Source: Globisporangium splendens
Lineage: Eukaryota > Oomycota > Peronosporomycetes > Pythiales > Pythiaceae
Direction: 5' to 3'
DNA: 64,000 bases
Assembly: GCA_006386115.1 (NCBI GenBank)
Contig: VFIW01000008.1
Span: forward strand, 248,001-312,000
The position numbers and the translations under genes are program-made. How positions within the stretch are numbered: the first letter of the stretch is position 1; the number at the start of each line of letters is the position of its first letter. Of the stretch, positions 1 through 64,000 are shown in pieces. The notes beneath the pieces are model-generated. The model was not told the DNA's origin. It saw only the letters and a program-made list of their open reading frames with translations, and did not search any database.

Positions 1-1
1 T

Positions 2-1168
2 CTTACACCGTATCAGATGTGGACGGCATACCGGATTTCTACGATGCAGCTCAACCTGTTCCATCCGGGAAGGATCGAGTCTTCGGCGTGTCCAAGCAAT
101 GCCGGATGTGGGGAGACAAAAGAAACTATCTCACACATAGTCTGGAGTTGCAAGCGAGCACAAACCGCGTGGACGGTCTTCCTCGGGCGATGGATGGGTC
201 GAACATTGACGGAGCAAGCACTCAACCTCTTCCTGCCTCACATTGCTAGTCGCACAGCCCCGCCAGGTCAACGATCTTTACTCCGGGAATTGGAAAAGAG
301 CTTCGGGTTCATTACTCCGGAACACTCGACAGCACTACAGAAACTCTGGTTTATCGCCACATCAAGTATCCCAGTATTGCTTTGGAGAACGAGAGTGGAA
401 ATAGTGCATGAACGGCAACACGTTGCTATCGAAGAAAGCACCAAGCGTGTGTGGACTGCGTGTGTGATGCAAGTGCGAGCTGTGGCTCATCGGATGAGAA
501 CGCTCAAAGGAGAAAAGATCAATGCAACGTGCCTGAGCCAACTGCTCAGCGTACTGGAGAGACAAGACATGTCGCGCCAACTTGAAGCGTGGGCGACAGC
601 GCGTTTGTATTTCGATGGAGGTGCACGCGGCAACCCAGGTCCAGGAGGCAGCGGATGGGCACTCATCTTCCTGAATGAACGCACCAATCGATGGGAACTC
701 AAAGCATGCGGCTATGCGTACATGGGACCACAAGTCACGAACAACCGGTGCGAATACAGCGCGCTGAAAGATGGCCTGGCATACAGTGCACACTACCTAC
801 AGCACTATGAAGTCAAGTTGGAAGTCTTCGGAGACAGCCAAATGATTGTCGCGGCTCAGAACGGGTTCGCCTCAATACGCCAGACCGAGTTGCAGCCACT
901 AGCAGTTCGGGTAAACCAAATCATCGCCAACTTTGCGTGGATCTCCTGGAATCACACAAAACGAGAACAAAACAAAATGGCCGATCTTCTCGCCAACACG
1001 GCAATGAACTCCAAGAGTGCGAAGATACTCACCGACGAATCGCGGGGGAACGATCAAATTCTTATGTCCCAAGTCGCAGTTCTACTCGACAATGATATTG
1101 GTGCCACACCGTCAAAACTTAGAAACACCTCACTGTCAGCAGTGTTAATGAGACTCAGGAATTCTTAA
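2..1168 (+). CDS. LINE-A ORF2 C-terminal part: zinc knuckle and RNase H (partial at left edge)
   Basis: The frame is open from base 2, so this is the tail of a larger polyprotein and not a gene starting at the first ATG (17). It begins with a Cys-Cys-His-Cys knuckle (CGETKETISHIVWSC), usual between reverse transcriptase and RNase H in LINEs of this type. A type I RNase H domain follows: YFDGGARGNPGPGG with the first catalytic Asp, the CEYSALKDGL Glu, the FGDSQ Asp, and a KMADLLAN segment with the last acidic residue. RNase H removes the RNA strand during target-primed reverse transcription. All catalytic positions look intact in this copy, whereas the two minus-strand copies read KMTDLLAN. 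No reverse transcriptase is present inside the window for this copy. Confidence 0.88.
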   Translation, partial: LTPYQMWTAYRISTMQLNLFHPGRIESSACPSNAGCGETKETISHIVWSCKRAQTAWTVFLGRWMGRTLTEQALNLFLPHIASRTAPPGQRSLLRELEKSFGFITPEHSTALQKLWFIATSSIPVLLWRTRVEIVHERQHVAIEESTKRVWTACVMQVRAVAHRMRTLKGEKINATCLSQLLSVLERQDMSRQLEAWATARLYFDGGARGNPGPGGSGWALIFLNERTNRWELKACGYAYMGPQVTNNRCEYSALKDGLAYSAHYLQHYEVKLEVFGDSQMIVAAQNGFASIRQTELQPLAVRVNQIIANFAWISWNHTKREQNKMADLLANTAMNSKSAKILTDESRGNDQILMSQVAVLLDNDIGATPSKLRNTSLSAVLMRLRNS

Positions 1169-1191
1169 ACTATATGTAGATCATAAGTTAA

Positions 1192-1950
1192 ATAGAATTA
1201 CCTTCTCTCTCTCTCTCACGATTGGTTGGATCGAAAGAGGAGCTCGAGCAATTGACGGCTGCTGAACAAGCCCTTCGAAGACAGCATTTTCGTGCAAACA
1301 ACAAAGCCATGCACGACTGGACCACGGCGACTCGACAAAATCGAAGATTCAGCTTGCCTTCAGTTGATCCAAGCGACGTCTCCAAATTGACTGGATGGAT
1401 TCCCAGTCACGTGGATGCTCTAAGTGCGCTCATTTGTGCACTGCCTTTTCCACTGGAGGTCTTGCGCGTGTTCCCAGTGAAAAAGCTTCTTGATTTTGGG
1501 CACAGCATAAACAGTCAAGCTCAACGGGCATTAATCCGGCATCACTCAGCTGACGATGCAGTTAGCGCGCAAGTGCGAGCCTTTTGTAAGAAATGGGCAT
1601 CGGCTGTTGACGCCTGTCCGCAAGGCTCCGCTCGTTGGTCCATGACGGACAACATCAAGCAGTGGAACAGACTTGAAAAGCTAGATGATAGCCTATTGAC
1701 CGCGACCGTCTCGCGACCCATCGACCCAGACAAATGGGCAATTCTCAATGCGATAAGTCTTCTACTGCCCAGCATGTTCCCCAAGCACGAAGCCGTTGGT
1801 CACGTTATGCCTGAAACCCGAGCTGAAGAATATTGGCGTTCGTCTTCTCTTCAATCAGCAATTGATGCGATTGTGGGCACGACGACGTCATGGTCGCTAT
1901 TGGCGCACCAGCATGAGCTGGAGGTCCAACAGCGGCACAATCAGAACTAA
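1192..1950 (+). CDS. LINE-B ORF1-like frame, N-terminally incomplete
   Basis: An open frame of about 250 codons starts right after the CT repeat and ends in TAA at 1948-1950. It has no in-frame ATG near its start, so the beginning of the protein is missing. The product is hydrophilic, with helix-prone stretches and no CCHC knuckle, and I recognise no domain. By position it could be ORF1 (an RNA-binding structural protein) or the N-terminal extension of a single polyprotein. It overlaps the endonuclease-RT frame (1796-4963) in the +1 frame, and that frame has no ATG in the overlap. Translation may therefore have been continuous before an indel, or may depend on reinitiation. Confidence 0.55.
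   Translation: MELPSLSLSRLVGSKEELEQLTAAEQALRRQHFRANNKAMHDWTTATRQNRRFSLPSVDPSDVSKLTGWIPSHVDALSALICALPFPLEVLRVFPVKKLLDFGHSINSQAQRALIRHHSADDAVSAQVRAFCKKWASAVDACPQGSARWSMTDNIKQWNRLEKLDDSLLTATVSRPIDPDKWAILNAISLLLPSMFPKHEAVGHVMPETRAEEYWRSSSLQSAIDAIVGTTTSWSLLAHQHELEVQQRHNQN
1203..1217. repeat. CT microsatellite at LINE-A 3' end / LINE-B 5' junction
   Basis: A run of CT dinucleotides closes the LINE-A 3' UTR and joins directly to LINE-B coding sequence. Related GA/CT tracts sit at both ends of every other LINE-A copy in the window (about 7517-7537, 10850-10892, 13632-13655, 16968-17010 and 20016-20039). Confidence 0.8.
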
Positions 1951-4900
1951 AGGCACCCATGGTGCCTCAACTCGCACTGTACTTGGTGGCAGTTCAGTGC
2001 GAGCAGGGGGAGATGACTCAACTGTCTCTCCGGCGGAAGTACAGCGTGGAATACAAGGCATATCAACGTATTCCGGCGATGGACTACCGTTGCGACCATA
2101 TCAACCCACAACCCAAGCTCGTCGTGACAACCACCGACCCAGAAGGCGCAGTGCGACAGTCAATGCTCGCCATGAGCTAACTGTTGGATTCCACACACAG
2201 AATGTGATGGGGTTCTCCAAATCCGACGCCAATCTGAACGCGTGGTTTTCACATTTTCGACAGACTGATGACTCGGGATCATTGGACATTGTCTTTCTCC
2301 AAGAAACGCACGTCCTGGAGACCGAAGTGGCATCAATGCAATCCAGATTTCGTCGAAGTTGGGGTTTTCAGGAACCATCAGAAGAGTCGGATCCCAGACT
2401 TTCTCTCTGGTCAGCTTCCACCGAGCGCAAAGGAGGAGTGGCGATCTTGTTGAATCCCTATTCGTGCATACCTACACTGGCTCCATATAAGCAGGATCAG
2501 TGGAATGCGCACTGGATGGCAGCTACGGTGACGTTGCGTGGTGAAACGGTGTTACTTCTCAACATCTACGCTCCTTCTACCGTATTTGCAAGGGAAGCTT
2601 TCTACAGAGCACTATCAGGTCTCCTCTCGTCACATGATGGACCCATTCTGTGCGGTGGAGACTTTAATTGCACTCTCAACCAGATGGCAGACAGGTCTCA
2701 CAACAACCACAACAAAGTGCACGATTCCAGGGAATTGAAGAAACTGCTCCAGAAATTGAATCTTGTTGATACCCTCGAGGATGATGCTCTTCGCGCCACC
2801 GACACACGAGACGTCAAAGCATTCCATCGACAGCATCACACCTACTACTATACACTGCCTTCAGGTGACAGTGCCAGCAGTAGGCTCGACCGATGGTACT
2901 GCAGCAATGACCATCTCGACTGGGTTCGCAGCGTCTACCAAAGCGTAGCTGGTCCATTCTCCGATCACAATGGAGTCACGATCCGGGTAGCTGCTCCTGA
3001 CAAGGTGATCCAAAGCAAGAAACCTCGAGTTGTCTATCCACTTCCGAGGAGTGCAGCGGCGCATGCGGCGAGTATTGGAAAAGATTTCTTCGAAAAAGCT
3101 CATGATCAACTTGATGAATTACGTGGACGTTACTCTTCGCCTCGTGATTATGCTCTGGCCACAGCAAATTGGTGGGATGAAGCCAAGATCGCGCTCAGGA
3201 TCAGGTACCTTGAAGCTAAAAAATCGTACATCGCCAGATTGAATCAAGGATACAAGAAGAAAATCCAGAGGTTGCAACGACGCCTCTCAGAATCGGAAGC
3301 GCAGATGCTCGATCACTCTGGTGGAGCGGTGAGTGATCAAAACGTGGAGTTGTCGCAAGAGTTTCTTACCACCGCCACGAGTATCCGTCGTGCCATTGCA
3401 GAATGCAAATCTAAGTGGCAGGCTTCGAAACGGGACCGCATTTTTCGGGAGCACATGCATCATGAACGAAAAACGAGCAAATCCTTCTACAAGCGTATCT
3501 CGACCAAGTTCCTTGACAACACTATCTTCACACTCGGTGGCACAGCGACTTACGGACCCATGCGTTCACGAGAACTTGCTGACGACATGGGAGAAGGATG
3601 GAAATCAATCATGCAACAGGCGCCCACTCTGCAAACTGACATCGATCAAATCCTTGATCCAGGAACAGCTATTCCTCCGTCGGACAGATTAGGCTTCCTG
3701 CTCAAACCGATCGATTCGAGTGAAATTAAACAGGCTGTGAAGAAATGCAAGAGAGGCAAAGCTCACGGTCCTGACGAACTCGGCAACGACTGGTACAGAG
3801 ACCACTGTGACGAGATTACCGGCCAATTCGAGCGACTTTTCAACTTGTGGATACCCGAATGCATTCTACCAAGTTCGTTCAGTGAAGCACATATTCACTG
3901 CATAAAAGAGTCCGTCTCTGCTGCATCGCCGCTGGACTACTGGCCAATTGCACTCCTCAACTCTGATTACAAAATATTCACACGGATATTTGCAACCAGA
4001 TTACCAACTGTGCTCCCTTGGCTTATCCATCACATGCAAGCTGGTTTCGTTCCAGGGCGAGCAATCCCGACGACGATCGATGTGTTATTGGCTGCACAAC
4101 AGCGGGCCACGAGCGACCCCACCATGTCCAGAGCGATCGCGTTGCTCCTTGATTTTGCTAAAGCCTATGATTCACTCGATCGCAGCTTTCTGGCACAAGC
4201 GCTCCAGCATCTTGGGTTCCCATTGAAGTTCGTACGCTTAGTGAAGGTGTTACACTCTCAAACCACTTACAAGTTCATTGTCAACGGTTTCCTGTCGAGA
4301 AAGTACAACGTAACATCCGGAATTCGTCAAGGATGTCCGCTGGCCCCTCTTCTCTTCATCTTGGCGTTAGAGGTTCTTTATCGGAAAATCGAAGCGAGTG
4401 ACGAAATACACGGCGTTGAACTCCAGGCAGCAGGATGCGCAACTGAGGTCAGACTTGGAGGATACGCAGACGACACGACCATTTATCTTAGCGATCCCAA
4501 GGATATTAACGCCGTGTTTGCAATCCTGGACAAATATGGAGCAGCTTCTGGGCTTCGAGTCAATCGGCACAAATCTGCAGTATTACCGCTGAACAAGGAA
4601 TACAGCTCCACCGAAGAGTCAGTCAGTGACATTCATGTGCTACAACGTGAGGAACATTGCCGCTACCTCGGCATCCAAGTCGGACAAACGCCTTCGAATG
4701 CAAGTAACTGGTCCAAGTGCATCCAAGCCTTACGTGTCAGACTTCGACTTGCGCGTCTCAAAACTCACTCTGTCGCCCAACGCGCAGCAATTGCCAGTGC
4801 CGTCATCATACCCAAAGTGCTTTACGTGGCCAGGCACTCCTGGCCCTCTACGGCTATTGTCAATCAGCTACACGACCTAGTGAAACAATTTGTCTGGGGC

Positions 4901-4963
4901 TCAAGGAACGGTAAGCCTGCGAAACCGTGGATGAAGGAAGAACAAGCTGAACTCAAAAAATGA
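1796..4963 (+). pseudogene. LINE-B ORF2, part 1: AP endonuclease and reverse transcriptase
   Basis: Numbering codons from 1796, an endonuclease/exonuclease/phosphatase domain covers about residues 128-400, with an N-terminal Asn (HTQNVMGF), the metal-binding Glu (FLQETHVL), GGDFN near 287 and SDHNG near 389. It nicks the target DNA. Reverse transcriptase follows at about 640-940, with LLDFAKAYDSLD near 782, SGIRQGCPLAPLLF, and the catalytic YADD at about 890 (4463-4474). These motifs are intact. The frame stops at 4961-4963 directly after a run of six A, and the homologous protein resumes one frame back at 4960, consistent with one base lost in the A run. The start codon is unclear: the first codon of the open stretch is TTG and lies inside the upstream frame. 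Confidence 0.85.
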
Positions 4964-6317
4964 ATGGAGGCTTGTCAGTACCCAACATCAGAACTGAGCT
5001 GATGACGATGAGTGCCACAGCAGTCTCCAGATGGGCAATCACTACCTCTCACATCGATCAGGTCATCGGGGAAATCTTGCTGCACAACACAAGGGCTTCT
5101 TCGACGTACATCACGCCGCTCGATGCAATTCCAAGGCGGCCACTCCAGCTTCGTGATAACATGTGGGCAACTGGCGCAGCATTATGTGCGTCGCTCCATT
5201 CTCGACCCTACGAGCCCAGAGAACGTGATAATGTACGTTGGTGTTACGAGCACTTCAAGTCGACAATTGTGCAGACTCAATGGGACGGCGATGTGTTCCA
5301 GATCGACCTCAGCTCTAAAATGTCTGACAGGCTTCCAGGTATCATCGCTGAAGGACGAAAGCTACGCGGGACATTCTGTGCAGAATGGCTGCCATACATG
5401 ACCTCGACTGCAGATGGGTGGCTTCTTGATTCCAACGGCTCCCCTTACAAGCTTGCTCACACATCATTATCAGTTGGAACAGCACAACTGGGCGACATAC
5501 TTCGATGGGAGTGGATAAGACCAGGAGTGCTTAACTTCATCCCAACATGTGGAATCTCCGGATTCTCCTGGCCGTCTATTCGAGCGCTCGAGCGGTTATG
5601 TGCTACGTTGGTATCCAACTTCCCACAGCTCCTGTATCGACCACAGCAAACAAATGTGCTTCGGCTGTACAACGGGCAACGTCATTACAACCACGAATGG
5701 CATCTGCACACCAGTGAAGCAACTCTGACCCACGTCGACACGACCCTAGTCAAAGCTACGCATACAGTTCACTCCGCAATGGACTGTGACATCATGGCAA
5801 CAAGAGACTTGAACGGGCAGAAGGTGTCGTTCCATGCACATCCACGTTTCACAAGAATCGCGCAACTATGGGGTGGCAACGGACGATACAATAACACCAG
5901 ATCTTTCTATCGGCAACAAGTTGCAGCAACGAGGACACAAATTGGCAAAGATACTCGAGATGCAGCAGTCAACAAAGCTGTCCATACAGCAGGATCTCTG
6001 TGGCGTGGACTGCAATTAATCCAATGGGGCGAATTACACAACATCCCAGGGATTACTGCTTATACGGCCCAGACTCTTCTCCGACTGAAAGCCAACCGAC
6101 TCTCCATGTGGAACTATGAGAAAGCTGATCTATCCTGCTCGAATCCCGAATGCTCCCAAGTTGTCCAATCTTCTGTTCAACATCTATTCTGGGAGTGTCC
6201 GAAAGCCAAACTGGTGTGGAACTACTTTTATGCGCTATGGGCGAAGATCGGAATCACTCCTGGTCACGACCCCGCAATCTGGATCTTCAGTCTGGATCTA
6301 CCAGATACTCCAAGGCA
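4960..6317 (+). pseudogene. LINE-B ORF2, part 2: connection region and zinc knuckle
   Basis: This continues ORF2 in another frame after the break in the A run at 4955-4960. It begins with the GGLSVPN motif typical of the segment after the LINE reverse transcriptase, runs through a poorly conserved connection region, and ends near a zinc knuckle (CSNPECSQVVQSSVQHLFWEC). Compared with the minus-strand LINE-B copy at about 22985-23000, this copy has one extra G near 6317 (CAAGGCAGTGCATGG against CAAGGCATGCATGG). That shifts the reading frame, so the open stretch runs on to 6369 as nonsense. Confidence 0.82.
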
Positions 6318-7303
6318 GTGCATGGACCACGATCAAGAGACACATTATCGGACACAAGTTCTCCAATGAACATCTCCAAGATCATCTCTATCCCGTCGCA
6401 CACATGCTGTGGCGATATATGAGCGCGTCGCTCATACAGGTCATTTGGTGTGCGCATCTGCGACGCATGGATTCGGATCCAATCGAATCGACTGCTGAGA
6501 TGGCGATCATGATGACCAGATTAGAGGCAGGAATGCGAAACCTCACACGACTCGCTGAAGCGCAAGCTGGAGACTCGGACGGTCACACGGTTGCAGCAGT
6601 TCTCAAGGCATATGTCGACTGCTTTCTCAGCCAAACCGACGCCATCCCCTTGACTCCAAGTGATACTCGCGGCGTTTACCTGTTGTTTTTCGATGGTGGA
6701 TCACGCGGCAATCCAGGACCAGGAGGGACTGGATCCATTATCGTGCGTGTCCATAAGGACTCGCACACAGCCAGTTTAATTTGGGCCGCGAGCATGGCGT
6801 ATAGCAGGAAGGACACGACCAACAACTTTGCCGAGTACTGGGGTCTCATACATGGACTCCGAGAAGCCCAACGCAGTCAATTCGAACCGTTGTACGTGAT
6901 TGGAGACAGTGCACTGATTATCTCCCAACAGCGAATGCATCGGTCCCCTCGACAGCACCGATTGGCACGTTTATACCAGACAAGTCGACGACTCGCGGAT
7001 TGCATCGACATCCGAGGATGGTACCATCACTACCGTGCCTTCAACAAGATGGCGGACTCAGCCGCCAACCTAGCCATGGATACCAGAACCTCAACGCAGG
7101 TTCACTTCCCAACTCAAAGAGCTGCTTTCAACAATCTCACCCAGGATCTTGACAACGACGTCATGCATTGGCTTATGCGAAGTTCGGAAGACCCAAGGTC
7201 ATTGGACAACACAAGGCAGCCTCACATAGGACCAAGAGAACATGCCATCCTGGTCAAAGATTATTTAGCAGTTCGAAGTGATCTATTGCAATCCGCGCTG
7301 TAG
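6318..7303 (+). pseudogene. LINE-B ORF2, part 3: RNase H
   Basis: This is the third piece of ORF2, in frame again after the one-base insertion at about 6317. It encodes a type I RNase H: LLFFDGGSRGNPGPGGTG (first Asp), FAEYWGLIHGL (Glu), VIGDSALI (Asp), and NKMADSAANLAMD (last Asp). The natural end is TAG at 7301-7303. The catalytic residues are present, so the domain itself is not obviously decayed, but it is separated from the endonuclease and RT by two frame breaks. The equivalent domain in the minus-strand copy is split by a solo LTR within the FDGG...GPGG segment. Confidence 0.85.
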
Positions 7304-7408
7304 ACACATTTACACTCCTAGATGAAATTCGTAATGAAGATTAGGTAGGAGAATGGATATTGTAGGTCACGACGATGAACCTAAATACACCTCACCTTAT
7401 AAAGATAA
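7304..7408 (+). other. LINE-B 3' UTR and tail
   Basis: This non-coding tail ends in a block (about 7361-7402) starting TATTGTAGGTCAC and ending CTCACCTT, followed by TATAAAGATAAA. The same block ends the minus-strand LINE-B copy (21512 onward) and, with about 2 mismatches in 41 positions, the SINE at 18331-18580. In LINE families of the stringent type, reverse transcriptase recognises such a tail to start cDNA synthesis. Confidence 0.75.
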
Positions 7409-7514
7409 AGGTACCTCACCGTCTCTCCATGCTTCAGGATTGGAATACCGCATCTTTGTTCTTGGACTACTGCTGTGTTGAGACAGATGTAGCTGCTTTT
7501 CGTTGGTTGCATAT
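7409..7514 (-). mobile_element. LINE-A reverse-transcriptase fragment, - strand
   Basis: About 106 bp matches the right end of the LINE-A copies at 13527-13632 and 19911-20016, including the point where LINE-A is 5'-truncated next to the GA microsatellite. It is the remnant of a third minus-strand LINE-A lying head-side of an OYE gene. The rest has been replaced by the 3' end of LINE-B at AAGGTACC. Confidence 0.8.
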
Positions 7515-7852
7515 ATTCTCTCTCGCTCTCTCTATCATGTAGATGTTGCTGGTTGATGCAATCAGTGCAACCGCTTTGGCCAATGGGATCTGCGGATTTT
7601 CCGCAATCTATTGCGACTGGCGATGATGATGCCTTGAAGGCTCTTTTTTGCACACCAAACCGTTGACACCGCGAGTATGACGCGCTGTAATCAAAAGCCT
7701 CCCCGATGATCCACAGCAGAACCCAACAATGCCATTCCGCTCTCGCGTCCGTGAGTGTGGAAGTCATTCCTGAATTTGCCGTCGAGTGCACACCGCTTGC
7801 TTCAGTCGCAACCCTCCTCTTCAAATCACCTCTCCGTCCTCCAATCACCACC

Positions 7853-8959
7853 ATGGCCACCGCTGGATACCAACTCTTCACGCCACTCCGACTCGCCAAG
7901 GGACTCACGCTCAAGAACCGCGTCGTGCTCGCGCCGATGACACGCTGCCGAGCCGGCGAGGATCGAGTTGCCAATCAACTCATCGAACGCTACTACGAGC
8001 AGCGCGCTGGTGCCGGACTGCTCGTCACCGAAGCGTCGGCGGTGTCAGCGCAAGGCTACGGATGGCACCACACACCAGCGCTCTACACGCATGAGCATAT
8101 GGAGGGGTGGAAGCGTGTGGTGGACCGCGTGCACGCCAAGAACGGTGCGATCTTCTTTCAGATGTGGCACCTGGGACGTCAAGGTCACCCATCGTTCAAC
8201 GAGAAGGGGGAAGTCGTAGCTCCATCTGCTATCCGCTTGGAAGGAGGTACTACTCGAGACGCTAATGTGAACTCCGTCCCCTTCGAACAGCCTCGTGCAC
8301 TCGAGACCGACGAGATCCCAGCCATCGTCGAAGATTTCCGTAAGAGTGCGGTGCTTGCGAAGCAAGCAGGTTTCGACGGTGTTGAGATCCACGGCGGCAA
8401 CGGCTACTTGGTCGACCAGTTCCTGCAATCCTGCACCAACAAGCGTACCGACAAATACGGCGGCTCATTCGAGAACCGTTCGCGGTTCCTCCTCGAGATT
8501 GTCACCGCTTTGAAGACGGTGTTTGCCTCAGACCGCATCTCTGTGCGTGTTTCGCCAAACGGTGCGTACAGTGGTATGGGCAGTGAAGACAACTACGAGA
8601 TGTTCAAGTACGTCTTTGAGAGGCTCAGTGAGCACGATCTGGCGTACCTGGCGATTCTCGATGGTCCAGGCTTTGGCTCCCACGACAAGGGTAAACTGCT
8701 CACTGCGTTCGACGCCAAGGCCGCGTTCAAGGGAACGGTCATGGCCAACTGCAGCTACACGCGTGACATCGCGGAAGGCGCTGTGCGCAGCGGCACTGCT
8801 GATCTGGTGTCGTTCGGTCGTCCTTTCATCTCGACGCCAGACCTCGCTGAGCGCTTCGAGAACGACTGGCCGTTGAACGATCCCGCTCCGTTAGACGTCT
8901 TCTGGGCCTCGCACCTTGGCGAATCGGGTTATACTGATTTCCCATCTCACAGCGCTTAA
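7853..8959 (+). CDS. Old Yellow Enzyme family NADH:flavin oxidoreductase, copy OYE1a
   Basis: This encodes a 368-residue FMN-dependent ene-reductase of the Old Yellow Enzyme family, a single TIM-barrel domain of normal length. These enzymes reduce activated C=C bonds with NAD(P)H; plant relatives include 12-oxophytodienoate reductases, but the substrate here cannot be read from sequence. Visible family motifs are APMTRCR near the N-terminus, MWHLGRQGHP, the substrate-binding HGGNGYL (His/Asn pair and Tyr), the TDKYGGSFENRSRFLLEI signature, RVSPNG, and SFGRPFIS for FMN phosphate binding. I chose the ATG at 7853 because its context (CACCACCATGG) is strong and the family starts there. An upstream in-frame ATG at 7706 would add 49 unrelated residues. 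The C-terminus is SHSA. It is convergent with OYE2a. Confidence 0.93.
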   Translation: MATAGYQLFTPLRLAKGLTLKNRVVLAPMTRCRAGEDRVANQLIERYYEQRAGAGLLVTEASAVSAQGYGWHHTPALYTHEHMEGWKRVVDRVHAKNGAIFFQMWHLGRQGHPSFNEKGEVVAPSAIRLEGGTTRDANVNSVPFEQPRALETDEIPAIVEDFRKSAVLAKQAGFDGVEIHGGNGYLVDQFLQSCTNKRTDKYGGSFENRSRFLLEIVTALKTVFASDRISVRVSPNGAYSGMGSEDNYEMFKYVFERLSEHDLAYLAILDGPGFGSHDKGKLLTAFDAKAAFKGTVMANCSYTRDIAEGAVRSGTADLVSFGRPFISTPDLAERFENDWPLNDPAPLDVFWASHLGESGYTDFPSHSA

Positions 8960-9426
8960 GGTGCAAGGATCACCACCTCTCCGCATTTGCTCTTTCTTGG
9001 AACACAACTTTGACTCAGAGGGGCGAAATACTTGAGCACAAATACAAAACATCGCTTAGTCCCATGTTCGTGTTATTGTTGCGATCACCATTTCTTTGAC
9101 ATACTCCACAAATCTCTGATCCCAACCAGCATTTGCTGTCCTAGTGGCTGTAGTATGTGCTCGACATCAGCTCCGATCTGACGAAGACAACTCAAAGATC
9201 CTGTCGCCTTGGAGTTGGAATATTGGCAATAAGAATAGAAGAGAGATACCTCGTGAGGCATGAGTCCTCGCACAGCAACAACAATATCCGATTTGTGCAA
9301 ACACCTTTTTTATTGATGAATTGAGTTTTTGGTGGCGTATTTTCATAGCCCTTGCGTTTTCATTGCGAGTCATGAGGAAAAAATCGAATGGCTTCACACG
9401 AAAGCATTCGAGGATGTGAGCACTCA
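8960..9426. other. Spacer between convergent OYE genes
   Basis: These 467 bp between the two OYE stop codons hold no gene that I can see. The same 467 bp occur in reverse orientation at 15078-15544. Near the OYE2 side a minus-strand AATAAA lies about 110 bp after the OYE2 stop and could be its polyadenylation signal. The first 50 bp after OYE1 reappear after OYE1c at 21462, where LINE-B interrupts them. Confidence 0.7.
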
Positions 9427-10533
9427 TTAAGGGTTGTAAGATGGGAAATCAGTATAACCCGATTCGCCAAGGTGCGAGGCCCAGAAGACGTCTAACGGAG
9501 CGGGATCGTTCAACGGCCAGTCGTTCTCGAAGCGCTCAGCGAGGTCTGGCGTCGAGATGAAAGGACGACCGAACGACACCAGATCAGCAGTGCCGCTGCG
9601 CACAGCGCCTTCCGCGATGTCACGCGTGTAGCTGCAGTTGGCCATGACCGTTCCCTTGAACGCGGCCTTGGCGTCGAACGCAGTGAGCAGTTTACCCTTG
9701 TCGTGGGAGCCAAAGCCTGGACCATCGAGAATCGCCAGGTACGCCAGATCGTGCTCACTGAGCCTCTCAAAGACGTACTTGAACATCTCGTAGTTGTCTT
9801 CACTGCCCATACCACTGTACGCACCGTTTGGCGAAACACGCACAGAGATGCGGTCTGAGGCAAACACCGTCTTCAAAGCGGTGACAATCTCGAGGAGGAA
9901 CCGCGAACGGTTCTCGAATGAGCCGCCGTATTTGTCGGTACGCTTGTTGGTGCAGGATTGCAGGAACTGGTCGACCAAGTAGCCGTTGCCGCCGTGGATC
10001 TCAACACCGTCGAAACCTGCTTGCTTCGCAAGCACCGCACTCTTACGGAAATCTTCGACGATGGCTGGGATCTCGTCGGTCTCGAGTGCACGAGGCTGTT
10101 CGAAGGGGACGGAGTTCACATTAGCGTCTCGAGTAGTACCTTCTTCCAAGCGGATAGCAGATGGAGCTACGACTTCCCCCTTCTCGTTGAACGATGGGTG
10201 ACCTTGACGTCCCAGGTGCCACATCTGAAAGAAGATCGCACCGTTCTTGGCGTGCACGCGGTCCACCACACGCTTCCACCCCTCCATATGCTCATGCGTG
10301 TAGAGCGCTGGTGTGTGGTGCCATCCGTAGCCTTGCGCTGACACCGCCGACGCTTCGGTGACGAGCAGTCCGGCACCAGCGCGCTGCTCGTAGTAGCGTT
10401 CGATGAGTTGATTGGCAACTCGATCCTCGCCGGCTCGGCAGCGTGTCATCGGCGCGAGCACGACGCGGTTCTTGAGCGTGAGTCCCTTGGCGAGTCGGAG
10501 TGGCGTGAAGAGTTGGTATCCAGCGGTGGCCAT
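9427..10533 (-). CDS. Old Yellow Enzyme family oxidoreductase, copy OYE2a
   Basis: This 368-residue copy has the same motifs as OYE1a (HGGNGYL, the TDKYGGSFENRSRF signature, SFGRPFIS). It differs mainly at the C-terminus, where SYNP replaces SHSA, and at one internal site (LEEG instead of LEGG). The start is the ATG at 10533, in the same CACCACCATGG context. Its upstream region, shared with all copies back to a GA microsatellite at about 10850-10870, is then replaced by the LINE-A 3' end. It is convergent with OYE1a and head-to-head with OYE2b across LINE-A. No damage is visible, so it is probably functional. Confidence 0.92.
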   Translation of the reverse strand: MATAGYQLFTPLRLAKGLTLKNRVVLAPMTRCRAGEDRVANQLIERYYEQRAGAGLLVTEASAVSAQGYGWHHTPALYTHEHMEGWKRVVDRVHAKNGAIFFQMWHLGRQGHPSFNEKGEVVAPSAIRLEEGTTRDANVNSVPFEQPRALETDEIPAIVEDFRKSAVLAKQAGFDGVEIHGGNGYLVDQFLQSCTNKRTDKYGGSFENRSRFLLEIVTALKTVFASDRISVRVSPNGAYSGMGSEDNYEMFKYVFERLSEHDLAYLAILDGPGFGSHDKGKLLTAFDAKAAFKGTVMANCSYTRDIAEGAVRSGTADLVSFGRPFISTPDLAERFENDWPLNDPAPLDVFWASHLGESGYTDFPSYNP

Positions 10534-10924
10534 GGTGGTGATTGGAGGACGGAGAGGTGATTTGAAGAGGAGGGTTGCGACTGAAGCAAGCGGTGTGCAC
10601 TCGACGGCAAATTCAGGAATGACTTCCACACTCACGGACGCGAGAGCGGAATGGCATTGTTGGGTTCTGCTGTGGATCATCGGGGAGGCTTTTGATTACA
10701 GCGCGTCATACTCGCGGTGTCAACGGTTTGGTGTGCAAAAAAGAGCCTTCAAGGCATCATCATCGCCAGTCGCAATAGATTGCGGAAAATCCGCAGATCC
10801 CATTGGCCAAAGCGGTTGCACTGATTGCATCAACCAGCAACATCTACATGATAGAGAGAGCGAGAGAGAATGTGTGTGTGAGAGAGAGAAGATAATTCTA
10901 TTTAACTTATGATCTACATATACT

Positions 10925-12208
10925 TTAAGAATTCCTGAGTCTCATTAACACTGCTGAGAGCGAAGTGTTTCTAAGATTTGACGGTGTGGCACCGATATCA
11001 TTGTCGAGTAGAGCTGCGACTTGGGACATAAGAACTTGATCATTTCCCCGCGATTCGTTGGTGAGTATCTTCGCACTCTTGGAGTTCATTGCCATGTTGG
11101 CGAGAAGATCGGTCATTTTGTTTTGTTCTCGTTTTGTGTGATTCCAGGAGATCCACGCAAAGTTGGCGATGATTTGATTTACCCGAACTGCTAGTGGCTG
11201 CAACTTGGTCTGGCGTATTGAGGCGAACCCGTTCTGGGCTGCGATAATCATTTGGCTGTCTCCGAAGACTTCCAACTTGACTTCATAGTGCTGTAGGCAG
11301 TGTGCACTGTATGCCAGGCCATCTTTCAGCGCGCTGTATTCGCACCAATTGTTCGTGACTTCCGGTCCCATGTACGCATAGCCGCATGCTTTGAGTTCCC
11401 ATCGATTGCTACGTTCATTCAGGAAGATGAATGCCCAACCGCTGCCTCCTGGACCTGGGTTGCCGCGTGCACCTCCATCGAAATACAGATGCGCCGTCGC
11501 CCATGCTTCCAGTTGGCGCGACAAGTCTTGTCTCTCCAGTACGCTGAGCAGTTGGCTCAGGCAAGTTGCCTTGATCTTTTCTCCTTTGAGCGTTCTCATC
11601 CGACGAGCCACAGCCCGCACCTGCATCACACACGCTGTCCACACACGCTGGATGCTTTCTTCGATAGTGACGTGTTGCCGTTCATGCACTATTTCCACTC
11701 TCGTTCTCCACAGCAATACTAGGATGCTTGATGTGACGATAAACCACAGTTTCTGTAGTGCTGTCGAGTGTTCCGGAGTAGTGAACCCGAAGTGCTTTTC
11801 CAATTCCCGGAGCAAAGATCGTTGACCTGGCGGGGCTGTGCGGCTGGCAATATGAGGCAGGAAGAGATTGAGTGCTTGCTCCGTCAATGTTCGGCCAATC
11901 CATCGCCCGAGGAACGCCGTCCACGCGGCTTGTGCTCGCTTGCAACTCCAGACTATGTGTGAGATAGTTTCTTTTGTCTCCCCACATCCGGCATTGCTTG
12001 GGCATGCCGAAGACTCGATCCCTCCTGGATGGAACTGGTTGAGCTGCATCGTAGATATCCGGTATGTCGTCCACATCCGATACGGCGTAAGACATCCTCG
12101 TTGTTTCCATAGATCTGCTGGTAGTCGGTACTGCACATGACTGTACCACCGATCAATTTTCGCGACCTCGTTAAGCTTGTCTACGAGTCCTCCGGGACCT
12201 TGATACAA
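10925..12208 (-). pseudogene. LINE-A M1: zinc knuckle and RNase H
   Basis: This 427-codon open stretch starts without a proper ATG and continues the upstream segment in another frame. It contains the CGETKETISHIVWSC knuckle and a complete RNase H: YFDGGARGNPGPGG, CEYSALKDGL, FGDSQMI, and KMTDLLANMAMN. It is almost identical to the + strand piece at 2-1168 and the M2 piece at 17043-18326. Together with the broken upstream frame it is part of a dead element. Confidence 0.85.
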
Positions 12209-12239
12209 CTTGCTGTGCAGCCTCCGTGTTCGCGCTCGG

Positions 12240-13301
12240 TCAATTGTCTTCTGGGTGCTGTTTGGGGGGAGTACGTTCGTGCACCAGCCATGGACAGTGC
12301 GTCGTGAGCGGGTGCGGTTTGAATGTCCACCCTACAGTTTTTATTTCTTCTTCGATCATTGCAACGTCTTGTTGGCAAGTAGCATCCCCGGTCCAGTCGG
12401 TCACTGTCCAGAGAACTCCGTTTGCTTGCCGTTGCATCTGAATGTAGTCCGTGTGGTTCCTCTCCGATACTGGCACCGCGGTGATGGTTCCCATGCCGTT
12501 GCTGATCCACTTGTACTCTCGTTTTGTGTGTTTCCTGCTCCACGGCTCCTGCTGACTGATTAGCTGGTTGCCTGCATCGATTTCCATCTCCGGTGAGCAT
12601 AGAATGATGCTGGTTACGATTTTCCGCAGTGTGGTCATTCGTTTGGACATGAGAGTCGCCGACTTGATTGGTAGCCGCACGGAGAACACTCGCTCCTCTT
12701 CCCGTCTCACGTTGAAGCTGGCCAAATTGCATTCCTTCAGGAAAGAAACCGTTTTGACCGTGTACTGCCCGCCTTGACTGTCGATTATCCAGGGGTTGTC
12801 GTTCCACTGGAAGGATGGCCAGAACGCTCGAGTCTCTTCCGATAGCTGATGTATCGTCTGCTCAGGTTTTCTCCCAAAGTACACACCTACACGTCCGTCT
12901 GATCTCCACTCAAGGTCCACGGTCGGTAGCAAGGATTCCATTTGCCGCTTCAGATTGTCTTTCCACGCGGGATTGCGTCCCTCTGCAGCCATCAGGTCTT
13001 CACCGAGATACTCCCACCCGAGTCTGTGGATATTGTTCGTCTGGTACAGCCTTGTCTGTGCGTGCTGGCTTCGCTCCTTGGGTGAGATCGCGCAGCATCC
13101 CCAGTTTTGACTTTTGTCCTGATGAACCTGTTCATGCCAAGCTTCTGTATACCTGTCTCGCACTCGCTGTAGCCACCGAGTTGTCCGCCGCATCGCTTGT
13201 CGCTTTATTGCCAGAGGTATTGAATAGAGGCCAATACCTCCTTCCTTGACCGGCAGGTAGAGCAGGGAAGGACTCACCTTGTGCCGAGTGTCGATTTCCA
13301 C
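12240..13301 (-). pseudogene. LINE-A M1: region between RT and zinc knuckle
   Basis: This is a 353-codon stretch between the RT thumb and the zinc knuckle. It begins with HKVSPSLLYLPVKEGGIGL, the usual motif after the LINE reverse transcriptase, and ends at TGA 12240-12242. It overlaps the RT fragment (13274-13632) in another frame, and the next segment starts in yet another frame at 12208. M2 has the same breaks, so they predate the duplication. No other domain is recognised in the connection region. Confidence 0.78.
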
Positions 13302-13632
13302 AAAAATTGCTTTTGTAGATTCACTAGCTGGTCCACGACCTTCGCTGGGGGCTTGATGTAGCTGGCAGTGAACAGAATCGACGGTAGCAAGACCGAATTC
13401 AGTAGAAGTACTCTCCCCACCACACTGTTGGAGACTTTGGCTGCGATGATCAATCTAGTTCGGAGATTTTGCAGGCGGTCCTCCCAATTAGCCTGCATGA
13501 TGTTCCCGGTTCCTATTTGGATGCCAAGGTACCTCACCGTCTCTCCATGCTTCAGGATTGGAATACCGTATCTTTGTTCTTGGACTACTGCTGTGTTGAG
13601 ACAGATGTAGCTGCTTTTCGTTGGTTGCATAT
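13274..13632 (-). pseudogene. LINE-A M1: RT C-terminal fragment at the truncation point
   Basis: About 120 codons follow the RT active-site region (YLGIQIG motif, then the LLNSVLLPSILFTASY segment). The sequence begins abruptly at the GA microsatellite next to OYE2b, which is the 5' truncation point shared by all three LINE-A pieces. Open frame continues beyond 13632 into the OYE upstream region, but that part is not LINE. Confidence 0.8.
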
Positions 13633-13970
13633 ATTCTCTCTCGCTCTCTCTATCATGTAGATGTTGCTGGTTGATGCAATCAGTGCAACCGCTTTGGCCA
13701 ATGGGATCTGCGGATTTTCCGCAATCTATTGCGACTGGCGATGATGATGCCTTGAAGGCTCTTTTTTGCACACCAAACCGTTGACACCGCGAGTATGACG
13801 CGCTGTAATCAAAAGCCTCCCCGATGATCCACAGCAGAACCCAACAATGCCATTCCGCTCTCGCGTCCGTGAGTGTGGAAGTCATTCCTGAATTTGCCGT
13901 CGAGTGCACACCGCTTGCTTCAGTCGCAACCCTCCTCTTCAAATCACCTCTCCGTCCTCCAATCACCACC

Positions 13971-15077
13971 ATGGCCACCGCTGGATACCAACTCTTCACG
14001 CCACTCCGACTCGCCAAGGGACTCACGCTCAAGAACCGCGTCGTGCTCGCGCCGATGACACGCTGCCGAGCCGGCGAGGATCGAGTTGCCAATCAACTCA
14101 TCGAACGCTACTACGAGCAGCGCGCTGGTGCCGGACTGCTCGTCACCGAAGCGTCGGCGGTGTCAGCGCAAGGCTACGGATGGCACCACACGCCAGCGCT
14201 CTACACGCATGAGCATATGGAGGGGTGGAAGCGTGTGGTGGACCGCGTGCACGCCAAGAACGGTGCGATCTTCTTTCAGATGTGGCACCTGGGACGTCAA
14301 GGTCACCCATCGTTCAACGAGAAGGGGGAAGTCGTAGCTCCATCTGCTATCCGCTTGGAAGAAGGTACTACTCGAGACGCTAATGTGAACTCCGTCCCCT
14401 TCGAACAGCCTCGTGCACTCGAGACCGACGAGATCCCAGCCATCGTCGAAGATTTCCGTAAGAGTGCGGTGCTTGCGAAGCAAGCAGGTTTCGACGGTGT
14501 TGAGATCCACGGCGGCAACGGCTACTTGGTCGACCAGTTCCTGCAATCCTGCACCAACAAGCGTACCGACAAATACGGCGGCTCATTCGAGAACCGTTCG
14601 CGGTTCCTCCTCGAGATTGTCACCGCTTTGAAGACGGTGTTTGCCTCAGACCGCATCGCTGTGCGTGTTTCGCCAAACGGTGCGTACGGTGGTATGGGCA
14701 GTGAAGACAACTACGAGATGTTCAAGTACGTCTTTGAGAGGCTCAGTGAGCACGATCTGGCGTACCTGGCGATTCTCGATGGTCCAGGCTTTGGCTCCCA
14801 CGACAAGGGTAAACTGCTCACTGCGTTCGACGCCAAGGCCGCGTTCAAGGGAACGGTCATGGCCAACTGCAGCTACACGCGTGACATCGCGGAAGGCGCT
14901 GTGCGCAGCGGCACTGCTGATCTGGTGTCGTTCGGTCGTCCTTTCATCTCGACGCCAGACCTCGCTGAGCGCTTCGAGAACGACTGGCCGTTGAACGATC
15001 CCGCTCCGTTAGACGTCTTCTGGGCCTCGCACCTTGGCGAATCGGGTTATACTGATTTCCCATCTTACAACCCTTAA
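13971..15077 (+). CDS. Old Yellow Enzyme family oxidoreductase, copy OYE2b
   Basis: This intact 368-residue copy ends in SYNP, so by sequence it is an OYE2, yet it occupies the slot taken by OYE1 in the first unit. Private changes include DRIAVRV for DRISVRV and AYGG for AYSG. FMN and substrate motifs are unchanged. The start ATG at 13971 has the same Kozak-like context. A plus-strand AATAAA at 15190-15195, 113 bp after the stop, is a candidate polyadenylation signal. It is convergent with OYE1b over the reversed 467 bp spacer. Confidence 0.92.
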   Translation: MATAGYQLFTPLRLAKGLTLKNRVVLAPMTRCRAGEDRVANQLIERYYEQRAGAGLLVTEASAVSAQGYGWHHTPALYTHEHMEGWKRVVDRVHAKNGAIFFQMWHLGRQGHPSFNEKGEVVAPSAIRLEEGTTRDANVNSVPFEQPRALETDEIPAIVEDFRKSAVLAKQAGFDGVEIHGGNGYLVDQFLQSCTNKRTDKYGGSFENRSRFLLEIVTALKTVFASDRIAVRVSPNGAYGGMGSEDNYEMFKYVFERLSEHDLAYLAILDGPGFGSHDKGKLLTAFDAKAAFKGTVMANCSYTRDIAEGAVRSGTADLVSFGRPFISTPDLAERFENDWPLNDPAPLDVFWASHLGESGYTDFPSYNP

Positions 15078-15544
15078 TGAGTGCTCACATCCTCGAATGC
15101 TTTCGTGTGAAGCCATTCGATTTTTTCCTCATGACTCGCAATGAAAACGCAAGGGCTATGAAAATACGCCACCAAAAACTCAATTCATCAATAAAAAAGG
15201 TGTTTGCACAAATCGGATATTGTTGTTGCTGTGCGAGGACTCATGCCTCACGAGGTATCTCTCTTCTATTCTTATTGCCAATATTCCAACTCCAAGGCGA
15301 CAGGATCTTTGAGTTGTCTTCGTCAGATCGGAGCTGATGTCGAGCACATACTACAGCCACTAGGACAGCAAATGCTGGTTGGGATCAGAGATTTGTGGAG
15401 TATGTCAAAGAAATGGTGATCGCAACAATAACACGAACATGGGACTAAGCGATGTTTTGTATTTGTGCTCAAGTATTTCGCCCCTCTGAGTCAAAGTTGT
15501 GTTCCAAGAAAGAGCAAATGCGGAGAGGTGGTGATCCTTGCACC
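15078..15544. other. Spacer between OYE2b and OYE1b (reverse of 8960-9426)
   Basis: This is the reverse complement of the spacer at 8960-9426 and has the same length. It shows that the OYE pair of this unit is inverted relative to the first unit while the flanking LINE-A copies are not. No gene is seen. Confidence 0.85.
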
Positions 15545-16651
15545 TTAAGCGCTGTGAGATGGGAAATCAGTATAACCCGATTCGCCAAGGTGCGAGGCCC
15601 AGAAGACGTCTAACGGAGCGGGATCGTTCAACGGCCAGTCGTTCTCGAAGCGCTCAGCGAGGTCTGGCGTCGAGATGAAAGGACGACCGAACGACACCAG
15701 ATCAGCAGTGCCGCTGCGCACAGCGCCTTCCGCGATGTCACGCGTGTAGCTGCAGTTGGCCATGACCGTTCCCTTGAACGCGGCCTTGGCGTCGAACGCA
15801 GTGAGCAGTTTACCCTTGTCGTGGGAGCCAAAGCCTGGACCATCGAGAATCGCCAGGTACGCCAGATCGTGCTCACTGAGCCTCTCAAAGACGTACTTGA
15901 ACATCTCGTAGTTGTCTTCACTGCCCATACCACTGTACGCACCGTTTGGCGAAACACGCACAGAGATGCGGTCTGAGGCAAACACCGTCTTCAAAGCGGT
16001 GACAATCTCGAGGAGGAACCGCGAACGGTTCTCGAATGAGCCGCCGTATTTGTCGGTACGCTTGTTGGTGCAGGATTGCAGGAACTGGTCGACCAAGTAG
16101 CCGTTGCCGCCGTGGATCTCAACACCGTCGAAACCTGCTTGCTTCGCAAGCACCGCACTCTTACGGAAATCTTCGACGATGGCTGGGATCTCGTCGGTCT
16201 CGAGTGCACGAGGCTGTTCGAAGGGGACGGAGTTCACATTAGCGTCTCGAGTAGTACCTCCTTCCAAGCGGATAGCAGATGGAGCTACGACTTCCCCCTT
16301 CTCGTTGAACGATGGGTGACCTTGACGTCCCAGGTGCCACATCTGAAAGAAGATCGCACCGTTCTTGGCGTGCACGCGGTCCACCACACGCTTCCACCCC
16401 TCCATATGCTCATGCGTGTAGAGCGCTGGTGTGTGGTGCCATCCGTAGCCTTGCGCTGACACCGCCGACGCTTCGGTGACGAGCAGTCCGGCACCAGCGC
16501 GCTGCTCGTAGTAGCGTTCGATGAGTTGATTGGCAACTCGATCCTCGCCGGCTCGGCAGCGTGTCATCGGCGCGAGCACGACGCGGTTCTTGAGCGTGAG
16601 TCCCTTGGCGAGTCGGAGTGGCGTGAAGAGTTGGTATCCAGCGGTGGCCAT
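15545..16651 (-). CDS. Old Yellow Enzyme family oxidoreductase, copy OYE1b
   Basis: This intact copy ends in SHSA and carries LEGG like OYE1a, so the two variant sites travel together through the inversion. It has 368 residues starting from the ATG at 16651, with all OYE motifs present. Its 5' flank runs into the GA repeat and then the 3' end of LINE-A copy M2. At protein level it looks identical to OYE1a. Confidence 0.92.
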   Translation of the reverse strand: MATAGYQLFTPLRLAKGLTLKNRVVLAPMTRCRAGEDRVANQLIERYYEQRAGAGLLVTEASAVSAQGYGWHHTPALYTHEHMEGWKRVVDRVHAKNGAIFFQMWHLGRQGHPSFNEKGEVVAPSAIRLEGGTTRDANVNSVPFEQPRALETDEIPAIVEDFRKSAVLAKQAGFDGVEIHGGNGYLVDQFLQSCTNKRTDKYGGSFENRSRFLLEIVTALKTVFASDRISVRVSPNGAYSGMGSEDNYEMFKYVFERLSEHDLAYLAILDGPGFGSHDKGKLLTAFDAKAAFKGTVMANCSYTRDIAEGAVRSGTADLVSFGRPFISTPDLAERFENDWPLNDPAPLDVFWASHLGESGYTDFPSHSA

Positions 16652-17042
16652 GGTGGTGATTGGAGGACGGAGAGGTGATTTGAAGAGGAGGGTTGCGACT
16701 GAAGCAAGCGGTGTGCACTCGACGGCAAATTCAGGAATGACTTCCACACTCACGGACGCGAGAGCGGAATGGCATTGTTGGGTTCTGCTGTGGATCATCG
16801 GGGAGGCTTTTGATTACAGCGCGTCATACTCGCGGTGTCAACGGTTTGGTGTGCAAAAAAGAGCCTTCAAGGCATCATCATCGCCAGTCGCAATAGATTG
16901 CGGAAAATCCGCAGATCCCATTGGCCAAAGCGGTTGCACTGATTGCATCAACCAGCAACATCTACATGATAGAGAGAGCGAGAGAGAATGTGTGTGTGAG
17001 AGAGAGAAGATAATTCTATTTAACTTATGATCTACATATACT

Positions 17043-18326
17043 TTAAGAATTCCTGAGTCTCATTAACACTGCTGAGAGCGAAGTGTTTCTAAGATTTGAC
17101 GGTGTGGCACCGATATCATTGTCGAGTAGAGCTGCGACTTGGGACATAAGAACTTGATCATTTCCCCGCGATTCGTTGGTGAGTATCTTCGCACTCTTGG
17201 AGTTCATTGCCATGTTGGCGAGAAGATCGGTCATTTTGTTTTGTTCTCGTTTTGTGTGATTCCAGGAGATCCACGCAAAGTTGGCGATGATTTGATTTAC
17301 CCGAACTGCTAGTGGCTGCAGCTTGGTCTGGCGTATTGAGGAGAACCCGTTCTGGGATGCGATAATCATTTGGCTATCTCCGAAGACTTCCAACTTGACT
17401 TTATAGTGTTGTAGGCAGTGTGCACTGTATGCCAGACCATCTTTCAGTGCGTTGTATTCGCACCAATTGTTCGTGACTTCCGGTCCCATGTACGCATAGC
17501 CGCATGCTTTGAGTTCCCATCGATTGCTACGTTCATTCAGGAAGATGAATGCCCAACCGCTGCCTCCTGGACCTGGGTTGCCGCGTGCACCTCCATCGAA
17601 ATACAGATGCGCCGTCGCCCATGCTTCCAGTTGGCGCGACAAGTCTTGTCTCTCCAGTACGCTGAGCAGTTGGCTCAGGCAGGTTGCGTTGATCTTTTCT
17701 CCTTTGAGCGTTCTCATCCGACGAGCCACAGCCCGCACCTGCATCACACACGCTGTCCACACACGCTGGATGCTTTCTTCGATAGTGACGTGTTGCCGTT
17801 CATGCACTATTTCCACTCTCGTTCTCCACAGCAATACTAGGATGCTTGATGTGACGATAAACCACAGTTTCTGTAGTGCTGTCGAGTGTTCCGGAGTAGT
17901 GAACCCGAAGTGCTTTTCCAATTCCCGGAGCAAAGATCGTTGACCTGGCGGGGCTGTGCGGCTAGCAATGTGAGGTAGGAAGAGATTGAGTGCTTGCTCC
18001 GTCAATGTTCGGCCAATCCATCGCCCGAGGAACGCCGTCCACGCGGCTTGTGCTCGCTTGCAACTCCAGACTATGTGTGAGATAGTTTCTTTTGTCTCCC
18101 CACATCCGGCATTGCTTGGGCACGCCGAAGACTCGATCCCTCCTGGATGGAACTGGTTGAGCTGCATCGTAGAAATCCGGTATGTCGTCCACATCTGATA
18201 TGGCGTAAGACATCCTCGTTGTTTCCATAGATCTGCTGGTAGTCGGTACTGCACATGACTGTACCACCGATCAATTTTCGCGACCTCGTTAAGCTTGTCT
18301 ACGAGTCCTCCGGGACCTTGATACAA
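17043..18326 (-). pseudogene. LINE-A M2: zinc knuckle and RNase H
   Basis: This is the same 427-codon segment as in M1, with scattered substitutions (for example CEYNALKDGL for CEYSALKDGL). The knuckle and RNase H catalytic residues are retained. The SINE now lies just upstream of this segment, between it and the connection region. Confidence 0.84.
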
Positions 18327-18330
18327 CTTG
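18315..18330. repeat. SINE target-site duplication, left copy
   Basis: ACCTTGATACAACTTG occurs here and again at 18581-18596, and only once at the matching place in LINE-A M1. A 16 bp duplication is typical of LINE-type integration. Confidence 0.92.
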
Positions 18331-18580
18331 ATTTTGATTTTGAAGGTGAGGTATATTTAGGTTCATCGTTGTGACCTACAATAGCCGATTATTATTGAAG
18401 AGGTAGGAATTACAGGGCTAGGTCTTATTGCCTCCCATGGGGTCCCACTGGTACCCCTGATTGGGCCCGAAGAACTTCGAATTTCCGCTTGTTGAAAATC
18501 CCGCTCTGAACAGAACTCGAACCCGCAATCAACAGCGTAGAGGTCAGAAGCTTACCCCACTAGAACCGCGCCACCGGTCT
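18331..18580 (-). mobile_element. tRNA-derived SINE with LINE-B tail
   Basis: This 250 bp insertion is flanked by a perfect 16 bp target-site duplication (18315-18330 and 18581-18596), and the uninterrupted site exists in copy M1. Read on the minus strand, the head is tRNA-like, with a box A-like segment at 18557-18573 and a box B (GGTTCGAGTTC) at 18513-18523, the internal promoter of RNA polymerase III. A unique body follows, and then a tail at about 18343-18383 matching the 3' end of LINE-B in roughly 39 of 41 positions. It ends TTCAAAATCAAAAT. It is non-autonomous, and LINE-B is the probable source of its transposition machinery. Confidence 0.88.
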
Positions 18581-18596
18581 ACCTTGATACAACTTG
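18581..18596. repeat. SINE target-site duplication, right copy
   Basis: This is an exact repeat of 18315-18330 on the tRNA-head side of the SINE. Confidence 0.92.
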
Positions 18597-18623
18597 CTGT
18601 GCAGCCTCCGTGTTCGTGCTCAG

Positions 18624-19685
18624 TCAATTGTCTTCTGGGTGCTGTTTGGGGGGAGTACGTTCGTGCACCAGCCATGGACAGTGCGTCGTGAGCGGGTGCG
18701 GTTTGAATGTCCACCCTACAGTTTTTATTTCTTCTTCGATCATTGCAACGTCTTGTTGGCAGGTAGCATCCCCGGTCCAGTCGGTCACTGTCCAGAGAAC
18801 TCCGTTTGCTTGCCGTTGCATCTGAATGTAGTCCGTGTGGCTCCTCTCCGATACTGACACCGCGGTGATGGTTCCCATGCCGTTGCTGATCCACTTGTAC
18901 TCTCGTTTTGTGTGTTTCCTGCTCCACGGCTCCTGCTGACTGATTAGCTGGTTGCCTGCATCGATTTCCATCTCCGGTGAGCATAGAATGATGCTGGTTA
19001 CGATTTTCCGCAGTGTGGTCATTCGTTTGGACATGAGAGTCGCCGACTTGATTGGTAGCCGCACGGAGAACACTCGCTCCTCTTCCCGTCTCACGTTGAA
19101 GCTGGCCAAATTGCATTCCTTCAGGAAAGAAACCGTTTTGACCGTGTACTGCCCGCCTTGACTGTCGATTATCCAGGGGTTGTCGTTCCACTGGAAGGAT
19201 GGCCAGAACGCTCGAGTCTCTTCCGATAGCTGATGTATCGTCTGCTCAGGTTTTCTCCCAAAGTACACACCTACACGTCCGTCTGATCTCCACTCGAGGT
19301 CCACGGTCGGTAGCAAGGATTCCATTTGCCGCTTCAGATTGTCTTTCCACGCGGGATTGCGTCCCTCTGCAGCCACCAGGTCTTCACCGAGATACTCCCA
19401 CCCGAGTCTGTGGATATTGTTCGTCTGGTACAGCCTTGTCTGTGCGTGCTGGCTTCGCTCCTTGGGTGAGATCGCGCAGCATCCTCAGTTTTGACTTTTG
19501 TCCCGATGAACCTGTTCATGCCAAGCTTCTGTATACCTGTCTCGCACTCGCTGTAGCCACCGAGTTGTCCGCCGCATCGCTTGTCGCTTTATTGCCAGAG
19601 GTATTGAATAGAGGCCAATACCTCCTTCCTTGACCGGCAGGTAGAGCAGGGAAGGACTCACCTTGTGCCGAGTGTCGATTTCCAC
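18624..19685 (-). pseudogene. LINE-A M2: connection region with internal stop
   Basis: This is equivalent to 12240-13301 of M1. It is split into 19485-19685 and 18624-19376 by an in-frame TGA at 19485 where M1 has TGG (Trp). The HKVSPSLLYLPVKEGG motif is present at its start. It is a clear pseudogene. Confidence 0.8.
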
Positions 19686-20354
19686 AAAAATTGCTTTTGT
19701 AGATTCACTAGCTGGTCCACGACCTTCGCTGGGGGCTTGATGTAGCTGGCAGTGAACAGAATCGACGGTAGCAAGACCGAATTCAGTAGAAGTACTCTCC
19801 CCACCACACTGTTGGAGACTTTGGCTGCGATGATCAATCTAGTTCGGAGATTTTGCAGGCGGTCCTCCCAATTAGCCTGCATGATGTTCCCGGTTCCTAT
19901 TTGGATGCCAAGGTACCTCACCGTCTCTCCATGCTTCAGGATTGGAATACCGTATCTTTGTTCTTGGACTACTGCTGTGTTGAGACAGATGTAGCTGCTT
20001 TTCGTTGGTTGCATATATTCTCTCTCGCTCTCTCTATCATGTAGATGTTGCTGGTTGATGCAATCAGTGCAACCGCTTTGGCCAATGGGATCTGCGGATT
20101 TTCCGCAATCTATTGCGACTGGCGATGATGATGCCTTGAAGGCTCTTTTTTGCACACCAAACCGTTGACACCGCGAGTATGACGCGCTGTAATCAAAAGC
20201 CTCCCCGATGATCCACAGCAGAACCCAACAATGCCATTCCGCTCTCGCGTCCGTGAGTGTGGAAGTCATTCCTGAATTTGCCGTCGAGTGCACACCGCTT
20301 GCTTCAGTCGCAACCCTCCTCTTCAAATCACCTCTCCGTCCTCCAATCACCACC

Positions 20355-21461
20355 ATGGCCACCGCTGGATACCAACTCTTCACGCCACTCCGACTCGCCA
20401 AGGGACTCACGCTCAAGAACCGCGTCGTGCTCGCGCCGATGACACGCTGCCGAGCCGGCGAGGATCGAGTTGCCAATCAACTCATCGAACGCTACTACGA
20501 GCAGCGCGCTGGTGCCGGACTGCTCGTCACCGAAGCGTCGGCGGTGTCAGCGCAAGGCTACGGATGGCACCACACACCAGCGCTCTACACGCATGAGCAT
20601 ATGGAGGGGTGGAAGCGTGTGGTGGACCGCGTGCACGCCAAGAACGGTGCGATCTTCTTTCAGATGTGGCACCTGGGACGTCAAGGTCACCCATCGTTCA
20701 ACGAGAAGGGGGAAGTCGTAGCTCCATCTGCTATCCGCTTGGAAGAAGGTACTACTCGAGACGCTAATGTGAACTCCGTCCCCTTCGAACAGCCTCGTGC
20801 ACTCGAGACCGACGAGATCCCAGCCATCGTCGAAGATTTCCGTAAGAGTGCGGTGCTTGCGAAGCAAGCAGGTTTCGACGGTGTTGAGATCCACGGCGGC
20901 AACGGCTACTTGGCCGACCAGTTCCTGCAATCCTGCACCAACAAGCGTACCGACAAATACGGCGGCTCATTCGAGAACCGTTCGCGGTTCCTCCTCGAGA
21001 TTGTCACCGCTTTGAAGACGGTGTTTGCCTCAGACCGCATCTCTGTGCGTGTTTCGCCAAACGGTGCGTACAGTGGTATGGGCAGTGAAGACAACTACGA
21101 GATGTTCAAGTACGTCTTTGAGAGGCTCAGTGAGCACGATCTGGCGTACCTGGCGATTCTCGATGGTCCAGGCTTTGGCTCCCACGACAAGGGTAAACTG
21201 CTCACTGCGTTCGACGCCAAGGCCGCGTTCAAGGGAACGGTCATGGCCAACTGCAGCTACACGCGTGACATCGCGGAAGGCGCTGTGCGCAGCGGCACTG
21301 CTGATCTGGTGTCGTTCGGTCGTCCTTTCATCTCGACGCCAGACCTCGCTGAGCGCTTCGAGAACGACTGGCCGTTGAACGATCCCGCTCCGTTAGACGT
21401 CTTCTGGGCCTCGCACCTTGGCGAATCGGGTTATACTGATTTCCCATCTCACAGCGCTTAA
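20355..21461 (+). CDS. Old Yellow Enzyme family oxidoreductase, copy OYE1c
   Basis: This is the fifth copy, intact, with 368 residues and an SHSA end. It combines LEEG (as in OYE2) with the SHSA tail (as in OYE1), which suggests gene conversion among copies. It has a private change in the substrate region, HGGNGYLADQ for HGGNGYLVDQ, adjacent to the catalytic His/Asn. The start ATG at 20355 has the same context. Only about 50 bp of the normal 3' flank remain before LINE-B (-) begins, so its transcript end may be altered. Confidence 0.92.
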   Translation: MATAGYQLFTPLRLAKGLTLKNRVVLAPMTRCRAGEDRVANQLIERYYEQRAGAGLLVTEASAVSAQGYGWHHTPALYTHEHMEGWKRVVDRVHAKNGAIFFQMWHLGRQGHPSFNEKGEVVAPSAIRLEEGTTRDANVNSVPFEQPRALETDEIPAIVEDFRKSAVLAKQAGFDGVEIHGGNGYLADQFLQSCTNKRTDKYGGSFENRSRFLLEIVTALKTVFASDRISVRVSPNGAYSGMGSEDNYEMFKYVFERLSEHDLAYLAILDGPGFGSHDKGKLLTAFDAKAAFKGTVMANCSYTRDIAEGAVRSGTADLVSFGRPFISTPDLAERFENDWPLNDPAPLDVFWASHLGESGYTDFPSHSA

Positions 21462-21616
21462 GGTGCAAGGATCACCACCTCTCCGCATTTGCTCTTTCTT
21501 GGAACACAACTTTATCTTTATAAGGTGAGGTGTATTTAGGTTCATCGTCGTGACCTACAATATCCACTCTCCTTACTACTCTTCATTACGAATTTCATCT
21601 AGGAGTGTAAATGTGT

Positions 21617-22201
21617 CTACAGCGCGGATTGCAATAGATCACTTCGAACTGCTAAATAATCTTTGACCAGGATGGCATGTTCTCTTGGTCCTATGTGAGG
21701 CTGCCTTGTGTTGTCCAATGACCTTGGGTCTTCCGAACTTCGCATTAGCCAATGCATGACGTCGTTGTCAAGATCCTGGGTGAGATTGTTGAAAGCAGCT
21801 CGATGAGTTGGGAAGTGAACCTGCGTTGAGGTTCTGGTGTCCATGGCTAGGTTGGCGGCTGAGTCCGCCATCTTGTTGAAGGCACGGTAGTGATGGTACC
21901 ATCCTCGGATGTCGATGCAATCCGCGAGTCGTCGACTTGTCTGGTATAAACGTGCCAATCGGTGCTGTCGAGGGGACCGATGCATTCGCTGTTGGGAGAT
22001 AATGAGTGCACTGTCTCCAATCACGTACAACGGTTCGAAGTGACTGCGTTGGGCTTCTCGGAGTCCGTGTATGAGACCCCAGTACTCGGCAAAGTTGTTG
22101 GTCGTGTCCTTCCTGCTATATGCCATGCTGGCGGCCCAGATTAAACTGGCTGTGTGCGAGTCCTTATGGACACGCACGATAATGGATCCAGTCCCTCCTG
22201 G
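21617..22201 (-). pseudogene. LINE-B RNase H, C-terminal portion
   Basis: This matches 6719-7303 closely: FAEYWGLIHGL, VIGDSALI, and NKMADSAANLAMD are present, ending at the same stop codon. Its N-terminal part has been moved 387 bp away by the solo LTR. Apparent coding beyond 22201 is LTR sequence. Confidence 0.85.
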
Positions 22202-22588
22202 TGTAATGGGGCCACCCATTACATGGGTTCCCGGGTCAGGAGAGTGTGGGTTTTCTCCCACATGGGTTTTACCAGCTCTTCCGAACCCACCCACGACGTA
22301 CAGTTGGAGACACATTAATATGTGTCACTCATGAACACTGTACGTAGCCATTTGCATATTAGCCAATAAGACTAAGCCGTTAAGATTTAATCCCATTAGA
22401 TGATAGTCGGACTGGACATCCGATTATCTACCAATGAGAGACACCGTAGGTTTCAGTCACTACGATTGCATGTTAGCACTTTAACGTTTTAATTCACTTC
22501 TCAATTTGCACGGTAACGCGCAAAGCTCCCTTCCTTCCACCTGCGCTTCCTCAACGCACGTGTACGCCGTGTAACGAGTCCCGTTACA
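22202..22588. mobile_element. Solo LTR, 387 bp, with 5 bp target duplication
   Basis: The sequence begins TGTAATGGGG and ends CCCGTTACA, so it has TG...CA termini, and is flanked by CCTGG on both sides (22197-22201 and 22589-22593). The intact target exists in LINE-B at about 6710-6725. Its first 22 bp form an inverted repeat, TGTAATGG / CCATTACA. The body does not match the Gyp1, Gyp2 or Gyp3 LTRs in this window, so it marks a fourth LTR family, left by recombination between two LTRs. I could not fix its orientation. Confidence 0.9.
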
Positions 22589-23069
22589 CCTGGTCCTGGA
22601 TTGCCGCGTGATCCACCATCGAAAAACAACAGGTAAACGCCGCGAGTATCATTTAAAATCAAGGGGATGGTGTCTGTTTGGCTGAGAAAGCAGTCGACAT
22701 ATGCCTTGAGAACTGCCGCAACCGTGTGACCGTCAGAGTCTCTAGCTTGCGCTTCAGCGAGTCGTGTGAGGTTTCGCATTCCTGCCTCTAATCTGGTCAT
22801 CATGATCGCCATCTCAGCAGTCGATTTGATTGGATCCGAATCTATGCGTCGCAGATGCGCACACCAAATGGCATGTATGAGCGACGCGCTCATATATCGC
22901 CACAGCATGTGTGCGACGGGATAGAGATGATCTTGGAGATGTTCCTTGGAGAACTTGTGTCCGATAATGTGTCTCTTGATCGTGGTCCATGCATGCCTTG
23001 GAGTATCTGGTAGATCCAGACTGAAGATCCAGATTGCGGGGTCGTGACCAGGAGTGATTCCGATCTTCG
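22589..23069 (-). pseudogene. LINE-B ORF2 segment up to the first RNase H motif
   Basis: This runs from ITPGHDPAIWIF through the helical linker to LLFFDGGSRGNPGPG, where the solo LTR starts. It reads through the position of the one-base insertion of the + strand copy without interruption, and so shows what the uninterrupted frame looks like there. Confidence 0.85.
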
Positions 23070-23719
23070 TGTAATGGGCCACAACCAGCCATTACATGAA
23101 GGTGGATCAGTTCCCAGATTTAGTGTGTCACACACCACCTTCAGCGTGCATTGTGGAGACACAAATAACAAAGGGATTACGGTAAGACAGTCCCCACATG
23201 CACGTGTGACGTCATTCGATGATGTCACGAGTGTTCTCTGTGCTGATCAGTGCAGAATGTTGTTCTCATGTACTAACCAGTACAGAGTGATGACATCCAT
23301 GTACTAATCAAGTACTGAGTGATGGTTCCTGCTTGGGAAACTGCGCTGGCGATGAGACCGACGTGTCTCTGCCACCTGAAGTGAGTGGCGCGAGCCAATC
23401 ACTTTGCAGGGATCTTATACAAGACTTGAAGTTCAAGCTTCTAGAAGATCCCGTAGGTTCAACCTCAGTGTACCCAAGGTTTTATATATCAGATTCATAG
23501 GTTTTATTGTGTATGTTTAGGTTTTAGTTATAAAACGTGTAGGATCCCTTGGGGTCCATTTGTAAGTAGCGACAGGAACCATAACCATTTTTAATTCAGT
23601 TGCAAATTTTCCTTCAAGCCCTCAAGTCTTCTTCCTCCCTCCAAGTCGGGAGATCGCTTCCTCTGGCGCAAGCGTGTGTGCCGTGTTTGAGGGACTGTTG
23701 TTAACAGCGCCCCCTTACA
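23070..23719 (+). repeat. Gyp1-A 5' LTR (650 bp)
   Basis: It starts TGTAATGGG, ends CCCTTACA, and has the same 650 bp length as the Gyp1-C LTR at 58393-59042. The first 27 bp form an inverted repeat (TGTAATGG / CCATTACA). The probable U3 holds CACGTG at 23201 and TGACGTCA at 23207-23214, then three spaced palindromic repeats (about 23241, 23269 and 23300, each around GTACT...AGTAC or CTGATCAG). A TATATAT at about 23482 could be the core promoter. Confidence 0.9.
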
Positions 23720-23721
23720 CC

Positions 23722-23739
23722 TGGTAGCACTTTGAGCGG
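23722..23739 (+). promoter_or_regulatory. Gyp1-A primer binding site
   Basis: TGGTAGCACTTTGAGCGG begins 2 nt after the LTR. It starts with TGG, complementary to the CCA end of a tRNA, as expected for minus-strand priming. The first 11 bases are the same in Gyp2, so both families may use the same tRNA. Confidence 0.75.
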
Positions 23740-23838
23740 TCCTTCCAACGACCCAGTGAAGTGAAGAGGTTTGACGATGCGGCTTTAAGCACGTCGCGCA
23801 TTCCTGTCCAAGACCCTGCGAGCATCCTTGTTTGGAAC

Positions 23839-24888
23839 ATGGATGCTACAGGAACCCCACTCGGTCCAGCAGTACCGGAAACTGTCGAGTTGACTATTGA
23901 GGGTTTCCCTCATCTGTCTTCTCATGAGTGGATGGCGCTTGAGCGCATGCGAGATGTCATCGGAGAGGCTGTTGTGGTCAGTCGGCTTCGATCGGCGTCT
24001 CCGGAGGACCAGAAGAGCGCGGTGGTCAGCTTCATGCACCACGAGATCATGTCCTCCCGGAAGCAGGTCGCAACCCCTGTTTCCTCACTCAGGACGGTGC
24101 CACTGAAGCTTGACGTCTCTCCGTATCGCGGCGGAGAGAGCGAACCTCTCTCGCGATGGTTCGTCGAGTTGGATGCAGCTACCACTGCAAGACAACTGCG
24201 AGACCCTTCGCAGCAAGTGTTGTTCGCGATGTCCAACCTTGCGGGTCGTGCGAAGAGCTGGGCGTATGGCAAGCGTTTAGCCGATCTAAACTGCTTCCCC
24301 AGCTACGACCACTTCAAGACTGAACTCAAGAAGGCGTTTGAACCTCCACAGAGTGAGTTCCGTGCGCGCGCCGAGTTCCTCAAGCTTCGTTAAGGCCGTT
24401 TCGACCTTCACTCGTATGCACAACGTGCTCGTTACTTGGTATCGAGCATCGTTGACGAGCCGATTGACGTTCCGACGCAAGTCGTGACGTTCATGACGGG
24501 TCTGAACGATGGTCCGATTCGGAACCAACTATTCCGCGAGTACCCCAAGACGCTGGACGAAGCCATTGAACGTGCGATGCAAGAAGAGTTCAGCATCAAG
24601 CAAGCGAAGTTCCATGGGTTCGCGTCGAGACCAATGCAGCAATCGAATGCCGTGTATGACGGTCCCGAGCCCATGGACATCTCGTACATTTCCACGCCTG
24701 GAAATGAGCGTCCTCGCAACGATGGGAAGTGTTTCCGTTGCGGGAAGCCGGGTCACATTGCTCGGAACTGCAAGGTGTCTTTGCCAGGTCGGCAAACGAC
24801 ACAAGGTGCTCGTTCGAACAACCACGATCGTTCTTACGGTCGTCGGTTCGAACGGTCACCTGGACCAAAAAACGGGAATGGACAGTAG
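23839..24888 (+). pseudogene. Gyp1-A gag (capsid and zinc knuckle) with in-frame TAA
   Basis: I take the ATG at 23839 (GGAACATGG). The open frame extends upstream to 23761 only through a GTG. The protein has a retrotransposon Gag domain and a CCHC knuckle (CFRCGKPGHIARNC) near its end. It packages element RNA into virus-like particles. The frame is interrupted by TAA at 24391-24393 and then continues in the same frame to TAG at 24886. The TAA sits where the conserved Gln of the LKQG motif is expected (CAA), and the same TAA occurs in Gyp1-B and Gyp1-C. This copy keeps TGG at the Trp that is TGA in B and C. Confidence 0.85.
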
Positions 24889-24906
24889 GGGCGGGGCCTC
24901 CTACTG
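24867..24906 (+). promoter_or_regulatory. Gyp1-A gag/protease -1 frameshift signal
   Basis: The heptamer A_AAA_AAC (24867-24873) lies in register with the gag codons (CCA AAA AAC). It is followed by a 9 nt spacer and a 24 nt hairpin at 24883-24906 with a 9 bp stem (CAGTAGGGG pairing with CTCCTACTG, one G-T pair) and a 6 nt loop. The gag stop (24886-24888) is inside the stem. A -1 slip leads directly into the protease frame. The same heptamer class is known from retroviral gag-pro junctions. Confidence 0.8.
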
Positions 24907-25508
24907 GCCCGGAAAAGAGGACTGTGGACGTTGTGGAGACACAGGACTCTGGCCCCTATGTGCATCAAGCACATGCAGTTTCCACTATGAGTGAGAAGAG
25001 TGTCAGTCAAGCGTCAAGTTTGATCGTTCACAAAGTTCATGTAGACGGTATTGCAACGCCTCTACGAGCTTTGGTTGACACTGGTGCATCGAACAACTTT
25101 GTTCGAAATGAAGTGATCGTCAGGCATGGTGTCTTTGTGCCTGATGCGTATGAAGAGAAGACAATGATCGTCCGGTTGGCAAATGGGTCAACTGTGAAGA
25201 TGCCGAAGCGCGTGGTGCGTTTGGCAATCAAGTGTGAAGATTTCCGAGGTGAAGACGAGTTCATTTTACTCGACCTCGATGACAAGTTTGACATCATCCT
25301 GGGAATGCCATGGTTGAAGCGTTATCAACCTAGCATTGACTGGATGAATATGAAGATCTCCGTTGGCAAGTCACGCGATGTTGACTTGTGCTGCACAACA
25401 ACGGATGAAGTGGTGTGGGTGTACACATCTGTGGAAGAGATCCCAGATGGCCCTTGTGATATTGCGGTGTGCGATGGCCCCCATGTTCACAAGCGGTACC
25501 CATTTTGA
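24868..25508 (+). CDS. Gyp1-A protease frame
   Basis: This frame lies -1 relative to gag and open from before 24729 (no ATG), so it is most likely reached by frameshift at 24867-24873. It encodes an aspartic protease of the retropepsin fold: LRALVDTGASNNFV with the catalytic Asp, a flap-like region, and the FDIILGMPWL motif that closes the fold. It cleaves the Gag-Pol precursor. It ends at TGA 25506 and overlaps the RT frame by 40 nt, again in the -1 direction. Confidence 0.85.
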
Positions 25509-28500
25509 AGACGACAAATGGAGGTGGAGCAGTCAGGCGCCAGAAAAAGACTGTCTCCTTTGCCATCGACGACGAGAAGGTTCGCGATGGCGTTGACAAT
25601 AGTGAATGGAAGTGGAACAGACACCCTTCCCAAGACAAGAAGACCAGCAAGAAGAGTGTTCCGTCAAGAGTTTTGAGTTCCCCTGATCAAGGTACAAGTG
25701 GTGATGACGAAGGGAGTGTCCAAGCACAAGACATTCCAAGCGAGTTTGTGGATATCGCGGTCTACAATGAAGAAGGTGACGTGGATGTAATCCGTCACGT
25801 GAAGATTGAAAATCCTCCAAGTTCAGTCGAAGAATTGATTTCCTTGCCATCGATGAGCAAGAAGACACTGGAGCGCAGCCTAGCGAGAGGCGATGTTGCG
25901 CAGGTGTGTGTGATCGTCGAAATGGTCGACGAAGGCTTCGTCAACACAGCATCGAGTGCGGATGCAGATGTGTTGGACGAAAAGACACGGAAGGAAGGTT
26001 CGAGGAGCAGTCGTGGGACGCCCTCAAGAAGAACCCCGTGTATGCGCTTGCCAGGGAATATGAAGACATTTTCCCTGACAAGGTGCCGGACGAGTTGCCA
26101 TTCGACAGAGGCATTCGTCATGAGATTGATGTACTTCCTGGCACGAAGTACTGCATCACAAGACAGTGGCCGTTGCCAAAGGAACAAGTCGAGGCAATCG
26201 ACGAGTTCTTTGCACAACGTGCTAATGCTGGTCATGTGCGAGAGAGCAAGTCTCCGCATTGCAGCCCCACTTTCTGTGTGAAGAAGGCAACTGGAGGTTG
26301 GCGCATTGTTCACGCTTTCAACAAGCTGAACGGCACGACAATTCCAGCCCAGACTCCGGTTCCACGCAAGGACATGATCCTTGATGGAATGGTTGGCAGC
26401 ACCGTCTTCAGTGCTATCGATCTGAAAGATGGGTTCTATCAGATTCGAATGCGCGAAGACGATGTTCCACTAATCGCAGTGAGTACCCCGAGTGGTATGC
26501 TGTGGGAATGGTTAGTGATGCCACAGGGACTGAAGAATGCTCCTGCGACCTTCAATCGAATGGTCACAAACGTTCTTCGCCCTCTGCGAACATTTGCACC
26601 AAGTTACTTTGACGACATTTTCGTTCATAGTAAGGCCACGAATGGGAAGTCTGATGTCGATGTTCATCTCGATCATCTTCGTCAAGTTTTCCAGGTCATG
26701 CGTGAGAATGAACTCTACGCAAACTTGAAGAAGTGCATGTTCTTCTCCCCCGAGATCCCTGTTCTCGGTTGTTTTGTGGGCAAGAGCGGTGTTCGAGTCG
26801 ATCCGGAGAAGGTCAAAGCTATTGACGATTGGCCAGTGCCAAAGAACGTCAAGCAGCTACGACAATGGTTGGGTTTAGCCAACTACTTGCACAAGTACAC
26901 GCGCAATTATGCAGCGTTGGTGCAACCCCTCACACAGCTCTTGAAGAAAGACGTTGAGTGGGAGTGGTCGAAAGACCATGAGACGGCATTCGAAGAAGTC
27001 AAGAGGAGTCTTCGAGAAGCTCCTGTGTTGGCTCTGCCAAACCACGACAAGCCGTTCCACGTCGTCTGTGATGCGAGCGATTATGCCATCGGTTGCGCAT
27101 TGATGCAACACGATGATGAGGGTCATGAGCGAGTTGTGTCGTATCAGTCACGACAACTCCGACCCGCAGAACGGAAGTACCCAGTTCATGACAAGGAACT
27201 TCTGGCGATGAAGTATTCTTTGGTCAAGTTCCGTGTGTATCTGCTTGGCGAGGAGCGCTTTGCTATCTACACTGATCACGCATCTCTGCGTACGGCAGTG
27301 AAGACTCCTCATTTGTCGCAATGAATGGCGAGATGGTTCTCCTTCTTTGCAGAGTACAACTTCGTTGTACACTACAAGCCAGGCAAGACGAACATCTTAG
27401 CCGATGCGCTGTCAAGACGTCCGGATTGCGATCCGAAGACCAAGAGTGAAGACACGGACGGAGCGTGTCGACTCTGTGAAGATGTTCAAGCGATCGCGGT
27501 GCGAGCTGCGACTGCAGTGCGAGAAGAGATCGTCGAAGGGTACAAGTCTGACGAAACATGTCAGGACTTGTTGAAGTACTTCAAAGACCCTTCGGACAAA
27601 GCACTGCAAGGTCTTCCGTCGCGCACAAGATCGCGAGTTCACCGCTTCCGAGTACTCAACGGGCTGTTGTACTATGCGGTCGAACAAGGGGATACAGCAA
27701 GGATTGTTGTTCCCAACGACGAAGGTCTGCGTCATCGACTCTTGTATGAGTACCATGACAGTCCTTCTGGTGGCCATCTCGGACGTGAGAAAACGTTTCT
27801 CAGTCTTTCCCGGGATTACTACTGGCCACACATGTACAAGTGGGTGCGCAAGTATGTGAGGACTTGCGAGGCCTGCCAACGAGTGAAACCCTCTGGTTCC
27901 ACGCAGGCACCACTTCGTTCATTGGCTGTCCCATCGGACAGTTGGAAGTCTGTGAGTATGGATTTCATATTCGGACTTCCTCGAGACACACATGGACGCA
28001 ACGGCATCCTTGTGTTTGTGGACCGATTCAGCAAGATGGTCCATCTTGCGCCTGTTTCGGACAAGATCTCGGCAGAGATGACTGCCAAGGTCTTTGTAGA
28101 CGTCATATTCCGTCTGCACGGACTACCAGTCGAGATCGTGTCTGACCGTGACACCCGTTTCACGTCCAAGTTCTGGCGTGCACTGTTCGGACTTCTGGAC
28201 ACCAAGTTGTCCATGTCAACAGCGGCACACCCTGAAACGGATGGTCAAACAGAGCGAGTGAATCGCGTCCTCGAAGACGTGTTGCGCAGCTACGCAACGT
28301 CTTTCAAAGAGTGGAGCGACTATCTCCCTCCTGCCGAGTTTGCGTTGAACAACTCCACGCATGTCTCGACAGGTCACTCTCCATTTTATGTGAACTATGG
28401 CATTCATCCCCGAGTGCCTGCTTCCATAATGGGTGAGGTCTCTACCTTAAGTGGGGGAGGGACTCCGGCTCATGGTAACAAGCCGAAGTCGTCTTACGAC

Positions 28501-29465
28501 CTGAATGCTGCTTCCGAGTTGAAAGCCAATTTTGACTCGATGAAACCCCTCGACGACCTAACAAGTCGTGAAGAGCAGCAAGTCGATGACTTTATTGTGA
28601 GGAGACAAGCCGTTGTGAGGTTTGTTCGAGACGCAATAGCGAAGGCTCAGGATCTGCAAAAGGAACAAGCAGACAAGAGCGGAAGGAAGAACAAGCAAGT
28701 ATATAGGATCAATGATCTTGTATTACTTAGCACGGCGAACCTGCCTGAACATGCAGTGTCCAACTTGGGAAGCTCCAAGCTCCTGCCAAGGTTCATTGGA
28801 CCGTTCAAGGTAGTGAAATGCAATGGTGATGCCTACACGCTAGACATACCTACACGCATGCGTCTACACCCGACATTTTATGTGGGTAGACTGAAGCCTT
28901 ACCTTCCAAGTGGATCTGCGGACCCTACGAGATCTTCCGCAAACGATCGAGCTGATCGTGAAGCTTCTCCACTTGATTGCGAAGAGCAAACAGCTCATCG
29001 CTCTGGAGATCCTTCTCGGCGTACAGGAGTTGTAGGACGTCGAAGGATTGGTCCTTCACTGCCTCCAACGCTTGAAGACGAGAATGGTACTCACCACGAA
29101 GTACCTCGAGAGCCGAACCTGCCTCTTCCACAGAGCGCAAAAGGCGATCGTGAACCAACTCACGAGACTTCTCGTTCTTCCGGAGTCGAACAAGTTCGTC
29201 CCGAATCTGTTGGAACCGTTCCTCAAAACGGGACTCCAAAGCCGAACACTGGGCAGAACCTTCTGTCAGATCGTCGATCTTCGACTCGTGATCGGCGACA
29301 AGGTTCTCGAGACTCTCGCAGCGTTCCTCAAGCGTCGAACAACGCTGCTGCAGCGCCTCGATTTGCCCACGATGAGCACTCTTCCACTTCCAGAGTCGCT
29401 CAATCGTTTTCTCGTTCAGCCCCACCCCCGTTGTTAGGCTCTCAGGGAAAGCATCGCTGGGTGGT
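25469..29465 (+). pseudogene. Gyp1-A pol: RT, RNase H, integrase, chromodomain start
   Basis: The frame opens at 25469, -1 relative to protease. Compared with Gyp1-B and Gyp1-C, one A is missing near 25996 (GGAAGGTTCG against GGAAAGGTTCG), shifting the frame. A single base change makes TGA at 27322-27324 where the others have AGA. RT carries YFDD (the other two copies have YLDD). RNase H (VVCDASDYAIGCAL) and integrase follow, with the HHCC zinc site (H, H, CEAC) and the D, D, E triad (SMDFIFGLP, VSDRDTRF, NRVLEDV). The chromodomain begins (QGKHRWVV) but is replaced by Gyp2 LTR at 29466. Confidence 0.88.
28925..29425 (-). CDS. Antisense coiled-coil ORF of Gyp1-A (5' end lost)
   Basis: This minus-strand frame of 166 codons is opposite the low-complexity linker between integrase and chromodomain. 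It reads as one long amphipathic helix with heptad-spaced Leu, preceded by KTIERLWKWKSAH. It begins at a GTG only because Gyp2-1 cut off the upstream part; in Gyp1-B the same frame continues to an ATG and is 276 codons. Against Gyp1-B it aligns without gaps at about 108 of 165 identical residues by my count, with mostly conservative changes. The function is unknown; oligomerisation is likely. Confidence 0.7.
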   Translation of the reverse strand: MGLNEKTIERLWKWKSAHRGQIEALQQRCSTLEERCESLENLVADHESKIDDLTEGSAQCSALESRFEERFQQIRDELVRLRKNEKSRELVHDRLLRSVEEAGSALEVLRGEYHSRLQALEAVKDQSFDVLQLLYAEKDLQSDELFALRNQVEKLHDQLDRLRKIS

Positions 29466-30000
29466 TGTAACCGGACACTTCCGAGTTACGCAGCACGGTA
29501 CGTATGTGAGGAAGCGTATGCAACGCTTCTCTCAAGGACTCTGTTCCGAGAGCGGTTGCCTGCTTCCTACAGTGCAACAATCGGTTACCTATAGGTCTCT
29601 ATAGAGCAACCGTCGATAACCAAAGGCTTTAGTTAACGGTAAAAATGGAACTGTTTATTTGTTGGAGGTTGCCCTCTGTAGAACAACCTGGATTATCTTT
29701 ATGCAACTATGAACAATAGCAATCTCAAGTGTAATTACTCCCCATGGGGCAATGAGTGGCTATGAAAGACTAACGCTAGTTGTCTTATGTGATTGGATGA
29801 GATGCATGTTCAATTATATCAAATCGGAGGCGCCGTCACTCAGACTGGCTGCCGGCTCCACCGTGAAGGTTCGAGCAAGTACGACGAACCTCATGGTTCG
29901 GTCTCAAACTTGTTGCGCGTACTCTACGTACCGCAAGGTTCGGTTTGGTTGTGTGGCACAACACAAGTGCTTAACCATGTTACAGTGTAACCCCGCTACA
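29466..30000 (-). repeat. Gyp2-1 3' LTR (535 bp)
   Basis: On the minus strand it starts TGTAGCGGGG and ends CCGGTTACA. It matches the other Gyp2 LTRs but has C to T at the terminal hairpin (TGTAGC for TGTAAC on the element strand). It abuts Gyp1-A at 29465. Confidence 0.9.
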
Positions 30001-30013
30001 CCACCCCCCACTT
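30001..30013 (-). promoter_or_regulatory. Gyp2-1 polypurine tract
   Basis: The minus strand reads AAGTGGGGGGTGG immediately before the 3' LTR. It is identical in Gyp2-2 (52099-52111). It primes plus-strand cDNA synthesis. Confidence 0.8.
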
Positions 30014-30184
30014 AAAGTGCGAAACACTCGAAGGGTCGGTGTGAGAAACGTGTGGATCTCGCGCGTGTGCGCCGAGAAAGGGGAACATTCGTGTATTCCT
30101 CGGGAAAGAGCACAGTGGCGACGCGTGCGTTAATTTCACCGAGTGTTGGCACATATAGTCGCTGTGCTCGCGCACGTGAGTATC

Positions 30185-31729
30185 ATGGCCACCAACAAAG
30201 CTGTCCGCGAGAAGCTCGCGCGACAAAAAGGGGAAGCCGTCGGCACTCTCGTCGAAACTCTGCGCAAGCGCGAGGAAGACAGAGAGGTCGCGTCGAGCGC
30301 AAGACGAACGACGGTCACCGCGGATGCGGTCGACGTGCCTGCGGAGAGCGACGGCAGGTCTGCTCTCATATCTGATAGCGCTCCTGCTATAAGCAGTGAG
30401 TTGCGATTCGGAGACCTCCCTTCCGTGAAGCCGTTGTTCGCGCGTGCTTTGGAAGAGGAGGAAGTGACTGAGGAATTCCTCGTCGTTGACAATGACGGAA
30501 GCTCGCTTGAAGACGAGGGAGCGCTCACCATGAAGCTCGGCTCCGTCGACGAGTGGGTCGAGTACGAGGAGTTGCAAAGCGAGCGACACGCCGCTTATCT
30601 CCACGAGCTCGAGCGAGATCCATCCGCTGACGTCTCGATGTATCGGACGAAGGAGGAAAATGACGCCGTTGAGGCTGTCAATAATCGTAAGAGGAAGCAC
30701 GAAGTCCTCATTACAAACGAAGAGACAGGAGTGCGAGCCATCGTTCACGATGAGCTCAAGTACTCACTGCCCGAAATGCCGCCGCCAGAACTATGGCCGG
30801 CTGGCAAGACCGCATCGAATCTGCTCGCGAGAGCCAGACTTTGTGCGTGGGACTATGACGCTCAATTTAAAAATTGGCGTGAAAAGCGATTGCGGGATGA
30901 AAATGGGGAATTGCGTATTCACCCGATCCCAGTCGTCCTCTTTGTTGGAGAGACGGAAGAAGGGTACGATGCCGACTTCATGTCGTGCATCAATAAAATT
31001 AAGGGAGGTAGCACTCGCACAGTGTCTACCGATCCGACAGCGCAACGCAGTCAACGCATGCAATTTGCAGTTGGCCGTGTTCGTCTGTTTCGCTCCAAGC
31101 AGGGCGGTGGCACGCCTCTGCGAGCGGGTGGTCGCGCTGGTATCAGGCGACAAATTACTCGCGCGAATGACAGTCCCTCAGTTGCGCCTCAAAGGCATCA
31201 ACAAGATCCGGGACGTCTTCGCGAAGACGCTCAGCAGGCTCCCACGAGCTCTGCGACACATCGTACCCACGCCACTTCACAAGGTAGTGGGTGTTCCCCT
31301 TACGCCGCTGCACACGCAGCAGGCGCTAAACATGGTAGTGGCGCTGTCCCTGCTTGTCAATCAGCGGGACAGGTGGCGCCCTACTTCGCTTCAGCATCGG
31401 TGGTTGCACCAGATGCGGTGGTTCAGATGGTTCACGCGAACGCATCGTCCTTGGGGGCGCTACAGCAAGCCGTCCGTACCCTTCGCCAGCAATATCTGGA
31501 CGAAACCTCGCTGTTGAAGCAGAGGGTGACAGCGCTTGAGACGGAGCTGAAGGAAGTTCGTCAGATGCTGGAGGAGTACCATGTCCGCGGGAAGCACTTC
31601 CACGCGAGGTACGCTCCGCGAGTGAAGACGCTTTGGGAGAGGCACAACGCGCTCGTGTCTCGATGGGCGACGTCTGAGCCCCCTGATGAGACCGACGTTC
31701 TCCCGGACTGGGATAAAAATCCACAGTAG
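30185..31729 (+). CDS. Antisense ORF of Gyp2-1: acidic protein with C-terminal coiled coil
   Basis: This intact 514-codon frame runs opposite to the element. It starts at an ATG (30185, ATCATGGCC context) in the region between the chromodomain and the 3' LTR and ends TAG at 31729, overlapping the pol chromodomain and linker in antisense. The N-terminal third is charged, with acidic runs (LEEEEVTEE), the middle contains a KRKH basic cluster, and residues about 423-470 form a heptad-patterned coiled coil ending near VKTLWERHNALVSRW. I recognise no family. Codons 1-14 of the larger frame from 30143 are not used, as that frame lacks a better start. In Gyp2-1 it remains open although pol on the other strand carries a stop at 31326. 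The frame in Gyp2-2 has a one-base deletion. Confidence 0.65.
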   Translation: MATNKAVREKLARQKGEAVGTLVETLRKREEDREVASSARRTTVTADAVDVPAESDGRSALISDSAPAISSELRFGDLPSVKPLFARALEEEEVTEEFLVVDNDGSSLEDEGALTMKLGSVDEWVEYEELQSERHAAYLHELERDPSADVSMYRTKEENDAVEAVNNRKRKHEVLITNEETGVRAIVHDELKYSLPEMPPPELWPAGKTASNLLARARLCAWDYDAQFKNWREKRLRDENGELRIHPIPVVLFVGETEEGYDADFMSCINKIKGGSTRTVSTDPTAQRSQRMQFAVGRVRLFRSKQGGGTPLRAGGRAGIRRQITRANDSPSVAPQRHQQDPGRLREDAQQAPTSSATHRTHATSQGSGCSPYAAAHAAGAKHGSGAVPACQSAGQVAPYFASASVVAPDAVVQMVHANASSLGALQQAVRTLRQQYLDETSLLKQRVTALETELKEVRQMLEEYHVRGKHFHARYAPRVKTLWERHNALVSRWATSEPPDETDVLPDWDKNPQ

Positions 31730-32381
31730 CGTCATGGTAGCGTTTCAGCAAACCCACGTAGAACACGGGGTGCGTTGCCATTCTCGCTGGGAGATCGAGC
31801 TTGTAATTCAAGTCTCCAATCTTCTCCACAACAGTGTATGGCCCGATGAATCGTGGCAACAACTTACTCCCGCTGGGGAGCGTTGTGACTGCATCGTTTG
31901 GTAGGTTTTTAATGCTCAATAGCACTTTATCACCCACACAAAACGTTTGTTTGTTCTTTCTACCCGATTTATTGGCGTAGAGCTTTTGCTTGTCTTGCGC
32001 AGCAGCTAGTTGGTCGCGTACGCGACGCAACAATGCTGCGCGCTCATCGACAAATTGGCGCGCTGCCGCGGCGGCTTTGTCTTGCTTTGTCGTTGCTCTC
32101 GCAGCGCGTGCTGCAGAGAGATCTATTTCTGCGCCGGTGTGTGACACCGCGCGTCCTTCCATTCGTGGCTGACGCTCGCACGAGCAGTCGCCTGATTCCG
32201 TCTGAGACTGGCTATTTTTAGCACGAGTACCGTAACTCAGTACCGTGGGTGATCCATCTATAGACACACGAGTACCGTAACTCAGTACCGTGCCCGACAT
32301 GTCAATACTCTGCGTGCTGTCCGGTAAGACCGTGACAGATTCGGAACGCGATCGCACAGGCGGCGCATCGCGCGCGTCCAC
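31326..32381 (-). pseudogene. Gyp2-1 pol: linker up to chromodomain, truncated by TAG
   Basis: This is the post-integrase part of pol: a GPY/F-like module (LLPRFIGPYTVVEKIG and HPVFYVGLLKRYH) and then a Ser/Pro/Arg-rich linker. It stops at TAG 31326-31328 where Gyp2-2 has GAG, just as the chromodomain begins (QRHYHV). The following chromodomain sequence is still present to about 31180 but is not translated. Its frame is offset from the integrase frame, and the same offset occurs in Gyp2-2. Confidence 0.8.
32223..32292. repeat. Short tandem repeat in Gyp2 pol linker
   Basis: Two 25 bp copies (32223-32247 and 32268-32292) of a unit containing GTACCGTAACTCAGTACC are separated by 20 bp and encode a repeated TVLSYGTR peptide on the minus strand. 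The same arrangement occurs in Gyp2-2 near 49819-49890, where the copies have drifted slightly. Confidence 0.75.
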
Positions 32382-32590
32382 GTGAGCGTCGACGCCACGT
32401 CCGGTGACGGAGATCGCGCGCTCGCATCGAGCGCAGCGAGTTGCCCTCCTACCGCAGAACGTTCGACGCCCTCGAACAGAGTGGCGGGTACGCGCGGGTG
32501 CCGCAGCGAGTTAAAATAGAACGGAGTCACGGCCGTAGAGGCGTGCTCGCTGCTATTTATAGCAAACTCGGCGTACGGCAGCCAGCGGCT

Positions 32591-33513
32591 TCAGTCGCGG
32601 GGATGATCGACAGCGATGCTGCGAAGAATATCCTCGACGACACGGTTCACGCGCTCGGTTTGCCCGTCTGTCTCGGGGTGATCAGCAGTGGACATCGCCA
32701 GATCTGTGCCGAGCAGGCGAAAGAGTTCGCGCCAAAAGGCAGCGGTAAAACGCGGGTCCCGGTCTGATACAATAGACTCGGGCAAGCCGTGATAGCGGAA
32801 CACGTGCTCTAAAAATAGGCACGCCGTCTCTTGGGCAGTGACGTGCTTGCGCACGGGTGCAACGTGCACCATTTTGCTCAGTCGGTCGACGAACACGACG
32901 ACGCCTGTGTTGCGCGTCTTGTCTTCCAGGAAACCGAAGACGAAATCCATGCTGACCGACTTCCAGCAGTCTTGCGGAATCGGCAGCGGATGCAGCGGCG
33001 CTTTGTTCTTGCCCGCAGGCTTCACGCGCTGGCACTGTTCGCATGAGCGTACATAATTGGCCACCCATTTGTATTGGTGTGGCCACCAAAACACATTAGA
33101 CACTTGCAAGAAGGTCTTCTCACGTCCGAGATGCCCACTCGCTGGTGCATCGTGAAACTCATGCAGGATCGAAAGTTTCAGATCCTGGTCATGCGGTACA
33201 TACACGCGCGGGTAATCAAAGTTGGACAGTCGATGCCACAACAACCCGTCGTGGTAACTAAACCGAGCAAGCTTTGACTCGAGTTTGGCAGGCAATGACT
33301 CTTTGGACGAGCCGTCAAAGTGAGCAATCAACAAGCGACATTCATCGTCCTTTGCATAAAGCGACTGAATATTGTCCTTGAGCTTTGTTTGCACTCGACT
33401 GATGCTCAGATGCATGAGATCAGGAGTGCACTCCAAACACAGGGCGGCAGAGCTGCTGTCAGCGCTCGACTCGTAATCTGGACGGCGCGAGAGCGCGTCC
33501 GCCAGAACATTTC
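32591..33513 (-). pseudogene. Gyp2-1 integrase frame
   Basis: Integrase inserts the cDNA into the genome. Visible are the HHCC zinc site (HEFHDAPASGHLG and CEQCQ) and the catalytic D, D, E (SMDFVFG, VSDRDPRF, NRVVEDILRS). The frame is -1 relative to the RT-RNase H frame, and both Gyp2 copies show the same shift at GGGAAAG (here about 33512-33518). A TGA at 32591-32593 (TGG in Gyp2-2) ends this copy early, after the catalytic Glu. Confidence 0.82.
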
Positions 33514-36303
33514 CTTTCCCGGCTTGTATTCGACCCGAAAGTTGAACTCGGAGAAGAATGCAAGCCATCGCGCCATTCGCTGCGATAAATGGGGGGAATT
33601 AATCGCGGTCCGCAAGGACGCGTGATCAGTGTACACAACGAACGGTGTCGCACCCAAAAGGTGGACCCTGAACTTCAAGAGGGCGTACTTGATCGCAAGC
33701 AGCTCCTTGTCGTGCACAGGATAATTCTTTTCAGCTGCTCTAAGCAGTCTGCTTTGGTATGATACGACGCGCTCATGGCCGTCATCATCCTTCTGCATCA
33801 GTGCACAGCCGATTGCAAAATCGCTGGCATCGCACACGACACTGAAGGCTTTCGTGTGGTCCGGCAACGCCAGGACAGGAGCGCGAACTAGTGACTCCTT
33901 CACGTCAATGAATGCATTCATGACATCATTCGTCCAGTCCCACTCGACATCCTTTTTCAAGAGATGCGTGAGCGGACGGACTCTTGCCGCATAGTTGTGG
34001 CTGTATTTGTGCAAGTAATTTGCCAAGCCAAGCCACTTGCGCAAGTCCTTGACATTCTTTGGGATCGGCCAGTCGGCGATCGCCTTGATCTTCTCTGGGT
34101 CCGCGCGGACGCCAGCTTTGCCAACATAGCAGCCCAGGATCGGTATCTCTGAGGCGCCAAAGATGCACTTCTTCAGGTTGAAATACAGACTGTTGTCTCG
34201 TAAGCACTGCAACACTGAGCGCAAATGTCTCTTGTGCACGTCAACGGCACTGAGATCTCCTTCGGCACGACTGTGCACGAAGATGTCATCGAAATAGCTC
34301 GGCGCATACGCACGATGAGGACGCAGAAGATGCGTTACCAGACGATTGAACGTCGCTGGTGCATTCTTCAAACCTTGCAGCATAACGAGCCACTCCCACA
34401 GCATCCCGCTGGGTGTGCTTACTGCCGTCAAGGGAACGTCACTCTCTCGCATGAGGATCTGATAGAACCCGTCCATCAGATCCAGTGCGGAGAACACTGT
34501 CGAGCCGCCCATGGAGTCGATCAAGACATCCTTCCTTGGGATCGGCGTTTGTGCCGGAATGGTGGCGGCGTTCAGCTTGTTGAAAGCGTGAACAATGCGC
34601 CAGCCACCAGTCGCTTTCCACACACAAAACGTGGGTGAGCTATGCGAAGACTTGCTTTCTCTCACATGACCGGCGAGGGCTCGTTTCGCGAAGAACTCGT
34701 CGATTGCCTCAACCTGCTCGCGGGGCAGCGGCCATTGTCTGGTCACGCAATATTTGCTCCAGGGCTCGAGGTCAATCTCGTGCCGTACGCCACGATCAAC
34801 GGGCAGGGCACTTGGCGCTTTGTCGGGAAACACATCTTTGAACTCCCACAATAAGTCAAAGTATGGACTGCCTTTCACGGTGTCCCAATCCTGAGCAGCA
34901 AACCGTTTCTGTTTGTCTGGCTCCAAAACACTCTCATCCGCAGTGGACGAGGTGCATAGTTCGCTACGCGTGAACGCAGTCGGAACGACGATCTCGCGGA
35001 TCTGACCACGCTCTAGATCCGTAAGAAAGAGCTCATAGCTCATTTCTTCGAGGGATAGAATCGCCTCAGCGGTACTCAGCAGCTCATGGAGCGCCGCAAA
35101 TTCAGCGAAGAACACTTCGTCTGATGCGTTTGCTTCCGGACTGCGTGTCGCGCGTCTGAGCGTCACGTCAACGTGAGCGCGATCTATCGACGGATCCGAG
35201 ATCCTGTCGAAGGCGCGCAGCGAAGTTGCAGCTGCGTTGAGAGATGGGGCAATCATATGCGAGGCGGCCGTTTCCTCAGCAACAGATGCCAATGCACTGT
35301 CTCTCTTGCGAGCTGACAACTTGCGTCGCCCTCGTCGGTTGATGCGAACACGCGACCTCGCGGTTCTGAGCTCCAGTACTGCACCGTCAGGGTGGTACGA
35401 GCTGGTTGACGCGTGTATACCTGTACTGTCGCTGCCACTTGCGGGGGCTGGCTCGGATGCTCTGGAGCCGCACACTTGCGCACCAGTGTCCACGTCTGGA
35501 CTTTCTGGCGCTTCCGCACAAACTGGGCTACCTGCCGCAGTTGATCTCTTTGCTGGGCTCCCTGCCTCATCGCATCTTCTAGCTGGGCTCCCTGCCACAG
35601 CGTGTTCAAAGCTCGCATCCATAGCGTGGAAATTTTCCCCCAACCTTCGCTCTTCATCAGAGGAAGGGGTGGAGCTTCCGATTGTGCGTGCTCGCCAATC
35701 GATCCAAGGCTGATGTTTCGCCAGCCAAGGCATCCCTAGGATGAGGTCGTACTTCGACCCCATCGCTAGTACCACGAACGTTTCTTTGCAAACAAAGTCG
35801 CAAAAACTGAAAGAGAGTTCGACTCGAATTCCTTCAGCGTGTACTGTCGACCCATCGGCCAGACGTACGATCATCTTCTCGCGCTTGCCACTGTGGACAA
35901 GTCGCTCATACGCTTGCAGACTCTGTTCCAGAGCTGCCTTCGAGACAAAGTTCTGTGACGCACCGCAGTCAACAAGAACCGTCATTTTCTTCTCATAGCC
36001 CTTCACATCGGCGCTATATACCAACATCTCACTCGGAGCCTTGTTGCCAAGAGCTCCTGGGACTAAGCTTCCCATCTGCACGACTCTAGTAGTCGGCGAC
36101 GCCGAAGCTATAGAGTCTGTCTCAGTAGAGCGTCCCGCTTCTACTGAGACACTCCGTTTCCCTTTCTTGCCGCAGCGGATCTGCCACCTCGGTGAGCGTG
36201 GTTGCTGCGCGGCGTTTGGTAGTCCCTCGCCTGATTTCCAGTGCGAGGAGCAGACTGCCTTGGAGCGGGACACTTCGACTGATAGTGTCCTCGCTTGCCA
36301 CAA
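33513..36303 (-). CDS. Gyp2-1 pol: protease, RT, RNase H
   Basis: This frame of about 930 codons is -1 relative to gag and is expected to be reached by frameshift at 36156-36162. Protease has VLVDCGASQNFVSK (Cys where Ser or Thr is usual) and YDLILGMPWL. An Ala-Gly-Ser-Pro repeat region follows. RT has YFDDIFVHS and RNase H has VVCDASDFAIGCAL and KELLAIKYALLKFRV. The frame runs on to 33406 out of register after the GGGAAAG site. Apart from that it is open, unlike the equivalent region of Gyp2-2. Confidence 0.85.
36119..36162 (-). promoter_or_regulatory. Gyp2-1 gag/pol -1 frameshift signal
   Basis: On the minus strand the heptamer G_GGA_AAC (36156-36162) is followed by 5 nt and then an 11 bp perfect stem, GTCTCAGTAGA / TCTACTGAGAC (36140-36150 with 36119-36129), around a 10 nt loop. 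It is the same as in Gyp2-2 except for one base in the spacer. Confidence 0.82.
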
Positions 36304-37298
36304 TTAAAGCAGGTCACTTCGGCGCTGCTGAGATCCATTGGTGTCGGGCCATGGAAGCGCCGCTCATTCGTGACTGCTCGGTGGCTGTGATGCGCACCGT
36401 TGTGGCGGCCAGCGTTCCAATCAGGTCGGCTGACTCTCAACGATTGCTGCTCAACGAGCGCAATGCGGATCGCATCTTCCATCGTGGCCGGCAAGCGTCG
36501 GTACAACTCCTGACGCGCCGGTCCACTGTTGAGGCCGTTGAGAAACGCAGGCACTTTCACAGACTCAGGCAAAGGACTGGTCGTGATCGCCGCGCACAGG
36601 CTTCTCATCTCCTGGATGAATCGTTCCAGTGAGAGCTTCCCTTGTTTCAAGGAGAAGAAACGACCTTGCAACAGCACTTCGTTGTTCGGAGGCTGATACA
36701 TGGCGGTGATTCTCGCACGGAAAATATCCCACGTGTCGAATGCACACTCATCGGTGAGCAACGTCGAGAATGCCCATTCCGACGCTCGACCGCGCAGGTT
36801 CGAGATGGCGTAAGACACCATCTGCTCGTTGCTGTCGATGAGCTGAGCCTTGGCGCAACGCTCCACGGCAAGTAGCCAGTGGATGAGCTTGTCGCCATCC
36901 GCACCATCGAATTTCGGAGCGTCGATCTTGACAGCTCTCGGGCAGGGAGTTTGGGACGTGGGTGTCTGAGGCGCAGAAGCCGCACTCGACAAAGACGTGG
37001 CTGCACCAGCAACCACAGATACCACTAGCTCGAGCGCTTCGCGCGACTCAGCAGCTGAGCGCAGCATCTCTGCGGTCAAGCTTGCGGTGGCTTGCATTTG
37101 TGCTTGCGCACTTCGCTCTCCTTCGAGGCGCTGAGCGTTCGAGAAGTTCTCGAACTGCTCGAGTCGAAAGATTTGCTGTTCCGGCGACGCCGAGAGCACG
37201 TCTAGAGCGACTTGGTCGCCTAGCGCTTGTGCCATTCGGGTCAGCACACTCCGGTGTTCAGCCGAGAGGTGCGGGAACTGCGCAGGGTCAATTGACAC
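36141..37298 (-). pseudogene. Gyp2-1 gag, start codon lost
   Basis: The Gag protein of about 385 residues has a capsid domain (including LKQGKLSLERF) and a CCHC knuckle (CFNCGKRGHYQSKC). It is nearly identical to Gyp2-2 gag. The Gyp2-2 start codon ATG reads ATC here, leaving a GTG in frame, so initiation is probably lost. The next in-frame Met is about 20 codons in. The remainder is open to the stop in the frameshift hairpin. Confidence 0.82.
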
Positions 37299-37353
37299 GA
37301 TTATGAATCCTTGAGGAAGCGATTCAGGCAGTCACCTCTGCCGGGTCGTAGAT

Positions 37354-37371
37354 TGACTACAAGTGCTACCA
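37354..37371 (-). promoter_or_regulatory. Gyp2-1 primer binding site
   Basis: The minus strand reads TGGTAGCACTTGTAGTC, 2 nt after the 5' LTR. It shares its first 11 bases with the Gyp1 site. Confidence 0.72.
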
Positions 37372-37373
37372 GT

Positions 37374-37866
37374 TGTAACCGGACACATCCGAGTTACGCA
37401 GCACGGTACGTGTGTGAGGAAGCGTATTCAACGCTTCTCTCAAGGACTCTGTTCCAAAAGCTGTTGCCTGCTTCCTGCAGTGCAACAATCGGTTACCTAT
37501 AGGTCTCTATAGAGTAACCGTCGATGACCAAAGGCTTTAGTTAACGGTAAAAATGGAACTGTTTATTTGTTGGAGGTTGCCCTCTGTAGAACAACCTGGA
37601 TTATCTTTATGTAACTATGAACAATAGCAATCTCAAGTGTAATTACTCCCCATGGGGCAATGAGTGGCTATGAAAGACTAACACTAGTTGTCTTATGTGA
37701 TTGGATGAAATGCATGTTCAATTATATCCAATCGGAGGCGCCGTCACTCAGACTGGCTGCCGGCTCCACCGTGAAGGTTCGAGCAAGTACGACGAACCTC
37801 ATGGTTCGGTTTGGTTGTGTGGCACAACACAAGTGCGTAACCATGTTACAGTGTAACCCCGTTACA
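37374..37866 (-). repeat. Gyp2-1 5' LTR with 42 bp deletion (493 bp)
   Basis: This matches the 535 bp LTRs except for a 42 bp deletion bounded by two GGTTCGGT repeats (present in full near 29897-29945). Its outer end abuts Gyp1-B gag at 37867. Confidence 0.9.
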
Positions 37867-38889
37867 CCAGCAGTACCGGAAACTGTCGAGTTGACTATTG
37901 AGGGTTTCCCTCATCTGTCTTCTCATGAGTGGATGGCGCTTGAGCGCATGCGAGATGTCATCGGAGAGGCTGCTGTGGTCAGTCTGCTTCGATCGGCATC
38001 TCCAGAGGACCAGAAGAGCGCGGTGGTCAGCTTCATGCACCACGAGATCATGTCCTCCCGGAAGCAGGTCGCAACCCCTGTTTCCTCACTCAGGACGGTG
38101 CCACTGAAGCTTGACGTCTCTCCGTATCGCGGCGGAGAGAGCGAACCTCTCTCACGATGATTCGTCGAGTTGGATGCAGCCATCGCTGCAAGACAACTGC
38201 GAGACCCTTCGCAGCAAGTGTTGCTCGCGATGTCCAACCTTGCGGGTCGTGCGAAGAGCTGGGCGTATGGCAAGCGTTTAGCCGATCTAAACTGCTTCCC
38301 CAGCTACGACCACTTCAAGACTGAACTCAAGAAGGCGTTTGAACCTCCACAGAGTGAGTTCCGTGCGCGCGTCGAGTTCCTCAAGCTTCGTTAAGGCCGT
38401 TTCGACCTTCGCTCGTATGCACAACGTGCTCGTTACTTGGTATCGAGCATCGTTGACGAGCCGATTGGCGTTCCAACGCAAGTCGTGACGTTCATGACGG
38501 GTCTGAACGATGGTCCGATTCGGAACCAATTGTTCCGCGAGTACCCCAAGACGCTGGACGAAGCCATTGAACGTGCGATGCAAGAAGAGTTCAGCATCAA
38601 GCAAGCGAAGTTCCATGGGTTTGCGTCGAGACCAATGCGGCAATCGAATGCCGTCCATGATGGTCCCGAGCCCATGGACATCTCGTACATTTCCACGCCT
38701 GGAAATGAGCGTCCTCGCAACGATGGGAAGTGTTTCCGTTGCGGGAAGCCGGGTCACATTGCTTGGAACTGCAAGGTGTCTTTGCCGGGTCGGCAAACGA
38801 CACAGGGTGCTCGTTCGAACAACCACGATCGTTCTTACGGTCGTCGGTTCGAGCGGTCACCTGGGCCAACAAACGGGAATGGACAGTAG
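37867..38889 (+). pseudogene. Gyp1-B gag, 5'-truncated, two in-frame stops
   Basis: It begins at the codon equivalent to 23868 of Gyp1-A. TGA at 38158-38160 replaces TGG (Trp), and TAA at 38392-38394 replaces the expected CAA. The frame is otherwise continuous to TAG at 38887. The zinc knuckle reads CFRCGKPGHIAWNC. Both stops are also in Gyp1-C; only the TAA is in Gyp1-A. Confidence 0.85.
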
Positions 38890-38907
38890 GGGAGGGGCCT
38901 CCTATTG
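38868..38907 (+). promoter_or_regulatory. Gyp1-B gag/protease frameshift site, heptamer mutated
   Basis: The position of A_AAA_AAC reads A_ACA_AAC here (38868-38874). The 9 nt spacer and the hairpin that follows (CAGTAGGGG...CCTATTG) are kept with small changes. One base change should strongly weaken slipping. Confidence 0.7.
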
Positions 38908-39509
38908 GCCCGGAAAAGAGGACTGTGGACGTTGTGGAGACACAGGACTCTGGCCCCTATGTGCATCAAGCACATGCAGTTTCCACTATGAGTGAGAAGA
39001 GTGTCAGTCAAACGTCAAGTTTGACCGTTCACAACGTTCATGTAGACGGTATTGCAACGCCTCTACGAGCTTTGGTTGACACTGGTGCGTCGAACAACTT
39101 TGTTCGAAATGAAGTGATCGTCAGGCATGGTGTCTTTGTGCCTGATGCGTATGAAGAGAAGACAATGATCGTCCGGTTGGCAAATGGGTCAACTGTGAAG
39201 ATGCCGAAGCGCGTGGTGCGTTTGGCAATCAAGTGTGAAGATTTCCGAGGTGAAGGCGAGTTCATTTTACTCGACCTCGATGACAAGTTTGACATCATCC
39301 TGGGAATGCCATGGTTGAAGCGTTATCAACCTAGCATTGACTGGATGAATATGAAGATCTCCGTTGGCAAGTCACGAGATGTTGACTTGTGCTGCACAAC
39401 AACGGATGAAGTAGCATGGGTGTACACATCTGTGGAAGAGATCCCAGATGGCCCTTGTGATATTGCGGTGTGCGATGGCCCCCATGTTCACAAGCGGTAC
39501 CCATTTTGA
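38869..39509 (+). CDS. Gyp1-B protease frame
   Basis: This is the retropepsin-type protease in the -1 frame relative to gag, with LRALVDTGASNNFV and FDIILGMPWL intact. It has no start codon of its own in a sensible place. It ends TGA at 39507, overlapping the RT frame, which is again -1. I see no canonical slippery heptamer at this second junction. Confidence 0.85.
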
Positions 39510-42500
39510 AGACGACAAATGGAGGTGGAGCAGTCAGGCGCCAGAAAAAGACTGTCTCCTTTGCCATCGACGACGACAAGGTTCGCGATGGCGTTGACAA
39601 GAGTGAATGGAAGAGGAACAGACACCCTTCCCAAGACAAGAAGACCAGCAAGAGAAGTTTTTCGCCAAGAGTTTTGAGTTCCCCTGATCAAGGTACAAGT
39701 GGTGATGACGAAGGGAGTGTCCAAGCACAAGACATTCCAAACGAGTTTGTGAATATCGCGGTCTACAATGAAGAAGGTGACGTGGATGTAATCCGTCACG
39801 TGAAGATTGAAAATCCTCCAAGTTCAGTCGAAGAATTGATTTCCTTGCCATCAATGAGCAAGAAGACACTGGAGCGCAGCCTAGCGAGAGGCGATATTGC
39901 GCAGGTGTGTGTGATCGTCGAAATGGTCGACGAAGGCTTCGTCAACACAGCATCGAGTGCGGATGCAGATGTGTTGGACGAAAAGACACGGAGGGAAAGG
40001 TTCGAGGAGCAGTCGTGGGACGCCCTCAAGAAGAACCCCGTGTATGTGCTTGCCAGGGAATATGAAGACATTTTTCCTGACAAGGTGCCGGACGAATTGC
40101 CATTCGACAGAGGCATTCGTCATGAGATTGATGTACTTCCTGGCACGAAGTACTGCATCACAAGACAGTGGCCGTTCCCAAAGGAACAAGTCGAGGCGAT
40201 CGACGAGTTCTTTGCGCAACGTGCTAAGGCTGGTCATGTGCGAGAGAGCAAGTCTCCGCATTGCAGCCCCACTTTCTGTGTGAAGAAGGCAACTGGAGGT
40301 TGGCGCATTGTTAATGCTTTCAACAAGCTGAACGACGCGGCAATTCCAGCCCAGACTCCGGTTCCACGCAAGGACATGATCCTTGATGGAATGGTCGGCA
40401 GCACCGTCTTCAGTGCTATCGATCTGAAAGATGGGTTCTATCAGATTCGAATGCGCGAAGACGATGTCCCACTAACCGCAGTAAGCACCCCGAGTGGTAT
40501 GCTATGGGAATGGTTAGTGATGCCACAGGGACTGAAGAATGCTCCTGCGACCTTCAATCGAATGGTCACGAACGTTCTTCGTCCTCTGCGAACATTTGCA
40601 CCAAGTTACTTGGACGACATTTTCGTTCATAGTAAGGCCACGAATGGGAAGTCTGATGTCGATGTTCATCTCGATCATCTTCGTCAAGTCTTCCAGGTCG
40701 TGCGTGAGAACAAACTCTACGCTAACTTGAAGAAGTGCATGTTCTTCTCCCCCGAGATCCCTGTTCTCGGTTGTTTTGTGGGCAAGAGCGGTGTTCGAGT
40801 CGATCCGGAGAAGGTCAAAGCTATTGACGATTGGCCAGTGCCAAAGAACGTCAAACAGCTACGACAATGGTTGGGTCCAGCCAACTACTTGCACAAGTAC
40901 ACGCGCAATTATGCAGCGTTGGTGCAACCCCTCACACAGCTCTTGAAGAAAGACGTTGAGTGGGAGTGGTCGAAAGACCATGAGACGGCATTCGAAGAAG
41001 TCAAGAGGAGTCTTCGAGAAGCTCCTGTGTTGGCTCTGCCAAACCACGACAAGCCGTTCCACGTCGTCTGTGATGCGAGCGATTATGCCATCGGTTGCGC
41101 ATTGATGCAACACGGTGATGAGGGTCATGAGCGAGTTGTGTCGTATCAGTCACGACAACTCCGACCCGCAGAGCGGAACTACCCAGTTCATGACAAGGAA
41201 CTTCTGGCGATGAAGTATTCTTTGGTCAAGTTCCGTGTGTATCTGCTTGGCGAGGAGCGCTTTGCTATTTACACTGATCACGCATCTCTGCGTACGGCAG
41301 TGAAGACTCCTCATTTGTCGCAAAGAATGGCGAGATGGTTCTCCTTCTTTGCAGAGTACAACTCTGTTGTACACTGCAAACCAGGCAAAACGAACATCTT
41401 AGCCGATGCGCTGTCAAGACGTCCGGATTACGATCCGAAGACCAAGAGTGAAGACACGGACGGAGCGTGTCGACTCTGTGAAGATGTTCAAGCGATCGCG
41501 GTGCGAGCTGCGACTGCAGTGCGAGAAGAGATCGTCGAAGGGTACAAGTCTGACGAAACATGTCAGGACTTGTTGAAGTACTTCAAAGACCCTTCGGACA
41601 AAGCACTGCAAGGTCTTCCGTCGCGCACAAGATCGCGAGTTCACCGCTTCCGAGTACTCAACGGGCTGTTGTACTATGCGGTCGAACAAGGGGATACAGC
41701 AAGGATTGTTGTTCCCAACGACGAAGGTCTGCGTCATCGACTCTTGTATGAGTACCATGACGGTCCTTCGGGTGGCCATCTCGGACGTGAGAAAACGTTT
41801 CTCAGTCTTTCCCGGGATTACTACTGGCCACACATGTACAAGTGGGTGCGCAAGTATGTGAGGACTTGCGAGGCCTGCCAACGAGTGAAACCCTCTGGTT
41901 CCACGCAGGCACCACTTCGTTCATTGGCTGTCCCATCGGACAGTTGGAAGTCTGTGAGTATGGATTTCATATTCGGACTTCCTCGAGACACACATGGACG
42001 CAATGGCATCCTTGTGTATGTGGACCGATTCAGCAAGATGGTTCATCTTGCGCCTGTTTCGGACAAGATCTCTGTTGAGAAGACTGCCAAGGTCTTTGTA
42101 GACGTCGTATTCCGTCTACACGGACTACCAGTCAAGATCGTGTCTGACCGTGACACCCGTTTCACGTCCAAGTTCTGGCGTGCACTGTTTGGACTTCTGG
42201 ACACCAAGCTATCCATGTCAACAGCGGCACACCCTGAAACGGACGGTCAAACAGAGCGAGTGAATCGCGTCCTCGAAGACGTGTTGCGCAGCTACGCAAC
42301 GTCTTTCAAAGAGTGGAGCGACTATCTCCCTCTTGCCGAGTTTGCGTTGAACAACTCCACGCATGTCTCGACAGGTCACTCTCCATTTTATGTGAACTAT
42401 GGCATTCATCCTCGAGTGCCTGCTTCCGTAATGGGTGAGGTCTCTACCTTAAGTGGGGGAGGGACTCCGGCTCATGGAAACAAGCCGAAGTCGTCTTACG

Positions 42501-43651
42501 ACCTGAATGCTGCTTCCGAGTTGAAAGCAAATTTTGACTCGATGAAACCCCTCGACGACCTAACAAGTCGTGAAGAGCAGCAAGTCGATGACTTTATTGT
42601 GAGGAGACAAGCCGTTGTGAGGTTTGTTCGAGACGCAATTGCAAAGGCTCAGGATCTGCAAAAGGAACAAGCAGATAGGAGCGGAAGGAAGAACAAGCAA
42701 GTATATAAGATCAATGATCTTGTATTACTTAGCACGACTAATCTACCTGAACACGCAGTGTCTAACTTGGGGAGTTCGAAACTTCTGCCAAGATATATTG
42801 GACCGTTCAGGGTAGTTAAATGCAATGGTGATGCATACACACTAGACATTCCTAAACGCATGCGACTACACCCTACGTTCTACGTAGGTCGACTAAAGCC
42901 TTACCTTCCAAGTGGGTCAGCGAACCCTATAGAGCCCTTGACGGATGATCAAGTTGATCCTGAAGTCGCTCCACCAGCTCGCGAAGAGTCTGTAACTCAT
43001 CGCCATGGAGCTTCTTCTCGGCATAAAGGCGCTGAAGCACATCAAAGGACTCGTCCTTCATTGTCTCCAACGCGAGAAGGCGACCATGATACTCCTTCCG
43101 AAGTATCTCAAGAGAAGTCCCTGCCTCTTCCACAGAGCGCAGTAGACGTTCGTGATACGCATCGCGAGCTTTCTCAGCCTTCTGGAGTCGTTCAAGCTCG
43201 GCTTGAATCTTCTCGAACCTCTGTTCGAAACGTGACTCCATTGCCGAACGCTGGGCAAGACCATCGAAGAGCAAGTCGATCTTCGACTCATGTTCCTTCA
43301 ACCGGTCTTCGAGGCTTTCGCACCGGTCTTCGAGTACCGCGTTGCGAACTTCAAGAGCCTCGATCTGAGCGCGGTGAGCACTCTTCCACTTCCAGAGTCG
43401 CTCAATCGTTTTCGCGTTCAACCCCACCTCCTCTGATCGATCATCAGGGAGAGCGCCGTTGGATCGTTGAGTCGATAGTAGATCATAAGGATCGATCGAC
43501 TCGTCGTCGAGGAGAGAAGCAGTTGAACCGTCAACACTTCTACAGAGTTCGGTGGCGTGGATATCCACCGGACTCAGACACGTGGGAGCCTCGTCAGACA
43601 TTGGAGTCTGATGTTCCCGACGTGGTCCGCAGCTATGAGAACTGCTTGTAG
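39470..43651 (+). CDS. Gyp1-B pol: RT, RNase H, integrase, chromodomain (intact, 1393 codons)
   Basis: A single open frame covers an N-terminal linker, RT with YLDD at about residue 380, RNase H from about 527 (VVCDASDYAIGCAL), an integrase zinc site at about 756-800 (HHCC), the D, D, E core at about 830, 891 and 933, a GPY/F-like module (LLPRYIGPFRVVKCNG), a Ser/Pro/Arg-rich linker, and a C-terminal chromodomain at about 1334-1385 (WIVESIVDHK, YRVRWRGYPPDSDTWEP). The chromodomain probably directs integration to marked chromatin. No damage is visible, so the encoded enzyme may be active if expressed. The linker and chromodomain are opposite the antisense ORF. Confidence 0.92.
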   Translation: MRWPPCSQAVPILKTTNGGGAVRRQKKTVSFAIDDDKVRDGVDKSEWKRNRHPSQDKKTSKRSFSPRVLSSPDQGTSGDDEGSVQAQDIPNEFVNIAVYNEEGDVDVIRHVKIENPPSSVEELISLPSMSKKTLERSLARGDIAQVCVIVEMVDEGFVNTASSADADVLDEKTRRERFEEQSWDALKKNPVYVLAREYEDIFPDKVPDELPFDRGIRHEIDVLPGTKYCITRQWPFPKEQVEAIDEFFAQRAKAGHVRESKSPHCSPTFCVKKATGGWRIVNAFNKLNDAAIPAQTPVPRKDMILDGMVGSTVFSAIDLKDGFYQIRMREDDVPLTAVSTPSGMLWEWLVMPQGLKNAPATFNRMVTNVLRPLRTFAPSYLDDIFVHSKATNGKSDVDVHLDHLRQVFQVVRENKLYANLKKCMFFSPEIPVLGCFVGKSGVRVDPEKVKAIDDWPVPKNVKQLRQWLGPANYLHKYTRNYAALVQPLTQLLKKDVEWEWSKDHETAFEEVKRSLREAPVLALPNHDKPFHVVCDASDYAIGCALMQHGDEGHERVVSYQSRQLRPAERNYPVHDKELLAMKYSLVKFRVYLLGEERFAIYTDHASLRTAVKTPHLSQRMARWFSFFAEYNSVVHCKPGKTNILADALSRRPDYDPKTKSEDTDGACRLCEDVQAIAVRAATAVREEIVEGYKSDETCQDLLKYFKDPSDKALQGLPSRTRSRVHRFRVLNGLLYYAVEQGDTARIVVPNDEGLRHRLLYEYHDGPSGGHLGREKTFLSLSRDYYWPHMYKWVRKYVRTCEACQRVKPSGSTQAPLRSLAVPSDSWKSVSMDFIFGLPRDTHGRNGILVYVDRFSKMVHLAPVSDKISVEKTAKVFVDVVFRLHGLPVKIVSDRDTRFTSKFWRALFGLLDTKLSMSTAAHPETDGQTERVNRVLEDVLRSYATSFKEWSDYLPLAEFALNNSTHVSTGHSPFYVNYGIHPRVPASVMGEVSTLSGGGTPAHGNKPKSSYDLNAASELKANFDSMKPLDDLTSREEQQVDDFIVRRQAVVRFVRDAIAKAQDLQKEQADRSGRKNKQVYKINDLVLLSTTNLPEHAVSNLGSSKLLPRYIGPFRVVKCNGDAYTLDIPKRMRLHPTFYVGRLKPYLPSGSANPIEPLTDDQVDPEVAPPAREESVTHRHGASSRHKGAEAHQRTRPSLSPTREGDHDTPSEVSQEKSLPLPQSAVDVRDTHRELSQPSGVVQARLESSRTSVRNVTPLPNAGQDHRRASRSSTHVPSTGLRGFRTGLRVPRCELQEPRSERGEHSSTSRVAQSFSRSTPPPLIDHQGERRWIVESIVDHKDRSTRRRGEKQLNRQHFYRVRWRGYPPDSDTWEPRQTLESDVPDVVRSYENCL

Positions 43652-43757
43652 CGTCGCCAGGGGCGACACTACGACGACCAGAGCTACGGTTCGCTCTGTC
43701 GTCAGCGGGAGTTCTTCTTTCGGCACGAGCGTTGCCACGACGAAGAAGACGCTCCAT
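42927..43757 (-). CDS. Antisense coiled-coil ORF of Gyp1-B (276 codons, full length)
   Basis: It runs from ATG at 43757 (AACAAAATGG) to the stop at 42927 on the strand opposite pol. Residues about 1-100 are low-complexity and Arg/Ser/Asp-rich. Residues about 105-270 form a long heptad coiled coil introduced by KTIERLWKWKSAHRAQIEAL. The sense product of the same DNA is the pol linker and chromodomain. Conservation between B and the A/C version is higher in this antisense frame (about 65 percent, no gaps) than in the sense frame (about 45 percent over the linker), which points to selection on the antisense protein. The function is unknown, and any promoter would lie between 43758 and the 3' LTR. 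Confidence 0.75.
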   Translation of the reverse strand: MERLLRRGNARAERRTPADDRANRSSGRRSVAPGDATSSSHSCGPRREHQTPMSDEAPTCLSPVDIHATELCRSVDGSTASLLDDESIDPYDLLSTQRSNGALPDDRSEEVGLNAKTIERLWKWKSAHRAQIEALEVRNAVLEDRCESLEDRLKEHESKIDLLFDGLAQRSAMESRFEQRFEKIQAELERLQKAEKARDAYHERLLRSVEEAGTSLEILRKEYHGRLLALETMKDESFDVLQRLYAEKKLHGDELQTLRELVERLQDQLDHPSRAL

Positions 43758-44070
43758 TTTGTTCTCGTTCTCAAGACGAACAAATGTTCGCCATGAGTCT
43801 CTCTGGGCTGCGATGTGTTGGTTCGGATCATCGCGATCGTCGATCCGACGCCAACTGAAGAACCGCTCCTTGTAGAACTCGAGCTCCCCCTTCTCCTTCA
43901 GAATGGGAGAAATGTCAAAGAGTTCTGGAGCTGTCCGCTATCGCTTGGACGACGGACGTTCTTCTCGGTTCACTAGGTCACTTGGTCGCTTCATTGCCAA
44001 TTGCAAAGTGAACTGCTCCGAAAGGTCTGCAAAAGTACGCAAGGTATTTGTGACTTTAAGGAGGGGATGA
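43758..44070 (+). other. Gyp1-B region between antisense ORF start and 3' LTR
   Basis: This stretch of about 310 bp holds no sense frame I can support. It ends in the polypurine tract AAGGAGGGGATGA (44058-44070) next to the 3' LTR. It would contain the 5' leader and promoter of the antisense ORF if that is transcribed from the element. Confidence 0.6.
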
Positions 44071-44210
44071 TGTAATGGGCTATAACCAGCCATTACATGA
44101 AGGTGGATCTGTTCCCAGATCTAGTGTGCCATACACCACCTTCAACGTGCATTGTGGAGACACAAATAACAAAGGGATTGCAGTAATACAGTCCCCACAT
44201 GAACGTGTGA
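44071..44210 (+). repeat. Gyp1-B 3' LTR, truncated to 140 bp
   Basis: It begins TGTAATGGGC with the terminal hairpin and follows the Gyp1 LTR sequence up to GAACGTGTGA, where Gyp2-2 starts. The TGACGTCA and the palindromic repeats of the full LTR are therefore missing. Confidence 0.9.
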
Positions 44211-44745
44211 TGTAACGGGGTTACACTGTAACATGGTTACGCACTTGTGTTGCGCCACACAACCAAACCGAACCTTGCGGTACGTAGAGTACGCGCAACA
44301 AGTTTAAGACCGAACCATGAGGTTCGTCGTACTTGCTCGAACCTTCACGGTGGAGCCGGCAGCCAGTCTGAGTGACGGCGCCTCCGATTGGATATAATTG
44401 AACATGCATTTCATCCAATCACATAAGACAACTAGCGTTAGTCTTTCATAGCCACTCATTGCCCCATGGGGAGTAATTACACTTGAGATTGCTATTGTTC
44501 ATAGTTACATAAAGATAATCCAGGTTGTCCTACAGAGGGCAACCTCCAACAAATAAACAGTTCCATTTTTACCGTTAACTAAAGCCTTTGGTTATCGACG
44601 GTTACTCTATAGAGACCTATAGGTAACCGATTGTTGCACTGCAGGAAGCAGGCAACAGCTCTCGGAACAGAGTCCTTGAGAGAAGCGTTGCATACGCTTC
44701 CTCACACACGTACCGTGCTGCGTAACTCGGGAGTGTCCGGTTACA
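44211..44745 (+). repeat. Gyp2-2 5' LTR (535 bp)
   Basis: TGTAACGGGG...CCGGTTACA, with a terminal inverted repeat TGTAAC GGG GTTACA at 44211-44225. It matches 52112-52646 with few differences. Confidence 0.92.
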
Positions 44746-44747
44746 AC

Positions 44748-44765
44748 TGGTAGCACTTGTAGTCA
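44748..44765 (+). promoter_or_regulatory. Gyp2-2 primer binding site
   Basis: TGGTAGCACTTGTAGTCA begins 2 nt after the LTR. It complements a tRNA 3' end (...GTGCTACCA). Confidence 0.75.
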
Positions 44766-44817
44766 ATCTACGACCCGGCAGAGGTGACTGCCTGAATCGC
44801 TTCCTCAAGGATTCATA

Positions 44818-45978
44818 ATGGCGTCAATTGACCCTGCGCAGTTCCCGCACCTCTCGGCTGAACACCGGAGTGTGCTGACCCGAATGGCACAAGCGCTAGG
44901 CGACCAAGTCGCTCTAGACGTGCTCTCGGCGTCGCCGGAACAGCAAATCTTTCGACTCGAGCAGTTCGAGAACTTCTCGAACGCTCAGCGCCTCGAAGGA
45001 GAACGAAGTGCGCAAGCACAAATGCAAGCCACCGCAAGCTTGACCGCAGAGATGCTGCGCTCAGCTGCTGAGTCGCGCGAAGCGCTCGAGCGAGTGGTAT
45101 CTGTGGTTGCTGGTGCAGCCACGTCTTTGTCGAGTGCGGCTTCTGCGCCTCAGACACCCACGTCCCAAACTCCCCGCCCGAGAGCTGTCAAGATCGACGC
45201 TCCGAAATTCGATGGTGCGGATGGCGACAAGCTCATCCACTGGCTACTCGCCGTGGAGCGTTGCGCCAAGGCTCAGCTCATCGACAGCAACGAGCAGATG
45301 GTGTCTTACGCCATCTCGAACCTGCGCGGTCGAGCGTCGGAATGGGCATTCTCGACGCTGCTCGCCGATGAGTGTGCATTCGACACGTGGGATATTTTCC
45401 GTGCGAGAATCACCGCCATGTATCAGCCTCCGAACAACGAAGTGCTGTTGCAAGGTCGTTTCTTCTCCTTGAAACAAGGGAAGCTCTCACTGGAACGATA
45501 CATCCAGGAGATGAGAAGCCTGTGCGCGGCGATCACGACCAGTCCTTTGCCTGAGTCTGTGAAAGTGCCTGCGTTTCTCAACGGCCTCAACAGTGGACCA
45601 GCGCGTCAGGAGTTGTACCGACGCTTGCCGGCCACGATGGAAGATGCGATCCGCATTGCGCTCGTTGAGCAGCAATCGTTCAGAGTCAGCCGACCTGATT
45701 GGAACGCTGGCCGCCACAACGGTGCGCATCACAGCCACCGAGCAGTCACGAATGAGCGGCGCTTCCATGGTCCGACACCAATGGATCTCAGCAGCGCCGA
45801 AGTGACCTGCTTTAACTGTGGCAAGCGGGGACACTATCAGTCGAAGTGTCCCGCTCCAAGGCAGTCTGCTCCTCGCACTGGAAATCAGGCGAGGGACTAC
45901 CAAACGCCGCGCGGCAACCACGCTCACCGAGGTGGCAGATCCGCTGCGGCAAGAAAGGGAAACGGAATGTCTCAGTAG
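44818..45978 (+). CDS. Gyp2-2 gag (386 residues)
   Basis: This intact frame runs from ATG 44818 (TTCATAATGGCG) to TAG 45976-45978. It has an N-terminal helical region, a capsid-like domain with WLLAVERCAKAQL and LKQGKLSLERYIQ, a basic C-terminus and one CCHC knuckle near residue 331 (CFNCGKRGHYQSKC). The gag stop lies inside the frameshift hairpin. It is the only gag in the window with both a start codon and no internal stop. Confidence 0.92.
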   Translation: MASIDPAQFPHLSAEHRSVLTRMAQALGDQVALDVLSASPEQQIFRLEQFENFSNAQRLEGERSAQAQMQATASLTAEMLRSAAESREALERVVSVVAGAATSLSSAASAPQTPTSQTPRPRAVKIDAPKFDGADGDKLIHWLLAVERCAKAQLIDSNEQMVSYAISNLRGRASEWAFSTLLADECAFDTWDIFRARITAMYQPPNNEVLLQGRFFSLKQGKLSLERYIQEMRSLCAAITTSPLPESVKVPAFLNGLNSGPARQELYRRLPATMEDAIRIALVEQQSFRVSRPDWNAGRHNGAHHSHRAVTNERRFHGPTPMDLSSAEVTCFNCGKRGHYQSKCPAPRQSAPRTGNQARDYQTPRGNHAHRGGRSAAARKGNGMSQ

Positions 45979-46000
45979 AAGCGGGACGCTCTACTGAGAC
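45957..46000 (+). promoter_or_regulatory. Gyp2-2 gag/pol -1 frameshift signal
   Basis: The heptamer G_GGA_AAC (45957-45963) is in register with gag codons AAG GGA AAC. A 5 nt spacer is followed by an 11 bp perfect stem (45969-45979 with 45990-46000) and a 10 nt loop that could add a GCG/CGC pairing. A -1 slip enters the protease-RT frame, which overlaps gag from 45846. The same signal is conserved in Gyp2-1. Confidence 0.85.
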
Positions 46001-48091
46001 AGACTCTATAGCTTCGGCGTCGCCGACTACTAGAGTCGTGCAGATGGGAAGCTTAGTCCCAGGAGCTCTTGGCAACAAGGCTCCGAGTGAGATGTTGGTA
46101 TATAGCGCCGATGTGAAGGGCTATGAGAAGAAAATGACGGTTCTTGTTGACTGCGGTGCGTCACAGAACTTCGTCTCGAAGGGAGCTCTGGAACAGAGTC
46201 TGCAAGCGTATGAGCGACTTGTCCACAGTGGCAAGCGCGAGAAGATGATCGTACGTCTGGCCGATGGGTCGACAGTACACGCTGAAGGAATTCGAGTCGA
46301 ACTCTCTTTCAGTTTTTGCGACTTTGTTTGCAAAGAAACGTTCGTGGTACTAGCGATGGGGTCGAAGTACGACCTCATCCTAGGGATGCCTTGGCTGGCG
46401 AAACATCAGCCTTGGATCGATTGGCGAGCACGCACAATCGGAAGCTCCACCCCTTCCTCTGATGAAGAGCGAAGGTTGGGGGAAAATTTCCACGCTATGG
46501 ATGCGAGCTTTGAACACGCTGTGGCAGGGAGCCCAGCTAGAAGATGCGATGAGGCAGGGAGCCCAGCAAAGAGATCAACTGCGGCAGGTAGCCCAGTTTG
46601 TGCGGAAGCGCCAGAAAGTCCAGACGTGGACACTGGTGCGCAGGTGTGCGGCTCCAGAGCACCCGAGCCAGCCCCCGCAAGTGACAGCGACAGTACAGGT
46701 GTACACGCGTCAACCAGCTCGTACCACCCTGACGGTGCAGTACTGGAGCTCAGAACCGCGAGGTCGCGTGTTCGCATCAACCGACGAGGGCGACGCAAGT
46801 TGTCAGCTCGCGAGAGAGACAGTACATTGGCATCTGTTGCTGAGGAAACGGCCGCCTCGCATATGATTGCCCCATCTCTCAACGCAGCTGCAACTTCGCT
46901 GCGCGCCTTCGACAGGATCTCGGATCCGTCGATAGATCGCGCTCACGTTGACGTGACGCTCAGACGCGCGACACGCAGTCCGGAAGCAAACGCATCAGAC
47001 GAAGTGTTCTTCGCTGAATTTGCGGCGCTCCATGAGCTGCTGAGTACCGCTGAGGCGATTCTATCCCTCGAAGAAATGAGCTATGAGCTCTTTCTTACGG
47101 ATCTAGAGCGTGGTCAGATCCGCGAGATCGTCGTTCCGACTGCGTTCACGCGTAGCGAACTATGCACCTCGTCCACTGCGGATGAGAGTGTTTTGGAGCC
47201 AGACAAACAGAAACGGTTTGCTGCTCAGGATTGGGACACCGTGAAAGGCAGTCCATACTTTGACTTATTGTGGGAGTTCAAAGATGTGTTTCCCGACAAA
47301 GCGCCAAGTGCCCTGCCCGTTGATCGTGGCGTACGGCACGAGATTGACCTCGAGCCCTGGAGCAAATATTGCGTGACCAGACAATGGCCGCTGCCCCGCG
47401 AGCAGGTTGAGGCAATCGACGAGTTCTTCGCGAAACGAGCCCTCGCCGGTCATGTGAGAGAAAGCAAGTCTTCGCATAGCTCACCCACGTTTTGTGTGTG
47501 GAAAGCGACTGGTGGCTGGCGCATTGTTCACGCTTTCAACAAGCTGAACGCCGCCACCATTCCGGCACAAACGCCGATCCCAAGGAAGGATGTCTTGATC
47601 GACTCCATGGGCGGCTCGACAGTGTTCTCCGCACTGGATCTGATGGACGGGTTCTATCAGATCCTCATGCGAGAGAGTGACGTTCCCTTGACGGCAGTAA
47701 GCACACCCAGCGGGATGCTGTGGGAGTGGCTCGTTATGCTGCAAGGTTTGAAGAATGCACCAGCGACGTTCAATCGTCTGGTAACGCATCTTCTGCGTCC
47801 TCATCGTGCGTATGCGCCGAGCTATTTCGATGACATCTTCGTGCACAGTCGTGCCGAAGGAGATCTCAGTGCCGTTGACGTGCACAAGAGACACTTGCGC
47901 TCAGTGTTGCAGTGCTTACGAGACAACAGTCTGTATTGCAACCTGAAGAAGTGCATCTTTGGCGCCTCAGAGATACCGATCCTGGGCTGCTATGTTGGCA
48001 AAGCTGGCGTCCGCGCGGACCCAGAGAAGATCAAGGCGATCGCCGACTGGCCGATCCCAAAGAATGTCAAGGACTTGCGCAAGTGGCTTGG
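45961..48091 (+). pseudogene. Gyp2-2 pol part 1: protease and RT
   Basis: This frame is open from 45846 to 48209 without a useful start, entered by frameshift. Protease has DCGASQNF and YDLILGMPWL, and RT has YFDDIFVHS. Near 48086-48091 one copy of a CTTGG doublet is missing relative to Gyp2-1, a 5 bp deletion typical of slippage. It shifts the frame, so 48092-48209 is out of register. Confidence 0.85.
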
Positions 48092-48600
48092 CAAATTACT
48101 TGCACAAGTACAGCCACAACTATGCGGCAAGAGTCCGTCCGCTCACGCATCTCTTGAAAAAGGATGTGGAGTGGGACTGGACAAACGATGTCATGAATGC
48201 ATTCATTGACGTGAAGGAGTCGCTTGTTCGCGCTCCTGTCCTGGCGTTGCCGGACCACACGAAAGCCTTCAGTGTCGTGTGCGATGCCAGCGATTTTGCA
48301 ATCGGCTGTGCACTGATGCAGAAGGATGATGACGGCCATGAGCGCGTCGTATCATACCAAAGCAGACTGCTTAGAGCAGCTGAAAAGAATTATCCTGTGC
48401 ACGACAAGGAGCTGCTTGCGATCAAGTACGCCCTCTTGAAGTTCAGGGTCCACCTTTTGGGTGCGACACTGTTCGTTGTGTACACGGATCACGCGTCCTT
48501 GCGGACCGCGATTAATTCCCCCCATTTATCGCAGCGAATGGCGCGATGGCTTGCATTCTTCTCCGAGTTCAACTTTCGGGTCGAATACAAGCCGGGAAAG
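48092..48600 (+). pseudogene. Gyp2-2 pol part 2: RT end and RNase H
   Basis: This resumes after the 5 bp deletion in another frame: ANYLHKYSHNYAARV, then RNase H (VVCDASDFAIGCAL, KELLAIKYALLKFRV, YTDHASLRTAI). At 48594-48600 lies G_GGA_AAG, after which the conserved GNVLADALSRRPDY motif is found in the -1 frame. The 0 frame runs on to a stop at 48708. Confidence 0.83.
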
Positions 48601-49304
48601 GAAATGTTCTGGCGGACGCGCTCTCGCGCCGTCCAGATTACGAGTCGAGCGCTGACAGCAGCTCTGCCGCCCTGTGTTTGGAGTGCACTCCTGATCTCAT
48701 GCATCTGAGCATCAGTCGAGTGCAAACAAAGCTCAAGGACAATATTCAGTCGCTTTATGCAAAGGACGATGAATGTCGCTTGTTGATTGCTCACTTTGAC
48801 GGCTCGTCGAAAGAGTCATTGCCTGCCAAACTCGAGTCAAAGCTTGCTCGGTTTAGTTACCACGACGGGTTGTTGTGGCATCGACTGTCCAACTTTGATT
48901 ACCCGCGTGTGTATGTACCGCATGACCAGGATCTGAAACTTTCGATCCTGCATGAGTTTCACGGTGCACCAGCGAGTGGGCATCTCGGGCGTGAAAAGAC
49001 CTTCTTGCAAGTGTCTAATGTGTTTTGGTGGCCACACCAGTACAAATGGGTGGCCAATTATGTACGCTCATGCGAACAGTGCCAGCGCGTGAAGCCTGCG
49101 GGCAAGAACAAAGCGCCGCTGCATCCGCTGCCGATTCCGCAAGACTGCTGGAAGTCGATCAGCATGGATTTCGTCTTCGGTTTCCCGGAAGACAAGACGC
49201 GCAACACAGGCGTCGTCGTGTTCGTCGACCGACTGAGCAAAATGGTGCACGTTGCACCTGTGCGCAAGCATGTCAATGCGCAAGAGACGGCGTGCCTATT
49301 TTAG
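48600..49304 (+). pseudogene. Gyp2-2 integrase, first part
   Basis: This covers the integrase zinc site (HEFHGAPASGHLG, CEQCQ) and the first catalytic Asp (SMDFVFGFPED). It ends early because a run of five T in Gyp2-1 has four here (about 49299-49302), and the rest of integrase continues in the next frame. Confidence 0.83.
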
Positions 49305-49831
49305 AGCACGTGTTCCGCTATCACGGCTTGCCCGAGTCTATTGTATCAGACCGGGACCCGCGTTTTACCGCTGCCTTTTGGCGCGAACTCTTTCGCCTGC
49401 TCGGCACAGATCTGGCGATGTCCTCTGCCGATCGCCCCGAGACAGACGGGCAAACCGAGCGCGTGAACCGTGTCGTCGAGGATATTCTTCGCAGCATCGC
49501 TGTCGATCATCCCTGCGACTGGAGCCGCTGGCTGCCGTACGCCGAGTTTGCTATAAATAGCAGCGAGCACGCCTCTACGGCCGTGACTCCGTTCTATTTT
49601 AACTCGCTGCGGCACCCGCGCGTACCCGCCACTCTGTTCGAGGGCGTCGAACGTTCTGCGGTAGGAGGGCAACTCGCTGCGCTCGATGCGAGCGCGCGAT
49701 CTCCGTCACCGGACGTGGCGTCGACGCTCACGTGGACGCGCGCGATGCGCCGCCTGTGCGATCGCGTTCCGAATCTGTCACGGTCTTACCGGACAGCACG
49801 CAGAGTATTGACATGTCGGGCACGGTACTGA
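49303..49831 (+). pseudogene. Gyp2-2 integrase, second part
   Basis: This carries the second Asp (VSDRDPRF) and the Glu (NRVVEDILRS), then AEFAINSSEHASTAVTPFY. TGG is retained where Gyp2-1 has a stop. The open stretch runs to 49831, but homology to the next module continues in another frame from about 49700, and both Gyp2 copies share that offset. Confidence 0.8.
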
Positions 49832-50958
49832 GTTACGGTACACGTGTCCCTAAAGATGGATCACCCACGGTACCGAGTTACGGTACTCGTGCTAAAAATA
49901 GCCAGTCTCAGACGGAATCAGGCGACTGCTCGTGCGAGCGTCAGCCACGAATGGAAGGACGCGCAGTGTCACACACCGGCGCAGAAATAGATCTCTCTGC
50001 AGCACGCACTGCGAGAGCAACGACAAAGCAAGACAAAGCCGTCGCGGCAGCGCGGCAATTTGTCGATGAGCGCGCAGCATTGTTGCGTCGCGTACGCGAC
50101 CGACTAGCTGCTGCGCAAGACAAGCAAAAGCTCTACGCCGATAAATCGGGTAGAAAGAACAAACAAACGTTTTGTGTGGGTGATAAAGTGCTTTTAAGCA
50201 TTAAAAACCTACCAAACGATGCAGTCACAACGCTCCCCAGCGGGAGTAAGTTGTTGCCACGATTCATCGGGACATACACTGTTGTGGAGAAGATTGGAGA
50301 CTTGAATTACAAGCTCGATCTCCCAGCGAGAATGGCAACGCACCCCGTGTTCTACGTGGGTTTGCTGAAACGCTACCATGACGCTACTGTGGATTTTTAT
50401 CCCAGTCCGGGAGAACGTCGGTCTCATCAGGGGGCTCAGACGTCGCCCATCGAGACACGAGCGCGTTGTGCCTCTCCCAAAGCGTCTTCACTCGCGGAGC
50501 GTACCTCGCGTGGAAGTGCTTCCCGCGGACATGGTACTCCTCCAGCATCTGACGAGCTTCCTTCAGCTCCGTCTCAAGCGCTGTCACCCTCTGCTTCAAC
50601 AGCGAGGTTTCGTCCAGATATTGCTGGCGAAGGGTACGGACGGCTTGCTGTAGCGCCTCCAAAGACGATGCGTTCGCGTGAACCATCTGAACCATCGCAT
50701 CTGGTGCAACCACCGATGCTGAAGCGAAGTAGGGCGCCACCTGTCCCGCTGATTGACAAGCAGGGACAGCGCCACTACCATGTTGAGCGCCTGCTGCGTG
50801 TGCAGCGGCGGAAGGGGAACACCCACTACCTTGTGAAGTGGCGTGGGTACGATGTGTCGCAGAGCTCGTGGGAGCCTGCTGAGCGTCTTCGCGAAGACGT
50901 CCTGGATCTTGCTGACGCCTTTGAGGCGCAACTGAGGGACTGTCATTCGCGCGAGTAA
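49732..50958 (+). CDS. Gyp2-2 pol C-terminal part: GPY/F-like module, linker, chromodomain
   Basis: A frame of about 408 codons contains the TVLSYGTR peptide repeat, a lysine-rich helix (QDKQKLYADKSGRKNKQ), a GPY/F-like module (LLPRFIGTYTVVEKIG), a Pro/Ser-rich linker and an intact chromodomain at about residues 345-395 (HYHVERLLRV, YLVKWRGYD, SWEPAERL). The chromodomain is lost by a stop in Gyp2-1. The distal half lies opposite the antisense ORF. Confidence 0.83.
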   Translation: MDARDAPPVRSRSESVTVLPDSTQSIDMSGTVLSYGTRVPKDGSPTVPSYGTRAKNSQSQTESGDCSCERQPRMEGRAVSHTGAEIDLSAARTARATTKQDKAVAAARQFVDERAALLRRVRDRLAAAQDKQKLYADKSGRKNKQTFCVGDKVLLSIKNLPNDAVTTLPSGSKLLPRFIGTYTVVEKIGDLNYKLDLPARMATHPVFYVGLLKRYHDATVDFYPSPGERRSHQGAQTSPIETRARCASPKASSLAERTSRGSASRGHGTPPASDELPSAPSQALSPSASTARFRPDIAGEGYGRLAVAPPKTMRSREPSEPSHLVQPPMLKRSRAPPVPLIDKQGQRHYHVERLLRVQRRKGNTHYLVKWRGYDVSQSSWEPAERLREDVLDLADAFEAQLRDCHSRE

Positions 50959-51927
50959 TTTGTCGCCTGTTACCAGCGCGACCACCCGCTCGCAGAGGCG
51001 TGCCACCGCCCTGCTTGGAGCGAAACAGACGAACACGGTCAACTGCAAATTGCATGCGTTGACTGCGTTGCGCTGTCGGATCGGTAGACACTGTGCGAGT
51101 GCTACCTCCCTTAATTTTACTGATGCACGACATGAAGTCGGCATCGTACTCTTCTTCCGTCTCTCCAACAAAGAGGACGACTGGGATCGGGTGAATACGC
51201 AATTCCCCATTTTCATCCCGCAATCGCTTTTCACGCCAATTTTAAATTGAGCGTCATAGTCCCACGCACAAAGTCTGGCTCTCGCGAGCAGATTCGATGC
51301 GGTCTTGCCAGCCGGCCATAGTTCTGGCGGCGGCATTTCGGGCAGTGAGTACTTGAGCTCATCGTGAACGATGGCTCGCACTCCTGCCTCTTCGTTTGTA
51401 ATGAGGACTTCGTGCTTCCTCTTACGATTATTGACAGCCTCAACGGCGTCATTTTCCTCCTTCGTCCGATACATCGAGACGTCAGCGGATGGATCTCCCT
51501 CGAGCTCGTGGAGATAAGCGGCGTGTCGCTCGCTTTGCAACTCCTCGTACTCGACCCACTCGTCGACGGAGCCGAGCTTCATGGTGAGCGCTCCCTCGTC
51601 TTCAAGCGAGCTTCCGTCATTGTCAACGACGAGGAATTCCTCAGTCACTTCCTCCTCTTCCAAAGCACGCGCGAACAACGGCTTCACGGAAGGGAGGTCT
51701 CCGAATCGCAACTCACTGCTTATAGCAGGAGCGCTATCAGATATGAGAGCAGACCTGCCGTCGCTCTCCGCAGGCACGTCGACCGCATCCGCGGTGACCG
51801 TCGTTCGTCTTGCGCTCGACGCGACCTCTCTGTCTTCCTCGCGCTTGCGCAGAGTTTCGACGAGAGTGCCGACGGCTTCCCCTTTTTGTCGCGCGAGCTT
51901 CTCGCGGACAGCTTTGTTGGTGGCCAT
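50384..51927 (-). pseudogene. Antisense ORF of Gyp2-2, frameshifted copy
   Basis: This is the counterpart of the intact frame at 30185-31729. It starts at ATG 51927. Near 51240 the A run before TTGGCG has one A fewer (four instead of five), so the frame changes and the C-terminal coiled coil is read in another frame (50384-51223). Residue differences from Gyp2-1 are few outside that. The break lies upstream of the part that overlaps the chromodomain. Confidence 0.65.
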
Positions 51928-52098
51928 GATACTCACGTGCGCGAGCACAGTGACTATACGTGCCAACACTCGGTGAAATTAACGCACGCGTCGCCGCTGT
52001 GCTCTTTCCCGAGGAATACACGAATGTTCCCCTTTCTCGGCGCACACGCGCGAGATCCACACGTTTCTCACACCGACCCTTCGAGTGTTTCGCACTTT

Positions 52099-52111
52099 AA
52101 GTGGGGGGTGG
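52099..52111 (+). promoter_or_regulatory. Gyp2-2 polypurine tract
   Basis: AAGTGGGGGGTGG lies immediately upstream of the 3' LTR. Confidence 0.8.
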
Positions 52112-52646
52112 TGTAACGGGGTTACACTGTAACATGGTTACGCACTTGTGTTGTGCCACACAACCAAACCGAACCTTGCGGTACGTAGAGTACGCGCAAC
52201 AAGTTTAAGACCGAACCATGAGGTTCGTCGTACTTGCTCGAACCTTCACGGTGGAGCCGGCAGCCAGTCTGAGTGACGGCGCCTCCGATTGGACATAATT
52301 GAACATGCATTTCACCCAATCACATAAGACAACTAGCGTTAGTCTTTCATAGCCACTCATTGCCCCATGGGGAGTAATTACACTTGAGATTGCTATTGTT
52401 CATAGTTGCATAAAGATAATCCAGGTTGTTCTACAGAGGGCAACCTCCAACAAATAAACAGTTCCATTTTTACCGTTAACTAAAGCCTTTGGTTATCGAC
52501 GGTTACTCTATAGAGACCTATAGGTAACCGATTGTTGCACTGCAGGAAGCAGGCAACCGCTCTCGGAACAGAGTCCTTGAGAGAAGCGTTGCATACGCTT
52601 CCTCACATACGTACCGTGCTGCGTAACTCGGAAGTGTCCGGTTACA
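52112..52646 (+). repeat. Gyp2-2 3' LTR (535 bp)
   Basis: It has the same termini as the 5' LTR and abuts Gyp1-C at 52647, at the same Gyp1 base that is interrupted in Gyp1-A. Confidence 0.92.
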
Positions 52647-55600
52647 ACCACCCAGCGATGCTTTCCCTGAGAGCCTAACAACGGGGGTGGGGCTGAACGA
52701 GAAAACGATTGAGCGACTCTGGAAGTGGAAGAGTGCTCATCGTGGGCAAATCGAGGCGCTGCAGCAGCGTTGTTCGACACTTGAGGAACGCTGCGAGAGT
52801 CTCGAGAACCTTGTCGCCGATCACGAGTCGAAGATCGACGATCTGACAGAAGGTTCTGCCCAGTGTTCGGCTTTGGAGTCCCGTTTTGAGGAACGGTTCC
52901 AACAGATTCGGGACGAACTTGTTCGACTCCGGAAGAACGAGAAGTCTCGTGAGTTGGTTCACGATCGCCTTTTGCGCTCTGTGGAAGAGGCAGGTTCGGC
53001 TCTCGAGGTACTTCGTGGTGAGTACCATTCTCGTCTTCAAGCGTTGGAGGCAGTGAAGGACCAATCCTTCGACGTCCTGCAACTCCTGTACGCCGAGAAG
53101 AATCTCCAGAGCGATGAGCTGTTTGCTCTTCGCAATCAAGTGTAGAAGCTTCACGACCAGCTCGATCGTTTGCGGAAGATCTCGTAGGATCCGCAGATCC
53201 ACTTGGAAGGTAAGGCTTCAGTCTACCCACATAAAATGTCGGGTGTAGACGCATGCGTGTAGGTATGTCTAGCGTGTAGGCATCACCATTGCATTTCACT
53301 ACCTTGAACGGTCCAATGAACCTTGGCAGAAGCTTCGAGCTTCCCAAGTTGGACACTGCATGTTCAGGCAGGTTCGCCGTGCTAAGTAATACAAGATCAT
53401 TGATCTTATATACTTGCTTGTTCTTCCTTCCGCTCTTGTCTGCTTGTTCCTTTTGCAGATCCTGAGCCTTCGCGATTGCGTCTCGAACAAACCTCACAAC
53501 GGCTTGTCTCCTCACAATAAAGTCATCGACTTGCTGCTCTTCACGACTTGTTAGGTCGTCGAGGGGTTTCATCGAGTCAAAATTTGCTTTCAACTCGGAA
53601 GCAGCATTCAGGTCGTAAGACGACTTCGGCTTGTTACCATGAGCCGGAGTCCCTCCCCCACTTAAGGTAGAGACCTCACCCATTATGGAAGCAGGCACTC
53701 GAGGATGAATGCCATAGTTCACATAAAATGGAGAGTGACCTGTCGAGACATGCGTGGAGTTGTTCAACGCAAACTCGGCAAGAGGGAGATAGTCGCTCCA
53801 CTCTTTGAAAGACGTTGCGTAGCTGCGCAACACGTCTTCGAGGACGCGATTCACTCGCTCTGTTTGACCGTCCGTTTCAGGGTGTGCCGCTGTTGACATG
53901 GACAACTTGGTGTCCAGAAGTCCGAACAGTGCACGCCAGAACTTGGACGTGAAACGGGTGTCACGGTCAGACACGATCTCGACTGGTAGTCCGTGCAGAC
54001 GGAATATGACGTCTACAAAGACCTTGGCAGTCATCTCTGCCGAGATCTTGTCCGAAACAGGCGCAAGATGGACCATCTTGCTGAATCGGTCCACAAACAC
54101 AAGGATGCCGTTGCGTCCATGTGTGTCTCGAGGAAGTCCGAATATGAAATCCATACTCACAGACTTCCAACTGTCCGATGGGACAGCCAATGAACGAAGT
54201 GGTGCCTGCGTGGAACCAGAGGGTTTCACTCGTTGGCAGGCCTCGCAAGTCCTCACATACTTGCGCACCCACTTGTACATGTGTGGCCAGTAGTAATCCC
54301 GGGAAAGACTGAGAAACGTTTTCTCACGTCCGAGATGGCCACCCGAAGGACTGTCATGGTACTCATACAAGAGTCGATGACGCAGACCTTCGTCGTTGGG
54401 AACAACAATCCTTGCTGTATCCCCTTGTTCGACCGCATAGTACAACAGCCCGTTGAGTACTCGGAAGCGGTGAACTCGCGATCTTGTGCGCGACGGAAGA
54501 CCTTGCAGTGCTTTGTCCGAAGGGTCTTTGAAGTACTTCAACAAGTCCTGACATGTTTCGTCAGACTTGTACCCTTCGACGATCTCTTCTCGCACTGCAG
54601 TCGCAGCTCGCACCGCGATCGCTTGAACATCTTCACAGAGTCGACACGCTCCGTCCGTGTCTTCACTCTTGGTCTTCGGATCGTAATCCGGACGTCTTGA
54701 CAGCGCATCGGCTAAGATGTTCGTTTTGCCTGGTTTGCAGTGTACAACAGAGTTGTACTCTGCAAAGAAGGAGAACCATCTCGCCATTCTTTGCGACAAA
54801 TGAGGAGTCTTCACTGCCGTGCGCAGAGATGCGTGATCAGTGTAGATAGCAAAGCGCTCCTCGCCAAGCAGATACACACGGAACTTGACCAAAGAATACT
54901 TCATCGCCAGAAGTTCCTTGTCATGAACTGGGTACTTCCGTTCTGCGGGTCGGAGTTGTCGTGACTGATACGACACAACTCGCTCATGACCCTCATCATC
55001 GTGTTGCATCAATGCGCAACCGATGGCATAATCGCTCGCATCACAGACGACGTGGAACGGCTTGTCGTGGTTTGGCAGAGCCAACACAGGAGCTTCTCGA
55101 AGACTCCTCTTGACTTCTTCGAACGCCGTCTGATGGTCTTTCGACCACTTCCACTCAACGTCTTTCTTCAAGAGCTGTGTGAGGGGTTGCACCAACGCTG
55201 CATAATTGCGCGTGTACTTGTGCAAGTAGTTGGCTAGACCCAACCATTGTCGTAGCTGCTTGACGTTCTTTGGCACTGGCCAATCGTCAATAGCTTTGAC
55301 CTTCTCCGGATCGACTCGAACACCGCTCTTGCCCACAAAACAACCGAGAACAGGGATCTCGGGGGAGAAGAACATGCACTTCTTCAAGTTAGCGTAGAGT
55401 TTGTTCTCACGCACGACCTGGAAGACTTGACGAAGATGATCGAGATGAACATCGACATCAGACTTCCCATTCGTGGCCTTACTATGAACGAAAATGTCGT
55501 CCAAGTAACTTGGTGCAAATGTTCGCAGAGGACGAAGAACGTTCGTGACCATTCGATTGAAGGTCGCAGGAGCATTCTTCAGTCCCTGTGGCATCACTAA

Positions 55601-56644
55601 CCATTCCCACAGCATACCACTCGGGGTACTCACTGCGGTTAGTGGAACATCGTCTTCGCGCATTCGAATCTGATAGAACCCATCTTTCAGATCGATAGCA
55701 CTGAAGACGGTGCTGCCAACCATTCCATCAAGGATCATGTCCTTGCGTGGAACCGGAGTCTGGGCCGGAATTGTCGCGTCGTTCAGCTTGTTGAAAGCGT
55801 GAACAATGCGCCAACCTCCAGTTGCCTTCTTCACACAGAAAGTGGGGCTGCAATGCGGAGACTTGCTCTCTCGCACATGACCAGCCTTAGCACGTTGTGC
55901 AAAGAACTCGTCGATTGCCTCGACTTGTTCCTTTGGCAACGGCCACTGTCTTGTGATGCAGTACTTCGTGCCAGGAAGTACATCAATCTCACGACGAATG
56001 CCTCTGTCGAATGGCAACTCGTCCGGCACCTTGTCAGGGAAAATGTCTTCATATTCCCTGGCAAGCGCATACACGGGGTTCTTCTTGAGGGCGTCCCACG
56101 ACTGCTCCTCGAACCTTTCCTTCCGTGTCTTTTCGTCCAACACATCTGCATCCGCACTAGATGCTGTGTCGACGAAGCCTTCGTCGACCATTTCGACGAT
56201 AACACACACCTGCGCAATATCGCCTCTCGCTAGGCTGCGCTCCAGTGTCTTCTTGCTCATCGATGGCAAGGAAATCAATTCTTCGACTGAACTTGGAGGA
56301 TTTTCAATCTTCACGTGACGGATTACATCCACGCCACCTTCTTCATTGTAGACCGCGATATTCACAAACTCGCTTGGAATGTCTTGTGCTTGGACACTCC
56401 CTTCGTCATCGCCACTTGTACCTTGATCAGGGGAACTCAAAACTCTTGGCGAAAAACTTCTCTTGCTGGTCTTCTTGTCTTGGGAAGGGTGTTTGTTCCT
56501 CTTCCATTCACTCTTGTCAACGCCATCGCGAACCTTCTCGTCGTCGATGGCAAAGGAGACAGTCTTTTTCTGGCGCCTGACTGCTCCACCTCCATTTGTC
56601 GTCTTCAAAATGGGTACCGCTTGTGAACATGGGGGCCATCGCAC
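52647..56644 (-). CDS. Gyp1-C pol: RT, RNase H, integrase, chromodomain start
   Basis: An uninterrupted frame from 56644 covers RT (YLDD), RNase H, integrase (HHCC; D, D, E) and the linker, and is cut at QGKHRWVV by the Gyp2-2 LTR. The frame runs on into the LTR to 52508, which is not pol. It lacks the two breaks seen in Gyp1-A. Integrase and linker residues follow Gyp1-A, while several RT residues follow Gyp1-B. Confidence 0.88.
52687..53145 (+). pseudogene. Antisense coiled-coil ORF of Gyp1-C, truncated at both ends
   Basis: This is the + strand counterpart of 28925-29425, with the KTIERLWKWKSAH lead-in and the same coiled coil. It is cut at its 5' end by Gyp2-2 (GTG at 52687 is internal) and by TAG at 53143-53145 where Gyp1-A has GAG, removing about 14 residues. 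Confidence 0.68.
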
Positions 56645-57246
56645 ACCGCAATATCACAAGGGCCATCTGGGATCTCTTCCACAGATGTGTACACCCATGC
56701 TACTTCATCCGTTGTTGTGCAGCACAAGTCAACATCTCGTGACTTGCCAACGGAGATCTTCATATTCATCCAGTCAATGCTAGGTTGATAACGCTTCAAC
56801 CATGGCATTCCCAGGATGATGTCAAACTTGTCATCGAGGTCGAGTAAAATGAACTCGCCTTCACCTCGGAAATCTTCACACTTGATTGCCAAACGCACCA
56901 CGCGCTTCGGCATCTTCACAGTTGACCCATTTGCCAACCGGACGATCATTGTCTTCTCTTCATACGCATCAGGCACAAAGACACCATGCCTGACGATCAC
57001 TTCATTTCGAACAAAGTTGTTCGATGCACCAGTGTCAACCAAAGCTCGTAGAGGCGTTGCAATACCGTCTACATGAACTTTGTGAACGATCAAACTTGAC
57101 GCTTGACTGACACTCTTCTCACTCATAGTGGAAACTGCATGTGCTTGATGCACATAGGGGCCAGAGTCCTGTGTCTCCACAACGTCCACAGTCCTCTTTT
57201 CCGGGCCAGTAGGAGGCCCCGCCCCTACTGTCCATTCCCGTTTTTT
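56605..57246 (-). CDS. Gyp1-C protease frame
   Basis: Protease in the -1 frame relative to gag, with LRALVDTGASNNFV and FDIILGMPWL intact. It is entered at the A_AAA_AAC heptamer (57240-57246 on the minus strand) and overlaps the pol frame by 40 nt. Confidence 0.85.
   Translation of the reverse strand, partial: KKREWTVGAGPPTGPEKRTVDVVETQDSGPYVHQAHAVSTMSEKSVSQASSLIVHKVHVDGIATPLRALVDTGASNNFVRNEVIVRHGVFVPDAYEEKTMIVRLANGSTVKMPKRVVRLAIKCEDFRGEGEFILLDLDDKFDIILGMPWLKRYQPSIDWMNMKISVGKSRDVDLCCTTTDEVAWVYTSVEEIPDGPCDIAVCDGPHVHKRYPF
57207..57246 (-). promoter_or_regulatory. Gyp1-C gag/protease -1 frameshift signal
   Basis: The minus strand carries the intact A_AAA_AAC heptamer, the 9 nt spacer and the CAGTAGGGG...CTCCTACTG hairpin exactly as in Gyp1-A. 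Confidence 0.8.
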
Positions 57247-58273
57247 GGTCCAGGTGACCGTTCGAACCGACGACCGTAAGAACGATCGTGGTTGTTCGAA
57301 CGAGCACCTTGTGTCGTTTGCCGACCTGGCAAAGACACCTTGCAGTTCCGAGCAATGTGACCCGGCTTCCCGCAACGGAAACACTTCCCATCGTTGCGAG
57401 GACGCTCATTTCCAGGCGTGGAAATGTACGAGATGTCCATGGGCTCGGGACCATCATGCACGGCATTTGATTGCCGCATTGGTCTCGACGCAACCCATGG
57501 AACTTCGCTTGCTTGATGCTGAACTCTTCTTGCATCGCACGTTCAATGGCTTCGTCCAGCGTCTTGGGGTACTCGCGGAACAATTGGTTCCGAATCGGAC
57601 CATCGTTCAGACCCGTCATGAACGTCACGACTTGCGTTGGAACGCCAATCGGCTCGTCAACGATGCTCGATACCAAGTAACGAGCACGTTGTGCATACGA
57701 GCGAAGGTCGAAACGGCCTTAACGAAGCTTGAGGAACTCGACGCGCGCACGGAACTCACTCTGTGGAGGTTCAAACGCCTTCTTGAGTTCAGTCTTGAAG
57801 TGGTCGTAGCTGGGGAAGCAGTTTAGATCGGCTAAACGCTTGCCATACGCCCAGCTCTTCGCACGACCCGCAAGGTTGGACATCGCGAGCAACACTTGCT
57901 GCGAAGGGTCTCGCAGTTGTCTTGCAGCGATGGCTGCATCCAACTCGACGAATCATCGTGAGAGAGGTTCGCTCTCTCCGCCGCGATACGGAGAGACGTC
58001 AAGCTTCAGTGGCACCGTCCTGAGTGAGGAAACAGGGGTTGCGACCTGCTTCCGGGAGGACATGATCTCGTGGTGCATGAAGCTGACCACCGCGCTCTTC
58101 TGGTCCTCTGGAGATGCCGATCGAAGCAGACTGACCACAGCAGCCTCTCCGATGACATCTCGCATGCGCTCAAGCGCCATCCACTCATGAGAAGACAGAT
58201 GAGGGAAACCCTCAATAGTCAACTCGACAGTTTCCGGTACTGCTGGACCGAGTGGGGTTCCTGTAGCATCCAT
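57225..58273 (-). pseudogene. Gyp1-C gag with two stops and a frameshift
   Basis: It starts at ATG 58273 (equivalent to 23839). TGA replaces Trp at about 57953-57955 and TAA replaces the expected Gln codon at 57719-57721. One T is missing near 57492 (GGGTTGCG against GGGTTTGCG). The CCHC knuckle (CFRCGKPGHIARNC) follows in the original frame. Confidence 0.85.
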
Positions 58274-58372
58274 GTTCCAAACAAGGATGCTCGCAGGGTC
58301 TTGGACAGGAATGCGCGACGTGCTTAAAGCCGCATCGTCAAACCTCTTCACTTCACTGGGTCGTTGGAAGGA

Positions 58373-58390
58373 CCGCTCAAAGTGCTACCA
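58373..58390 (-). promoter_or_regulatory. Gyp1-C primer binding site
   Basis: Minus strand TGGTAGCACTTTGAGCGG, identical to Gyp1-A, 2 nt inside the LTR. Confidence 0.75.
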
Positions 58391-58392
58391 GG

Positions 58393-59042
58393 TGTAAGGG
58401 GGCGCTGTTAACAACAGTCCCTCAAACACGGCACACACGCTTGCGCCAGAGGAAGCGATCTCCCGACTTGGAGGGAGGAAGAAGACTTGAGGGCTTGAAG
58501 GAAAATTTGCAACTGAATTAAAAATGGTTATGGTTCCTGTCGCTACTTACTAATGAACCCCAAGGGATCCTACACGTTTTATAACTAAAACCTAAACATA
58601 CACAATAAAACCTATGAATCTGATATATAAAACCTTGGGTACACTGAGGTTGAACCTACGGGATCTTCTAGAAGCTTGAACTTCAAGTCTTGTATAAGAT
58701 CCCTGCAAAGTGATTGGCTCGCGCCACTCACTTCAGGCGGCAGAGACACGTCGGTCTCGTCGCCAGCGCAGTTTCCCAAGCAGGAACCATCACTCAGTAC
58801 TTGATTAGTACATGGATGTCATTGCTCAGTACTGATTAGTACATGAGAACAACATTCTGCACTGATCAGAACAGAGAACACTCGTGACGTCATCGAATGA
58901 CGTCACACGTGCATGTGGGGACTGTCTTACCGTAATCCCTTTGTTATTTGTGTCTCCACAATGCACGCTGAAGGTGGTGTATGGCACACTAGATCTGGGA
59001 ACAGATCCACCTTCATATAATGGCTGGTTGTAGCCCATTACA
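58393..59042 (-). repeat. Gyp1-C 5' LTR (650 bp)
   Basis: It has the same length and termini as the Gyp1-A LTR. It carries two TGACGTCA sites (58885-58892 and 58898-58905) where Gyp1-A has one exact copy and one variant, then the palindromic GTACT repeats. The outer end is followed directly by the leader of Gyp3. Confidence 0.9.
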
Positions 59043-59128
59043 GTTTTTAACTTCCAATAATCAATAAGTTTTTCTCATTTGTTTTTTTGGTTCATTTTAT
59101 TCCCTATTGAAAGTCCAGCGTGTCTACC

Positions 59129-60865
59129 ATGAGTTCAAGAAGTGGTAGATATACTGAGGGAACATCGCCGAATCCACGACCGAGACAAAGAAGTCGTGAG
59201 GCATCAAATGAGCGTGAACATGAATCAGGACAGAGTGCTGTTCCTGACAATTCAGTTTCTCCTCAGCCGGCTGCTCAGCAGAGCACGGCAAATAATCCGA
59301 CGGAAGGAAATTTTTCAATGGAACAAATGTTACTATTTTTGCAACAGCAGCAGCAATTGTTCCAAATGCAACTTCAAGCCCAGTTGCAGCAAGCTAACAT
59401 GCACATGAATGCTCAAATGGAACAGTCGAACCAACGTTTTGATCACTTGCTGTTGGCCAATCAGGGGGAGCGTAAGAACACCCACCCGCCTGTTTATGAT
59501 GGGAAGCTCAACGAAGATCTAGAACTGTGGATTTTTGCCACTGAGGAATACTACTCATCGAAGAAGTCAGTGATGCATGCTGAATCCTCTGATTTTGTGA
59601 CTATGATATCCAGTAATTTGGGTAAGACTGTCCTTAACTGGTACCGTGCCTTCTCGGCTCAATGCGAGTCTGAGAACGTGCCGAAGTCATGGTCGTTGTT
59701 TAAAACTAGACTTCGTGAACGTTTCCGCCCCAGAGATTTTGAGTATAATCTGCGGGAGAGGTTGCTTCACCTCAAACAAACTGGCTCGATCCATGAGTAT
59801 GTCTCGCGTTTTCAAGACTTACTCTCGCAGTCAGAGTTGTCAATTTCCGAAATGGAAAAGCGATTCTACTTCCAAAACGGATTGAGGAATGAGACAGCCA
59901 AGAAAATAAAGGAGGAAAGTCCTAGCCGTCTGGCTGATGTCATTGAGATTGCATCGAATTTTGAGTTTGCTCATTTTGCTGGCAAGTCCCCGCAAACCAG
60001 CAGCACTGGAAGTATCAGCAAACCAAAAGCGGAAAAGAAGCAATTCTCGCAAAAATCAAAGGACACGCAGAAAGACGACTGGAAGAAGACTGCCACCTGC
60101 CACAAATGTGGAAAGAAAGGGCATGTCGCACCGGATTGTCGGGCAAAGAAGGAGACAGCCAATTTTATCAACGGTTCTTTCTATGCAATTCTGGAAGTAA
60201 GTGCGAAAGCTTTCAGTGAAGATACCGAACATGTTGATGTTTCCGCCTTCATTGACAACGGATGCGGTATAAATGGCATTTCACCTGAACTGGCAGAAAA
60301 GCTCCACTTGATCGTTGAAGAAGATCCATCCCAGACTATGCAAATTAGTCTTGGGTTTGGCGAGACGATTGTAAAGCCAAAGCGATTGGCAGTGATGCAT
60401 CTTGCTATTACTGGATTTCCGATTTTACGCCAGAAATTCCAGGTTATGCCAATTCCTGAAGGAAAGGATGTGATTTTGGGTATGATGTGGTTACGTGAGC
60501 AGAATCCAGAAACCGACTGGGAAGCTCTCAAGTTGAAGCCTAGAGACGTCGAGCTCTTGCTTGAGTTAAACAAACCACTTGTAAAGGTTCCACAGCCAGT
60601 CAAGCATTGTCAACTGGTGAAGCAAAACAAAGAGATTTTTAATTTCTATTGTGAGCACGGTCGTCAAGGATCTCTTGGGGAGACAAAAATTATCACCCCT
60701 ACCGAGTTCGAGAAAGAACTTCGGCAAAGTAAGGACTTAGAGGCAGTGTTTGCGATCAATCCTCATGTCTCTGAGAAAGCAGAACGATTTCAGAAACAAG
60801 GATGTGACCAATTGAGAAATAATCCAGCATACGAAGTCTTGCAAAAATACAAAGATTCCGTTTTC
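59129..60865 (+). CDS. Gyp3 gag-protease
   Basis: It starts at ATG 59129 (CTACCATGAG). A GTG at 59120 is only three codons upstream. The N-terminus is Ser/Arg-rich, followed by a Gln-rich helix (LQQQQQLFQMQLQAQLQQ), a Gag domain (LHLKQTGSIHEYVSRFQ), a CCHC knuckle near residue 321 (CHKCGKKGHVAPDC) and a retropepsin-like domain near 373. The usual D-S/T-G-A reads FIDNGCG here, and VILGMMWL follows. Gag and protease share one frame, unlike Gyp1 and Gyp2. The frame breaks at about 60865 (GTTTTCG), consistent with one base lost, then runs out of register to a stop at 60991. Confidence 0.85.
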
Positions 60866-62152
60866 GTACTGAGTTACCTAACTCAACTCCGCCAATCCGT
60901 GACGGCATTGAACATGAAATTCAGTTGGTGCCGGGCACGAAGCCAATTAGCGTTCGTCAGTGGAGACAGAGCCCTGAACAGCGCAAAGTGATCATGGAGT
61001 GGACCAAAGAGATGGTCAAAGCTGGAATTATTCGGCCAAGTACGTCTGCATTCAGTGCACCAACCTTTTGTGTGAAGAAACCGGTTGGATGGAGAATTGT
61101 CCATGACTACCGTCAATTGAATCAGAAAACGATTTTACCCGCCATTCCTATGCCGCGCAAGGAAGGCACTTTTGACGCCATGTCAAAGAGTCAATGGTTT
61201 TCGTGTATGGATTTACTTTGGGGTTATTACCAAGTCAAACTCCGAGAATCCGACATACCATTTACCGCATTTTCTACCCCCGATGGGTTGTTTGAGTACC
61301 TTGTCACTCCAATGGGTCTCAGCGGTTCTCCTGGTACTTTCAATCGTCTGTTGCAGAAAGTATTCAGTGATTTGCGCGATGTCATGCGCATCTATTTTGA
61401 CGACATCTACGTCTTTACAACCGGCAGGGACGTGAAGGAACATGTAGCAGCTTTGGACAGAGTTCTGAAACGATGTGAAGAACAACAGCTCTACATTAAG
61501 TTGTCAAAATGTCAGTTTTGTGTCGAGGAAATTCCATGCTTGGGAGACTTTGTAGGTCGAAATGGAGTCCGGATGGACCCAGACAAAGTCAGGATCATTG
61601 CTGAGTGGCCAGTACCCAAGACCAAGCACCAAATGGAAAGCTTTCTAGGGACTACTGTGTATGTCTCTAGATTCTGCAAGGACTGTGCGCAATTTTCTGG
61701 TCCTTTGCATGAGGCGCTCAAAGGCAAACGTTCCAAAGACACTGTCCGGCTTGACAACAATCAGCTACAGTGTTTTGAGGAGCTTAAACGTCGCCTTTCT
61801 GCTCCTCCAGTACTTGCGTTGCCAGACTTTGACAAACCGTTTGGCATTCGCATGGATGCATCGAACTACGCTGTGGGAGGCGTCCTCTTTCAAAAGGAGG
61901 GAGGGATTGAGCATCCGATAGCGTTTACTGGCAGGAAAATGAAAGCTGCAGAACTCAACTATCCCGTTCAGGAACAGGAGTTGTTGGCTATTATGCACGC
62001 TTTGCGAGTTTGGCGCATTTATTTGGTCGACAAACCATTTATGGTGGAGACCGATCACAAGAGCTTGGAAACTATTCTGACTCAAAAGACCACAAACCGT
62101 CGCATCGCGAGATGGTTTAACGAGCTCGCTGAGTTTCAGCCTCAGTTTTATG
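60866..62152 (+). pseudogene. Gyp3 RT and RNase H
   Basis: This continues the polyprotein in the next frame: RT with FCVKKPVGWRIVHDYRQLN, the catalytic YFDDIYVF, and RNase H (FGIRMDASNYAVGGVLF, QEQELLAIMHALRVWR). No stop occurs inside the domains. At about 62152 (TTTTATGG) one base appears to be missing, and the conserved end of RNase H continues in another frame. The open stretch ends at 62229. Confidence 0.85.
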
Positions 62153-63755
62153 GATTGCGGGCAAAACTAATGGCATCGCAGATGCCTTGTCCAGACGTCC
62201 AGACTTTGAACATAAAGCAGCTCAAGTGAGTCTGAAGGAATTGTTGAAAATAGTCCAAGACCGTGAAATTGTGGCTACTATTACCGCCATTCCAGTGGAA
62301 ATGGAAGCCAAGAAGAAATATGCCTTTGACAAACGCATTCTTGACATAATGAATCGTTTAAACAATAGTGAAGAGGTCCGTAATTATACTCTTCACGAAG
62401 GTCTTTTATTTTTTCGGACCAAAGAGGACAGTGAAGCCAGATTGGTCATTCCGGATGATGAAGATTTGAAAAACCGCGTGGTATACGAGAATCATGATGT
62501 TGTCACAGCGGGACATCCCGGATATTTTAAGACCTATATTCATGTACAAAAGAAGTACTATTGGCCACGTATGCAGAAGTATATCCAACGCTACACAAAC
62601 ACTTGTGAAAGTTGTCAGCGTATTAAGGTTCGGCAAGAGAAGCCGCCGGGATTGCTTCAACCCTTGGAGATTCCAAGTGGTAGATGGATTGATATTGGAA
62701 TGGACTTCATGACAGCCCTTCCGATCACCAAACATGGCAACGATGCCATCATGGTCATTGTCGATAGACTTACGAAGAGAAGTAAGTTTATGTTGACGAA
62801 GTCGACTGCAAGCGCAGAAGACACTGCTATCTTGTTCACAAAGCATTATGTGAAAGACCATGGTATTCCGAAATCGACAGTATCGGATCGAGACACCAAA
62901 TTCACGTCAAAGTTTTGGACGGAGTTAATGAAGAGTTTGGGAACCAAACACAATTTGTCTTCCGCATTTAGACCTCAAACCGATGGTCAGACGGAACGGA
63001 CGAATAGGCTCATCGAAGACTATCTTCGCGGTGTTGTGAATCCGTCCCAGAATGATTGGGATGAATACTTATCGTTGGCAGAATTTGCTTACAATCGGCG
63101 AGTGCATTCAGCAATTGGAATGTCACCGTTTGAAGCTGACCTTGGATACAACCCCTATATGCCAGATGATGTTGCAAGGGATCCACAATTCACCAATTTG
63201 GTCAAATCTGCCAAAGACTTCGTTCTGAAGCAAGAAGCGTTTTTGAAAATGACTCAAGACGCAATGAGCGAAGCTCAAGAAAGAATGAAGCATTATTATG
63301 ACCGAAACAGGAACCACCAGGAGTTCCAAATCGGTGACGAAGTGCTGCTAAACGGCAAAAACTTGGATATTCGCCACAAAGGTTTTGCTCAAACCACAAA
63401 GCTGGCGCCAAGGTATATCGGACCTTACAAAATCATCCGTAAAGTCCATAAAGACTCTTATGAGTTATTGTTGCCGAAAGGACTTAAACTTCACCCAGTG
63501 TTCCATACGTCCCTTCTGAAGCCATATCAGAAAGATGATAAACGGACCCAAGAGGTGAGAAAGGTTATCCTAGCGGATGGTTCAGAGGGGCAGCTCGTCA
63601 AAGCTGTAATTGGCCACCGCAAAAGAAAAAACCATATGCAGTATAAGATTTGGTGGCTAGGAGAAACTAAAGAGCCCGCAACATGGGTGCCTATCGACAA
63701 CCTTAAACAGGTTCAAGGCCACATTGATCTGTACTGGGATGCTCAGAAGAAGTAA
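62153..63755 (+). CDS. Gyp3 integrase and chromodomain-like tail
   Basis: The frame has DALSRRPDF and then integrase: a zinc site (HDVVTAGHPGYFK, CESCQ), a catalytic core (GMDFMTALP, VSDRDTKFTSKFW, QTDGQTERTNRLIEDYL), a GPY/F-like module (LAPRYIGPYKIIRKVH), and a short C-terminal chromodomain-like segment (YKIWWLGETKEPATWVPIDNL). It ends TAA at 63753-63755. No damage is visible within this part. Confidence 0.87.
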
Positions 63756-63769
63756 AGCCGCTCTTCTTC

Positions 63770-63780
63770 AAAGGAGGTCA
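63770..63780 (+). promoter_or_regulatory. Gyp3 polypurine tract
   Basis: AAAGGAGGTCA lies directly before the 3' LTR. Confidence 0.65.
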
Positions 63781-64000
63781 TGTGACACATGTCACTTCCA
63801 GCTGCTGGATTGCTGGGTAGTGACACGTTAGAGTGTTTAAAATGCGCGATTGTCCGCGCATATCAATGTGAACTCTGTGCATGTCAATGTCAATGTTGTT
63901 ATTGTTGACAAATGGATTGTCAATATGGTGGATATCTTATATCAGAAATTGGCGCATGTCAATATTGCGGAGAACTGACGCAAGGCGCATATCTGTGTAA
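63781..64000 (+). repeat. Gyp3 3' LTR, start (continues past window)
   Basis: It begins TGTGACACATGTCAC, a TG terminus with a GTGAC/GTCAC inverted repeat. The rest holds repeated ATGTCAAT motifs and a GCGC inverted repeat near 63842-63860. No second copy is in the window to set its length. Confidence 0.7.

Follow-up and report, generated by a model that had tools for sequence, protein, structure and literature searches.

A probable antisense protein-coding gene opposite the end of pol in chromodomain gypsy elements of the oomycete Globisporangium splendens

Introduction

Antisense accessory open reading frames (ORFs) of plant gypsy elements lie beside the 3' LTR and are found in many copies per family, and gene23 of Grande has a promoter of its own and gives a nuclear antisense product (PMC7264820, in its accessible part). 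In Retand, 97% of clusters have an antisense ORF with TRP28 (PMC11963269, in its accessible part). Among other retroelements, HBZ of HTLV-1 is an antisense bZIP factor that is nuclear and has a minus-strand promoter in the 3' LTR, and ASP of HIV-1 is encoded antisense opposite env, a main gene (PMC10186651, accessible part). What is known of such antisense genes in retroelements is mostly their position and conservation. In oomycetes, Chronos and other chromodomain gypsy elements have a pol that ends in a chromodomain; the word "antisense" is absent from the main text of the paper describing them (PMC5348765). In the mainly open-access literature that we searched, we found no account of an antisense gene situated for the most part opposite pol in which selection had been resolved strand by strand.

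We analyzed a window of 64,000 nucleotides from the plant pathogen Globisporangium splendens (contig VFIW01000008.1, positions 248,001 to 312,000), for which an original prediction had proposed an antisense coiled-coil gene in the gypsy family Gyp1. Homologues of the antisense protein were searched in the genome of this species (53.3 Mb in 195 contigs). The genome paper likewise gives 53.3 Mb and describes AUGUSTUS gene models made with transcript hints (PMC7163027), and many of the antisense proteins have therefore already been deposited as "hypothetical protein ... partial". Such deposition is not proof of transcription.

Results

Gyp1 copies in the window

Gyp1 is a Ty3/gypsy element with a chromodomain. 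Its pol contains reverse transcriptase (RT), RNase H, integrase and a C-terminal chromodomain in that order, as identified with Pfam. The following features belong to the three copies in the window.

39461..43651, plus strand: pol frame of Gyp1-B with RT, RNase H, integrase, SH3, linker and chromodomain (Pfam)
42716..42901, plus strand: integrase SH3_Tf2-1 domain of Gyp1-B (Pfam); the antisense stop lies ~25 nt past the domain end
42902..43459, plus strand: pol linker of Gyp1-B from SH3 to chromodomain, 186 residues, S/R/P-rich
43460..43639, plus strand: pol chromodomain of Gyp1-B (PF00385, E 2.5e-13)
42927..43994, minus strand: antisense gene of Gyp1-B in its family extent (start codon 43992-43994, stop 42927-42929)
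44071..44213, plus strand: start of the Gyp1-B 3' LTR (direct repeat with 23070-23212; 76 nt from the antisense start codon)
28925..29463, minus strand: antisense remnant of Gyp1-A, C-terminal part, joined to Gyp2 sequence at 29464
52649..53187, plus strand: antisense remnant of Gyp1-C, an inverted duplicate of A with one antisense stop (ends taken from the mirror of A)

After the start of the Gyp1-B 3' LTR, the LTR sequence of a second family, Gyp2, takes over from 44207. Elsewhere in the window, a non-LTR element at 1757-7303 (plus strand) carries two successive frames, the first for an endonuclease and a reverse transcriptase and the second with an RNase H of the RVT_3 type. At 7408-21513 lies a local gene array, in which a stretch containing a 422-codon frame with a match to NADH:flavin oxidoreductase (PF00724) is repeated several times almost unchanged, in both direct and inverted orientation.

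The original prediction placed the antisense gene in Gyp1-A, -B and -C and held it to be better conserved than the sense protein (108 of 165 identical residues vs 77 of 172). Our recount without gaps agreed with the second statement: 111/169 antisense and 77/168 sense residues are identical between B and A, and 110/169 and 77/168 between B and C. The B/A differences numbered 42, 28 and 71 at antisense codon positions 1, 2 and 3. The frames in the three copies are indeed homologous, but A and C are not independent of each other, with 167 of 169 antisense residues identical, C having one stop, and their homology to B is confined to residues 162-330 of the 336-codon frame of B. Both A and C lie within a 4.9-kb inverted duplicate of 99% identity (25995-30872 and 51240-56117). 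This duplicate spans the Gyp1-Gyp2 junction, indicating that Gyp1-A and Gyp1-C descend from a single joined copy, unless the duplicate is an artefact of the assembly.

Extent and geometry of the antisense gene

The Gyp1 antisense gene has ~350 codons and runs from beside the 3' LTR, opposite the chromodomain and the linker, to where the integrase SH3 domain ends. The protein of the intact copies starts with MKR at the position equivalent to 43992-43994. The Gyp1-B copy itself is interrupted by an in-frame antisense stop at 43938-43940, leaving an open frame of 336 codons (42927-43937), within which an internal ATG at 43755-43757 gives a reading of 276 aa. The 276 codons previously taken as the full length of the gene in Gyp1-B do start at this ATG; because of the in-frame stop, however, they represent a truncated reading, and intact copies mostly have 349 or 355 codons. 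Similarly, the gene had been located between the integrase tail and the chromodomain. It does lie opposite the linker, but also opposite the chromodomain, and ~109-115 of its codons are outside pol; ~240 of the ~350 codons, about two thirds, are opposite pol.

The start codon is 76 nt from the edge of the 3' LTR in 59 of the 63 intact copies and 1 nt closer in one, the motif used having missed the LTR edge in the other three. The gene thus adjoins the 3' LTR as predicted, and this position would fit an antisense promoter in the LTR.

The two frames overlap in a register that pairs antisense positions 1, 2 and 3 with pol positions 1, 3 and 2, respectively. Third-position changes that are silent in one frame therefore nearly always replace an amino acid in the other, and the fastest position class marks the free frame.

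Copies across the genome

A six-frame search of the genome with the antisense protein gave 438 candidates, of which the best 140 were scored and 88 of these were fetched, including the window copy. Among the best 140, 136 had no internal stop; since these candidates are the best matches to the antisense protein, the sample is biased toward intact copies. The antisense gene was intact, with the family start and at least 339 codons, in 63 of the 88 fetched copies, and its length was mostly 349 codons (32 copies) or 355 codons (21 copies). The pol frame was also open over the whole ~240-codon overlap in 60 of the 63 intact copies, the exceptions being L041, L085 and L087. Two subfamilies were compared, E with 28 copies (353-356 codons) and D with 32 copies (349 codons), and the remaining three copies (339, 341 and 380 codons) belonged to neither. 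Of the 82 database proteins matching the Gyp1 antisense protein, 63 are named as G. splendens, 18 are environmental or unnamed, and 1 is the window's own.

Stop codons in the two frames

When the whole pol ORF was shuffled synonymously with the protein held fixed, 8.9 antisense stops were expected in the 248-codon tail, and 1 was seen (P = 0.0002), which is the gene's own stop. The rest of pol has 37 stops in 1148 codons in the same antisense frame. The claim that antisense stops are rarer than chance was therefore borne out. The reverse shuffle, synonymous for the antisense protein, gave an expectation of 6.4-7.1 pol stops in the overlap for four copies, and none was seen in each of them; none of the 3000 shuffles was as low as the observed value. 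Judged from these counts and from the substitution patterns below, pol is kept open through the linker while the linker residues drift between the subfamilies.

Selection on the two strands

Differences per codon position were calculated from 378 of 378 pairs within E, 400 of 496 within D and 400 of 896 between E and D. Between the subfamilies, the differences per site at antisense positions 1, 2 and 3 were 0.318, 0.306 and 0.499 outside pol, 0.228, 0.165 and 0.339 opposite the linker, and 0.159, 0.258 and 0.119 opposite the chromodomain. As a control, 150 sense-only codons of integrase/SH3, with 7 of the 63 copies dropped for internal stops, gave 0.046, 0.036 and 0.241 at pol positions 1, 2 and 3. 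Taken with this control, the position patterns indicate that constraint falls on the antisense frame outside pol and in the linker, and on pol in the chromodomain. With each column counted once, variable columns at antisense positions 3 and 2 numbered 96 and 51 in the linker (P = 0.0003), as opposed to 13 and 26 facing the chromodomain (P = 0.053 alone), and the contrast between the two regions was significant (P = 0.0006). The young D copies alone showed no position bias in the linker (8, 12 and 12 variable columns at antisense positions 1, 2 and 3), and their class counts of 14/261, 17/139 and 14/117 sites suggest that both frames are constrained there.

We also estimated dN/dS with an overlap-aware estimator in the manner of OLGenie, coded for this analysis, on 250 of 378 within-E pairs and 250 of 896 E-D pairs. 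Outside pol, the antisense dN/dS was 0.30 (0.19-0.47) within E and 0.25 (0.14-0.45) between E and D, the latter at a dS of 1.5, which is near saturation. In the linker, the antisense ratio (dNN/dSN) was 0.31 both within E (0.21-0.45) and between E and D (0.20-0.46), as opposed to sense ratios (dNN/dNS) of 0.94 (0.66-1.33) and 0.96 (0.67-1.40), respectively. The chromodomain showed sense ratios of 0.28 (0.08-0.75) within E and 0.34 (0.15-0.71) between E and D, and its antisense ratios had wide intervals, 0.56 (0.17-1.89) and 0.97 (0.34-3.10).

The estimator is biased low, as neutral simulations gave ~0.75. When selection was simulated on the sense frame only, the antisense ratio was 0.80 (0.42-1.47) at 125 substitutions and 0.77 (0.28-2.42) at 55 substitutions in a single pair. 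The E-D value of 0.31 for the linker lies below the 125-substitution range, and the within-E value just inside the 55-substitution, single-pair range. By these ratios, the linker is constrained between subfamilies for the amino acids of the antisense frame and not for those of pol. An accessory gene under selection, as originally proposed, agrees with the values outside pol (0.25-0.30) and in the linker (0.31). Over many copies, the conservation of the antisense frame was thus confirmed in these two regions, but opposite the chromodomain the ratios of 0.56 and 0.97 were too loosely bounded to extend it.

The antisense protein

Fifteen aligned homologues, down to 41% identity to the first, were conserved in an N-terminal block and in the C-terminal half. 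We predicted the structure with AlphaFold from 15 sequences (pTM 0.27), and three regions were distinguished, numbered here by the residues of one homologue, P0005.

43716..43907, minus strand: N-terminal conserved helical domain, residues ~30-93, outside pol (alignment block and predicted helices)
43443..43724, minus strand: disordered stretch, residues ~91-184, including the chromodomain-facing part (pLDDT <50 at 91-131 and 133-184)
42930..43442, minus strand: long coiled-coil helix, residues 185-355 (171 residues), facing the pol linker (AlphaFold and periodicity)

The N-terminal domain has predicted helices at 39-52, 62-76 and 78-93, with a block pLDDT of ~52-71, and that of the long helix is 82-98 from residue 191 onward. 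Hydrophobicity had a period of 3.50, the coiled-coil repeat, over residues 196-356 when averaged over 10 of the 15 sequences, and none of 1000 shuffles was as strong. In five sequences taken singly, a crude count of heptads did not reach significance (P 0.09-1.0). The predicted helix and its periodicity support the coiled coil named in the original prediction, and the protein is predicted to oligomerize through this coil. The N-terminus is basic, with a nuclear-localization-like KR...KRQR judged by eye.

The chromodomain faces antisense residues ~119-179, within the predicted disordered stretch, and the pol linker, with 22% hydrophobic residues, faces the long helix. From its composition, we infer that the linker is disordered.

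No Pfam family matched at cutoff in four antisense proteins (P0001, P0004, P0072 and P0079), and the NCBIfam matches of three of the four, all well short of the cutoffs, were to SMC-type and related helix-rich families. A sequence search of the PDB with the antisense protein returned 22 matches, all weak (best E 0.0074) and several to coiled coils, and a further one gave no match.

The sister family Gyp2 and the outgroup Gyp3

Gyp2 is 67% identical to Gyp1 over the RT region and likewise has an antisense gene opposite the end of pol.

30185..31729, plus strand: Gyp2 antisense gene, 514 codons, opposite the end of Gyp2 pol

The antisense frames of Gyp2 reach 531 codons opposite the pol end, and of 86 matched stretches, which include partial ones, 68 had no internal stop. 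The gene stops at the integrase SH3 domain, and its frame relative to pol is as in Gyp1. In the copy Gyp2-2 and in the fetched copy L089, a chromodomain, recognized by eye, comes next in the sense frame. The pol of Gyp2-1 (minus strand) has a stop at 31326-31328, at the beginning of the chromodomain, and the other copy and L089 read through. An inverted Gyp2 copy at 50596-51978 (minus strand) has a 460-codon frame that departs from the 514-codon gene after ~250 residues.

Two of three fetched Gyp2 copies were set against the window copy. Outside pol, the window copy and L089, which represent two Gyp2 subfamilies, differ at 142, 123 and 196 sites of antisense positions 1, 2 and 3 over 373 codons. 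Their antisense proteins share 180 of 373 residues there and 128 of 132 in the overlap, and this sharp change of identity at the pol border suggests recombination at that point. We dropped a homology between the Gyp1 and Gyp2 antisense proteins: an hhalign comparison gave a probability of 14.9% (E 0.0018), over a stretch partly facing the shared chromodomain. In three deposited models (P0087, P0092 and P0095), the Gyp2 antisense protein is joined to gag or to the beginning of the Gyp1 antisense protein, which probably reflects annotation across nested elements.

Gyp3 (59111-63755), an outgroup gypsy element with an RT identity of 43%, has only 23 residues between SH3 and chromodomain. No minus-strand frame of at least 60 codons begins or ends in the 740 nt after its pol end, and its 3' LTR was not located; beyond these 740 nt lies a 209-codon minus-strand frame (L092:1148-1777). 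The interlocked overlap accompanies a long linker in both families in which it was seen, Gyp1 and Gyp2. Given the same geometry in these two, the interlocked arrangement most simply predates their split.

Discussion

The comparisons among copies make it very probable that the Gyp1 antisense gene is coding and that it and pol are under a dual constraint. We lean toward a counter-phase reading of the two strands, with the folded part of each strand's protein predicted to face the disordered part of the other's, and coding and dual constraint taken together with this reading, function aside, seem to us likely. The linker ratios of 0.96 for pol and 0.31 for the antisense frame, together with the 23-residue linker of Gyp3, make the long pol linker the likelier secondary frame opposite the antisense coil, and pol appears primary opposite the chromodomain. 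The original term, an accessory gene overprinted on pol, is accordingly half right: it may suit the chromodomain, where pol appears primary, but not the linker, where the amino-acid constraint appears to be on the antisense strand.

Several other explanations were weighed. If pol alone were coding, the antisense frame would be a shadow ORF, open and similar between copies through base composition and pol codon usage. Such an origin would suit two further antisense frames opposite the same pol (168 and 196 codons), and the pattern facing the chromodomain is indeed that of sense coding. It is contradicted, however, by the ~109-115 selected codons outside pol and by a linker pattern that is the reverse of the integrase control, and the antisense stops are far fewer than the pol protein predicts; we dropped it as highly improbable. 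Still less likely is an antisense RNA, not a protein, as the functional product, controlling the element, for example, by an antisense or double-stranded RNA mechanism. Antisense RNAs that do not code for protein have been described for LTR elements (PMC7264820, accessible part), but codon-position and dN/dS patterns are protein-level signals, with which an additional role of the RNA would be compatible. The gene might also have been captured from the host, or have come from another element by insertion in reverse, in keeping with its opposite orientation and with the absence of Pfam homology to gag, pol or other known families. We consider this very unlikely, as the gene interlocks with pol in one fixed frame in both Gyp1 and Gyp2, and the homologues found in the G. 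splendens genome and among deposited proteins were only G. splendens or environmental proteins, with no host gene recognized among them.

A stronger contender, although in our view still an unlikely one, concerns the linker. Both frames could be equally constrained there, with the apparent neutrality of pol resulting from subfamily divergence of an adapting or recombining linker. The class counts within the young D copies fit such a constraint, and the linker stretch EHSSTSRVAQSF is identical in 11 of 11 aligned pol tails. On the other hand, the sense ratios within the 28 E copies and between E and D are at or above the simulated neutral value.

A function of the antisense gene can be proposed from its position, its basic start and the parallels with Grande gene23 and HBZ. 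An unspliced antisense RNA would start in or beside the 3' LTR. The protein, with its basic, possibly nuclear-localizing start, would oligomerize via the coil and act in the nucleus on transcription or integration of its own element. The long pol linker would be kept open mainly so that pol can read through the antisense gene to the chromodomain. That the antisense protein is such a nuclear self-regulator of the element's expression or integration is a tentative proposal, to which we give slightly less than an even chance. The broader picture likewise falls slightly short of an even chance in our estimate: an oomycete gypsy clade in which an antisense regulatory gene interlocks with pol in counter-phase, the linker existing for read-through, with a geometry that would predate the Gyp1/Gyp2 split and outlast turnover of the antisense sequence beyond recognition.

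Comparison with known systems

Like Chronos and its relatives, Gyp1 is an oomycete gypsy element with a pol ending in a chromodomain (PMC5348765, accessible part). Membership in Chronos was dropped, as a second RNase H of the archaeal/plant type is lacking (neither RVT_3 nor RNase_H matched 39461-42901 up to E 1).

HBZ, ASP and the Gyp1 gene are all antisense genes of retroelements, ASP overlapping env and the Gyp1 gene overlapping pol. The HBZ promoter sits in the 3' LTR, and the position of the Gyp1 start codon would fit such a promoter. An HBZ-like bZIP protein was dropped, no bZIP being among the Pfam matches up to E 1 in the four antisense proteins searched (P0001, P0004, P0072 and P0079). 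The basic N-terminus of the Gyp1 protein is ~160 residues from the coil, as opposed to the adjoining basic region and leucine zipper of bZIP. A TRP28 protein of the Retand type was also dropped, as PF04195 had no match up to E 1 in the same four proteins.

The closest likeness is to the plant antisense ORFs termed aORF-3R. As in these, the Gyp1 gene is antisense and starts close to the 3' LTR edge, is intact in 63 of 88 copies (chosen by similarity), and encodes a conserved protein with a dN/dS of 0.25-0.30 outside pol. Unlike aORF-3R, described between pol and the 3' LTR in the accessible part of the source, it has ~109-115 codons there and 240 opposite pol, and its host is an oomycete. The Gyp1 gene extends the range of antisense accessory genes to oomycetes, for which such products have already entered the databases labelled as hypothetical proteins. 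A single genome held enough copies to measure selection on each strand separately, and the switch of constraint between strands near domain boundaries offers a testable case of two proteins sharing ~240 codons. Antisense accessory ORFs are known from plant gypsy elements; what looks new here is the interlocked overlap with pol.
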